This document shows positions 1-42,533 of a stretch of 42,533 nt of DNA, in pieces. The notes under the pieces are model-generated. The model was not told the origin of the DNA. It saw only the letters and a program-made list of their open reading frames with translations, and did no database searches. Source of the DNA: an uncultured Ruminococcus sp. Its GTDB lineage: Bacteria > Bacillota > Clostridia > Oscillospirales > Ruminococcaceae. The stretch covers positions 1 through 42,533 of the forward strand of contig CADAES010000025.1 in NCBI GenBank assembly GCA_902786975.1. Reading direction: 5' to 3'. Position 1 is the stretch's first letter; every line of letters begins with the position of its first letter. The position numbers and the translations under genes were made by a program.

Positions 1-714
1 ATGAATATCATAGTTATCGTAGTAGATATCGAACGCTGTTTTTACGTCGCCTGACAGCTCGATGAGCGCACCTGCCTGGAACATTGCCGAAAGCGAACCC
101 GAGGGCGCTTTCCACGCAGCGTTTGAAACCACCTCAAGCTTTTCGCTGCCGACTGCGCTTGCACGCAGTATCGACTCCGCTTTGAACAGCAGTTCCCCTG
201 TTGCGATGTGATAGTCGCTCGAAACGATAGCGAGTTTTTTGACCGAGGTGTATTTCGATGTCAGTATATCGTAGGTAAATATTGCATTCTGCGCCGTTGT
301 TATCGAGTTATCCTCAATGATTATGCGCTTTTTGTCGATGCCCTGCTGCTCTAACCACTTTGCCATTTCGCCAGCCTCAGATGCAGCTTCGTTTTCCGAT
401 GCAGTGCCGCCGCCGGTGCAGGCAATATAAGCCTTGGGGTACTTTTTCGCGCTGTTGAGCGCAACGGTCAGGCGCTGAACCAGCTCGTCCTTCATCGTAC
501 CGTCGGAGTTGAGCTGAAATCCGAGGACGACTAAGCACAGTTCGTCCGTGTCGGGCAGACTGTCGGGGAGAACGTCATAATTAAGCTGTTTACCGAGGTC
601 GTCCGATGTCCAGATGTCCATTATGTTTTTCCAGCGTTTGCCCGCAGATGCGTCGCAGGCGGAAAGCTCGCCGAGCAGACACCAGTTCTTTGCTGCCTTG
701 GTTTTACACCTCAT
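1..714 (-). CDS. YdcF/SanA-like (DUF218) protein, C-terminus beyond window
   Basis: The reading frame is open from an ATG at 714 to the left edge of the window (238 codons) with no stop, so the gene is cut by the window. The translation contains the DUF218 pattern: a hydrophobic strand ending LVVLGFQLNSDG, then ACTGGGTASEN, then EAGEMAKWLEQQGI, IIIEDNSITTAQNA and LAIVSSDYHIATG. These are the Gly-rich turn, Glu/Thr/Asn and Ser/His positions seen in YdcF and SanA proteins. Their biochemical role is poorly known; some are linked to envelope or vancomycin phenotypes. The usual N-terminal membrane helix is not evident with this start. The start overlaps the end of the 56-aa gene by 11 bases and its ribosome site is weak, so it is probably translated by coupling within the rtcB transcript. 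Confidence 0.8.
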   Translation of the reverse strand, partial: MRCKTKAAKNWCLLGELSACDASAGKRWKNIMDIWTSDDLGKQLNYDVLPDSLPDTDELCLVVLGFQLNSDGTMKDELVQRLTVALNSAKKYPKAYIACTGGGTASENEAASEAGEMAKWLEQQGIDKKRIIIEDNSITTAQNAIFTYDILTSKYTSVKKLAIVSSDYHIATGELLFKAESILRASAVGSEKLEVVSNAAWKAPSGSLSAMFQAGALIELSGDVKTAFDIYYDNYDIH

Positions 715-874
715 AACTGACGGGGTGCTTGGGTCTGCGAACGTGTACGTTCTTTTTGCCCGGGATAGTCTTTGTAGAAGGGTCGACTCCGTTCCAGCCA
801 AGACGTTTTACTGCATCAAGCTTTCTGCGCTCTTTCTTGCTGAGCTTTTCATACGGGATAAACTTTGTCATCAT
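704..874 (-). CDS. 56-aa basic protein coupled to rtcB, unknown function
   Basis: This small frame starts at the ATG of the ATGA overlap with the rtcB stop codon (positions 874-871) and ends with TAA at 704-706. The product is very basic: it opens with MMTKFIPYEK, continues with a KKERRKLD patch and has KKNVHVRRPKHP near the end. Lysine and arginine clusters of this kind suggest nucleic-acid or ribosome contact, but I do not recognise a named family. The 4-base overlap upstream and 11-base overlap with the YdcF-like gene downstream indicate translational coupling, which argues that it is a real gene although it is short. It may be a small partner of the RNA ligase; that is inference from position only. 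Confidence 0.6.
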   Translation of the reverse strand: MMTKFIPYEKLSKKERRKLDAVKRLGWNGVDPSTKTIPGKKNVHVRRPKHPVSYEV

Positions 875-2076
875 TCCTCACCCGCCTTGAAGTTATATAT
901 AGGCTTGATGACCTCGATGATGTCAGCCGTGTCGCCGATGTTGTCTGCAATGTCATCAAACGACTTATAAGCCATAGGGCACTCGTCAAGCGTCTGCTCG
1001 TTGACAGATGTGGTGTAGATGCCCTTCATCTGCTTTTTGAACTCGCTTACCGTGAAGCTCTGCTTTGCCTGTGAGCGTGAATAGAGCCTGCCTGCGCCGT
1101 GCGGTGCGGAATAGTTCCACTCGGGGTTGCCCTTTCCGATGCAGATAAGGCTTCCGTCACGCATATTGATAGGGATAAGCAGTTTTTCACCATTCTGCGC
1201 CGAAACAGCGCCCTTTCGCAGTATCATGTTGTCGGTGTCGATGTAGTTGTGTATCGTCGTGAACTGCTCAGTGACGTGCAGGTGCATACCCTTGATGATC
1301 TCGTCCATCATCGCCTGTCGGTTGAGCATAGCGAACTGCTGGACTATCTTCATATCGTGGATATACTGCTCAAACAGCTCACCCTCGCAGTATGCAAGGT
1401 GCTTTGGCACGCTTGTAGTCTTGGTGTTCTCGAGCTTTTTGAGCTCTGCATTTATCTGCTTTTGCTTTCCCTCTGCCTTGAGGCGCTCGATAAGCTCACC
1501 GATCTCCTTGTCGGAGGACTTGTTCAGCCGCCTGTACGCCTCTTTCTGATAATACTTTGCCGTCTCAACGCCGAGATGGCGAGAGCCCGAGTGGATAACG
1601 ATATAGATACTGCCGTCCTCGCCCTTGTCAGCCTCTATAAAATGGTTGCCGCCGCCGAGCGTGCCGATGCTGGCAAGCGCCCTGTCAGCGTTTATCCTGT
1701 CATAACAGCAAAGCCCGGTGAGGTCGATCTTTCCGGCGTATCTGTGTACCTTCTGTCTGACAGCGAAACCCGAGGGTATCTTTTCATAGATGAGTTTGTC
1801 GAGCTTTTGCAGCTCGATGTGCTTTTCTTTCAGCTTTACAGTCTCCATTTCGCAGCCGATGTCAACGCCCACGATGTTCGGAACGACCTTATCGGTGATG
1901 GTCATTGTCGTCCCGATCGTGCAGCCTGCGCCTGCGTGAACGTCGGGCATGATGCGTATGCGTGCGCCCTCGCTCATAGGCTGGTCGCAAAGCTCAATGA
2001 TCTGAGATACTGCGCTGCGGTCGATAAGATCGGTGTAGACTGTTGCCGAATTGTACTTTCCGTTTAATCCGATCAT
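871..2076 (-). CDS. rtcB: RNA-splicing ligase RtcB
   Basis: At 401 aa this is a short-type RtcB, the GTP- and Mn2+-dependent ligase that joins RNA 2',3'-cyclic phosphate (or 3'-phosphate) ends to 5'-OH ends. Visible hallmarks are DVHAG (residues 45-49), VDIGC with metal-ligand Cys75, GGGNHF (141-146), HSGSR (162-166) and SAPHGAGR (323-330), whose His326 is the expected guanylylation site. DIGCEM replaces the more usual DIGCGM, a mild variation. The ATG at 2076 follows GAAAGGAAAAAAT. No rtcA cyclase or archease is next to it; instead a basic 56-aa protein and a YdcF-like protein follow in overlapping frames. The gene is preceded by a roughly 220-base structured leader with a possible attenuator, so expression may be conditional, as expected for an RNA-repair enzyme. 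Confidence 0.95.
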   Translation of the reverse strand: MIGLNGKYNSATVYTDLIDRSAVSQIIELCDQPMSEGARIRIMPDVHAGAGCTIGTTMTITDKVVPNIVGVDIGCEMETVKLKEKHIELQKLDKLIYEKIPSGFAVRQKVHRYAGKIDLTGLCCYDRINADRALASIGTLGGGNHFIEADKGEDGSIYIVIHSGSRHLGVETAKYYQKEAYRRLNKSSDKEIGELIERLKAEGKQKQINAELKKLENTKTTSVPKHLAYCEGELFEQYIHDMKIVQQFAMLNRQAMMDEIIKGMHLHVTEQFTTIHNYIDTDNMILRKGAVSAQNGEKLLIPINMRDGSLICIGKGNPEWNYSAPHGAGRLYSRSQAKQSFTVSEFKKQMKGIYTTSVNEQTLDECPMAYKSFDDIADNIGDTADIIEVIKPIYNFKAGEE

Positions 2077-2103
2077 GATTTTTTCCTTTCTTTTTGTCTT
2101 TCA

Positions 2104-2197
2104 TTTGCCCGAGCGCATAAAAAAAGCACTCACGCAGGAGTGCAGAAAATCTTTTGTACGCAAAAAGGTCAGCACATAGCTGAGCAATCCGGGCAAA
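2104..2197 (-). promoter_or_regulatory. tRNA-like folded leader with attenuator hairpin before rtcB
   Basis: On the minus strand TTTGCCCG (2197-2190) pairs perfectly with CGGGCAAA (2111-2104), enclosing three hairpins. The first is TCAGC/GCTGA with a 5-base loop (2183-2169). The second is CTTTT/AAAAG with a 7-base loop (2167-2151). The third is GCACTC/GAGTGC (2143-2126), directly followed by seven T (2125-2119). The layout imitates a tRNA cloverleaf (acceptor-, D-, anticodon- and T-like arms) but breaks tRNA rules: there is no TTCGA loop, no U33 and no CCA. The third hairpin plus T-run is also a plausible intrinsic terminator. GGAGT (2201-2197), inside the upstream leader ORF, can pair with ACTCC (2141-2137) in the terminator arm and could act as an antiterminator. 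Confidence 0.5.
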
Positions 2198-2261
2198 CTC
2201 CATGCTTTGATTGGTTGTTATTCATTTGTGGCATCTGTTCTTTGAAACTTATTCTTGTCAT
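2169..2261 (-). CDS. 30-aa leader ORF in the rtcB transcript
   Basis: An ATG at 2261 downstream of AAAGGA opens a 30-codon frame ending at TGA (2171-2169). The product begins MTRISFKEQM and ends GVCPDCSAMC, so three of its last eight residues are cysteine. It lies wholly within the rtcB 5' leader, and its last codons overlap the first helices of the folded leader. Ribosome progress through it could therefore decide whether the terminator-like hairpin at 2143-2119 forms. Whether it acts as an attenuating leader peptide or a tiny metal-binding protein cannot be decided from sequence. Confidence 0.4.
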   Translation of the reverse strand: MTRISFKEQMPQMNNNQSKHGVCPDCSAMC

Positions 2262-2296
2262 GGTGTTCACCGTCCTTTCATTAAATTATGTGTCAT

Positions 2297-2325
2297 AGTA
2301 TACACGCTATTTTTGCGTTTGTCAA
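2297..2325 (-). promoter_or_regulatory. Sigma-A-type promoter for rtcB
   Basis: Reading the minus strand, TTGACA (2325-2320) and TATACT (2302-2297) are separated by exactly 17 bases. Transcription would start near 2290, giving a leader of about 215 bases before the rtcB ATG. Confidence 0.85.
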
Positions 2326-2382
2326 GAGGTGCGTAAATTTTTTTTTTGAAAAACACTTCGCACTGTATTACGTCTGTCAGGA

Positions 2383-3207
2383 TCAGAAAAAGCTCCAGCG
2401 GCTGAGCAGGAAGCCGGGTATCACCACAATAATAAAGAATGCCCAGCTAACCAGCGTGAATACTTTGATGAACTTTCCACCCTGACCGGGGTACTCCCTG
2501 ACGTATATGCGGTAATTGATAACGCTTGCCAGCGAGCCTATCAGCGAAACGAGACCCGCTGTATCTGCGCCGTAGATAAGCCCTGCAAAATTCGTCGTGA
2601 ACGGATACAGCACGATAGATGCAGGCACGTTCGAGATGAACTGGCTCAGACCTATCGACCACCAGTATTCGTTGCCCGAAACGGCTTTGCCGAGGAACTT
2701 CGAGATGCCTTCGTTCGCTGCGATAGACGACGAGAAGATGAAAAAGCACAGGAACGTGAACAGCAGCACATAATCGACCTTGCGAAAAAGTCCTCTGTCC
2801 ACAACGGCGATAACGCCGAGCACGACAGCAAGCGCAATATACCAGTACTGTGTTCTGGTCACGATAACGCCTATCACGAACAAAAACAACAGCATATACG
2901 ATATCCTTTTCACTCTGCCCTGCGACAGCCATTCGGACGCCGTTTTTGAGGTGTCTATCTCGATAGTCTCGCCGAGATCCTTGCGGTAGAGCACCATCAC
3001 GAATATCACCAGCAGCACCGCCGACATCACGTTGAGCGGCAGCATGTGCAGTATGAAATTCTTTGCGCTCGTTCCCGACTGCCCGTACAGAAACAGATTC
3101 TGCGGACTGCCGAACGGCATCAGCAGCGAGCCTCTTATCGCAGCGATGTTCTCCATAGAGATAACGGGCAGTATGTACTTTTCCTTGCCTGAACTGCGAA
3201 ATATCAT
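2383..3207 (-). pseudogene. ArsB/NhaD (IT)-superfamily permease, N-terminal part missing
   Basis: The 274-aa frame is the C-terminal two thirds of an ion-transporter-superfamily permease (citrate/arsenite/Na+-antiporter-like fold). The diagnostic segment is LPVISMENIAAIRGSLLMPF followed by GSPQNLFLY near its start, then about seven hydrophobic segments and a second motif SQFISNVPASIVLY. In intact relatives the first motif lies after roughly 120-135 residues containing several membrane helices; here those are absent. Upstream the frame runs straight into an unrelated dihydrouridine-synthase sequence, with the join at about 3185-3220. It is very unlikely to make a working transporter. Confidence 0.75.
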
Positions 3208-3209
3208 TA

Positions 3210-3856
3210 TCGTCAGCGGCGGATTTTATATCACCGTTAATGATGAGTTTAGTTTCCGGCGAAAGCTCATTTTTTAGCTCGACGATTTCTGGAATTAATT
3301 CATAGTGCGCCTCAACTTTCGACATTTCTTTTTTGGTGCGGAGATGGACCGTAAGCGCAGCTGGGTGCTCGTTTAGGAGTGTGCCGAGCCAGCCCTTCCA
3401 CTCGTCAAGCTTGCTATAGCCAAGGCGAGTTTTAACAGAGACGGTAATACCCTCCACTTTTTGTGCGGCGCGAAGAATCTCTACCGCGAGTTCTGGCGTG
3501 CGAATGAGGCCAGAACCGCCGCCGGTTGCCACGACATGGCGATCCGGGCAGCCCATATTGATATCTAGCGCCTCAAAACCAAGATTTTTGGCAGCTTGGA
3601 CGGTTTCGAAGAACATTTCCGGGTTTTTACCCCAGATTTGCGCGACGATTGGACGCTCCGCCGCCTCATATTTTAGGCGCTCAAGCGCATTTGGGCGACC
3701 TTTTTCACTAGAATAGCTGTTAACATTGGTAAATTCCGTGAAAAAAATATCCGGACGACAGGCTTTCGCCACCACTTGGCGAAATGCAATGTCCGTTACG
3801 CCCTCCATAGGGGCGAGACAAGTAAAACCTTTCTCAAATTTATCCCAAAAGTTCAT
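3210..3856 (-). pseudogene. tRNA-dihydrouridine synthase, C-terminus replaced
   Basis: From the ATG at 3856 the translation is a clear FMN-dependent tRNA-dihydrouridine synthase: LAPMEGVTDIAFR near the N-terminus, FFTEFTNV, PIVAQIWG, DINMGCP with the catalytic Cys, SVKTRLGY, HLRTKKEMSK and LIINGDIKS. Homology stops after about 215 residues, just before the expected GVDGVMIGR flavin-binding segment. The frame continues for a while into DNA that encodes the permease fragment in another frame. Codon choice differs from neighbours: Gln is often CAA, Ile ATT and Arg CGC, whereas surrounding genes prefer CAG, ATA/ATC and AGA/CGT. As I recall, this branch resembles enzymes of Bacilli and of Saccharibacteria (CPR). 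Upstream it lacks a good ribosome site. It is either foreign DNA brought in by rearrangement or an assembly join. Confidence 0.8.
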
Positions 3857-3879
3857 CTGTAGGAATAGTATATAATAGA

Positions 3880-3908
3880 TTGACATTTTACGCTAGATGT
3901 GATATAAT
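3880..3908 (+). promoter_or_regulatory. Promoter for the lipoprotein gene
   Basis: TTGACA (3880-3885) and TATAAT (3903-3908) are spaced by 17 bases, a consensus housekeeping promoter. The predicted leader is about 110 bases and carries AGGAGG at 4012-4017 before the ATG at 4027. Confidence 0.85.
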
Positions 3909-4026
3909 GTAGGCATATACTTACAAACAATTGTAAGCGCACATTACGAGAATCTTTGAGCTAATAGGCGGCTTTTCTCTTTTGTGCGCTTTTTCGTCAA
4001 ACAAACAATCAAGGAGGGTGATTAAT

Positions 4027-4875
4027 ATGACGAAAACAACAAATAGCAGTGGCATGCTTATCACCTCAAAGATAAAGAAGGTAATAAGTATTATATCAGT
4101 AGCTGCGTTTGCAATCACTTCGATGACCGCATGCGGAAACAGCGGCGCATCACAGCAGAATGCGACGATGACGACAACTTCGGTTACGACCGAATACGAT
4201 TATGCCAAACCGCCAAAGCCAGAAGAATCCAAGGCAGAAAACGGCTACTGGCACAATGAGTCCAGCTCTACGGCGGATTCTAGCAGTGTCACAGACGAGT
4301 CTAGCTCCGTAGCAGATTCTAGCAGCTCTACTGACGAGTCCAGCTCGAAGGATGAGTCTAGTTCGAAGGCAGAGCCTGGCAATTCGGATGGGATGTATAC
4401 GTATGATGTCGATGGAGTTAAGATTACGCTAAGAACAAACGTCGATGATTACATATATAAAAATAGCGTTGGAGGCAACTGCGTTAACCTGCTCGGTATA
4501 GCCAAAAGCCTAAACTTCCACTATACCGGCATACATCCGGACGAGCCGGAACAGCAAATCAAATTCTATCTCATCTCGGATTCAAGCTACTGCGTATTTG
4601 CGTCCGGAGGAACAGGTCAAAATTTGGGCTCAATATGCATGAGTTTTCACGATAACCAAGATAATGTCAACTTCGCGAGACAGGATGTCGGCAATACCTC
4701 TATCGCCACATACCTGATTGCGAACGGCGGATACACTGGTCTCTGGAAGATAAACTATGAGCAGATAGTAATTTTCACTTTTTTACTTGAAAATGGCCGC
4801 TATGCTCCGACAGAAAACTGGCTCGCAACCTCCGGTTTAGTAGGCGTCCATGGCGAGTACTCTATAAACAAATAA
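4027..4875 (+). CDS. Ser-rich lipoprotein of unknown function
   Basis: The ATG at 4027 is chosen because AGGAGGGTG precedes it; the longer in-frame start at 3982 has no such site. The 282-aa product has a lysine-rich N-region, a hydrophobic stretch and a lipobox ending SMTAC followed by GNSG, so it should be exported and lipid-anchored. Next comes an acidic serine-rich spacer made of repeated D/K-ESSS units (about residues 75-120), typical of surface lipoprotein linkers. The folded C-terminal domain (about 130-282) begins YTYDVDGVKITLRTNV and is not one I recognise. The gene has its own promoter and terminator, so it is monocistronic. TCT-AGC serine codons and several CTAG tetramers are shared with the adjacent dus fragment and unusual beside the rest of the window, so it may belong to the same foreign segment. 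Confidence 0.75.
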   Translation: MTKTTNSSGMLITSKIKKVISIISVAAFAITSMTACGNSGASQQNATMTTTSVTTEYDYAKPPKPEESKAENGYWHNESSSTADSSSVTDESSSVADSSSSTDESSSKDESSSKAEPGNSDGMYTYDVDGVKITLRTNVDDYIYKNSVGGNCVNLLGIAKSLNFHYTGIHPDEPEQQIKFYLISDSSYCVFASGGTGQNLGSICMSFHDNQDNVNFARQDVGNTSIATYLIANGGYTGLWKINYEQIVIFTFLLENGRYAPTENWLATSGLVGVHGEYSINK

Positions 4876-4885
4876 CTTTTTACCG

Positions 4886-4916
4886 AATCCCACCAATTCG
4901 ATTGGTGGGATTTTTT
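4886..4916 (+). terminator. Intrinsic terminator after the lipoprotein gene
   Basis: AATCCCACCAAT (4886-4897) pairs perfectly with ATTGGTGGGATT (4901-4912) around a 3-base loop. The T-run extends to 4916. Confidence 0.9.
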
Positions 4917-5019
4917 ATCCTATCGTATACTCTTTTCTGTACATAAAATATGCCTTTTTTGAAGTAATAAAGAAATCGCCGATAACCTCTGCGGGCAGCT
5001 TGATTTTGTGCAAATTCTG

Positions 5020-5048
5020 TTGAAAAAAAGCTGATGATATGTTATAAT
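5020..5048 (+). promoter_or_regulatory. Promoter for the PP2C phosphatase gene
   Basis: TTGAAA (5020-5025) and TATAAT (5043-5048) are 17 bases apart and lie 35 bases before the ATG at 5084. Confidence 0.8.
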
Positions 5049-5083
5049 GACAAAAAACAAAAGTCAAAGGTCGGTGATAACAT

Positions 5084-6949
5084 ATGAAAACCAAAAAGAG
5101 GAAGATAGCCACAGTCGTTGCTGTATGGCTGACTGTGATAGTAATTATCGCTTATGCCATATCGGCTGTTCTGACATATCTGGCACTGAAAAAGCGTTCG
5201 GAGGAACAGTCAAAAACTCTTGTAAAGCAGAATGTCGAAGATGTCACCGTAGATATACTGGAACAATCAAATGCCGCAGTGACCGTCACTGTGGAGCAGT
5301 GGGTAAAAGACAGCATCCCGACCTCAAAAACGGATCATCCCGAGCAGGTCTCAGCCGTGCTTGAGGAGTTCTGCAAAGGCAAGGAAATGCAAGTCGATGT
5401 TGTGGACAAGGACGGCAAGATAGTTGCTTCGTCTGCCCCCGAAAAAATGAACAAGAGTATTTATGACGATAAGGATTCTGCGGAGTTCATGTCGCTGCTC
5501 AACGGCGATCGGGACGAATATCTGCAGGTGTTGAATCCGTCGGACGACGACTCAAAGATCATCATATGGGGCGCAAAGAAATTTGAGGACGGCAGCGGCT
5601 TTTTGCAGATAGGTCTTACCCAGAAAAAGCATTTTGAAAATATCGGGCTTCAGGCAAAATACAGCACCACCAACCGCTGCATAGGCGAAAAGGGATACCT
5701 TATGGTGTGCAACAACAAGCTGGAGATAATCAACAGCTTACACCACGAGCATGACGGTAAAAAGCTGTCCGAGGCGGGCATAAACATCGACACATCCAGG
5801 GAATATGATTTCAAGAAGGAAAAGCTCGAGGTGTTCGGGAAATCTTCTTACGTGACAATTAACAGTTTGAACGGTTTTTATGTCATCGGCGTTTTGCCTG
5901 TCAGCGAAGCCATCGCAAGCACCAAGACTATGATGTACGCCTCGATACTTGTTGAGCTTGGCATATTTGCGATACTTTTCGTGACGCTTTTCGTACTTAT
6001 AAGAAAGCTTGTCGTGAAAAACCTTGTAAGGGTAAACGATTCTCTTGAAGTGATAACAAAGGGAGAGCTTGACGAAAAGATAGATGTGCGTGATACATAC
6101 GAGTTCGACCTTTTGTCAAACGATATAAACGCTACCGTCGATAAGCTGAAAACCTATATCTCCGAGGCCGCTGCGAGAATAGATGCAGACCTCGCAGTTG
6201 CAAAGGCGATACAGACCTCGATACTTCCCAACATCTTCCCGCCGTTCCCCGACAACAAGGAGTTTGAGCTGTATGCCACCATGGCAGCGGCAAAGGAAGT
6301 CGGCGGCGACTTCTACGATTTCTATATGCTCAACGACGATACACTGGGCTTTCTTATCGCAGACGTTTCGGGCAAGAGCATACCCGGTGCGATGTTTATG
6401 ATGACTGCAAAAACTGTCATCAAGGATCTTGCACAAAGCGGACTTGCTCCGGCAGATGTTTTCACGGCAGCAAACAAAAAGCTGTGCGAGGGCAACGATG
6501 CGGAAATGTTTGTAACGGCGTGGATGGGCTATCTCGATCTGAAAACAGGACTTGTCCATGTTGTCAACGCAGGCCACAATCCGCCCGTGCTTATCCGTGA
6601 CGGAAAGGCAGATTACGTCAAGATACGCCCCAATCTTGTTCTTGCGGGGTTTGACGGTATGGACTATGACGAACAGACATTTGAGCTGCAAAAGGGCGAT
6701 ATACTGTTCCTTTACACCGACGGCGTGACCGAGGCGATGAACACGGACAGCAAGCTGTACGGTGAGGACAGGCTCAAGGAGCTGCTTTCGTTCGGTGAAA
6801 AATACCCCGAGCCGTCCGTGAAAAACGGACTTGCCGAGCCGATATGCACGGCTGTTGCAAAGGATATTTCGGAGTATACCGTCGGTGCGGAGCAGTCGGA
6901 CGATATAACGATGCTTTGCATAAGATATCTCGGCGGCGAACAGCAATAG
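5084..6949 (+). CDS. Membrane sensor with HAMP and SpoIIE-type PP2C phosphatase
   Basis: The 621-aa protein has, in order: a basic N-terminus, transmembrane helix 1 (about 8-34), an extracellular Cache-like sensor domain (about 40-280), transmembrane helix 2 (about 283-308), a HAMP linker (about 310-360) and a PP2C/SpoIIE phosphatase domain (about 395-617). Metal-binding motifs are visible: EVGGDFYDF (405-413), IADVSGKSIPGAM, NAGHNPP, LFLYTDGVTEAMN and SDDIT near the end. Such RsbU/RsbP-like enzymes dephosphorylate anti-anti-sigma factors in partner-switching pathways in response to an external signal. No anti-sigma or anti-anti-sigma gene is adjacent, so the target is unknown. It has its own promoter and terminator. 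The start is preceded by AAAGGTCGGTGATAACAT, a fair ribosome site. Confidence 0.9.
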   Translation: MKTKKRKIATVVAVWLTVIVIIAYAISAVLTYLALKKRSEEQSKTLVKQNVEDVTVDILEQSNAAVTVTVEQWVKDSIPTSKTDHPEQVSAVLEEFCKGKEMQVDVVDKDGKIVASSAPEKMNKSIYDDKDSAEFMSLLNGDRDEYLQVLNPSDDDSKIIIWGAKKFEDGSGFLQIGLTQKKHFENIGLQAKYSTTNRCIGEKGYLMVCNNKLEIINSLHHEHDGKKLSEAGINIDTSREYDFKKEKLEVFGKSSYVTINSLNGFYVIGVLPVSEAIASTKTMMYASILVELGIFAILFVTLFVLIRKLVVKNLVRVNDSLEVITKGELDEKIDVRDTYEFDLLSNDINATVDKLKTYISEAAARIDADLAVAKAIQTSILPNIFPPFPDNKEFELYATMAAAKEVGGDFYDFYMLNDDTLGFLIADVSGKSIPGAMFMMTAKTVIKDLAQSGLAPADVFTAANKKLCEGNDAEMFVTAWMGYLDLKTGLVHVVNAGHNPPVLIRDGKADYVKIRPNLVLAGFDGMDYDEQTFELQKGDILFLYTDGVTEAMNTDSKLYGEDRLKELLSFGEKYPEPSVKNGLAEPICTAVAKDISEYTVGAEQSDDITMLCIRYLGGEQQ

Positions 6950-6985
6950 TGCTGCACGGCTCATAAACAGCTTTAAAATAACAAG

Positions 6986-7014
6986 AGTCAGTCTCATAAC
7001 GAGGCTGACTTTTT
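6986..7014 (+). terminator. Intrinsic terminator after the PP2C gene
   Basis: AGTCAGTCT (6986-6994) pairs with AGGCTGACT (7002-7010), with one G-T pair, followed by five T beginning at 7010. Confidence 0.85.
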
Positions 7015-7075
7015 GTTTTCGCTGTTGCTTGGATCTTATTTTGGGGCTTCGTTCTCTGCCCTTGCAAAACCACAC

Positions 7076-7092
7076 TTGATCATAATGATCAA
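7076..7092 (+). promoter_or_regulatory. Palindrome upstream of the HAD gene promoter
   Basis: TTGATCATAATGATCAA is a near-perfect 17-base dyad ending 7 bases before the -35 box at 7100. It could be an operator for an unidentified regulator. No second copy was found in the window. Confidence 0.35.
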
Positions 7093-7099
7093 TCTGTAC

Positions 7100-7128
7100 T
7101 TGAAAAATTGATCTTAATGTGTTATAAT
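7100..7128 (+). promoter_or_regulatory. Promoter for the HAD phosphatase gene
   Basis: TTGAAA (7100-7105) and TATAAT (7123-7128) are separated by 17 bases. The ribosome site AAAGGAG begins at 7147. Confidence 0.8.
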
Positions 7129-7160
7129 GTATAGCATAATAGAATAAAGGAGTGTATCTC

Positions 7161-8300
7161 ATGCATGAGAAAAAGAAAGATCCCTCACTGATCTGGAAAG
7201 TCACATCGGCAACTCTGGCTGTGGTATGCCTGATCGTGCTTTGTGCATACTTTGTAAAGTATGACAATGTCAAATCCGACAATAATGAAAACTCATTTGA
7301 GTATGTCAGCACAGACAGCTCAAACAGCAGCAAAAAAGACGCTCTGTCTATGTGGACTGACAGCGCACCGCTGAAAAAGCAGCTCACCGAGTATATGAGC
7401 AGGATAACCAACAAGGATTCAAAGGACTTTATCCCTGTTGAAAAGCGTATCGCTGTATTCGACTTTGACGGCACACTGTTTTGCGAGACAGACCCCGTTT
7501 ACTTCGATTACAGGCTTTTCTACTACCGCGTGACCGAGGATCCCGATTATAAGGACAAGGCAAGCGATGTAGAAAAGGAAACAGCTGCAAAGATAAAGAC
7601 GATGATGGACACGGGCGAATCTGCAAAGGGACTTGAGATCGCTCACGGACAAGGCGTAGCCTCTGCATTTGCGGGAATGACAATGGGACAGTTCAGCTCC
7701 TATGTCAAGAAGTTCCGTGATATGGACACGCCAAGCTACAACAATATGAAAAACGGCGAGGCATTTTACAGACCGATGCTTCAGGTTATAGATTATCTGA
7801 AGGCTAACGATTTCACCGTCTATGTTGTCAGCGGAACGGACAGATTCATCGTGCGCGGCATCATCGAGGATTCGATGCTCGATCTTCCGCCGAGACAGAT
7901 AATCGGCTCTGACGAAAGCATAGTTGCGGATCATCAGAACAAAGAGGACGGACTGACATACCAGTACAAGCTTGAGGACAGGGTGATCACAGGCGGCGAT
8001 TTTCTTATCAAGAACCTCAAGATGAACAAGGTCAGCGTTATCCAGCAGGAGATCGGCGTACAGCCTGTGCTTTCGTTCGGCAATTCTTCCGGCGACAACA
8101 GTATGGCAAACTTCGTTATCGACGACAACCCGTATCCGTCAAAGGCATTTATGCTGTGCTGCGATGACCTCGAGCGTGAGAACGGAAACACCGAAAAGGC
8201 CGACAAGATGCGCAAGAGCTGTGAGGAGAACGGCTGGACAGCGATCTCAATGAAAGACGACTGGAAAACTATCTACGGTGACAGCGTTACAAAGAAATAA
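7161..8300 (+). CDS. Membrane-anchored HAD-superfamily phosphatase
   Basis: The ATG at 7161 follows AAAGGAG; an upstream in-frame GTG at 7152 overlaps that site and is less likely. The 379-aa product has one hydrophobic segment (about 12-31) placing the rest outside the cell, a Ser/Asp-rich linker, then a HAD phosphohydrolase domain. Motif I is FDFDGTLF (Asp101 nucleophile, Asp103 acid/base), motif II is VYVVSGTD, and motif IV is FGNSSGDNSM. The spacing resembles phosphoserine-phosphatase-like haloacid dehalogenases with a helical cap. The substrate is unknown; an extracellular position would suit phosphate scavenging or surface-polymer editing. The gene stands alone between its own promoter and a hairpin shared with the convergent surface-protein gene. 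Confidence 0.85.
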   Translation: MHEKKKDPSLIWKVTSATLAVVCLIVLCAYFVKYDNVKSDNNENSFEYVSTDSSNSSKKDALSMWTDSAPLKKQLTEYMSRITNKDSKDFIPVEKRIAVFDFDGTLFCETDPVYFDYRLFYYRVTEDPDYKDKASDVEKETAAKIKTMMDTGESAKGLEIAHGQGVASAFAGMTMGQFSSYVKKFRDMDTPSYNNMKNGEAFYRPMLQVIDYLKANDFTVYVVSGTDRFIVRGIIEDSMLDLPPRQIIGSDESIVADHQNKEDGLTYQYKLEDRVITGGDFLIKNLKMNKVSVIQQEIGVQPVLSFGNSSGDNSMANFVIDDNPYPSKAFMLCCDDLERENGNTEKADKMRKSCEENGWTAISMKDDWKTIYGDSVTKK

Positions 8301-8327
8301 CAACACAAAAACAGTTTTTACAAAAGC

Positions 8328-8357
8328 AAAGCCGATCTCGTTTTGAGACCGGCTTTT
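8328..8357. terminator. Bidirectional terminator between convergent genes
   Basis: AAAGCCGATCTC pairs with GAGACCGGCTTT around GTTTT, with one mismatch. A-rich DNA on the left and T-rich DNA on the right allow it to serve both the HAD gene (plus) and the LRR surface protein (minus). Confidence 0.8.
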
Positions 8358-8373
8358 GTTATGATATCTGGTA

Positions 8374-11300
8374 TTACTTTACGCTCGCCTTGGCTATCGT
8401 TTTGACGATGCTGTCCGAGACTGCGGTCTTGCCGCCGAAGATAGCTATACTGTCTATCTTTCTTGATTTGAGGTACGATTTCTGTGCGTTGGAGAGCGTC
8501 AGTGTTTTCAGCGCTCCGTTGACAAGCAGCATCGGTGAGAGTTCCTTTGCCGCATACACGCCGCCTGCAAGTGCATCGGGGAAATTCTGTCCCGTTGTGA
8601 TGCAAAGGGACTTGCCTTTGAACACACTTGAAAATGCGTTGTTTATCTTTATGGCTGTCTCGTATCTGTCGTCGCCTGCAAAGCGGGTAACAGAAGCCCT
8701 TTTAAGATTCTTTTTCAGAGAATCTTCAACGCCCTTGGAAACTGCGTTCGTTCCACCGACGATATATACGTTTTTCACACTGTATTCATATTTTTTAAGC
8801 AGTGTTCTTGTCTTAGCTTTGAGTTTATCCCCGACATAGAATATCGGTGCGCCCTTTACAGCTGCGATAGGTGCTACCGTAAGTGCGTCGGCATAATTCT
8901 TATCGGTAGTTACAAATATCTCGGTCGGTTCATTCTTGGTCTTTTGAACAAGCTTTTTGGCTACTTTCTCGGCTGTTTCATAATAATCTTTGCCTGTCAG
9001 CTTTATTACCCCTACACGCAGTTCTTTGAGCTGTTTGTAGACTTTTGCTCCGATAGCAGCCTCGTTGCCGTTATTGTCCTTTGCGTTCGTCGTAGCAACG
9101 ACGATAACCTTCTTTGCCTTGAGCCTCTTTATCTCGTTTATAGTCGTCTGTGAGAGGTTGTCTCTGTCAGCGAGCAGCAGAGGTGCGTTATATGCGCTTG
9201 CAAGAGGAACGGCTGCGAGTGCGTCGTGGAAGTCAAAGCCTGTTGCGATAACTACCGTGTCGGCAGTCTTATACATACCCTGTTTTGCGGAATTTGCGAT
9301 AAGTGCAGCGGTCTGTGCTCTGTCGCTTCCTGCGAAGCGAACGACTGCATTCCTGACTGTCTTTTTTTCGGTCTTTTTGCAAACAGAGCAGGTGCGTTTC
9401 TGAACAGAGGTACGATCGTTTACGTTAAAGGAAGTCGTTTCCCAATCGCCGTATTTGTGCGAACCTTTTTTTGTCGTCTCTATCTTACTTTGAGTAAAAG
9501 TCTTTCCGTCATAGGTGACTCTTGCAGTGTATTTCACCTTTCCTGCCTTTGCACAAGTTGACTTGACAGTTTCTGTCTTGGACACTTTGGCTTGGATTTC
9601 AACTTTTGTTGCACAATCTTTACACTTAATATTCACCTTACAGCTATAATTGCCGGTCGCACTGATCTTTGACCAAGTAAATGTCGCTGTGTATTCGTGA
9701 CCTTCCGCCTTGATAACAGTCTTTTGCTTTGTGGTGACTGTGCCCTTGGTATCCTTATAGATCTTGCCGTCGGAACCTTCGTAGTAAGCGATGTTTCCTG
9801 CCGCTGTGCAGGTAGCCGATTTAGCGTCTACCTTCTTACCTGTTACTGCTGTGATCGTGGTGTCTGCTGTTAACTTAACGCTGTAAACACCGTCGGTCGG
9901 GGTCAGGACAGTACTGCCGTTCTTTACTTGTCCGATAACGCTGTAACCGCTGTCTACCATGAACTTAACGACCGTGCCGGTTACGTATCTTGAATCCTTG
10001 GTTCCGACAAAAGACATATTCTCGGGCAGTTTAATCATGTACGTATTTTTCTTTATGCTCTTGAACTTTGGCTTGTAGTACGTATTTTTGGTCGCAGGTG
10101 CAATGGCAGGTTCCCAGCAGTCGAATGTATAGGTGATCATTGTATCTTCAGCCTTGGTAGGGGTCGGCCCGGTGTATTTCGGGGTGTCGCCGTAGGCAAC
10201 AGTAAGTTTCTGCAAAGTTTTGCCGTCGGCGCCCCTGAACTGGATCGTATAGGTCTGCTTTTCAAAGACAGCCGTAACGGTAACGTCGCTTGCCGGCAGG
10301 GTGAACTTGTTGTTTGTAACGGTAACAGTCTTTCCTGCCGAGTCCTTGACGGTCAGGCTCTTGAGTATGCAGCCCGTGTTCGGATTGACTGTAAGGGTAA
10401 TGGTCTCGCCGGACTGTCCCGAGGACTTGTTGGCGATAACTGTGCCGTTGGTCGTTTTTGCGACAATAACCTTGCAGTCATCGGAAACGAAAGTTACGTT
10501 TACATCGGTATCTGCGCCCTTTGCGAACTTAGCCTTATAAGCTGAATAATACTGTTTCGGAACGTGGCACTTTGTAGCCTTGTTCGGCTTAAAGTTTCCG
10601 CCTTCGGTTGCGTTGTTTACTGTCCAGGTCAGCTCGCTCGGGTCAGAAGACATATATACATCGCTTATGCCGCTGCAACCATAGAATACAGTTTCACCGA
10701 TAGAGGTCACAGTTGAAGGGATAGTCACGCTCGTCAGCTTGCCGCAGTCGCACAACGCATATGCGCCGATAGCTTTCAGACCCTCGGGAAGAGTCAGAGA
10801 ACTGAGAGATCTGCACTCATAGAACGCACCTTCTCCGATAGATGTGAGTTTGCTGTTCTTGCCGAATGTTACGGAAGCGATTTTTCCACAATCGGTAAAT
10901 GCATAAATGCCTATCTTTGTTATATCACTGCCTATCTCGACAGACTTTATCTCCTGATTCAGTTCGTACCACGGAGCTTTTTTCATAGTATTATTATAGT
11001 CGTACATCGCACCTATGCCGCCGATGGTGAGCTTGCCGCTTTCCTCGTCCAACTCCCAGTATGCGGTGTCGCCGCAGAGATTCTCAGCTGTGATAGTCGC
11101 ATTTGCCGTTGCGCCGAACTTTTCTTTGTAAGCTGAAATATACTTTCCGGGAACAAAGCACTCGGTTCCCTTGTTCGGGCGGAAGTAACCGTCAACAGCG
11201 GTTTCTTTCCAGCTCCAGCTGAAATCAGGAGCAGATGTGAAGTAGATAGAATCGACATAATTGCAATGCATAAATGCGCCGTCGCCTACCTCGCTTATGC

Positions 11301-13278
11301 TGCCGGGCATAACTATCATTGAGATACTTACGCAGTTGTCGAACGCATAGTCCTTTACAGATGTCAGTCCCTCTGGGAGGCAAAGCATGGAAAGGTCGGT
11401 GCAGGAGCTGAATGCATATTCACCGATGGTCCTGAGCTTGCTGTTTTCACTGAAGCTGATGGAGGAGACATGTGAGCAGCCGCAGAAAGCATAACTGCCG
11501 ATAGATTCGACGCCGGCGGGGATAAATACAGATGTAAAGCTCTCGTTATCCAAGCCATAAAAGCTTCTGTTGCCGATATGGGTGATGCCGTTGGAGATAT
11601 CCAGCTCGGCTATCTCGCTTCTTATCGAATACCACGGGATCTTGTCATTGCTGGTATAGTCATACATAGCACCAGAGCCGCTTATCGTGAGTACCTTATT
11701 AACGGCGTTGTAGGACCAGTAAGCATTGTCGCCGCACTTACCTTCGCAAACAAAGGAAACGTTTATATCCGTATCCTCTCCCTTTGCGAACTTAGCCACA
11801 TAAGCTGAAAGGTACTCGGCGGGAACGTGGCACTTAGTGCCCTTGTTCGGCTTGAAGTTATTGCTTTCGTAATTGCCGACCGTCCAAGTCAGCTGGCTCG
11901 GGTCGCTTGAGATATAGATGTCGGTCAGATTGTTACACTCGTTGAATGCATTTGGATATATAGTATTTACCGATGCCGGCAAAGTTATCGTTTTCAGTCT
12001 GCCGCAGACACTGAATGCATAACCTCCGATAGTTTCAAGCTTGCTATCATTTTCAAATGTTACTGTTTCAAGGGAATTGCAGAACGAAAATGCTCTTGCG
12101 CTGATGCTCGTTACTGTTGCAGGGATAGTTATAGAACCAAGATTCATGCAGTAACCAAACGCATTAAAACCGATGCTTTCAAGCGTGCTTCCCTGCTCAA
12201 AGGTCACGCTCTGTATGCCGCATTTGGTCTTTTTTTCTGTGTAATCAGTATAACTGAAAGCATCTTGCCCTATACTTGTGATATTCTTGCCGATCTCTAC
12301 CGTTGTGATATCCGGCAGGAATTCTCCCCACGAAGCATTTGTCATTAATATAGTCTCACCGTCATTATAACCTGTTTGAAATTCCCACATCGCACCCGTG
12401 CCGCCGATAGTGAGTTTGCCGGTTTTCTCGTCAAGCTCCCATATAGCGTTATCTCCGCACTTGCCGAAGCCGACAAAGGTAACGTTTATATCCGTATCCT
12501 CGCCCTTTGCGAACTTAGCCACATAAGATGAAAGGTACTCGGCGGGAACGTGGCACTTTGTGCCCTTGTTCGGCTTAAAGTTTCCGCTCTCGAGTTGATC
12601 GGCATTCCATGTCAGCTTGCTCGGGTCGGAGTATATATAAATATTATCCAGATTACTGCAATGGGCGAACGCATTTACGTCGATCGAACTGATTGTAGAT
12701 GGCAGCGTTACGCTCTTGATACTACTATTACCAAACGCACTATATTCTATTGTCGTAACGCCTTCTGGCAGAACGATATCTGTTAAATTTACAGATAGGA
12801 ATGAATGATCCCCGATAAATTCAAGCTTGCTTTCCCCGGCGAATGTCAGACTGGAAAGATACATGCAATAGGAAAAAGCATAGCCTTTTATTTTCTTTAC
12901 GGTCGAGGGAATTGATACTGAAGTGAGTTCCGGAAGGGAATAAAATGCCATAGTTCCTACAGTTGTGATACCCTCTGAGATCTCAACAGTTTTTATATCA
13001 TCATTATAATCGTACCACGGTGTTCCCGGAACGTTGTAAGTATAATTAAATTTATAATCCCACATATCGCCCGTGCCGCTGATAGTGAGCTTTTTGGTGG
13101 CAGCATTATACTCCCATGTGGCATTGTCGCCGCACTTGCCGCTATCCGTCTGCGCACTCGCAACTATACCCGATCCTGTGAAAAGCTGCGAAAAGTCGCT
13201 GTCCGACGGAACGCTCGCCGCAACCATGAGCAGAGCCAAAGCTGCCGCAGTCAGCCGTTTGAAAAGCTTATTGTTCAT
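8374..13278 (-). CDS. Large BspA-like LRR surface protein with CWB2 cell-wall repeats
   Basis: The 1634-aa protein starts after GGGAGGTAATGT with a signal peptide (about 1-42). Four homologous modules follow, each opening with CGDxAxWxYxxxxxxLTISGxGxMxDY (near residues 48, 272, 512 and 732). Each contains leucine-rich LRR_5/BspA repeats (units such as SIPSTVKKIKGYAFSYC and TSIGEGAFYEC) and closes with a KPNKGTKCHVPxxYLSxYxxKF block. Residues about 936-1080 are two InlB-B-like beta modules, then a Cys-paired spacer with TCxxAGNIxYYEGSDGKIY and CKDCxTK motifs. The end carries three cell-wall-binding type 2 repeats (RFAGSDRAQTAA near 1312, one near 1421, RFAGDDRYETA near 1532), which hold proteins to wall polymers. 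Expected role: adhesion or substrate/host binding at the surface. There is no sortase motif or dockerin. Confidence 0.93.
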   Translation of the reverse strand: MNNKLFKRLTAAALALLMVAASVPSDSDFSQLFTGSGIVASAQTDSGKCGDNATWEYNAATKKLTISGTGDMWDYKFNYTYNVPGTPWYDYNDDIKTVEISEGITTVGTMAFYSLPELTSVSIPSTVKKIKGYAFSYCMYLSSLTFAGESKLEFIGDHSFLSVNLTDIVLPEGVTTIEYSAFGNSSIKSVTLPSTISSIDVNAFAHCSNLDNIYIYSDPSKLTWNADQLESGNFKPNKGTKCHVPAEYLSSYVAKFAKGEDTDINVTFVGFGKCGDNAIWELDEKTGKLTIGGTGAMWEFQTGYNDGETILMTNASWGEFLPDITTVEIGKNITSIGQDAFSYTDYTEKKTKCGIQSVTFEQGSTLESIGFNAFGYCMNLGSITIPATVTSISARAFSFCNSLETVTFENDSKLETIGGYAFSVCGRLKTITLPASVNTIYPNAFNECNNLTDIYISSDPSQLTWTVGNYESNNFKPNKGTKCHVPAEYLSAYVAKFAKGEDTDINVSFVCEGKCGDNAYWSYNAVNKVLTISGSGAMYDYTSNDKIPWYSIRSEIAELDISNGITHIGNRSFYGLDNESFTSVFIPAGVESIGSYAFCGCSHVSSISFSENSKLRTIGEYAFSSCTDLSMLCLPEGLTSVKDYAFDNCVSISMIVMPGSISEVGDGAFMHCNYVDSIYFTSAPDFSWSWKETAVDGYFRPNKGTECFVPGKYISAYKEKFGATANATITAENLCGDTAYWELDEESGKLTIGGIGAMYDYNNTMKKAPWYELNQEIKSVEIGSDITKIGIYAFTDCGKIASVTFGKNSKLTSIGEGAFYECRSLSSLTLPEGLKAIGAYALCDCGKLTSVTIPSTVTSIGETVFYGCSGISDVYMSSDPSELTWTVNNATEGGNFKPNKATKCHVPKQYYSAYKAKFAKGADTDVNVTFVSDDCKVIVAKTTNGTVIANKSSGQSGETITLTVNPNTGCILKSLTVKDSAGKTVTVTNNKFTLPASDVTVTAVFEKQTYTIQFRGADGKTLQKLTVAYGDTPKYTGPTPTKAEDTMITYTFDCWEPAIAPATKNTYYKPKFKSIKKNTYMIKLPENMSFVGTKDSRYVTGTVVKFMVDSGYSVIGQVKNGSTVLTPTDGVYSVKLTADTTITAVTGKKVDAKSATCTAAGNIAYYEGSDGKIYKDTKGTVTTKQKTVIKAEGHEYTATFTWSKISATGNYSCKVNIKCKDCATKVEIQAKVSKTETVKSTCAKAGKVKYTARVTYDGKTFTQSKIETTKKGSHKYGDWETTSFNVNDRTSVQKRTCSVCKKTEKKTVRNAVVRFAGSDRAQTAALIANSAKQGMYKTADTVVIATGFDFHDALAAVPLASAYNAPLLLADRDNLSQTTINEIKRLKAKKVIVVATTNAKDNNGNEAAIGAKVYKQLKELRVGVIKLTGKDYYETAEKVAKKLVQKTKNEPTEIFVTTDKNYADALTVAPIAAVKGAPIFYVGDKLKAKTRTLLKKYEYSVKNVYIVGGTNAVSKGVEDSLKKNLKRASVTRFAGDDRYETAIKINNAFSSVFKGKSLCITTGQNFPDALAGGVYAAKELSPMLLVNGALKTLTLSNAQKSYLKSRKIDSIAIFGGKTAVSDSIVKTIAKASVK

Positions 13279-13333
13279 ACATTACCTCCCTGTGTTTATT
13301 TGTCCGAATTATTAACTTTCGATTACATTTTTC

Positions 13334-13362
13334 ATTATACTACTAAAATTACTAAAAGTCAA
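13334..13362 (-). promoter_or_regulatory. Promoter for the LRR surface protein
   Basis: On the minus strand TTGACT (13362-13357) and TATAAT (13339-13334) are 17 bases apart. The ribosome site GGGAGGTAA lies just before the ATG at 13278. Confidence 0.8.
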
Positions 13363-13395
13363 TAAAAAAACGACGACTTTGCCGCACATTCAAAA

Positions 13396-13671
13396 TCATC
13401 TGCAAAGCGGGCGGCTTTCGCTGCACAACAAAGCGGGAAACTGCACATCTGCGCAGTCTCCCGCCATTTTTGCGATATTCTTGTCAAACGGCTTCTCGAT
13501 AAAGCCGCTGCAATGGACTTTCAGAGCGTCAAGAGCGTACTCGGGGTGTCCTGCTACGAACACGATATTAAGCTCGGGGTAGACGTTCTGGAGGTACTGT
13601 GCCGTTTCGATGCCGTTTATTCCGGGCATTTCGATATCAAGGAACATAACATCGTCGCTGTGCTTTTTCAT
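13396..13671 (-). pseudogene. Response-regulator receiver domain remnant
   Basis: The frame encodes the central and last parts of a CheY-like receiver: DVMFLDIEMPGINGIETA with the phospho-acceptor Asp, then LNIVFVAGHPEYALDAL and the Lys-Pro switch in SGFIEKPFDK. The first beta-alpha unit with the acidic DD pair is missing. After the Lys-Pro motif the sequence degenerates, with no output domain; a LytTR- or AraC-type effector would be expected. No ribosome site precedes the first Met. It is a decayed fragment between two intact genes. Confidence 0.7.
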
Positions 13672-13711
13672 TTTGTATGTTCATCTCACCGGTTCATTTC
13701 AAGGCTGTGTT

Positions 13712-14146
13712 CTATGTTTTAAGCTCTGTCTCTTTTGCTTTTGTGTCATTGACAAGGTCGGCAAGAGTGATACTGTCAACTACCCCGCTGATAGCATCGT
13801 TGAGCTTTTCCCACACGCCCAGAGTGACGCAGTCCTTTGCTCGGGGACAGCTGTTGTGCTCAAATTCAAGGCACGGCACGGGAGCATGGCTGCCCTCGGT
13901 AAGGCGCAGTATCATACCCACCGTATAATCCTTCGGCTCTTTTGTCAGCATATATCCGCCGCCCGAGCCTCGCACGCTCTTTACAAAGCCAGCGTGGGCA
14001 AGTACCGAGATGATCTGTTCAAGATATTTGACGCTTATCTCCTGCCTCTGGGCGATATCTTTGAGTGCGATGTATTTGTCCTTTTCACACAGCGCAAGGT
14101 CGAGCATCATACGCAGCGCATAGCGCCCTTTTGTCGATATTTTCAT
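13712..14146 (-). CDS. Rrf2-family regulator, IscR-like with three conserved Cys
   Basis: This is a 144-aa Rrf2 protein with an N-terminal winged helix (MKISTKGRYALRMMLDLA, QEISVKYLEQIISVL, VRGSGGGYML). Cys92, Cys100 and Cys106 (PCLEFEHNSC then PRAKDC) have the spacing of the Fe-S cluster ligands of IscR, so it probably senses iron-sulfur status. It has its own promoter on the minus strand and lies downstream of cysK. A likely set of targets is the CCTA-N9-TAGG dyads between metY and sufC, but the Cys-poor Rrf2 paralogue at 21815 competes for that role. Confidence 0.88.
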   Translation of the reverse strand: MKISTKGRYALRMMLDLALCEKDKYIALKDIAQRQEISVKYLEQIISVLAHAGFVKSVRGSGGGYMLTKEPKDYTVGMILRLTEGSHAPVPCLEFEHNSCPRAKDCVTLGVWEKLNDAISGVVDSITLADLVNDTKAKETELKT

Positions 14147-14179
14147 GCGCAGCAGTCCTTTCCTTGTTTTTTCAGTTTT

Positions 14180-14208
14180 AGTATAACCTTTTCTATCGGA
14201 TTTGTCAA
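14180..14208 (-). promoter_or_regulatory. Promoter for the IscR-like gene
   Basis: Minus strand TTGACA (14208-14203) and TATACT (14185-14180) are separated by 17 bases, starting transcription about 25-30 bases before the ATG at 14146. Confidence 0.8.
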
Positions 14209-14212
14209 GTTA

Positions 14213-14247
14213 GAGGTAAGAGGTAAGAGATAAGAAGTAAGAATAAG
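14213..14247. repeat. Short degenerate tandem repeat (GAGGTAA-like units)
   Basis: Five successive units of 6-8 bases resembling GAGGTAA, GAGATAA, GAAGTAA and GAATAA run head to tail between the IscR-like promoter and the cysK terminator. No role is apparent. Confidence 0.5.
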
Positions 14248-14255
14248 ACCCGAAC

Positions 14256-14293
14256 GCAAAAACGGAACATCGGATAAAGACCGATGCTCCGTT
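14256..14293 (-). terminator. Intrinsic terminator of the metY-cysK operon
   Basis: On the minus strand AACGGAGCATCGG pairs with CCGATGTTCCGTT (arms 14293-14281 and 14273-14261), with one G-T pair. It is followed by TTTTTG. Confidence 0.85.
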
Positions 14294-14300
14294 GTGTTTT

Positions 14301-15233
14301 TTATTCTGTGAACAGAGGTGTCGAATAATATCTGTCGCCGCTGTCGGGGAGAAGCGCAACTATTGTCTTGCCCTTGTTCTCGGGACGCTGTGCAAGAACT
14401 ACTGCTGCGTGCAGAGCCGCACCCGAGGAAATTCCCACCGATATACCTTCCTTTCTTGCGAGAAGCTTTGCCTTTGCAAATGCGTCCTCGTTTGAAACAG
14501 GGAGTATCTCGTCGTAGATGTGTGTATCCAGCACCTCGGGAACAAATCCCGCACCGATACCCTGTATCTTATGTGCGCCTGCTGTGCCCTTTGAGAGCAC
14601 GGGTGAGCTTTCAGGCTCTACGGCTACCACCTTTACGTTCGGGTTCTTGCCTTTGAGGAATGCACCGACACCGCTGACTGTTCCGCCTGTGCCTACGCCT
14701 GCAATGAAGATATCTACCTTTCCGTCGGTATCCTTCCATATCTCCGGACCTGTTGTCTCCTTGTGTATCTCGGGGTTAGCGGGGTTGACGAACTGTCCCG
14801 GGATAAAGCTGTCGGGTATCTCATTTGAAAGCTCCTCGGCCTTTGCGATAGCGCCCTTCATTCCCTTTGAACCGTCGGTGAGAACTATCTCCGCACCGTA
14901 TGCACGAAGGATATTTCTGCGCTCAACGCTCATCGTTTCCGGCATTGTGATTATGATGCGGTAGCCCTTTGCTGCTGCGATAGATGCAAGTCCGATACCT
15001 GTGTTGCCCGAGGTCGGCTCGATGATGACAGAGCCTTTTTTGAGCTGTCCGTTCTGCTCTGCCTTTTCTATCATAGCCTTAGCTATCCTGTCCTTTACAC
15101 TGCCTGCGGGGTTGAAGTATTCGAGCTTTGCAAGCACTGTTGCTTCAAGACCAAGCTCCTTTTCAAAGTTTACTGCCTCGACAAGAGGTGTGTTTCCGAT
15201 AAGTCCGAGTGTACCCTTGTATATGTTAGCCAT
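14301..15233 (-). CDS. cysK: Cysteine synthase A (O-acetylserine sulfhydrylase)
   Basis: The 310-aa PLP enzyme makes cysteine from O-acetylserine and sulfide. The start at 15233 ([19 protein letters not shown]) is preceded by AAAGGAGAGAGCATT. Key motifs are NPAGSVKDR with the PLP Lys47, [12 protein letters not shown] for substrate binding, [12 protein letters not shown] for the PLP phosphate and GISSGAA near the end. It lies 13 bases downstream of metY and shares its transcript. It differs in sequence from the MccA-type paralogue at 28713, which has TAGNTG instead of TSGNTG. Confidence 0.95.
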
Positions 15234-15246
15234 AATGCTCTCTCCT

Positions 15247-16527
15247 TTACTTGATAGCTGCAAAACCGTTTTCAAGGTCTGCGATGATGTCGTCGATATG
15301 CTCTGTTCCGATAGAAAGTCTGATAGTGTTCTGGTTGATGCCTGCGGCTGTCAGCTCCTCGTCGGAAAGCTGTGAATGTGTTGTCGATGCGGGATGGATA
15401 ACGAGCGATTTTACGTCTGCTACGTTTGCAAGAAGCGAGAATATCTTAAGTGCGTCGATGAACTTCCACGCTTCTTCCTTGCCGCCCTTGATGTCAAAGG
15501 TGAATATCGAGCCGCCGCCGTTTTTGAAATACTTATTATAGAGGTCGTGCTGCGGATGGTCGGGCAGCGACGGATGGTTCACCTTTTCTACCAGTGGGTG
15601 TTTGGTGAGAAATTCAACAACTTTCTTTGTATTCTCTGCGTGTCTTTCAAGACGAAGCGACAGAGTTTCGATGCCCTGCAGAAGCAGGAACGCATTGAAC
15701 GGTGAGATAGCAGCGCCGGTGTCACGCAGGAGTATCGCTCTGATGTATGTCACGAATGCTGCAGGACCTGCTGCTGCGGTGAAGGATACGCCGTGGTAGC
15801 TCGGGTTCGGAGCTGCGATGCCGGGGAACTTTTCGGGTGTCCAGTTGAACTTGCCCGAGTCGATTATAACACCGCCGAGCGTTGTGCCGTGACCGCCGAG
15901 GAACTTGGTCGCAGAATGAACGACGATATCTGCGCCGAGCTCGATAGGCTTGATAAGGTACGGCGTACCGAATGTATTATCGATGACCAGCGGGATATCG
16001 TGCTCGTGAGCGAGCTTGCTGAGCGCTTCGATATCGGGGATATCGCTGTTCGGGTTGCCGAGTGTTTCAATGAAGATTGCCTTTGTGTTCGGCTTGATAG
16101 CCGCCTTTACTTCGTCTAAATTGTGGATATCTACAAATGTGCTGTCGATGCCGTAGAGAGGCAGGGTATGTGCCAGCAGGTTGAAGCTTCCGCCGTAGAT
16201 AGTTTTCTGTGCAACGATATGCTCGCCCTTGCCTGCAAGAGCCTCAATGGTATAGCTGATAGCAGCTGCGCCCGAAGCTACTGCAAGTGCTGCGACGCCG
16301 CCCTCGAGAGCTGCGACTCTCTTTTCAAGGACGTCCTGTGTTGAGTTTGTAAGTCTGCCGTAGATGTTTCCTGCATCTGCAAGACCGAAGCGTGCTGCTG
16401 CGTGCTCGGAATTGTGGAAAACGTAAGATGTGGTCTGATAGATAGGCACTGCCCTTGAATCTGTTGCAGGGTCTGCCTGCTCCTGTCCGACGTGAAGCTG
16501 TAATGTTTCAAATTTATAGTTGCTCAT
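15247..16527 (-). CDS. metY: O-acetylhomoserine sulfhydrylase, first copy
   Basis: The 426-aa Cys/Met-metabolism PLP enzyme has the length and insert pattern of O-acetylhomoserine aminocarboxypropyltransferase, which condenses O-acetylhomoserine with sulfide (homocysteine) or methanethiol (methionine). Motifs are [43 protein letters not shown] and [11 protein letters not shown] with the PLP Lys208. The ribosome site AAAAGGAG precedes the ATG. It heads a two-gene operon with cysK and fires from a promoter divergent from suf with CCTA-N9-TAGG dyads, so it is probably controlled by an Rrf2 regulator together with suf. The leader carries a short ORF ending in a Cys codon. Confidence 0.93.
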
Positions 16528-16585
16528 AGTATTTACTCCTTTTCAAATCAAATGTTTGTTGTTGTTTTTTGTGTCTTATTAAGGT

Positions 16586-16651
16586 TCAACAGACAGACAT
16601 TCGTCCGAATCGGTAATTTGTGCGGTTAAGCGCTGTAAACAGTATTGCCAT
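16586..16651 (-). CDS. 21-aa leader ORF upstream of metY
   Basis: Within the metY transcript an ATG at 16651, preceded by AAAGGG, opens 21 codons ending RFGRMSVC then TGA. The final sense codon is Cys directly before the stop, in a leader for sulfur genes, which would suit a cysteine-sensing attenuating peptide. No competing hairpin and T-run pair is obvious between it and metY, so support is limited. Confidence 0.35.
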   Translation of the reverse strand: MAILFTALNRTNYRFGRMSVC

Positions 16652-16727
16652 TGTAACACGTCCCTTTTAAAATGTGGTATATCGGCTTTTCGGATATACA
16701 AACCGTATTTCCTACCGGTTTGATATG

Positions 16728-16756
16728 ATTATACAACGAAATTCCTACAAAGTCAA
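16728..16756 (-). promoter_or_regulatory. Promoter of the metY-cysK operon
   Basis: On the minus strand TTGACT (16756-16751) and TATAAT (16733-16728) are 17 bases apart. The spacer contains GTAGGAATTTC, half of a CCTA-N9-TAGG dyad that covers the -35 box. Confidence 0.85.
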
Positions 16757-16760
16757 TAGG
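16744..16760. promoter_or_regulatory. Rrf2-type operator 1 (CCTA-N9-TAGG), on the metY promoter
   Basis: CCTA (16744-16747) and TAGG (16757-16760) flank nine bases, with flanks ATT and AAAT extending the symmetry. The dyad overlaps the metY -35 box, a position suited to repression. Its resemblance to CymR/IscR-type half sites is from memory. Confidence 0.6.
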
Positions 16761-16789
16761 AAATACTGTACAAAGTTAAGCCCTACAAA

Positions 16790-16806
16790 CCTACCTTTGT
16801 TGTAGG
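16790..16806. promoter_or_regulatory. Rrf2-type operator 2 (CCTA-N9-TAGG), central
   Basis: CCTA (16790-16793) and TAGG (16803-16806) flank nine bases (CCTTTGTTG), the same geometry as its two neighbours. It lies midway between the two divergent promoters. Confidence 0.55.
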
Positions 16807-16827
16807 TTATACCGAAAATGTACAAAT

Positions 16828-16844
16828 CCTATTGACATAGTAGG
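16828..16844. promoter_or_regulatory. Rrf2-type operator 3 (CCTA-N9-TAGG), on the suf promoter
   Basis: CCTA (16828-16831) and TAGG (16841-16844) flank TTGACATAG, so the -35 box of the suf promoter forms the centre of the dyad. Binding would block RNA polymerase. Confidence 0.6.
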
Positions 16845-16860
16845 AATACCGTGATAAAAT
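16832..16860 (+). promoter_or_regulatory. Promoter of the suf-metA operon
   Basis: TTGACA (16832-16837) and TAAAAT (16855-16860) are 17 bases apart, with TAGGAATACC in the spacer. Transcription should begin near 16867, about 245 bases before sufC. Confidence 0.85.
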
Positions 16861-16865
16861 TTATC

Positions 16866-17113
16866 CATTCCATAGTATGATTATAGGAATTGAAAGGTCA
16901 TACTGAAAAACATACTTTAGGCAATACCGCACGACCATTGTGCGTCAGATGCGCAGTCAGATCTTTCGTCAGAATTCATAAATTCGACGCAGGCGGGCTG
17001 GCACCCGGCAAGAAAAATTTGTGTACTATGACGGAAAATATGCAAGCAGATGGCGTGCAAAGGCGTTAGCCGGTGGTTGTGCGGTGTTGCCTATATTATT
17101 GAGGAGGATACAA
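16866..17113 (+). other. Long untranslated leader of the suf operon
   Basis: About 245 bases separate the suf start site from sufC. There is a further half site (TAGGAATT at 16884-16891), GC-rich segments able to pair (GGCTGGCACCCGG near 16996-17008; CCGGTGG near 17071), and a 10-codon frame beginning at ATGCGCAG. I could not match it to a known riboswitch. The GAGGAGG ribosome site of sufC is at 17101-17107. Confidence 0.4.
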
Positions 17114-17857
17114 ATGTCGGAATTACTTAAAATATCAGACCTTTACGTCAGCGCCGAGGAAAAAGAGCTTCTGCACGGCGTTTCGCTTAGCATAGAAAGC
17201 GGCAGCACTCACGTCCTTATGGGACCTAACGGTGCGGGAAAATCAACTCTCGGTCTTACAATAATGGGCAGTCCCGAATACACGGTCACAGGCGGAAATA
17301 TTGTTTTTGATGGCGATGATATTACCGAAGAGTCAGCATACGAAAGAGCCAAGAGAGGTATCTTTCTCTCGTTCCAGGATCCCGTTGAGATACCGGGGAT
17401 AACGCTTTCGGAGTTTCTGCGCAACTCGCTGGAGCAGATCACGGGAAAGCATATGAAGCTGTGGGATTTCAAAAAGAAGCTCAAAGCAGCTATGGAGATA
17501 CTCAACATGGACAGCTCCTATGCCGACAGAGATCTCAATGTAGGCTTCTCGGGCGGTGAGAAGAAAAAATCCGAGATACTCCAGCTGCTGATGCTCGAGC
17601 CTAAGCTGGCTATACTTGACGAGACCGATTCAGGACTTGATGTTGATGCGGTAAAGACCGTATCAAAGGGAATTGAGGAATACAAGGCCCGCACGGGCGG
17701 CTCTTTGCTGGTGATAACGCACAATACAAGGATCCTTGAATCTCTTGATGTTGACCGCACGCATATCCTTTCGGCAGGAAATATCGCCGCACAGGGCGGT
17801 GCGGAGCTTGTGGAAGATGTACTTAAAAACGGATTTGACAAATATATCGGGAAGTGA
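17114..17857 (+). CDS. sufC: Fe-S cluster assembly ATPase SufC
   Basis: The 247-aa ABC-type ATPase drives the SufBCD scaffold. The ATG at 17114 follows GAGGAGGATACAA; the longer frame upstream has no ribosome site. Motifs are Walker A GPNGAGKST, the Q-loop in FLSFQDPVEIPG, signature FSGGEKKKSE and Walker B LAILDETDSGLD, whose Asp-Glu-Thr-Asp-Ser-Gly-Leu-Asp run is characteristic of SufC. It is first in the suf operon and is followed after six bases by sufB. Confidence 0.97.
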   Translation: MSELLKISDLYVSAEEKELLHGVSLSIESGSTHVLMGPNGAGKSTLGLTIMGSPEYTVTGGNIVFDGDDITEESAYERAKRGIFLSFQDPVEIPGITLSEFLRNSLEQITGKHMKLWDFKKKLKAAMEILNMDSSYADRDLNVGFSGGEKKKSEILQLLMLEPKLAILDETDSGLDVDAVKTVSKGIEEYKARTGGSLLVITHNTRILESLDVDRTHILSAGNIAAQGGAELVEDVLKNGFDKYIGK

Positions 17858-17863
17858 GCAGAA

Positions 17864-19273
17864 ATGAAAGAGAAAACAACAGTTGCGGACATCGATCGCT
17901 CACGTTATGATTTCAGATTTGAAGAGGACGAAAACGACTTTCTCGGCAGCGGACTTACGGCGCAGATAGTGAACGAGCTTTCAGCAGAAAAGAACGATCC
18001 GGAATGGATGAGAGAGTTCAGACTGCACTCTCTGGACATTTACAACAAAACAAATATGGTCGGTTGGGGTCCGTCGATCGACGAACTTGATGTTGACAAG
18101 ATCGTCACTTACATCAGACAGAAAAGCCGAATGAACACCGACTGGAACGATGTTCCCGAGGATATAAAGCAGACGTTCGAAAATCTCGGCATACCACAGG
18201 CAGAACAGGAATCGCTTGCGGGTGTCGGCGCACAGTACGACAGCGAGCTTGTCTACCACAACGTCAGAAAAGAGGTCGCACAGTCGGGCGTTGTATACAC
18301 CGATCTTGAAAGTGCGATGCACGATGAACGCTATGCGGAAATGATAAAGTCCCACTTTATGAAGCTCGTTCCGCCGACAGACCACAAGTTTGCGGCGCTG
18401 CACGGTGCGGTATGGTCTGGCGGCTCGTTCGTATACGTTCCCAAGGGTGTAAAGCTCGAGATACCCTTGCAGTCATATTTCAGACTGAATGCAAGGGGTG
18501 CGGGACAGTTTGAGCACACGCTGATAATCCTTGAGGAAGACTCCTATCTGCACTTCATCGAGGGCTGCTCCGCCCCGAAATACTACGAGGCAGGGCTGCA
18601 CGCCGGCTGCGTTGAGCTGTATGTGGGTAAAAACGCTGCGCTGCGCTACTCCACTATCGAGAACTGGTCAAAGAATATGTATAACCTCAACACCAAGCGG
18701 GCACTCGTTGCTGAGGGCGGAAAGATAGAATGGGTATCGGGCAGCTTCGGCTCGCACGTTTCCTATCTGTACCCGATGAGCATTCTCAACGGCGAAGGTG
18801 CTCGGGCTGAATTTACAGGAATAACATTTGCGGGTGAGGGACAGAACCTCGACACAGGCGCTAAAATGATACACAATGCGCCGAACACATCATCGTATAT
18901 GAATACGAAATCTATCAGCAAATCGGGCGGGATCAGTACTTTCAGGAGCGCTGTTGTCGTTAAGGAAAACGCTGTCGGCAGCAAAAGCTCGGTAAGCTGC
19001 GAGTCGCTGATGCTCGACGGGATCTCCCGTTCGGACACGGTGCCTGCAATGGACATACGAACAAAGTATGCAGATGTAGGACACGAGGCAAAGATAGGAC
19101 GAATAAGCGATGAAACAGTTTTCTATCTTATGAGCAGAGGCATAAGCGAACAGGACGCAAGGGCTATGATAGTAAGAGGCTTTGCGGACAATGTTTCAAA
19201 GGAGCTTCCGCTTGAATATGCGATGGAGATGAACAATCTCATCGGACTTGAAATGCACGGAAGCATAGGGTGA
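17864..19273 (+). CDS. sufB: Fe-S cluster scaffold SufB
   Basis: The 469-aa beta-helix scaffold accepts sulfur and iron in the SufBC2D complex. Diagnostic segments are MHDERYAEMIKSHFMKLVPP, GGSFVYVPKGVKLEIPLQSYFR, EGCSAPKY, STIENWSKNMYNLNTKRA and VSCESLMLDGISRSDT with the conserved cluster-related Cys, followed by HEAKIGRISDETVFYLMSRG. Length and order are standard for SufB. It overlaps the possible GTG start of sufD, so the three genes are tightly coupled. Confidence 0.97.
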   Translation: MKEKTTVADIDRSRYDFRFEEDENDFLGSGLTAQIVNELSAEKNDPEWMREFRLHSLDIYNKTNMVGWGPSIDELDVDKIVTYIRQKSRMNTDWNDVPEDIKQTFENLGIPQAEQESLAGVGAQYDSELVYHNVRKEVAQSGVVYTDLESAMHDERYAEMIKSHFMKLVPPTDHKFAALHGAVWSGGSFVYVPKGVKLEIPLQSYFRLNARGAGQFEHTLIILEEDSYLHFIEGCSAPKYYEAGLHAGCVELYVGKNAALRYSTIENWSKNMYNLNTKRALVAEGGKIEWVSGSFGSHVSYLYPMSILNGEGARAEFTGITFAGEGQNLDTGAKMIHNAPNTSSYMNTKSISKSGGISTFRSAVVVKENAVGSKSSVSCESLMLDGISRSDTVPAMDIRTKYADVGHEAKIGRISDETVFYLMSRGISEQDARAMIVRGFADNVSKELPLEYAMEMNNLIGLEMHGSIG

Positions 19274-19278
19274 TAAAA

Positions 19279-20160
19279 ATGAACACAGTAAAACTTAACA
19301 CGCTCCCCGCACCTACGTTTTCGTGGCTGGGAGTGAACGATACACAAAGGGAGCTTGGTGGATACAAAGCTGAAACAAAAGCACTCCCGGGACCGAGAAC
19401 GAGCATTGATGTTTCAGCCGATTGCGCATACGAAATAACAGCGCAGGACGGAGAAAAAAAGTTTGCGGCAATGTTCATCGGCGGCGAAAACAGCTTGCAG
19501 ATAAAAACAAACGTTGATATCGGCAGCAGCTCGCAGGTCACGCTCGTACAGGTGTTTGAGAGCAAGGCACAGACTGTATCAGAGGTTACTGCAACGGCTG
19601 CGGAAAACGCAAGGTTCGAGCTGGTACAGCTTTACCTTCACACACCCGACACGGTCAGTCAGGCTGATGTCACACTTGACGGCAGAAAGGCTGAATTTAC
19701 AGCAAACATAGGCTATCTGCTCGGTGACAGTGACGGTCTGGACATAAATCTTACAGCAAAGCACCTGGGCAGGAAGACGGTATCGGGCATAACAGCAAAA
19801 GGCGTTATGAACGGCAGCTCACGCAAAACCTTCAAGGGAACTATCGACTTTTTAAGAGGCTGTGCAGGTGCGGTCGGAACGGAAAGCGAGGACGTTCTGC
19901 TTATAGGCGAAAAAGCGGTGAACAAGACCGTTCCGCTTATCCTGTGCGCAGAGGAGGACGTTGAGGGCAGCCACGGCGCATCTATCGGGCGTGTTGACGA
20001 GCAGCATATATTCTATATGATGTCAAGAGGCTTGCCGGAGGAAAGAATAATACAGCTCACAGCTCAGTCAAAGATATCGCAGACAGTGAACAGCATAGGC
20101 GACGAGGAGACTGCAGAGCGCATAAAGCAGATACTTGGACAAGGTGATGAAGATGAATAA
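19279..20160 (+). CDS. sufD: Fe-S cluster assembly protein SufD
   Basis: The 293-aa protein is the shorter SufB paralogue that completes the SufBCD complex and takes part in iron delivery. The C-terminal SufBD core is plain: DVLLIGEKAVNKTVPLILCA, then GSHGASIGRVDEQHIFYMMSRGLPEE containing the conserved His. The N-terminal half is divergent and short, as is common in Clostridia. I chose ATG 19279, since AGGGTGATAAAA precedes it; a GTG at 19270 in the same frame is possible. The end overlaps sufS by eight bases. Confidence 0.92.
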   Translation: MNTVKLNTLPAPTFSWLGVNDTQRELGGYKAETKALPGPRTSIDVSADCAYEITAQDGEKKFAAMFIGGENSLQIKTNVDIGSSSQVTLVQVFESKAQTVSEVTATAAENARFELVQLYLHTPDTVSQADVTLDGRKAEFTANIGYLLGDSDGLDINLTAKHLGRKTVSGITAKGVMNGSSRKTFKGTIDFLRGCAGAVGTESEDVLLIGEKAVNKTVPLILCAEEDVEGSHGASIGRVDEQHIFYMMSRGLPEERIIQLTAQSKISQTVNSIGDEETAERIKQILGQGDEDE

Positions 20161-21376
20161 CGCACTTATGGGAAAAGTGAACTTCCCTCTTTTCGATAAA
20201 TACAAGGAGCTTGTCTATCTTGACAACTCCGCAACACAGCAAAAGCCGAAGCGTGTCCTCGACGCTCTGGTAAGATACTACAGCGAGGAGAACGCCAACC
20301 CTTTAAGAGGACTTTACGAGCTGAGCGTCAAGGCTACACAGGCTTATGAGAACGCACGTGAGAGCGTGAGAAGATTTATCGGTGCAGCCAGCACAAAGGA
20401 GATAGTTTTCACACGCAATGCGACCGAGAGCCTTAATCTTATCGCTTTCAGCTGGGGACAGGCAAATATCGGTGAGGGCGACGAGATACTCGTGAGCATC
20501 TCCGAGCATCATTCTAACCTTCTGCCGTGGCAGCTGCTTGCAAAGCAAAAGGGTGCAAAGCTGAAATACCTTGAATGCGACAGCAGCGGAAAATATACTG
20601 CACAGGCGCTTGAAAAGGCTCTGACGCCAAAGACCAAGCTGTTTGCGATCGCGCAGATATCAAATGTTTTCGGCAGGCTCAATCCGATAAAGGAGTTTGC
20701 CGAGATCGCACACAAAAACGGAACGCTTATCGTCTGCGACGGCGCTCAGAGCGTACCGCATATCCCCGTTGATGTGCAGCGGCTCGACGTTGATTTTCTT
20801 GCATTCTCGGGTCACAAAATGCTCGCACCTATGGGTATAGGCGTGCTTTATGCAAAGCAGGGGCTGCTTGAAAAAATGCCGCCGTTCCTTTCGGGCGGTG
20901 AGATGATAGAATATGTCACACGTGAAGATGCGACCTATGCGGAGCTTCCGCACAAATTTGAGGCGGGTACGGTAAATGCCGGCGGTGCTGTCGGACTTGC
21001 GGCAGCTATAGATTACATAAACGAGCTTGGCTTTGATGCGATACAAAAGCGTGAGGACGAGCTTACAGCTTATGCGTTCGGCGAGATGAAAAAGATACCC
21101 CATATCAACATCATAGGTGCGGACGATGCGCTCGACCATCACGGCATACTTACATTCACCGTGGACGGCGTTCATCCGCACGACATCGCTGCGATATTCG
21201 ATGCCGACGGTATAGATATCCGTGCAGGTCACCACTGCGCACAGCCGCTGCATCAGTTCCTTGACGTACAGTCTACCGCAAGGATGAGCCTTGCTTTCTA
21301 CAACGATGAAAACGACATAAAGCGTTTCATCGCTACGCTTTCATCAATAAGGAGGAGAATGGGATATGACAACTGA
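20153..21376 (+). CDS. sufS: Cysteine desulfurase SufS
   Basis: The 407-aa class V PLP enzyme removes sulfur from cysteine to feed Fe-S assembly. The start chosen is ATG 20153, behind AAGGTGATGA; ATG 20147 is an in-frame alternative. Motifs: YLDNSATQQKP, FTRNATESLNLIA, SEHHSNLLPW, VCDGAQSVPH, FSGHKMLAPMGIG with the PLP Lys, and RAGHHCAQPLH with the persulfide-forming Cys. The latter sits in the short loop typical of SufS-type (group II) desulfurases that need the SufU partner encoded next. Confidence 0.96.
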   Translation: MNNALMGKVNFPLFDKYKELVYLDNSATQQKPKRVLDALVRYYSEENANPLRGLYELSVKATQAYENARESVRRFIGAASTKEIVFTRNATESLNLIAFSWGQANIGEGDEILVSISEHHSNLLPWQLLAKQKGAKLKYLECDSSGKYTAQALEKALTPKTKLFAIAQISNVFGRLNPIKEFAEIAHKNGTLIVCDGAQSVPHIPVDVQRLDVDFLAFSGHKMLAPMGIGVLYAKQGLLEKMPPFLSGGEMIEYVTREDATYAELPHKFEAGTVNAGGAVGLAAAIDYINELGFDAIQKREDELTAYAFGEMKKIPHINIIGADDALDHHGILTFTVDGVHPHDIAAIFDADGIDIRAGHHCAQPLHQFLDVQSTARMSLAFYNDENDIKRFIATLSSIRRRMGYDN

Positions 21377-21818
21377 CAGCTTTTACGGCGAGGTCCTTGC
21401 CGATCACAATCTTCACCCGCTGCACAGACACGAGCTGACCTGTGCAACACACTGCTGTAAAGGTCTGAATCCTACATGCGGTGACAATATCGAGCTACAT
21501 CTTGACATCCACGACGGAATAATAGTCAACGGGTCATTCACGGGCATAGGCTGTGCTATATCACAGGCAAGTGCGGATATAATGCTGGAGCTTATCATAG
21601 GAAAGACGCTTGACGAGGCAAAACGCTACACCGAGCTTTTCAGAAAAATGATAAGCGGTCTGATAAGTGACGATGAGCTTGAGGAGCTTGAGGAGGCAGG
21701 CGCACTTCAGAACGTTTCAAAGATGCCCGCAAGGGTAAAGTGTGCGCTTCTGAGCTGGAACACAATGGAGAAGCTGCTTGACGAGGACAACGATAAGCAA
21801 GGAGGAGATGCGAAATGA
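21366..21818 (+). CDS. sufU: Zinc-dependent sulfurtransferase SufU
   Basis: The 150-aa protein accepts persulfide from SufS through a zinc-ligand swap and passes it to SufB. Zinc-site residues are visible as NPTCGD (Cys and Asp), TGIGCAIS and ARVKCALLSW. The insert before the last Cys, between positions typical of SufU and absent from IscU, supports this call. It overlaps sufS by 11 bases and the next gene by four (ATGA). Confidence 0.94.
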   Translation: MTTDSFYGEVLADHNLHPLHRHELTCATHCCKGLNPTCGDNIELHLDIHDGIIVNGSFTGIGCAISQASADIMLELIIGKTLDEAKRYTELFRKMISGLISDDELEELEEAGALQNVSKMPARVKCALLSWNTMEKLLDEDNDKQGGDAK

Positions 21819-22264
21819 AGATAAATACCAAGGTCGAGCTGGGGATAGTTGCACTTACGGATATAGCCGTACATTCCGAAAACGGTGAGTCTGTGCGTTC
21901 ATCGGATATCGCCGACAGACAAAACATCTCGCAGAAATACCTCGAACAGATACTGCTGGGACTTCGTCAGGGCAAGTTCGTAAAGGCACAGAAAGGCATT
22001 CACGGCGGTTATCAGCTTTCACGTCCTGCTGACAGGATAATGCTGTGTGATATACTCAACGCCCTTGACAACAATATCCTTGCCAACACCTACGAGCCGG
22101 ACGACAAGCAGCCTGACGGCATCAGGGCTTCGGTGAACAACTGTCTGTGGTCAAATCTCAACAGCTATATGAGAAGCTTCATCGAAGATATGACCTTGGC
22201 GGATCTTATAAAGGAATACAAGGAATTTTCTGCAAAGGAAAAGGATTATATGTACTACATTTAG
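21815..22264 (+). CDS. Rrf2-family regulator without Fe-S cysteines (CymR-like)
   Basis: This 149-aa Rrf2 protein has the winged helix (MKINTKVELGIVALTDIA, NISQKYLEQILLGLRQ, KGIHGGYQLSRP). The region that holds three Cys in IscR reads NILANTYEPDD here, with none. That is the pattern of CymR, which in Bacillus controls cysteine and methionine genes through complex formation with CysK rather than a cluster. Embedded in the suf-metA operon by an ATGA overlap, it may autoregulate this operon and the divergent metY-cysK operon through the three CCTA-N9-TAGG dyads. Confidence 0.88.
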   Translation: MKINTKVELGIVALTDIAVHSENGESVRSSDIADRQNISQKYLEQILLGLRQGKFVKAQKGIHGGYQLSRPADRIMLCDILNALDNNILANTYEPDDKQPDGIRASVNNCLWSNLNSYMRSFIEDMTLADLIKEYKEFSAKEKDYMYYI

Positions 22265-22282
22265 AAAAGGGAGGAAAGTAAA

Positions 22283-23185
22283 ATGCCATTAAGACTTAAA
22301 GAAACGCTGCCCGTCATAGAAAAACTGAAAAAGGAAAATATATTTGCTATGACAGAGGAGCGTGCAGAGCATCAGGATATAAGACAGCTGAAGATCGCTG
22401 TTCTCAACCTTATGCCCGACAAGGAAAGCACCGAGCTGCAGCTTTTAAGGCTGCTCTCAAACTCACCGCTTCAGATAGAGGTAACGTTCATAAGGCTGGT
22501 CACCCACCAATACAAAAACACTCCTGCATCTTATCTGCTCAACAACTACCAACCTTTTTACCGGATAGAAGGCAAATACTTCGACGGGCTGATAATCACG
22601 GGTGCGCCCGTTGAAAAGCTGGAGTATGAAGATGTCGATTACTGGGGCGAGCTGACATCTATATTTGAATGGAGCAGACTGCATGTCACATCAACGCTGT
22701 ATCTGTGCTGGGCTGCACAGGCAGGTCTGTACTACCATTACGGCGTATCCAAATTTGAACTTGACAAAAAGCTCTCGGGCATCTTCAGACATACAGTAAG
22801 AGATCCCTCAAACGAGCTTTTGCGGGGTATAGACAAAAACTTTTTTGCACCGCATTCAAGATACACCGGGATAAGCAGAGAGGATATAGACAAAAACAGC
22901 AAGCTGACTGTTGCTGCCGACTCGGAGGAAACGGGTGCGTACATCATTGTTGACGATGACGGAAATGTCTTTGTCAACGGTCACCCCGAGTACGATCTGT
23001 ACAGGCTGTCAGAGGAATACATACGTGATACGGACAAGGGGCTTTTGCCCGACGTGCCGAAAAACTATTTTCCCGATGACGATCCTGACAAAGAGCCCCA
23101 GAGCTGCTGGCTGAGCACATCGAATCTGCTTTTTACCAACTGGCTGAATTACTTTGTATACCAGATAACTCCGTATGAGTTCTGA
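22283..23185 (+). CDS. metA: Homoserine O-acetyltransferase, MetA family (Glu111 type)
   Basis: The 300-aa protein belongs to the HTS/MetA family, annotated often as homoserine O-succinyltransferase. Catalytic parts are visible: LYLCWAAQAG with nucleophile Cys142, and NGHPEYD with the His and Glu of the triad. Residue 111, in ITGAPVEKLEY, is Glu. In this family Glu at that position gives acetyl-CoA specificity and Gly gives succinyl-CoA, so this enzyme should make O-acetylhomoserine, the substrate of both MetY copies in the window. AGGGAGG lies just before the ATG, 18 bases after the Rrf2 gene, so it is the last gene of the suf operon and ties methionine synthesis to Fe-S control. Confidence 0.93.
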   Translation: MPLRLKETLPVIEKLKKENIFAMTEERAEHQDIRQLKIAVLNLMPDKESTELQLLRLLSNSPLQIEVTFIRLVTHQYKNTPASYLLNNYQPFYRIEGKYFDGLIITGAPVEKLEYEDVDYWGELTSIFEWSRLHVTSTLYLCWAAQAGLYYHYGVSKFELDKKLSGIFRHTVRDPSNELLRGIDKNFFAPHSRYTGISREDIDKNSKLTVAADSEETGAYIIVDDDGNVFVNGHPEYDLYRLSEEYIRDTDKGLLPDVPKNYFPDDDPDKEPQSCWLSTSNLLFTNWLNYFVYQITPYEF

Positions 23186-23195
23186 ATAATTATCA

Positions 23196-23224
23196 AGAGC
23201 GCTGTTCGTTTTGAACAACGCTCT
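23196..23224. repeat. Palindromic element, copy 1 (terminator-like)
   Basis: AGAGCGCTGTTC and GAACAACGCTCT form an 11-bp stem with one mismatch around GTTTT, eleven bases after metA ends. It has no clear T-run. Both arms recur exactly at 23382-23411, so this may be a small mobile or REP-like repeat used as a transcription end. Confidence 0.65.
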
Positions 23225-23284
23225 CAGCTTTAAATAGTGCATTATTATTTAGCACTGAATATTAAATATAATCCCGAAGGGGTC

Positions 23285-23307
23285 TGGGGGCGACCGGAAA
23301 GCCCCCA
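23285..23307. terminator. GC-rich hairpin between convergent operons
   Basis: TGGGGGC (23285-23291) pairs with GCCCCCA (23301-23307) and is followed by AAAAGAG. It could stop or stabilise transcripts from the suf operon (plus) or the reductase operon (minus), although the T-runs are poor. Confidence 0.45.
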
Positions 23308-23381
23308 AAAGAGTGTTTCGGCTATTTACCAATTTGTACGATGAATTGAATCATTTAATCAACCTTGGTTTACAAACGATC

Positions 23382-23411
23382 AGAGCGCTGTTCGATAATG
23401 AACAACGCTCT
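23382..23411. repeat. Palindromic element, copy 2 (terminator-like)
   Basis: The arms AGAGCGCTGTTC and GAACAACGCTCT are identical to copy 1 at 23196; only the loop differs (GATAAT here). It ends seven bases from the stop of the last reductase-operon gene, so each of the two convergent operons is closed by one copy. Confidence 0.65.
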
Positions 23412-23418
23412 TGTTTCT

Positions 23419-23751
23419 TTACAGTATCCTGTCTGCGATGAATTTATCAAGGACTGCGTCTATACTTCCGCTGACCTCAAACACCCGCACATTCCTGCTT
23501 ATCAGATATGCTGCCGCACCCTCGCCTATCTTCTGCACCAGCAGCGCATCGCAGTCGGAAAGCAGTTCTATTATCTTATCAAACCGTGTGGTGTCGTGTC
23601 CGAGCTGATGCTGACAGGCAGCGACTGCGTCACGCACCTCCAGAAAAGTGTGTCCGTTCTCGCCGAGTTCATATACACGGAAAAACTTTGCGTGCCCGAA
23701 ATGCTCGTTGACGGTAAAGCCGTCGCTCGTTGCAACTGCGACCTTAGACAT
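23419..23751 (-). CDS. NifX/NafY-type cofactor-binding protein, distal copy
   Basis: The 110-aa protein is a single dinitrogenase iron-molybdenum-cofactor domain: MSKVAVATSDGFTVNEHFGHAKFFRVYE, then an HDTTRFDKIIELLSDCDALL helix pair and KIGEGAAAYLISRNVRVFEV. Such small proteins bind NifB-co or finished cofactor in transit, or hold the apo-enzyme. It is the last gene of the reductase operon, separated from the nifK-like gene by a hairpin. No molybdenum-specific feature can be read from it. A second member is encoded at 28331. Confidence 0.88.
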   Translation of the reverse strand: MSKVAVATSDGFTVNEHFGHAKFFRVYELGENGHTFLEVRDAVAACQHQLGHDTTRFDKIIELLSDCDALLVQKIGEGAAAYLISRNVRVFEVSGSIDAVLDKFIADRIL

Positions 23752-23775
23752 GATATCAACTCCCTTTTATAGAAT

Positions 23776-23801
23776 AAGCTGCCGAAGAAAAACGGCAGCT
23801 T
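23776..23801 (-). terminator. Intra-operon hairpin between nifK-like and nifX-like genes
   Basis: AAGCTGCCG and CGGCAGCTT pair perfectly around an eight-base loop in the 57-base gap. On the minus strand the following ATTCTAT is only weakly T-rich, so it may lower rather than end expression of the last gene. Confidence 0.5.
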
Positions 23802-23808
23802 GTTTGTT

Positions 23809-25149
23809 TTACTTGTATGTTGCAAGTGCTGTGTTGTAAATGTCCTCTATCACTCTCAGTCCGCCTGTGTAGCCGACATAGTTGGTTGTCAGCACTATGC
23901 GGTAAGGCGTAGGACAAGCGATAGAAACAAAGTCTGCATCTATCTCGGCTGCAAGCTCCTTGTCCCAGCCGCTGCCGAGGATAAGTCCTCTGCCCTTATG
24001 GTCAAGACCTCTGATGATGTCCTGCATTGCGCCCGCATCGGGGTCAAAGTAGACAGGTATCTCACGCTTATCTGAGGTCGCCTTGATGTCGTCAGCTATC
24101 TGCTGCTGATACTTAGCGGGGACGTTGTCAACGATGAACTGCTCCTTGGGGACAAGACCTGTCTCGTGAAGCAGGAACTTAGTCAATCCTGTGACGTAGC
24201 CTGCGTCATGCAGGATATGCACATAGCTCGGCAGACCGTAACGGAATTCAAGCAGGAAGGTAGCGAGGTTGTCAAGCTCCTCGTAATATGCCTTCTCCTC
24301 CTCGGCGATGAAAGCTCTTGCCTTTTTCTCGTCAATCTCTGCGCCTTGTTCAAGTGCAAAATCGACTAGGCCGCTGAGGAACTTAGTCGTCTCGTTCGCA
24401 CCGATAGGCAGATATCCGAATTTGAAATACGGCTGACCGTAGCGGCGCTGGAGATTCTTAACGATAGGCTCGCCGTACCATGGCGAAACGAACACGTTGA
24501 AATTCGCCTTGGGTATAGTCTGCCATTCCTTTACGCCGCCGCTGTGAGGACCGAAAAGAATGTTGACTTTCAGGCCAAGACCCTCGAGCAGTCTTTTGTA
24601 CTCTTTGAGATTGCCTTTCCAGAACTGGTCCTGATAAGGTATCGATGCTATGACGTTGACGAGGTTCTTTTCGCTGCGTGACGGGTTTTCCTCCTCAAAG
24701 CGGCTCACATACTGGTCGATTATCGCATTGACAACAGCCGAGTGTGAAACGTAGTTGTTGGACTTGAAGCCCGAGGTCTCAACGTGGACTATCGGCCTGT
24801 CCTCTTCATAAAGGAATTCATCGGTAACGCTCGCAACGTCGTCACCCACGATGCCTGCGGTACAGCCCGTTACAACGACCTGAAGATCGGTGTCAAGGAC
24901 CTTGTATGTATTTTTGATTATATTGCGCAGTCTGTCTGTGCCGCCGAAAACTACCTCTTTCTCGCTGAAATTGGTACAGGGTGCGGTCTCGCCGCCCGCA
25001 TAGCCTGCCGAGCGCTCAAAAAAGCCTTTTATCATAACGCCGCAGCCGGGTCCCGAATGAAGTATCGGCACAGCACGGGGTATCGCCACCACCGTCTGCA
25101 AAGCGCCTATCGCACAGGTATAGCGCTCCTGTTCAATCAATCCTGCCAT
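23809..25149 (-). CDS. Nitrogenase-like reductase beta subunit (NifK/MarK-like)
   Basis: This 446-aa nitrogenase component 1 protein has P-cluster-type cysteines at Cys12 (ERYTCAIGALQ), Cys36 (LHSGPGCGVM) and Cys96 (VTGCTAGIVGDDV). It is shorter than nitrogenase NifK (about 520 aa) because it begins almost at the first ligand and lacks the long N-terminal extension that wraps around NifD. That is a feature of nitrogenase-like group IV and methylthio-alkane-reductase proteins. It starts 12 bases after the nifD-like stop. Expected role: partner in an alpha2-beta2 reductase that receives electrons from the nifH-like protein. Substrate is inferred from the sulfur-gene neighbourhood, not proven. 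Confidence 0.9.
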   Translation of the reverse strand: MAGLIEQERYTCAIGALQTVVAIPRAVPILHSGPGCGVMIKGFFERSAGYAGGETAPCTNFSEKEVVFGGTDRLRNIIKNTYKVLDTDLQVVVTGCTAGIVGDDVASVTDEFLYEEDRPIVHVETSGFKSNNYVSHSAVVNAIIDQYVSRFEEENPSRSEKNLVNVIASIPYQDQFWKGNLKEYKRLLEGLGLKVNILFGPHSGGVKEWQTIPKANFNVFVSPWYGEPIVKNLQRRYGQPYFKFGYLPIGANETTKFLSGLVDFALEQGAEIDEKKARAFIAEEEKAYYEELDNLATFLLEFRYGLPSYVHILHDAGYVTGLTKFLLHETGLVPKEQFIVDNVPAKYQQQIADDIKATSDKREIPVYFDPDAGAMQDIIRGLDHKGRGLILGSGWDKELAAEIDADFVSIACPTPYRIVLTTNYVGYTGGLRVIEDIYNTALATYK

Positions 25150-25161
25150 TTCTATTCTCCT

Positions 25162-26628
25162 TTACTTTCCCAAGAATGTATACGGCTCCTGTTCAAGCCA
25201 CCATTTTGTATACGGGTTTGACGAGTGCTTTGCGAGGTTCTTTACAAACTCGTCGTTCTCGATAGTTTCAAGTATGCGCTCGCCGTAGTTCACAAGTCCC
25301 TCGTAGCCCATTCCGAAATGCTCGTCACCGACAAGCAGAGACGGGATACCGAGCTTTGCTCCCCACAGCGTCATGCCGCCGTGTCTTGCAAGAAGAATGT
25401 CGGGCTTGATGCGGTTGAGCACATTGACAAGTTCGAATTCCTGCTTGTTGCAGACGTTGTAATTGGGTACATCGCCGTAGTCCTCAACGGTATGTCTGAG
25501 CGTATCTGCCCTTTCGTCCTCGTTGTCGTACTGCGGATCGTGGTGGAAGATCGCCGCACCCTGCGGCTCCATTCCAAGCTCTTTGAGCAGTGCAAGCAGC
25601 GAGTGACCGTGCGATGCACCTGCGGTAACGTATGCGGTCCTGCCTTTGAGCTTTTCACGCAGAGCCTCGATCTTCGGCAGATACTCTTTCTTTTTGCGTG
25701 CAAGCAGCTCCTCGACCTCTTTTTCCTTGCCGAGCACCTGACCGAGCTCTCTGAACCAGCGGTCAGTCTGGGCGATGCCGTACGGCGGTGAGTTCCTTAT
25801 CTCGGGGACGCCGAACGACTGCTCCAGCGCTGCACCGAGATAGCTTCCCAGCGTCGAGCAAGCCTGTACGGTCAGCGCAGCCTCGCTTGAATAGCTCAGG
25901 CTGTCAACTGTTGAAAACGGAGTGATATAGTTCGGCTCGTAGCCAAGCTCTGCGAACCACTCACGGAAAATGTCGCTGCCCCAGAAGTTGATGACATTGA
26001 TGATGTTTCTCTTTTGTCTTGCAGGCTTGATTATCTTTCTTGCGATGCCGTGATAGCCTGCATCGAAGCCCGATGTCCACATCTTTGAACGGAAGCCCTC
26101 GCAGAAAACTGCGACAACGGGTATCCCGAGCTCTTTCTCTGCGGCGTTGGTCACGCTCTCGACATCGTCGCCTATGATACCTGCGGCACAGGTGGTTATG
26201 ACGAATATCGCCTTTGGCTTTGCTCTTTTGAACACCTCACGGATAGCGGATTCGAGCTTTTTTGCTCCGCCGTAGATAGTATCCTTTTCTTCGAGGTTCG
26301 TCGAAAAAATCTTTCTCTGTGTCGGGTGGTCCAGCTGACGCAGGTAAGCGTTTACACGGTATGTAAAAGCAAACTCGTGCAGACAGGTCGAGCAGCCCAC
26401 AGGACCGTGCGAGATGATCGCAGCGTCCTGTATGAGCGTCAGCGTACAAGCGGCATTTGATGTGCCGCAGCCCAGGCACTGACTGAATGAACGGTTTTTA
26501 TCTTTGAGCTTTGCGCAGCCCGAGCAGGCTGAAACAAGCTCCTTTGCAGTACCCTGAAAGCCTGTTATCGAGCCGAGGCGTATCTCTCTTATTTCCACCT
26601 CGGGTATATTCAAATTGACTTTACTCAT
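25162..26628 (-). CDS. Nitrogenase-like reductase alpha subunit (NifD/MarD-like)
   Basis: The 488-aa protein carries P-cluster-type Cys in FSQCLGCGTSNAAC (51/54/61), Cys79 (GPVGCSTC) and Cys147 (TTCAAGIIGDDVE). Cys257 (VQACSTLGSYLGAALEQ) aligns with the FeMo-co ligand Cys275 of nitrogenase. By hand alignment the catalytic stretch GVSQSLGHH of nitrogenase reads SKMWTSGFD here, so Gln191 becomes Trp184 and His195 becomes Phe188. The site of cofactor ligand His442 is Met440, with His437 nearby. Thus it can probably hold a large NifB-derived cluster but is unlikely to fix dinitrogen. Extra Cys35 and Cys38 (SACSGC) add an unusual CxxC at the N-terminus. It lies between the nifH-like and nifK-like genes. 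Confidence 0.9.
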   Translation of the reverse strand: MSKVNLNIPEVEIREIRLGSITGFQGTAKELVSACSGCAKLKDKNRSFSQCLGCGTSNAACTLTLIQDAAIISHGPVGCSTCLHEFAFTYRVNAYLRQLDHPTQRKIFSTNLEEKDTIYGGAKKLESAIREVFKRAKPKAIFVITTCAAGIIGDDVESVTNAAEKELGIPVVAVFCEGFRSKMWTSGFDAGYHGIARKIIKPARQKRNIINVINFWGSDIFREWFAELGYEPNYITPFSTVDSLSYSSEAALTVQACSTLGSYLGAALEQSFGVPEIRNSPPYGIAQTDRWFRELGQVLGKEKEVEELLARKKKEYLPKIEALREKLKGRTAYVTAGASHGHSLLALLKELGMEPQGAAIFHHDPQYDNEDERADTLRHTVEDYGDVPNYNVCNKQEFELVNVLNRIKPDILLARHGGMTLWGAKLGIPSLLVGDEHFGMGYEGLVNYGERILETIENDEFVKNLAKHSSNPYTKWWLEQEPYTFLGK

Positions 26629-26643
26629 AAAAGCACTCTCCTA

Positions 26644-27447
<804 letters not shown>

Positions 27448-27473
27448 TTACCTCCATATATTCATTCAAATTA

Positions 27474-28355
27474 TCAGCCATGTGAAAATGTATCTTGTCT
27501 TGACAGCCTTTGCAGGTCAACGTATATCCGGTCTCCGAAATCCTCGCCGCCGGGTATGCCGACCGCATCGGCACGACAGCGCTGACAGTGTCTGAAAACA
27601 TCGATATACTTTGACGCTCTGAGTATTGCTCTTTCCCGTTCCATACAGTCGGGTTCCCTGCTGTCTTTGAGCTTGTGCTGCGGTATCAGCGGTATGATGT
27701 TGTATATGCTCGCACCTGCCTCGGCAACGGTCTGTGCTATCGTCTCGATGTGCTCGGAGTTTATGTCGGGCACGAGCACGGTATTGACCTTCAGCGTGAT
27801 GCCTGCATCGCTGACGAGCTTGATGCCTTTGAGCTGCTGCTCAATAAGTATCCTGGCAGCAGGGACGCCTGTGATGTGCTGTCCGTGCCAATAGATGCCG
27901 TCGTTGAGCTGAGCCTCTATCTGCGGATCGACCGCATTGACCGTTACTGTCAGCGAGTCGATTCCGACATCAATGACCTCCTGTGCTTTTTCGGCAAGCA
28001 GAAGTCCGTTTGTGCTCATGCACTTTACAAGCTGCGGGAACTCTTTTTTGATAAGTCTGAACGTTTCGAGTGCGAACGGGCTTGCGAGCGTATCGCCCGG
28101 TCCTGCAATGCCTGCGACCTTTATATCCGGGCAGAACTCCAAGGCTCTGCGTATCGCATCTATTGCTTCCTGCGGTGTGATCACCGTTCTGCTCACGCCG
28201 GGTCTTACCTCGTAGCTGTTAAAGCTTCGCTCGCAGAATTTACACTCTATATTGCAGCTCGGACTTATCGGAAGATGTATTCGTCCGTTGTTGCTCTGTT
28301 CACCTCGGGCAAAGCAAGGGTGCTTTGTCGTCAGTTCTTCGTATGAGACAGCCAT
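27474..28355 (-). CDS. nifB: NifB-type radical SAM cofactor synthase
   Basis: The 293-aa protein is a compact NifB with only the radical SAM part, as in archaea and Clostridia. It opens with KHPCF, then GRIHLPISPSC-NIECKFC, in which Cys34, Cys38 and Cys41 form the CxxxCxxC SAM-cluster motif. It continues AGIAGPGD, STNGL and VTVNAVDP, and ends FRHCQRCRADAVG with Cys257 and Cys260, the C-terminal ligands of the auxiliary K clusters. NifB inserts carbide and fuses two 4Fe-4S units into the Fe8S9C NifB-co. Its presence beside nifHDK-like genes, without nifE or nifN, means the reductase probably uses NifB-co itself or a simple derivative. The start overlaps the nifX-like gene by 25 bases. Confidence 0.93.
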   Translation of the reverse strand: MAVSYEELTTKHPCFARGEQSNNGRIHLPISPSCNIECKFCERSFNSYEVRPGVSRTVITPQEAIDAIRRALEFCPDIKVAGIAGPGDTLASPFALETFRLIKKEFPQLVKCMSTNGLLLAEKAQEVIDVGIDSLTVTVNAVDPQIEAQLNDGIYWHGQHITGVPAARILIEQQLKGIKLVSDAGITLKVNTVLVPDINSEHIETIAQTVAEAGASIYNIIPLIPQHKLKDSREPDCMERERAILRASKYIDVFRHCQRCRADAVGIPGGEDFGDRIYVDLQRLSRQDTFSHG

Positions 28356-28702
28356 TTGTCAACCTCCCATTGTTTTTCTTCCATAAGCAGACATATCGCC
28401 TGCTCGATTTGAAGCGGCATCGGATACACGGCGATACCTTTTTGCGAAATGAAGTCCTGTGCGCCGTATCCCACACGCTGTGCAACTATCGCAGACACTC
28501 CGTCAAGTGTATCGAGTATCGCATCAAATGCGGAAAGCTCGTGTCCGCCGCCTTTGCAGGCAGGCCTAACATCACGGTATCCCGTAATGTCGCAATCCTC
28601 TTTTTCGGTATCGAGCTGCGCTATATAGAATCTTTCGGCAGCTCCGAAATGCCTGTCGATGTTTATACCGTCGGAGCTTGCAAATGCTATCAGATATTTC
28701 AT
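28331..28702 (-). CDS. NifX/NafY-type cofactor-binding protein, proximal copy
   Basis: The 123-aa protein is another dinitrogenase cofactor-biosynthesis domain: KYLIAFASSDGINIDRHFG at the N-terminus, GGHELSAFDAIL in the middle, VGYGAQDFISQKGIAVYPM near the end, then a short helical tail. It overlaps nifB by 25 bases, so NifB and this protein are made together, fitting a carrier that takes NifB-co from its maker. It follows mccA by ten bases. Confidence 0.88.
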   Translation of the reverse strand: MKYLIAFASSDGINIDRHFGAAERFYIAQLDTEKEDCDITGYRDVRPACKGGGHELSAFDAILDTLDGVSAIVAQRVGYGAQDFISQKGIAVYPMPLQIEQAICLLMEEKQWEVDKWLSHTKN

Positions 28703-28712
28703 TTTATCACCG

Positions 28713-29621
28713 TTATCCGAACAATCCCGTACTGAAATACCTGTCGCCTCTGTCGGGGAACACCACGACTATATTGCCTTTATCCAGAGTCTTTGCAAGC
28801 TTCAGGGCTGCCGCCATTGCAGCGCCCGATGACGAGCCTGCGATGATGCCCTCGTTCCTTGCAAGGTCACGCACGGTTGAGAATGCCTCATCGTCGTTGA
28901 CCTTTATGACTTTGTCAACAAGGTCTATATCCATTGTATCGGGAATGAAATCGTTTCCTATGCCTTCAATATTGTAATCAAAATGCTCTCCGCCGCCGAT
29001 GGTCGAGCCCTCGGGATCTGCAAGCACGCCCTGAACATTTTTGTCCTGCTCCTTTAAGTATCTGACGATACCCGTGTATGTGCCGCCGCTTCCTGCGCCG
29101 GCAACAAGGTGTGTGACCCTGCCGCCGATATCCTCCCAGATCTCTTTGCCTGTCGTTTCATAATGTGCAAGCGGATTGTTGGGATTTTTGAACTGCTCCA
29201 GCGAGATCGAACCGGGTATCTGCGCTTTCAGCTCCTCTGCCTTTCTCACTGCGCCGAGCATTCCCTCGGCTCTCGGAGTGTTTATGACCTCCGCACCGAG
29301 CGCACGCATCAGCGCCTGCTTTTCTGCGGAGAATTTTGTCGGGACGGTAAAGATCACTCTGTAGCCTTTTCCAAGTGCTGCGAATGCGATGCCCAGACCT
29401 GTGTTACCTGCGGTAGCTTCGATTATCGTGCCGCCTTTTTTAAGTCTTCCCTCTTTTTCAGCAGCAGCTATCATATACTCGCCGATGCGGTCCTTGACGC
29501 TGCCGGAAGGGTTATACATTTCAAGTTTAGCGTAAATATGTACATCGGGGGATACCCCCATATTTACAAGCTCGACCAGCGGAGTCCTGCCGATGAGCTT
29601 ATGCATATTTTCATACAGCAT
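28713..29621 (-). CDS. mccA: MccA-type cystathionine beta-synthase (reverse transsulfuration)
   Basis: The 302-aa PLP enzyme belongs to the cysteine-synthase fold but follows MccA (YrhA) of Bacillus closely: NPSGSVKDR with PLP Lys43, IIEATAGNTGLGIA in place of the TSGNTG of CysK, VPTKFSAEKQALMRALGAE, PLAHYETTGKEIW, GAGSGGTYTG and ADPEGSTIGGGEH. MccA makes cystathionine from homocysteine and O-acetylserine, the first step of turning methionine sulfur into cysteine. It is 11 bases downstream of mccB and 10 upstream of the nifX-like gene, so reverse transsulfuration and the nitrogenase-like reductase share one transcript. Confidence 0.9.
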   Translation of the reverse strand: MLYENMHKLIGRTPLVELVNMGVSPDVHIYAKLEMYNPSGSVKDRIGEYMIAAAEKEGRLKKGGTIIEATAGNTGLGIAFAALGKGYRVIFTVPTKFSAEKQALMRALGAEVINTPRAEGMLGAVRKAEELKAQIPGSISLEQFKNPNNPLAHYETTGKEIWEDIGGRVTHLVAGAGSGGTYTGIVRYLKEQDKNVQGVLADPEGSTIGGGEHFDYNIEGIGNDFIPDTMDIDLVDKVIKVNDDEAFSTVRDLARNEGIIAGSSSGAAMAAALKLAKTLDKGNIVVVFPDRGDRYFSTGLFG

Positions 29622-29632
29622 TTCTGTTTACC

Positions 29633-30787
29633 TCACTGTTTGCTTTTTTCGATCGCCTGTTCGATGTCCGCAAGAATATCGTCAATATCCTCGATACCTA
29701 TCGAAAGTCTGATAAGTCCGTCGGTGATACCGACCTTTTTGCGTATCTCCTCAGGTATTGATGCGTGTGTCATTGTAGAAGGGTGGCAAACGAGCGATTC
29801 AACTCCGCCGAGGCTTTCCGCAAGCGTTACAAGCTGCAGGCTCTCAAAGAACTTTTCAATATCATAGCCGTCTTTAAGCTCAAACGATATCATCACGCCG
29901 CCGTTCTTTGCCTGTTTTGTGTTGACCTCGTAGCCTTTGTCGGTCGTAAGTCCGGGGTAATGCACGCTCTTTACTGCGCTGTGTTCGGAAAGGAATTTTG
30001 CGGCAGCCTCTGCATTTGCAACGTGTCTGTCGAGCCTGACGCCGAGCGTCTTAATGCCTCTGATGAGCAAAAAGCTGTCAAACGGCGGGAGCACTCCGCC
30101 TGTTGAATTCTGTATGAACGCAAGCTTTTCTGCAAGCTCCTTTGTCTTAGCTATTGCCAGTCCTGCAACGACGTCGCTGTGTCCGCCGAGATACTTTGTT
30201 GCGCTGTGTACCACGATATCAGCGCCAAGCTCTATCGGTCTTTGCAGGTAAGGTGTCATAAATGTATTATCAACTATCACAAGCAAGCCGTGCTTGTGTG
30301 CGATCTCTGCGATCTTTCTGATGTCGGTGACCGTCATCAGCGGGTTTGCCGGGCTTTCGAGCAGAACTGCCTTAACATCGCTCGTTATATCCTTTTCAAA
30401 AGACCCGGGGTCTTCGGTATCGGAAATGGTGTAATTGATATCAAAATGGTCAAACACGTTGTTGAGCAGTCTGAATGTTCCGCCATAGACGTTTGACGAA
30501 ATGAGAACTCTGTCGCCCGAATGAAGCAGGCTCAGCACTGCCGTTTCGGCGGCGAGACCGCTTGCGAATGCAAAGCCCGCATAGCCGCCTTCCAGCTCTG
30601 CTATCAGCTTTTCAAGTGCCTCTCTGGTCGGGTTGCCTGTTCTTGAATACTCGTATCCTCTCATCTTTCCAAGGCCGTCCTGTTTGAATGTTGAGGTCTG
30701 GTAGATCGGGATATTGACCGCACCCGTGCGCTCGTCTATCGGGATACCGCCGTGGATCAATGCTGTATCAATGCTTTTGTAACTCAT
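29633..30787 (-). CDS. mccB: MccB-type cystathionine gamma-lyase
   Basis: The 384-aa Cys/Met-metabolism PLP enzyme matches MccB: IHGGIPIDERTGAVNIPIYQ, GYEYSRTGNPTREALE, VYGGTFRLLN, SPANPLMTVTDI, VDNTFMTPYLQRPI, HSATKYLGGHSD with PLP Lys198, and THASIPEEIRKKVGITDGL. It would split cystathionine to cysteine, 2-oxobutyrate and ammonia, and can often also act on homocysteine. It is the first gene of the reductase operon, behind the LacI-type palindromes. A cystathionine gamma-synthase role cannot be excluded, but pairing with mccA favours the lyase. Confidence 0.9.
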   Translation of the reverse strand: MSYKSIDTALIHGGIPIDERTGAVNIPIYQTSTFKQDGLGKMRGYEYSRTGNPTREALEKLIAELEGGYAGFAFASGLAAETAVLSLLHSGDRVLISSNVYGGTFRLLNNVFDHFDINYTISDTEDPGSFEKDITSDVKAVLLESPANPLMTVTDIRKIAEIAHKHGLLVIVDNTFMTPYLQRPIELGADIVVHSATKYLGGHSDVVAGLAIAKTKELAEKLAFIQNSTGGVLPPFDSFLLIRGIKTLGVRLDRHVANAEAAAKFLSEHSAVKSVHYPGLTTDKGYEVNTKQAKNGGVMISFELKDGYDIEKFFESLQLVTLAESLGGVESLVCHPSTMTHASIPEEIRKKVGITDGLIRLSIGIEDIDDILADIEQAIEKSKQ

Positions 30788-30840
30788 AAATATCTTTCCT
30801 TTCGCCTTTCATATATTTCCTATCTATTTGGTATGATATT

Positions 30841-30869
30841 ATTTTAAATGAAAACTCCGAACAAGTCAA
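30841..30869 (-). promoter_or_regulatory. Promoter of the mccB-nif-like operon
   Basis: On the minus strand TTGACT (30869-30864) and TAAAAT (30846-30841) are 17 bases apart. The operator at 30879-30894 ends nine bases upstream of the -35 box. Confidence 0.8.
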
Positions 30870-30878
30870 CCGCAATAT

Positions 30879-30894
30879 GTGATAACGTTATCAC
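30879..30894. promoter_or_regulatory. LacI-family operator A, perfect palindrome
   Basis: GTGATAACGTTATCAC is a perfect 16-base dyad with the central CG typical of LacI/GalR operators. It lies directly upstream of the -35 box of the reductase operon, with nine bases between. Confidence 0.85.
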
Positions 30895-30991
30895 GGCGTT
30901 CTTCTCACCGCCGAAAACATACCCATATCAGCGTGATTATCCGAAGTAAAAGTAACCCAAATGTTAAATCAAAATTAATCCGCACTGCTTT

Positions 30992-31007
30992 GTGACAACG
31001 TTATCAC
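30992..31007. promoter_or_regulatory. LacI-family operator B
   Basis: GTGACAACGTTATCAC differs from operator A by one base. Its centre is 113 bases upstream of that of A, which could allow looping. Confidence 0.8.
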
Positions 31008-31068
31008 CTCTTTTACAGGGCATTTCCTGCTGTTTCCCAAGTATGCCTCAGGTTTTATCCCGGTTTCG

Positions 31069-31084
31069 GTGATAACGTTATCAA
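31069..31084. promoter_or_regulatory. LacI-family operator C
   Basis: GTGATAACGTTATCAA differs from operator A only in the last base. Its centre is 77 bases from that of B and it lies 15 bases after the LacI-family gene ends. Confidence 0.8.
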
Positions 31085-31099
31085 ACGCAGCATCATATC

Positions 31100-32173
31100 T
31101 CATATATAGTATTCAGGTTCGGTCATTTCGCTGTAATTACGGCAGCTTTCACGTATTATCAGCGTGCCTTCAAGCTCAAGTCGTGAAACGATCTTATGAC
31201 CGCCTCTGATCCTGTCAAGCAGCAGCATAAGTGCAAACCTGACCATATCAAACTTCGGCAATGAGATCGTTGTCAGCATAGGTCGGGTATACTGCCCTGC
31301 GTCGATGTCGTCGCTTGAAATCACCGAGGGCATATACAGCTTTTGTCTGCGCTTTCCGAAGCCTTTTATCAAGCCTATAGCAAGTATATCGTTTGCACAG
31401 TAGATACCTGTCGGCGGATCGGGTAGATTTTTGAAATACTCATATGCGATAAGCCCATTCTGTTCGTTGGGCGTGGTATCAAAAACATAGTCAAGATCGG
31501 GTGCAAGATGCAGATCGGCAAGTGCAGCCTGATAGCCGGTAAAGCGGGATTCATTGTGACAGTCACCGACATAGCCTATCTTTGTGTGTCCCAGCCTTGC
31601 AAGGTAAGCGACTGCATCACGGGCTATCCTGCTGCCGTCACAAAGCACCTCATCGACCTCATAGTTAGTCGAATTTCGGTTTATGGAAACTATATTCTTT
31701 TCCCTGATCTTTAATGCCCGCAAAGCCCGCCTTGTGACCTTTCCGATTATAATAAGTCCGTCTGACTTTCGTTCGCTGCCCTGATACAAGCTGTCTATTA
31801 TTGAGGCAAGATTATCTGCTCTGCTTGCTTTTTCGTCTGAAAACTCAGCGTTATGCCACACGTTTGAGATAATACAGCCGCTGTTGCGCAGCTCCTTTTC
31901 AAGCAGCATCAGCAGTTCGTCATAAAACGGATCGGCTGCCTCGTTGGCAAATCTTGTGAGCAGTATATTTATGCTGTATATCTCATCACCTCTGCCGTCA
32001 CCCGATTTGAGTTTTCTGGCATTCGCATTGGGGATATAGTTTATCTTCCGTGCTGCTTCAAGCACTCGCCTGCGTATATCCTCGCTGGAGCATTTATGCT
32101 TGGGATCGTTGAGTATCCTGCCTACCGTTGACACGGAAACCCCTGTCATCTGAGCTATTTCTTTTAGTGACAC
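31100..32173 (-). CDS. LacI-family regulator of the organosulfur regulon
   Basis: The 357-aa protein has a LacI helix-turn-helix at the N-terminus (SLKEIAQMTGVSVSTVGRIL, then a hinge ending YIPNANARKLKSG) and a periplasmic-binding-protein-like effector domain (GLIIIGKVTR, RLGHTKIGYVGD, TGIYCANDILAIGLIKGFG). The start is a GTG at 32173 behind AAAGGAGG. Three near-identical palindromes lie right after its end in front of mccB, and a related set lies before metY2, so it very likely controls both. Operators upstream of the -35 boxes rather than over them leave open whether it activates or represses. The effector may be a sulfur metabolite, but the LacI fold more often binds sugars or nucleosides, so a ribosyl-type thioether is possible (inference). 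Confidence 0.9.
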   Translation of the reverse strand: MSLKEIAQMTGVSVSTVGRILNDPKHKCSSEDIRRRVLEAARKINYIPNANARKLKSGDGRGDEIYSINILLTRFANEAADPFYDELLMLLEKELRNSGCIISNVWHNAEFSDEKASRADNLASIIDSLYQGSERKSDGLIIIGKVTRRALRALKIREKNIVSINRNSTNYEVDEVLCDGSRIARDAVAYLARLGHTKIGYVGDCHNESRFTGYQAALADLHLAPDLDYVFDTTPNEQNGLIAYEYFKNLPDPPTGIYCANDILAIGLIKGFGKRRQKLYMPSVISSDDIDAGQYTRPMLTTISLPKFDMVRFALMLLLDRIRGGHKIVSRLELEGTLIIRESCRNYSEMTEPEYYI

Positions 32174-32220
32174 AGCTGTCGCCTCCTTTCAACATAGTTT
32201 TCATATCAGATTACTATGAT

Positions 32221-32249
32221 ATAGTATCACAAACATTTCGCTCTGTCAA
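32221..32249 (-). promoter_or_regulatory. Promoter of the LacI-family gene
   Basis: Minus strand TTGACA (32249-32244) and TACTAT (32226-32221) are separated by 17 bases. No GTGATAACGTTATCAC-like site lies here, so strong autoregulation from this promoter is not indicated. Confidence 0.75.
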
Positions 32250-32278
32250 TGACATAATTGTTAACTTTCTTGCACATA

Positions 32279-32318
32279 AAAAGACCTCACTTGCATTTGT
32301 TTTGCAAGCAAGATCTTT
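32279..32318 (-). terminator. Terminator of the metY2-transporter-GNAT transcript
   Basis: On the minus strand AAAGATCTTGCTTGCA pairs with TGCAAGTGAGGTCTTT, with a small bulge and wobble pairs, around AAACAAA, followed by TTTTTA. It begins 13 bases after the GNAT stop. Confidence 0.85.
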
Positions 32319-32330
32319 CACACCGCTGTT

Positions 32331-32819
32331 TTAAAGCATCCTTCGCATCTGATACCAGCGGACTCCGCCGATAACAGACGCATTAGTTACGCCCTCGCTG
32401 ACGAACCCGAATTTCTCATAATACTTTATGAGCTGCTGTTTGCAGGTGAGCACAACACCCTTTCTGCCCTCGGACTTCGCATTTCTTATGAACTCCTTGA
32501 GCAGCCTTTGTGCAAAGCCTCTCTGGCGGTAATCTGGCAGCGTACACAGTCCGAACACCATCTGCCATTTGCCGTTTTCATCGTGCAGGGATGATACAGC
32601 GTACATCTCGTCGGTAAGGTCGGATATGTCTGTCGTGAAGCCGTCGATGAATGATACTATCTTTCCGTAATCGTCGCTCATAACAAGAAAGTGATTGGGA
32701 AAATCCGTGAGCCTCTCTCTGAATACCTCTTTGCCGGCAGCCTGCTCCGGCGGAAAACAGACGCTTTCTATTCTTGCTATCTCGTCAAGATCTGCAAGCT
32801 TTGCTTTTCTTATGTTCAT
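32331..32819 (-). CDS. GNAT-family N-acetyltransferase
   Basis: The 162-aa protein has a GNAT fold: N-terminal IRKAKLADLDEIARIESVCF, a central FGLCTLPDYRQRGFAQRLLKEF holding the acetyl-CoA pyrophosphate loop (Q/RxxGxA-type), and the C-terminal LIKYYEKFGFVSEG strand-helix. The acceptor is unknown; the overall look is that of amine or peptide acetyltransferases. It overlaps the upstream ABC ATPase gene by four bases and ends the long transcript. A link to the sulfur genes is by position only. Confidence 0.85.
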   Translation of the reverse strand: MNIRKAKLADLDEIARIESVCFPPEQAAGKEVFRERLTDFPNHFLVMSDDYGKIVSFIDGFTTDISDLTDEMYAVSSLHDENGKWQMVFGLCTLPDYRQRGFAQRLLKEFIRNAKSEGRKGVVLTCKQQLIKYYEKFGFVSEGVTNASVIGGVRWYQMRRML

Positions 32820-33496
32820 AACTGACCCTTCTCTCTGTTAAGACTTCCCTGCTGCATACAGTATACCACATCGGCATACTCTTTTGCAAGCCGGTCATGT
32901 GAAACTATCACTACTGCCGCACCGCTGTCTGCTGACTTGCGCAGCTGCTCAAAAACGAGCCGTGAGTTTTCATCGTCAAGGTCGTTGGTCGGCTCATCGG
33001 CAAATATCGCCTGCGGTAAATTCACAAGCGCACGGGCTATCGAAAGTCTGCGAAGCTCACCGCCCGACAGCGAATCGGGACGTGCATCGGCGAGTTCTGT
33101 CAAGCCGAACCGTTCAAGCAGCCCGTCTGCTGCAAAACGGTCTTTGCCCTTGCCTATGACTGCTGACGGGAGCAGAACATTCTCCCTTACCGTAAGTGTT
33201 CCGACTGCGCTTTGCACCTGCGGGATATAGCCCGTCCGACTGCATCGGAGCAAGGAAAGCTCCTTGTCGCTGAGCTTATATATATCGGTACCGTCATAAT
33301 GCACCGTACCGCCCGATGCGCAAAGCAGTCCCGAGAGGATATTCAGCAGCGTGCTTTTTCCGCTGCCCGAGCGTCCGCTTATAAGACAGATCTTTCCGCT
33401 TTCAAGGTCTATATCCGTGCTGCAAAGCACCTGCACCTCGCCCGATATGCCTTTGCGTTTATAGCTTTTGCTTATATTGCGTGCTGTTATATTCAT
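32816..33496 (-). CDS. ABC transporter ATPase, MacB/LolD type
   Basis: The 226-aa ATPase has Walker A GRSGSGKST, signature LSGGELRRLSIARAL, Walker B AIFADEPTNDLDDENS and the His switch VIVSHDRLA. The short form with GYIPQVQS and NVLLPSAVIGK segments is that of ATPases paired with FtsX-like permeases, which move lipoproteins, peptides or toxins rather than import nutrients. The permease gene ends four bases upstream. Confidence 0.9.
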   Translation of the reverse strand: MNITARNISKSYKRKGISGEVQVLCSTDIDLESGKICLISGRSGSGKSTLLNILSGLLCASGGTVHYDGTDIYKLSDKELSLLRCSRTGYIPQVQSAVGTLTVRENVLLPSAVIGKGKDRFAADGLLERFGLTELADARPDSLSGGELRRLSIARALVNLPQAIFADEPTNDLDDENSRLVFEQLRKSADSGAAVVIVSHDRLAKEYADVVYCMQQGSLNREKGQL

Positions 33497-33499
33497 CTG

Positions 33500-34702
33500 T
33501 CAGTCACCCTCTCTGAGTATCCTTCCCGTATCAACACGGCTCAGTCTGTACGCCGAATATGCCGAGGCAAGAGGTCCGGTGACCGTCACTGCCGCCAGCG
33601 CCGCAAACGCATAGCCTGCTGCCGTCAAAGCATCGGGTATGAGCAGCGGCAGACCCGCCTTTCTCTCGATGAGCCTGCTGAACGGGAACACGACTGCGGT
33701 ACAGATACCTATCCCAAGCACAGCCCCGACAAAACAGATCACAAGTGAACCCAGAAGCACCTGTGCTGCGAGCCTGCGGCGTGAGAATCCGACTGCCCTC
33801 AGAACAGCGAACTCACGCTTGCGCTCGTTGATGAGCACCGTGAAAACTATCAGCATTATGACCGCAGAAAGCAGCCACACCGCCGTTATCAGCAACCTTA
33901 CGCTGCCGGAGATGACGGACAGCTTATCGGCTGTTCCCGTTATCATTGATTTTGTACGGACAGCCTGTACGCCGTCTATGCCGAGGTTTATGCTTGCAGA
34001 TACCTCGTCTATGTCATATCCGTCCTTTACCTTGATGTAAACGGAAGAAATGACATCTGCGGGGTCTTGCTTTGACAGCACGGAGATACCCTTTGACTCT
34101 GCCGCCTTTATCAGCCCACGGACGGTATCTGATCCGGCATATATCGCCGTGTCAAGTCCCGTACCTGTCGTTTCGAGCTTGCCGACAGCCTTGCATTCAA
34201 CACCGTAGAGCGTCAGGCTGTGCCCGACTCTTGTTGAAAGATCCGAACCGACGACTATCTCGTTTTTTCCGAGTTTGCCGCTGTAAGCCTCACGCAGCCA
34301 CGGCTTTACCGAAAAATCGGTGTCCTCATCAAATCCGATTATCTGCACCTGCACCGTGCAGCACTTGGCATTGGCGGAAACAAGGAAATACTGTGCGGAA
34401 AGCTTATCAACGCCGTCGATGGCTGCAAGCTCGTTTGCAATATCCTTATCCATATAGAAATATCCCGGAGTGCCCTGCAGCAGGATATTTTCAAGTTTGA
34501 CTTTTTCTGAAGCGCTTTCGGGCAGGACTATTATGTCAGCACCGAGCCGCTGTTCAAGACTGTCTATGCCGTTTTGAAGGCTCGCCGAGATCACTGCACC
34601 GCCGTAAACTGCCGCCGACATGATGATACATATGAACAGCAGTGCAAAAGAACGCAGCGGCTTTCCGACGATGCTCTTGTAAAGAACTCTTTTTATGCTC
34701 AT
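33500..34702 (-). CDS. FtsX/MacB-type ABC permease
   Basis: The 400-aa membrane protein has the FtsX layout: one N-terminal helix (about 15-36), a large extracellular domain (about 40-250), then three helices (about 263-288, 313-340, 361-385). The cytosolic coupling piece LINERKREFAVLRAVGFSRRRL is characteristic. It overlaps the DUF4418 gene by four bases. The pair probably exports or rearranges an envelope molecule; what it carries is unknown. Confidence 0.88.
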   Translation of the reverse strand: MSIKRVLYKSIVGKPLRSFALLFICIIMSAAVYGGAVISASLQNGIDSLEQRLGADIIVLPESASEKVKLENILLQGTPGYFYMDKDIANELAAIDGVDKLSAQYFLVSANAKCCTVQVQIIGFDEDTDFSVKPWLREAYSGKLGKNEIVVGSDLSTRVGHSLTLYGVECKAVGKLETTGTGLDTAIYAGSDTVRGLIKAAESKGISVLSKQDPADVISSVYIKVKDGYDIDEVSASINLGIDGVQAVRTKSMITGTADKLSVISGSVRLLITAVWLLSAVIMLIVFTVLINERKREFAVLRAVGFSRRRLAAQVLLGSLVICFVGAVLGIGICTAVVFPFSRLIERKAGLPLLIPDALTAAGYAFAALAAVTVTGPLASAYSAYRLSRVDTGRILREGD

Positions 34703-35103
34703 TGTGCTTTCTTTTCCTTGACAAAGCCTGCGATGACATCAGCAAGTGCGATCGCTGCAAGCACTGCCGATACAACAATGACTGCCGGCTTGAATGTCGA
34801 ACGGCACGCCATGCTTTCCATCATGCAAAGATTTATCACCGTGCCCGGAATGAATATCACCGATACCGACAGGGCAAAAACGCCTATCGAAAGTCCTGTC
34901 TTTATCTTCTCGTCGGGAAAAACGATGCGCACGAGTGCAAGTGCTGTAAGCACGATGCCTGCTAGTGTCACCGCATTCTGTGCCCAGTGGCACGCCATAA
35001 ACTTTCCGTCGTGTTCACCGCACGCCTTGAAAAACGTGAACGCTCCGATCGTGAGCACAAGGGCTGCAATGCCCTCGGCGATCCCGATTATTGTTCTCTT
35101 CAT
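34699..35103 (-). CDS. DUF4418 membrane protein
   Basis: The 134-aa protein has four predicted helices and short Cys-containing segments, KFMACHWAQNAV and INLCMMESMACRSTFKP, which recall the DUF4418 family. In Clostridia such proteins commonly sit beside FtsX/MacB transporters, as here (ATGA overlap with the permease). It is 23 bases after the NitT/TauT ATPase gene with no terminator between, so the cassette seems to be read from the metY2 promoter. The paired Cys may be redox-active or bind metal (inference). Confidence 0.75.
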   Translation of the reverse strand: MKRTIIGIAEGIAALVLTIGAFTFFKACGEHDGKFMACHWAQNAVTLAGIVLTALALVRIVFPDEKIKTGLSIGVFALSVSVIFIPGTVINLCMMESMACRSTFKPAVIVVSAVLAAIALADVIAGFVKEKKAQ

Positions 35104-35126
35104 TTCATTTTACTCTCCAATGCTGT

Positions 35127-35906
35127 TTAAATTATATACTCCGGCTGAGGCTGTGCCTGCGCCAGCTCAAAGAATTCAAGTATCGACTTTCGCAGCGCAA
35201 GGAACTCTCCTCCGCCCCTGTGTCTCGGTCTGGGCAGATCCACATTGACGATGCTGCTTATCTTGCCGGGACGAGGTGTCATTATCACGATGCGGTCACT
35301 GAGGTATATCGCCTCATCGATATCGTGGGTGACAAGGATCATGGTCGTTCCTTGCTTTTTCCAAAGCTCAAGTATCTTGTCCTGCAGATCTGCTCTGGTG
35401 AATGAATCCAGCGCACCCATAGGCTCATCGAGAAGCAGCGCCTTAGGATCGTTTATAAGTGCCCTTGCAATAGCGACTCTCTGTGCCATACCGCCCGAGA
35501 TCTGATGCGGATAGGATCTTTCAAAGCCTTCAAGTCCAACCATCGAGATATAGTCCTTTACTTTCGCCTTGTCCCGCTTGAATATCCCTCTTGCCTTCAA
35601 GCCGTATGCTATGTTGTTCTCCACCGTCAGCCACGGGAAAAGCCCGCCCTGCTGAAAGACATAGCCACGCTCGGTCGAAACGTCCTTTATCCTGCTGTCA
35701 TCTATCGACAGCTCGCCCGACTGCGGTTTATCTAGTCCTGCGATAAGGCGCAGCAGCGTCGTCTTTCCGCAGCCCGACGGTCCGATGATAGAGATGAACT
35801 CACCCGCTTTTATATCGAGCGAAACATCGTGCAGAGCCTCGACCCTGTTTCCGTCGGCATCGGTGTATACCCTGTTGACACCGTTTATAGAGATACTGCT
35901 GCTCAT
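35127..35906 (-). CDS. NitT/TauT-type ABC importer ATPase (SsuB/TauB-like)
   Basis: The start chosen is the ATG at 35906, in an ATGA overlap with the permease; a longer frame upstream is only the permease gene in another phase. The 259-aa ATPase shows Walker A GPSGCGKTT, Q-loop VFQQGGLFPWLTV, signature HQISGGMAQRVAIARAL, Walker B LLLDEPMGALDSFTR and His switch LVTHDIDEAIYLSDR. These match ATPases of nitrate/sulfonate/taurine/pyrimidine importers. Gene order (binding protein, permease, ATPase) behind metY2 suggests import of an organosulfur compound. Confidence 0.92.
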   Translation of the reverse strand: MSSSISINGVNRVYTDADGNRVEALHDVSLDIKAGEFISIIGPSGCGKTTLLRLIAGLDKPQSGELSIDDSRIKDVSTERGYVFQQGGLFPWLTVENNIAYGLKARGIFKRDKAKVKDYISMVGLEGFERSYPHQISGGMAQRVAIARALINDPKALLLDEPMGALDSFTRADLQDKILELWKKQGTTMILVTHDIDEAIYLSDRIVIMTPRPGKISSIVNVDLPRPRHRGGGEFLALRKSILEFFELAQAQPQPEYII

Positions 35907-36985
35907 TTTTTCAAAACTCCCTCCTGCCACCTCAGCGTGCGCTTTTTGATGATGCCGATAAAGTGATTTATCAGCGAGAACAGCACCGCCATTACAACGA
36001 TAGCTGCGAGCACCTTGTAATATGCGCTCCACACTTTGGACTGGTTTATGTAATAGCCCAGACCGCCCGGCTGACCGAGCATCTCGCTCATTACGAGCGT
36101 TGTGAACGCCATTGCATTTGCCGAGCTGATGCCCGTAAAGATGCTTGGCATAGCGTGCGGTATCGCAACGTGGATTATAAGCCCGAGCTGACCGCTGCCT
36201 AGTATCCTTGCGGCTTCATAGGTCTGCTTCGGTGTTGACTGTATGCCCTGCGCAGTCAGAAAAGCTATCTGGAACCACGCACATATCACGATAAGGAACA
36301 CGGCTGCCGTAAATGAGTTTGGCAGCAGAGTCAGTGCGAACGGCATCCACGCAACAGCAGGCACAACACCCGTTATTTTGAGTACAGGGAACACCCAGTA
36401 GTACACTTTCGGGAACCAGCCTATCAATATGCCTGTACCCACTCCGAGGATAACTCCGCAGGAAAAGCCCGCAGCATAAAGTCTCAGCGAATACAGCGTG
36501 TTCTGTACGATATAGTCGCCGTCTGCAAGGTAAGCCTCGATGACCTGTGCAGGACCGGGGAAAAACGGCTGTGCGAACCACTGCAGTTTTGTTCCGCCTA
36601 TGTCCCACAAGGCAAGTGCTACACCTATCGCAAAACGAAAAGCTGCATTTTTGCAGTAGATCTTTCTTCTCGCCTTTACAAAGAACGCTCTTATGCCTGC
36701 TGTGCTGTATATGAGCATCAGCACTGCCAGCACAAATATATATGCATCGTTTATCGTCAGGTCGATATTAAGACCGAAGACCGACAACGTGTATGTCTTG
36801 AACTCGACCGCAGCCTTCTGCGGAAATGCGATGTTGACTATTATCGCAATAATAAAGCCCGACAATGTCAGCAGCAGCTTCAGCGCAAAATAACCGTTGT
36901 GCCTGTATCCCCAGTTGACTTCCGGCTTTTCTTTTTCACCGGCTGTTTTCGGAGCGTTCAGCTCTAACGCAGCGGCATTATCCAT
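35903..36985 (-). CDS. NitT/TauT-type ABC importer permease (SsuC-like)
   Basis: The 360-aa product starts at the ATG at 36985 behind GAGGAGAG. It has about seven to eight membrane helices: an N-terminal block of three (residues about 35-110), unusual since SsuC proteins are about 260 aa, and then the standard BPD permease core. The coupling motif EAARILGSGQLGLIIHVAIP marks the ATPase docking loop. The extra N-terminal helices recall long variants found in some Clostridia. It is co-transcribed with the binding protein and ATPase. Confidence 0.9.
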   Translation of the reverse strand: MDNAAALELNAPKTAGEKEKPEVNWGYRHNGYFALKLLLTLSGFIIAIIVNIAFPQKAAVEFKTYTLSVFGLNIDLTINDAYIFVLAVLMLIYSTAGIRAFFVKARRKIYCKNAAFRFAIGVALALWDIGGTKLQWFAQPFFPGPAQVIEAYLADGDYIVQNTLYSLRLYAAGFSCGVILGVGTGILIGWFPKVYYWVFPVLKITGVVPAVAWMPFALTLLPNSFTAAVFLIVICAWFQIAFLTAQGIQSTPKQTYEAARILGSGQLGLIIHVAIPHAMPSIFTGISSANAMAFTTLVMSEMLGQPGGLGYYINQSKVWSAYYKVLAAIVVMAVLFSLINHFIGIIKKRTLRWQEGVLKK

Positions 36986-37043
36986 ACTATCTCTCCTCAC
37001 TCGAATTTCAAAGGGCGGCTTTGGCACCGCCCCTGAAAAACAC

Positions 37044-38102
37044 TTATTTTACATCGACCTTCTGATATATCTTCTTTGCAAAATCACCTGGATCGCTCTT
37101 GAGGTAGCCTATCTTTGAAAGGCCGTCCACGAAATACTTGACATCGCTTTCGACTCTGCTGTCCCAGTTGTCGTTGTGCTTGTCTGCCGATGGATAGCCG
37201 TAGCTCTTTACAAGCTTCACAGCAAGCTCCTTGTCCTCGATAGAAGCGTATTTCTTTTCAACGATTATATCCACCGACTTCTCGGGATTCTCGTAGATCC
37301 ATTCCTGTGCCTTGCGGTATGCTCTGAGCAGAGCTGCGATCTCATCGGGCTTTTCGTTGAGCACCTTGGTCGATGCATAAAGGAAGCAGCAGAAACGATC
37401 CTTGAAGTACGGGTCTGTACCCAGATCGAACAGTATCCTTACATCGCCTGCTTTTTCGTGGATAGACCCTAGCGGATCCCACAGAGCTGCAACATCTATC
37501 TCGCCCTTTGCAAGAGCCTCGAATTCAAGGTTTCCGTCAGAGTACGGCAGGAATGTTACCTCGCCCTTTGATGCATCGGCAGAGATCCCGGCGTTTTCGA
37601 GCCACAGTGAAGCCACCTGATGAGGAGTGCCGCCTATCTCGTCAACGCCTATCTTCTTGCCTTTGAGATCCTGTACGGTCTTTATGTCCGAATCGGGCTT
37701 TACCGCAAGCTTGATACAGCCCTCGTGCAGACCGTCAACTACCTTTACATCTATGCCGTTCTCGATAGACGGGAAGAACTGAAAGTCTCCGTTGACTATC
37801 GGTATAGAGCCGTTGTTAAGTCCTATCTTTCGTGTTTCAAAATCCGCAGAGATGAGGTTCACATCAAAGCCTTCCTCTGCAAAATATCCGTTTTCGTATG
37901 CAATATATATCGGTGCGCCGCAGAGTGCTCCGTCCTTGCCCGGGATATCTATTTTCCCATATTTGTAGTCAGACCTGCTGTTGCTTGCCGATGCTGATGT
38001 ATCAGATGATTTTGAAGAATCACCATTTGACTCGCTTACAGAGCATGAAGCAAGCAATACCACCGATAATACAAACGATAATACTTTTACTCTTTTTTTC
38101 AT
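37044..38102 (-). CDS. NitT/TauT-type substrate-binding lipoprotein
   Basis: The 352-aa protein begins with a lipoprotein signal (lipobox LLAS-Cys20), a Ser-rich linker, then a NMT1/THI5/SsuA-like binding domain: APIYIAYENGYFAEEGFDV, PIVNGDFQFF, VQDLKGKKIGVDEIGGTPH, FEALAKGEIDVAALWDP. ATG 38102 has AGAGGAAAG before it; ATG 38117 is possible but overlaps that site. Relatives bind sulfonates, taurine, nitrate or thiamine pyrimidine, so the ligand cannot be fixed by sequence. Placement with metY2 and the nitrogenase-like regulon favours a sulfur compound. Confidence 0.9.
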   Translation of the reverse strand: MKKRVKVLSFVLSVVLLASCSVSESNGDSSKSSDTSASASNSRSDYKYGKIDIPGKDGALCGAPIYIAYENGYFAEEGFDVNLISADFETRKIGLNNGSIPIVNGDFQFFPSIENGIDVKVVDGLHEGCIKLAVKPDSDIKTVQDLKGKKIGVDEIGGTPHQVASLWLENAGISADASKGEVTFLPYSDGNLEFEALAKGEIDVAALWDPLGSIHEKAGDVRILFDLGTDPYFKDRFCCFLYASTKVLNEKPDEIAALLRAYRKAQEWIYENPEKSVDIIVEKKYASIEDKELAVKLVKSYGYPSADKHNDNWDSRVESDVKYFVDGLSKIGYLKSDPGDFAKKIYQKVDVK

Positions 38103-38122
38103 TACTTTCCTCTCCATTCATT

Positions 38123-38662
38123 TTACTTTCTTCCAACCGCTAAGCTCTTTGCAGCAGGTATCCTTGCTATAACACCTTCATAAAGGATCACGCCGAATGC
38201 CACACCGCCGATGCCCTGAACGACATTTCCCGCAACACCTGAAAGTGCTGTCGTAACGGAGCCGTAAAGGAACGCTTCAAAAACAGCATATCCGACTATC
38301 ATTACCAGCTCTGCTGCCACAGCAGAAACTATCCTGCCAACAAGGGTCGGCAGCTTTTTTCTTAAAACTTTGAATACTGCAAAAGCAACAACTGCCATAA
38401 GTCCTTTTATTATAAAAGTGGGTATCACATATACCGTGTAGCCTGCAAACAGATCGCTCAGTGCCGAGCCGATGCCCGCTGCTGCGCCGCCGTAGATCGG
38501 TCCGAGCAGCCAGCCGGCGATGTTCACAAAGCAGTCACCGAGGTTGATATAGCCCTTTGTCGGTGTGGGTATCCTTATTATCATCGTTGAAACTGTTACT
38601 ATTGCCGCAAAAAGTCCTGCCAGCACAATCAGCTGTATCTTTTCATTTTTCTTTCCTGACAT
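38123..38662 (-). CDS. ECF transporter S component
   Basis: The 179-aa membrane protein has about six helices and the S-component pattern IPTPTKGYINLGDCFVNIAG followed by YGGAAAGIGSALSDLFAGY and FIIKGLMAV, resembling the HmpT/riboflavin-type group of ECF substrate-capture proteins. Its energising EcfA/EcfT module is not in the window and would be shared. It is between metY2 and the binding protein, in the same transcript. Its partner substrate may be a vitamin such as a thiamine precursor, or a sulfur compound that feeds this pathway; the sequence does not decide. Confidence 0.85.
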   Translation of the reverse strand: MSGKKNEKIQLIVLAGLFAAIVTVSTMIIRIPTPTKGYINLGDCFVNIAGWLLGPIYGGAAAGIGSALSDLFAGYTVYVIPTFIIKGLMAVVAFAVFKVLRKKLPTLVGRIVSAVAAELVMIVGYAVFEAFLYGSVTTALSGVAGNVVQGIGGVAFGVILYEGVIARIPAAKSLAVGRK

Positions 38663-38694
38663 AGTTCTTCACTTCTCTTTTCTGTATTATTATT

Positions 38695-39984
38695 TTATAA
38701 AAGCCCCGCAGCCTTGAATGCCTGCTCAAGGTCAGCTATAAGGTCGTCTGCATCTTCAAGACCTGCGGAGATACGGATAAGGTTGTGGGGTATATCCGCA
38801 AGCTTCAGCTCGTCCTCGCTCAGCTCGCTGTGAGTGGTGTTGGGTGAATCGACGATCAGCGAACGGGCATCGCCGAGATTTACGTGGTAGTGGAACAGCT
38901 TGATATTATTGATAAACTCCGCTTCCTGCTTGGGTGTACCCTTGATTCCGAAAGCAAGAACTCCGCCACCGCCGTTGGGAAGATTCTTGTCGGCAAGCTC
39001 TTTGAACTTGTAGCTTGCAAGGCTCGGGTGGCGCACCCATTCGACTGCCGGTGAGCTTTCAAGATAAGCTGCGAGCTTTGCAGCGTTTGCGCTCTGCTTT
39101 GCAACTCTCTCGGAAAGCGTTTCAAGACCGATAATGCCAAGATATGCGTCCTGCGGTGAAAGAGCAGCTCCAAGCAGATTGAGATAAACAAGTATCGCAC
39201 GGAAGATAAATATGTTATCCGGGAAAATATCCGCTGTGCTCTTTCCGCCGAGCATCACGATAGGCTCATAGAACTGCGGATACTTTTCCTTTGTATACCA
39301 GCTCATATTTCCGTTGTCGAGGATAAGTCCTGCGATGATATTTCCGTGACCTGTGAGCGCTTTTGTTGCCGAATATACAACTATGTCTGCTCCGTGCTCG
39401 AGCGGTCTGTAAAGATAAGGTGTTGCAAGCGTGTTGTCGACCACTACCGGAACGCCATGCTTGTGAGCGACCTCAGATATAGCGTCGATATCGAGCAGAT
39501 AAGCGTTAGGGTTGCTCAGTGACTCAACATATATACCCTTAACATCATCGGTTATCTCCGCTTCGAGCTTGTTCGGGTCGAGCACCGCATCTGTCAGCTT
39601 TATGTTCACGCCGAGCTCGGGAAACAGTCTGTCGAATGCATCTATCGTGCCGCCGTAAAGATAAGGCGATGCAAGTATCGTACCGCCCTTTGATGCGAGG
39701 TTGAGCAGCGTATAGGAGATAGCCGCCATTCCCGAACCGACCGCAACTGCGTTCTTTGCACCGTCAAGAGCCTTTACCCTCTCCGCAAAGAAATTTACCG
39801 TAGGATTTCCCACTCTTGTATAGAGGTAACCTGCCTCCTTGTAGGTAAAAAGATTCTGCGCGTGCTGTGTGTTTTTGAAATCGTAAGCTGTCGTCTGATA
39901 GATCGGTGGCGAGATCGCCAGATTGTTCTGAAGCGGATCGTAGCCTGCCTTTATTTTCTTTGTGTCAAATTTTAATTCTGCCAT
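38695..39984 (-). CDS. O-acetylhomoserine sulfhydrylase, second copy (metY2)
   Basis: The 429-aa PLP enzyme belongs to the O-acetylhomoserine aminocarboxypropyltransferase group: ISPPIYQTTAYDF, YTRVGNPTVNFF, GSGMAAISYTLLN, SLSNPNAYLLDIDAI, VVDNTLATPYLYRP and YSATKALTGHGN with PLP Lys208. It is clearly diverged from the copy at 15247, for example ALTGHGNIIAG in place of [11 protein letters not shown]. Regulation differs too: it heads the transporter operon and has a LacI-type palindrome in front. The obvious job is capture of methanethiol as methionine in the reductase pathway (inference), with the other copy serving sulfide. Confidence 0.92.
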   Translation of the reverse strand: MAELKFDTKKIKAGYDPLQNNLAISPPIYQTTAYDFKNTQHAQNLFTYKEAGYLYTRVGNPTVNFFAERVKALDGAKNAVAVGSGMAAISYTLLNLASKGGTILASPYLYGGTIDAFDRLFPELGVNIKLTDAVLDPNKLEAEITDDVKGIYVESLSNPNAYLLDIDAISEVAHKHGVPVVVDNTLATPYLYRPLEHGADIVVYSATKALTGHGNIIAGLILDNGNMSWYTKEKYPQFYEPIVMLGGKSTADIFPDNIFIFRAILVYLNLLGAALSPQDAYLGIIGLETLSERVAKQSANAAKLAAYLESSPAVEWVRHPSLASYKFKELADKNLPNGGGGVLAFGIKGTPKQEAEFINNIKLFHYHVNLGDARSLIVDSPNTTHSELSEDELKLADIPHNLIRISAGLEDADDLIADLEQAFKAAGLL

Positions 39985-40032
39985 GATGATCTTCCTTTCG
40001 TTTTTTGTATCGGGTTTTCTTTCGATGTGTTC

Positions 40033-40061
40033 AGTTTAGCCGAAAAAAACGCCTCGGTCAA
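40033..40061 (-). promoter_or_regulatory. Promoter of the metY2-transporter operon
   Basis: Minus strand TTGACC (40061-40056) and TAAACT (40038-40033) are 17 bases apart. The palindrome at 40071 starts nine bases upstream of the -35 box, exactly as at the mccB promoter. Confidence 0.8.
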
Positions 40062-40070
40062 TAAAAAAAC

Positions 40071-40086
40071 GTGACATCGTTATCAC
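40071..40086. promoter_or_regulatory. LacI-family operator D
   Basis: GTGACATCGTTATCAC matches operator A at 14 of 16 positions, and sits at the same distance from the metY2 -35 box as A does from the mccB -35 box. Confidence 0.8.
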
Positions 40087-40175
40087 GCAGTGTCACGTCG
40101 GAGGCTCGTTTTCTATGTTTTTTGAGCTTGCCGGATATGAAAAATCAGCCCGTCCGACCCCGTCACCGGCAAAAG

Positions 40176-40191
40176 ATGATAACGTTGTCAA
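40176..40191. promoter_or_regulatory. LacI-family operator E
   Basis: ATGATAACGTTGTCAA matches operator A at 13 of 16 positions. It lies in the 420-base divergent region between metY2 and the LysR gene, about 105 bases from operator D. Confidence 0.65.
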
Positions 40192-40266
40192 ACCTTACAG
40201 AAGGGCGTTTGAACTGCATCACAAGCTCACGCAAAGGGCTGATAACGGCTGACTTCGTGAGATTAT

Positions 40267-40282
40267 AAGAAATCGTTATCAT
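40267..40282. promoter_or_regulatory. Possible LacI-family operator F (half site)
   Basis: AAGAAATCGTTATCAT keeps the right half CGTTATCA intact but only 11 of 16 bases overall. It is about 63 bases upstream of the -35 box of the LysR promoter. Confidence 0.4.
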
Positions 40283-40344
40283 AAACGGCATTAGTTATAG
40301 ATGCAGGCTATAACGTTCAATAAAAAAACTGTATTACCGCTGCC

Positions 40345-40373
40345 TTGACAACCGTTTTCAATTATGATATATT
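40345..40373 (+). promoter_or_regulatory. Promoter of the LysR-family gene
   Basis: TTGACA (40345-40350) and TATATT (40368-40373) are separated by 17 bases. The transcript would start about 25 bases before the TTG start codon, which excludes the longer upstream reading. Confidence 0.8.
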
Positions 40374-40404
40374 TTCTGTAATCCAAGGAAAGGGAGCGGT
40401 GCAT

Positions 40405-41331
40405 TTGACACTTTTACAGATAAACTATGCTCTGACCATAAAGGAACACGGCTCTATGAACAAGGCGGCAGAGCATCTGGGCATCTCACAGCCCACGCTT
40501 ACAAATGCCGTACAGGAGCTTGAAAAGGAGCTTGGTATGCAGATATTTCTCCGCACGCACAAAGGGGCTGTACCGACAGCCGAAGGCGAGGAGTTCCTTC
40601 AGAGTGCATCGCAGCTTTTCAGACAGTACGAGCTTGTGTGCGAAAAATACATAAACAAAGATATAAAGCGCAAGTTCGGTGTTTCAACACAGCACTATAC
40701 CTTTGCGGTAGACGCATTCATCAATACTGTAAAGCTGTACGATACACTTGAATTTGATCTTGCTATCCGTGAGACAGAAACGCTCAACGTCATCAAAGAT
40801 GTCGGCAGCCTTAAAAGCGAGATAGGCATACTGTACATAAGCAATCTCAACCGCAAGCTTATCAGTAAGCTGCTCGACGAATACGATCTGTGCTTTACAG
40901 AGCTTATAAAATGCCGTGCATATGTCTATATGTACTGCGGTCACCCTCTTGCCAAGGAGCCCTCACTCAGTCTTGAACAACTCGCAGCTTATCCTTGCCT
41001 GTCGTTTGAGCAGAACGGAATGGACGGCTACATCTTCGCTGAAGAGATACTCAGCGAGAACAACTATCCAAGAACGATAAAAGCGACAGACAGAGCAACT
41101 ATGGGCGAGCTGCTGCGTTCGCTGAACGGCTACACTCTTTGCTCGGGGATACTTACCGAAATGTTCGGCAGGAGCGACTATGTCGTCGTTCCTTACAGAG
41201 AGGATACCGAAAACCCTAACAGCATAATGCAGATAGGTTACATCAGAAAAAAATATGCCTCACCGAGCGAGATATGTCAAACGTATATCGGAGAGTTGAA
41301 AAAGAGCCTTCTGAACAGCACTGTCGGATAA
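40405..41331 (+). CDS. LysR-family transcriptional regulator
   Basis: The start is a TTG at 40405 behind AAAGGGAG. Upstream codons lie in the promoter, and the helix-turn-helix begins right here (LLQINYALTIKEHGSMNKAA, then GISQPTLTNAVQELEKELGM). The 308-aa protein has the usual LysR effector domain (YMYCGHPLAKEPSLSLEQLA, FEQNGMDGYIFAEEIL). It diverges from the metY2 operon, a classic LysR arrangement, so it may regulate that operon with O-acetylserine, O-acetylhomoserine or another sulfur ligand. In Rhodospirillum the methylthio-alkane reductase genes are under a LysR protein (SalR), which makes this neighbour worth noting. Confidence 0.9.
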   Translation: MTLLQINYALTIKEHGSMNKAAEHLGISQPTLTNAVQELEKELGMQIFLRTHKGAVPTAEGEEFLQSASQLFRQYELVCEKYINKDIKRKFGVSTQHYTFAVDAFINTVKLYDTLEFDLAIRETETLNVIKDVGSLKSEIGILYISNLNRKLISKLLDEYDLCFTELIKCRAYVYMYCGHPLAKEPSLSLEQLAAYPCLSFEQNGMDGYIFAEEILSENNYPRTIKATDRATMGELLRSLNGYTLCSGILTEMFGRSDYVVVPYREDTENPNSIMQIGYIRKKYASPSEICQTYIGELKKSLLNSTVG

Positions 41332-42330
41332 CAATGCCGTAATCAAACACATACAGGCCCATATTTTCAAGCACAAGCATATCCTGCGATCTGCCTGCGG
41401 CATCACGCAGCATAGCCTCGACCTCGTCTTTTGTACAGTGGCAGTCACCGTCACCGTTGCGCCGGTATGAACCTTTGATCGGGTCGCCGTCAATATAGAT
41501 AGGTCTGTCCGTGCGCTCTGCACGGGGTACACGTATCACCACGATACTTTTGCCGTTCACCGTTTCGGGCTGTACATCTTTTTCGGTAAGGATATTCATG
41601 CTCACCCTGTCGGTATCGTTTATTATTTTCCGGAATTCCTTGATAAGGTAAGTCGGGTTTGTGGTCTTAGCGGTTGCCTTGACGGTTTCGGTCTGTGTAT
41701 GCTTTTTGTCGTTCAGACAAACTCTTGTTGCTGTTACAGTCTTATTGTCGCCGAACCACTTGTAAGTAGGTGTGCCCCACTTGTGTTTCTTTGCGGGAAT
41801 GATCGATTTTGCGACTGTGGTTTCAGTCTTGCCGTTTTTGTCGGAGTAGACCTTATTGCACTTTGTACAAGTCCAGTAAGCCTTGTTTCCCGCAGCGGTA
41901 CAGGTCCCAGCTTTGTACGGTGTTGCTGTGAGATCGTGGCCCGTTCTCTCGATCACCCAGCTGTCCTTGGCAACAGGTTTCTTGCCGTCCTTGTCTCTGA
42001 AGAATTGACCACAATCGGAACACTCCCAGTATACCGTATTGCCGTCTTCAAGGCAGGAACCGGATTTGGCTGCGTGCTTAGTGAGATTATGGGTATGTGC
42101 AACAGGTGCAAAAACCACTTCCTTGGCAGGCTTGTTGGTCGAGTTATCCTTGATAAAGCTGCGGGCACTCTTTTTGACCTCCTCACAGTTTTCGGGAGCG
42201 GTTATCGTTTCATTTGTAAGGGTCAGACCCATGTTCATATTGCATACAGCACCGTTGACATACATTCCGATGGACTTCGCTCCGAGAACACTTGACGAAA
42301 TCAGAAACAGTATGCTTACTGCACAATAGC
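41243..42330 (-). pseudogene. Decayed chimera: CxxC-repeat surface segment plus AlbA_2 fragment
   Basis: The open frame shows two unrelated parts and no credible start. The upstream part has two repeats of the type GTCTAAGNKAYWTCTKCNKVYSD followed by AKKHKWG, the same style as the Cys spacer of the LRR protein at 8374. The downstream part (IIVIR-like strand IVVIRVPRAERTDRPIYIDG, GSYRRNGDGDCHCTKDEVEAML, SQDMLVLEN) is the last half of a Schlafen-type AlbA_2 domain. It is broken off where it runs antisense into the end of the LysR gene. A strong hairpin at 42335 lies across the 5' end. It appears to be rearrangement debris. Confidence 0.65.
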
Positions 42331-42334
42331 AAAT

Positions 42335-42365
42335 ACCGCCCGTGAGGACTATGCTCACGGGCGGT
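42335..42365 (-). terminator. Strong hairpin after the partial membrane protein gene
   Basis: ACCGCCCGTGAG (42335-42346) pairs perfectly with CTCACGGGCGGT (42354-42365). The tail on the minus strand is ATTTGCTATT, only partly T-rich. It most likely ends the transcript of the gene at 42404. Confidence 0.7.
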
Positions 42366-42403
42366 TCTGTTACTGCGCTTTTGTCTATGATCCATATAGG
42401 CAC

Positions 42404-42533
42404 CTATACTTCCGATTTATCGTTTTTCAGTTCCTTTTGCTGTCTGCCGAAAATGTGGATAGTCACGAACACGCCGAACACATACGCCACGGTCAGCAGG
42501 ATATTTATCTTCATATGCTCACGCAGAAGTATC
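42404..42533 (-). CDS. C-terminal end of a membrane protein, N-terminus beyond window
   Basis: An open frame enters from the right edge and ends at TAG (42406-42404). The last 43 residues contain one hydrophobic helix (KINILLTVAYVFGVFVTIHI) and a charged tail FGRQQKELKNDKSEV, so it is the end of an integral membrane protein. An internal ATG could instead make a 36-aa peptide. The family cannot be named. Confidence 0.55.
   Translation of the reverse strand, partial: ILLREHMKINILLTVAYVFGVFVTIHIFGRQQKELKNDKSEV

Follow-up and report, generated by a model that had tools for sequence, protein, structure and literature searches.

A putative Mar-type nitrogenase-like operon and metY have a LacI-type operator in common in an uncultured Ruminococcus sp.

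We describe an operon, within a 42,533-nucleotide stretch of DNA from an uncultured Ruminococcus sp. (the window), that we consider, with a probability of about 0.7, to encode an ATP-driven organosulfur reductase of the methylthio-alkane reductase (Mar, group IV-C) type, which would provide sulfur and not nitrogen, feed MetY and then MccA/MccB, and be controlled by a LacI-family regulator. New here is the palindromic LacI-type operator GTGATAACGTTATCAC, which stands before the reductase operon and also before metY.

Results

Operon layout

ORF calling placed eight co-directional genes on the minus strand (30787-23419, Table 1), and family scans and PDB comparisons gave their order as MccB, MccA, NifX, NifB, NifH, D, K, and NifX, with gaps in transcription order of 11 and 10 bases, an overlap of 25 bases, and gaps of 32, 15, 12, and 57 bases. 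This confirms the sequence-only reading on this point, which had listed eight minus-strand genes of these families with gaps of at most about 57 bases. Wherever the contigs of same-genus loci extend far enough, the genes come in the same order, which argues that the layout is not a matter of chance. The source bacterium shares its genus with the rumen species Ruminococcus albus. metY, SsuA-like transporter genes and LacI-type operators lie just upstream of the operon, and metA and suf genes just downstream; none of these is named in the sequence-only reading.

Table 1. Features in and around the operon (positions in the window)
Feature	Position	Strand	Basis or remark
MetA homoserine O-acyltransferase, convergent neighbour	22283..23185	+	nearest model acetyl type, 431.8 bits (cut-off 460.5)
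Terminator-like stem, 12 pairs, directly 3' of last gene	23382..23411	-	consensus scan only; region 7, shuffles 7.7
NifX-type carrier 2, 110 aa, last gene of operon	23419..23751	-	PF02579
K subunit, MarK-like	23809..25149	-	PDB comparison, alignment
D subunit, MarD sister clade	25162..26628	-	PDB comparison, ligand alignment, tree
NifH, Nif-type Fe protein, 265 aa	26644..27441	-	PDB comparison, alignment with relatives
NifB without NifX domain, 293 aa, CX3CX2C radical SAM motif	27474..28355	-	family scan
NifX-type carrier 1, 123 aa, 25-base overlap with nifB	28331..28702	-	PF02579
MccA-like, CysK family, 302 aa	28713..29621	-	nearest solved relatives OAS lyase and cystathionine beta-synthase
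MccB-like cystathionine gamma-lyase, 384 aa, first gene of operon	29633..30787	-	ORF, family scan, PDB comparison
Promoter-like TTGACT-17-TAAAAT before mccB	30841..30869	-	consensus scan only; region 10, shuffles 7.0
Operator 1, exact	30879..30894		ends 9 bases upstream of first promoter hexamer
Operator 2	30992..31007		1 mismatch
Operator 3	31069..31084		1 mismatch in 16; 14-base core exact
LacI-family regulator, candidate owner of the operators	31100..32173	-	no NCBI equivalog cut-off reached
GNAT acetyltransferase	32331..32819	-	family scan
LolD-like ATPase, FtsX permease, DUF4418 protein, SsuB/TauB-like ATPase	32816..36032	-	family, below equivalog cut-offs
SsuC-like permease and SsuA-like (NMT1) binding protein	35903..38117	-	SsuA family, 111 bits (cut-off 163.5)
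ECF-type riboflavin S component	38123..38662	-	family scan
MetY-like O-acetylhomoserine sulfhydrylase	38695..39984	-	family scan, 461 bits (cut-off 495.1)
Operator before metY	40071..40086		2 mismatches
Operator before metY	40176..40191		3 mismatches in 16; 1 in 14-base core

The D and K subunits

Both D and K are PF00148 subunits, and their closest solved relatives by a wide score difference are those of Rhodospirillum rubrum: D matched MarD with 448 bits (42% identity; next solved protein 139 bits) and K matched MarK with 383 bits (43% identity; next solved protein 63 bits). The assignment of D and K as Mar-type catalytic subunits is supported by these scores. The P-cluster cysteines are present in D (C54, C79, and C147) and in K (C12, C36, and C96), the latter kept in 58 of 58 members of the clade to which the window's enzyme belongs (clade A), where K also has an extra cysteine, C58. 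The cofactor ligands C257 and H416 of D, together with R415, are the counterparts of MarD Cys270, His429, and Arg428, and are found in 60/60 clade members (defined for this count by a D score of at least 640 bits and a length of at least 420 residues, near-copies included). All 60 aligned members likewise have counterparts of MarD C91, C158, W195, F199, and H375, and 59 have one of C66, with a gap in the remaining member. It has been suggested that the pair Arg428-His429 is a hallmark by which Mar can be told apart from nitrogenases (PMC12552129). Of the active-site residues, Trp195, Phe199, and His375 are kept in D, the Trp and Phe standing where nitrogenase has Gln191 and His195, and His194 is replaced: its position is M183 in the window's D and I, M, V, or L in the clade, never His (0/60), in contrast to 6/7 members of the MarD clade.

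D falls outside the R. rubrum MarD clade, in a sister clade (supports of 94/94 for its own clade and 97/95 for the MarD clade). These values come from a 32-row tree, a further selection from a 68-row D tree from which near-copies and short rows had been omitted by 14 name prefixes. D also lies outside the Nif clade and lacks the nitrogenase active-site residues, as judged with Nif and NifE rows in the tree and, for Vnf and Anf, by PDB scores only. We know of no biochemistry for this sister clade. His194 belongs to the lining of the Mar active site, and because it is lost in all 60 aligned members of a clade that is sister to that of MarD, the substrate may differ from those of Mar.

NifH, NifB, and the lack of NifEN

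NifH (417.2 bits, cut-off 394.35) is of the Nif type and not the MarH type, falls among true NifH sequences, and is 20 residues shorter near its C-terminus than 7/7 aligned relatives. The sequence-only reading had named branching within the diazotrophic Nif/Anf clades as an outcome that would speak against it; D does not branch there, and NifH does, but as the reductase component it is exchangeable. A nifH of the Nif type detected in gut data is no sure sign of nitrogen fixation, since here NifH lies among true NifH and its catalytic partner does not.

NifB is short (252.8 bits, cut-off 343.65) and was found once in its own genome, at E values up to 1e-20. A search of the same genome for PF00148 returned the operon's two genes and four very divergent genes on contig C38, and nifN was found in 0/48 further clade loci; NifEN was found in neither search, in line with the earlier statement that nifEN is missing.

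Sulfur enzymes

The best PDB chain for MccB was a bifunctional cystathionine gamma-lyase/homocysteine desulfhydrase (453.7 bits), and those for MccA were an O-acetylserine lyase (5xw3) and a cystathionine beta-synthase (5b1h). No CBS or CGL equivalog cut-off was reached, nor any NCBI equivalog cut-off for MccB, and it is on sequence that these solved relatives fit reverse transsulfuration. MccA scores above the cut-off for CysKM in general (355.6 of 344.15) and just under that for CysK (347.1 of 350.95). These scores are close, and we set aside a plain CysK in place of MccA because of the best PDB chains and because a separate CysK exists (14301-15275, 451.4 bits, above the CysK cut-off), before which there is no operator. 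MccA in the operon, and not plain CysK, argues that sulfur enters at the level of methionine/homocysteine. Genes for the onward flow of sulfur to cysteine, proposed earlier, are present as mccA- and mccB-like genes. mccA and mccB are adjacent in Bacillus reverse transsulfuration and are so here, where they share one operon with a nitrogenase-like reductase.

Neither the sulfite reductase (PF01077) nor the PAPS reductase (PF01507) family was matched in the window's own genome, which is 90% complete. Within the genus, PF01077 is present in one of the 22 genomes with this D and in four of the seven without it (Fisher p 0.0067, uncorrected for kinship); the operon and PF01077 occur together in genome G026. 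The window's genome also encodes a MetH-like protein and a second MetY/CysK pair without an operator, and may for these reasons use sulfide too.

Operators and the LacI-family regulator

In the window's own genome, four of the five sites with at most one mismatch stand before mccB (three) or metY (one), and the fifth is inside the serC gene. In G022, a near-complete genome of the same genus, 7/7 sites precede mccB of the mar-like operon, metY, or genes for SsuA-like and MetNIQ-like transporters. A GNAT gene, such as the window has at 32331..32819, stands at two of these four places. Across 659,543 bases of loci, picked for these genes and in three cases for the sites themselves, 107 of 116 sites precede these genes or lacI. 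G005 and G026, in which the operon is present, have one-mismatch cores only and no exact operator core. The surroundings of sites were covered in G022; sites outside that coverage number one in G005, two in G016, one in G009, four in G026, and, in genomes from which the operon is absent, one in G015 and three in G003. One further site in G016 lies inside sufC.

Reading the operator as a CcpA cre site was set aside: we prefer a local LacI-type regulator because the operator differs at one position from the cre consensus and because most sites are at these genes. We infer both the pairing of the LacI-family regulator with the operator and the direction of control. The reductase operon, metY, and the importers are apparently switched by one kind of DNA switch, and a sulfur regulon around the reductase is supported. 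Judging by the importers, the substrate may be a polar compound that the cell takes up, and not volatile ones only. No Rfam family, SAM riboswitch and T-box included, matched the window at gathering score.

Spread among relatives

The clade is found in Bacillota, Spirochaetota, Synergistota, Acidobacteriota, and Chloroflexota, and mccA/mccB, metY, or transporters recur beside it in several phyla, so that the layout is not limited to one genome. We examined 48 further clade loci (L048, L142, and 46 of the best 80 of 310 relatives), a set without the main Ruminococcus group, L090, and two short loci, L096 and L123, but with L091 (Ruminococcus sp. UBA7013). metY, mccA/B, or such a transporter is present in 39 of the 48; seven of the nine loci without a sulfur gene or transporter are under 15 kb. 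Neither these sulfur genes nor these transporters were present in nine control loci, which were not randomly chosen. A Pfam tally of neighbouring ORFs (105 of 129 listed ORFs scanned, 24 having been removed on visual inspection because they overlapped assigned genes or were likely spurious) had no nitrogen-regulation family among the 25 of 104 families shown, and glutamine synthetase in two; this tally is biased, because already-clustered families were left out beforehand, and it neither helps nor hurts the organosulfur reading.

Discussion

In the pathway that we propose, NifB would make an [Fe8S9C] cluster that NifX-type proteins would carry and, because NifEN was not found, would pass straight into D. 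From NifH, electrons would reach this cluster by way of the DK P-cluster, and a C-S bond of an imported thioether-like compound may be cut at the [Fe8S9C] cluster. The freed thiol, most likely methanethiol, would be combined with O-acetylhomoserine by MetY to give methionine, and homocysteine derived from methionine would be converted to cysteine by MccA and MccB. The LacI-family regulator, acting at the repeated GTGATAACGTTATCAC sites, would control the reductase operon and the metY-importer genes jointly. Both the identity of the cofactor and the thiol product are inferred.

The system has in common with Mar (MarBHDK of R. rubrum; PDB 9fmg, 9d9u; PMC12552129) the DK sequence family, the ligands, a NifB-type maturase, an operon without NifEN, and sulfur scavenging, and differs from it in the sister-clade position at 42-43% identity, the Nif-type Fe protein, the replacement of His194, the separate NifX proteins, mccAB in the operon, and metY and importers in the same regulon. 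A plain methylthio-alkane reductase acting on the same compounds as in R. rubrum (2-methylthioethanol, dimethyl sulfide) would fit the identities to MarD and MarK, the shared ligands, and the MtnA gene that the genome encodes above cut-off; however, we regard it as unlikely in view of the sister clade, the lost His194, the importers in the regulon, and the additional MarDK-clade pair in three same-genus genomes, Ruminococcus sp. UBA7013, and Pectinatus. The sequence-only reading, which had named a probable organosulfur reductase of methylthio-alkane type, is partly supported: right in kind, through the Mar-type DK scores, the ligands, the failure to find NifEN, and the sulfur regulon, but not in detail, given the sister clade, the Nif-type NifH, the replaced His194, and the polar compound to which the importers point. 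MetY also accepts sulfide, and MccA/MccB work from homocysteine in either case, so the enzyme might free sulfide from an organic thiol or thioether, and not a methylated thiol, with MetY then making homocysteine; we find this highly improbable, as CysK would be the expected partner, yet the CysK at 14301-15275 has no operator, and as the characterised relative frees methanethiol. Scarcely any weight is given to a sulfonate reductase freeing sulfite, like IsrBHDK of Rhodobacter capsulatus, whose pairing with SsuCAB is experimentally supported (PMC11423573). Nitrogenase-like sulfur scavenging with an Ssu-type importer is common to both systems, and SsuA-like importers are in the regulon here, but two of the P-cluster cysteines are missing from IsrD, as are the Cys and His that bind the cofactor, all with counterparts here, so that the window's D is not of the Isr type (one P-cluster Cys, no cofactor ligands). 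In addition, the radical SAM partner IsrB is unrelated to NifB beyond the motif, unlike the window's NifB, and the genome has no sulfite reductase family to use sulfite. It was on the ligands and this missing family that the Isr-type reading was set aside.

A plain nitrogenase was rejected on the tree, the ligands, and NifEN. A group IV-A nitrogenase (NfaDK) that fixes nitrogen has been claimed for Endomicrobium proavitum, and NflDK1 of Heliophilum fasciatum has been predicted to be one. This reading deserves separate consideration, since NflDK1 has been grouped with NfaDK of E. proavitum, whose cells take up 15N2 (PMC9147875), and the window's NifH is of the Nif type. In Heliobacterium mobile, the clade A pair is found at a distance of seven ORFs from a clade C pair on one strand, matching the spacing of the NflDK1 and NflDK4 accession numbers, and by gene order this clade member appears to be the published NflDK1; the identification is uncertain because a second H. 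mobile interval is mismatched (nine ORFs versus seven accession numbers). Against nitrogen fixation by the window's enzyme stand the occurrence of the same operators at metY and at sulfur-type importers, the placing of mccAB within the operon, the Arg-His hallmark, the Trp/Phe in place of Gln191/His195, and the failure to find NifEN. Furthermore, the E. proavitum attribution is based on whole cells and the absence of other nif-like genes, and the published NfaH groups with MarH, whereas the window's NifH does not. We therefore consider a group IV-A nitrogenase very unlikely here, and a relative of the window's enzyme seems to have been mistaken for a nitrogen-fixing enzyme.

It can now be tested whether nitrogen fixation or C-S bond cleavage is the work of group IV-A enzymes. 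Cultured rumen bacteria (R. albus strains) offer a testable organosulfur reductase system, with operon, operators, importers, and downstream enzymes, that bears on the origin of methanethiol and small hydrocarbons in the rumen and gut. Tentatively, and with somewhat less than even confidence, we suggest that the whole clade, seemingly including NfaDK, may consist of organosulfur reductases with substrates distinct from those of MarDK, working with Fe proteins of MarH or Nif type; if so, the nitrogen fixation credited to group IV-A would need another explanation. As part of the same tentative reading, one NifB and one Nif-type NifH may serve three reductases in the R. albus-like G022, each with an importer or sulfur enzyme.

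Operon Organization and Distribution

All eight minus-strand ORFs that a sequence-only reading had joined in one operon are present (table below). The operon is framed by a promoter-like TTGACT-17-TAAAAT ahead of mccB and a terminator-like stem after its last nifX-like gene, both being consensus matches of kinds whose regional number did not clearly exceed that in shuffled sequences. The gene order and the upstream LacI-family gene are repeated across the genus, to the limits of the contigs. Counting the own genome, 22 of the 29 genomes of the genus have a window-type D protein, in one of them just as a 128-residue terminal fragment at the edge of a contig. The close relatives include, by record title, R. 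albus KH2T6, AR67, and 8, and metagenome-assembled genomes (MAGs) of rumen and other ruminant gut sites.

Genes of the eight-gene operon in the window
Gene	Position	Strand	Basis
mccB	30787-29633	minus	ORF
mccA	29621-28713	minus	ORF
nifX-like 1	28702-28331	minus	ORF
nifB	28355-27474	minus	ORF
nifH	27441-26644	minus	ORF
D	26628-25162	minus	ORF
K	25149-23809	minus	ORF
nifX-like 2	23751-23419	minus	ORF

Compared with seven aligned relatives, all of which have them, the NifH of the window is missing 20 residues close to the C terminus (60 bases, in frame), reflecting either a genuine deletion or an assembly fault. Possible frameshifts split mccA in two pieces in one Ruminococcus MAG (locus L078, 6978-7855) and nifH in two pieces in one Ruminococcaceae MAG (L140, 12860-13694).

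Relationship of D, K, and NifH to Methylthio-Alkane Reductase

In phmmer searches D scored 448 bits to the R. rubrum methylthio-alkane reductase (Mar) chains 9fmg/9d9u, vs. 139 for the next protein, and K scored 383 bits vs. 63; D is 42% identical to MarD and K 43% identical to MarK (185/434 positions). Using the Mar residue numbering given in excerpts of PMC12552129, the counterparts of the six P-cluster cysteines, Cys270, His429, Arg428, Trp195, Phe199, and His375 are all kept in the window's D and K. The same D positions are kept in 60/60 aligned members of clade A (the D group of the window), bar one gap at Cys66, and the K P-cluster cysteines in 58/58. To this extent the proposal of a Mar-type reductase stands; however, the position of His194, which is His in 6/7 members of clade B (the R. 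rubrum MarD group), is I in 32, M in 15, V in 12, and L in one of the 60 clade A members, and D belongs to a sister clade of MarD. An extra K cysteine, C58, is found in 58/58 clade A members, where MarK and six MarK-clade rows have Ser or Gly.

That sister position was recovered in both a 68-row quick tree and a 32-row careful tree (supports: A, 94/94; B, 97/95; A+B, 95/93), with clades A and B both separate from Nif and from a third DK family, clade C, so that D falls outside Nif and next to the MarD clade. Further members of clade B come from Pectinatus (its D shares 72% identity with R. rubrum MarD), Ruminococcus sp. UBA7013, and three same-genus genomes (G005, G022, and G023), each of which holds a clade A D as well; in Pectinatus the two DK pairs stand in tandem. 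Because the same genomes carry both kinds, clade A is something other than MarDK renamed. The Fe protein gave a different picture: in a quick tree with some long branches, the NifH of the window and most Bacillota clade A partners grouped with true NifH and not with MarH (28 rows, SH-aLRT 99), while 11 rows, three of them from Bacillota, grouped with MarH (SH-aLRT 99). Exchange of the Fe protein has taken place within clade A.

Sulfur Metabolism and a Putative Regulon

No match to PF01077 or PF01507 was obtained in the own genome (90% complete), so that sulfate and sulfite assimilation is not apparent there. Across the genus PF01077 was found in 1/22 genomes with the window-type D vs. 4/7 without (Fisher p 0.0067), and, among genomes at least 90% complete, in 1/15 vs. 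3/5 (p 0.032), neither value being corrected for kinship. The own genome also has an MtnA gene and a MetH-like protein of 788 residues (467 bits; cut-off 1010.85). Beyond the main Ruminococcus group, metY, mccA, or mccB occurs in 31/48 clade A loci (metY 25, mccB 13, mccA 14), and these genes or an SsuA-like (12) or NlpA-type (20) transporter protein in 39/48; nifN was found in none of the 48. Nine loci without clade A, a non-random choice, held none of these sulfur genes or transporters.

Between lacI and mccB, a 312-base interval holds the palindrome GTGATAACGTTATCAC three times (once exact, twice with a single mismatch), and two weaker copies precede metY in the window, where five sites with up to three mismatches were found vs. 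0.13 expected by chance. The 10-base core AACGTTATCA is present in 23/25 upstream regions. With the 14-base core and at most one mismatch, the own genome has five sites (three before mccB, one before metY, and one inside serC), and a reversed control pattern none. In the R. albus-like genome G022 (99% complete, five contigs), all seven sites precede mccB (2), an SsuA-like transporter operon (2), a MetNIQ-like transporter standing with a divergent GNAT gene (2), or metY (1), and the control gave one; the transporter families were checked by family scan. In 659,543 bases of loci chosen as holding these genes, three of them fetched for their sites, 107 of 116 16-mer sites (up to three mismatches) lie before mccB (63), metY (34), lacI (5), metN (3), or the SsuA-like gene (2); six of the other nine are inside lacI. 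The two operon-less genomes searched had three sites (G003) and one (G015), none exact, a weak comparison because the exact core is likewise missing from G005 and G026 despite their having the operon.

The minus strand of the window carries, in succession, metY, an ECF S component, an SsuA-like binding protein, permease, ATPase, DUF4418, FtsX, LolD-like ATPase, GNAT, and lacI. An FtsX permease resembling that of the window occurs in 3/49 clade A loci and a DUF4418 relative in 1/49 (L121, 12833-14732; L139, 7163-9048; L102, 1349-2554; L167, 1988-4299), and similar genes form part of the G022 transporter operon that bears the operator. At 14301-16527, minus strand, a CysK gene overlaps a MetY gene (634 bits, above the family cut-off) with no operator ahead, and 8374-13278 holds an ORF of 1634 aa.

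In the pathway we consider most likely, a substrate would be imported, NifH would deliver electrons in an ATP-driven manner, a C-S bond would be cleaved reductively at an [Fe8S9C] cluster, MetY would convert the thiol to methionine, and MccA/MccB would convert homocysteine to cysteine. That the operon encodes MccA and MccB, not plain CysK, fits an entry of sulfur at the level of methionine. Speculatively, the importers and GNAT acetyltransferase hint at a polar, perhaps amine-bearing thioether.

Cofactor Supply and Other DK Pairs

The NifB keeps the CX3CX2C motif. Because NifEN was not found, the simplest reading, by analogy with Mar, is that the NifB product would be inserted directly into D. 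In six same-genus genomes one NifB per genome was identified (E up to 1e-20), that of the operon, together with one NifH at least 96% identical to the window's and about two at 47-53%; G017 has one further NifH at 56%. In G022 all three clades (A, B, and C) are represented by DK pairs, each with a place in the D tree; for G005 and G023, search and tree together show A and B, and the search shows C-like frames. If all three pairs of G022 are active, the operon's NifB and NifH would serve them all.

The clade B pair of G022 (L050, 7480-13391) comes after an SsuA-like binding protein and a permease of its own, and a LysR-type gene stands on the opposite strand; this 19-kb locus showed neither NifB nor NifH. 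Clade C DK (~30% identical to the window's) lies beside CysK and a NifX gene in L053 (3647-12178; CysK above cut-off, an NMT1-type ABC transporter near) and L052 (7418-11624), and is perhaps yet another sulfur reductase. Plasmid pTS2 of the spirochaete Treponema saccharophilum (L141, 1984-12223) has two DK pairs together with a pair of NifX genes, a GNAT gene, and an ABC transporter; neither NifB nor NifH is annotated in the 19 kb covered. A second nitrogenase-like cluster in the own genome (contig C38, 274-12399; L007) comprises two NifH-like genes and four PF00148 genes of very divergent sequence. It is flanked by hypD/hypF and, at its other end, by hydE/hydF, and each of these four flanking genes scores above its NCBI cut-off. 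A pair of distant NifH places lying near each other was likewise found in G005, G011 (one partial), G017, G022, and G023.

Clade A and the Claimed Group IV-A Nitrogenase

Excerpts of PMC9147875 give accessions ending 372/371, 363/362, and 353/354 for NflDK4, NflDK1, and NflDK5 of H. mobile. In the H. mobile locus (L121), clade C and clade A pairs share one strand with seven ORFs between, matching the step from 371 to 363 if accessions run in contig order; further along, a K-like frame on the opposite strand fits the reversed order 353/354. As a misfit, nine ORFs separate the clade A K from this frame vs. seven by accession numbers. On balance, from gene order and not sequence, we infer that the H. 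mobile clade A pair is NflDK1. The same excerpts group NflDK1 with NfaDK of Endomicrobium proavitum and predict that in Heliophilum fasciatum, a related species, NflDK1 fixes nitrogen; the statement on the claimed nitrogenase of E. proavitum is repeated in excerpts of PMC8399215 and PMC11257099. Among the open-access matches listed, titles and abstract beginnings did not describe the operon or the regulon, nor did they assign group IV-A a role in sulfur metabolism, and supplements may list some of the genomes.
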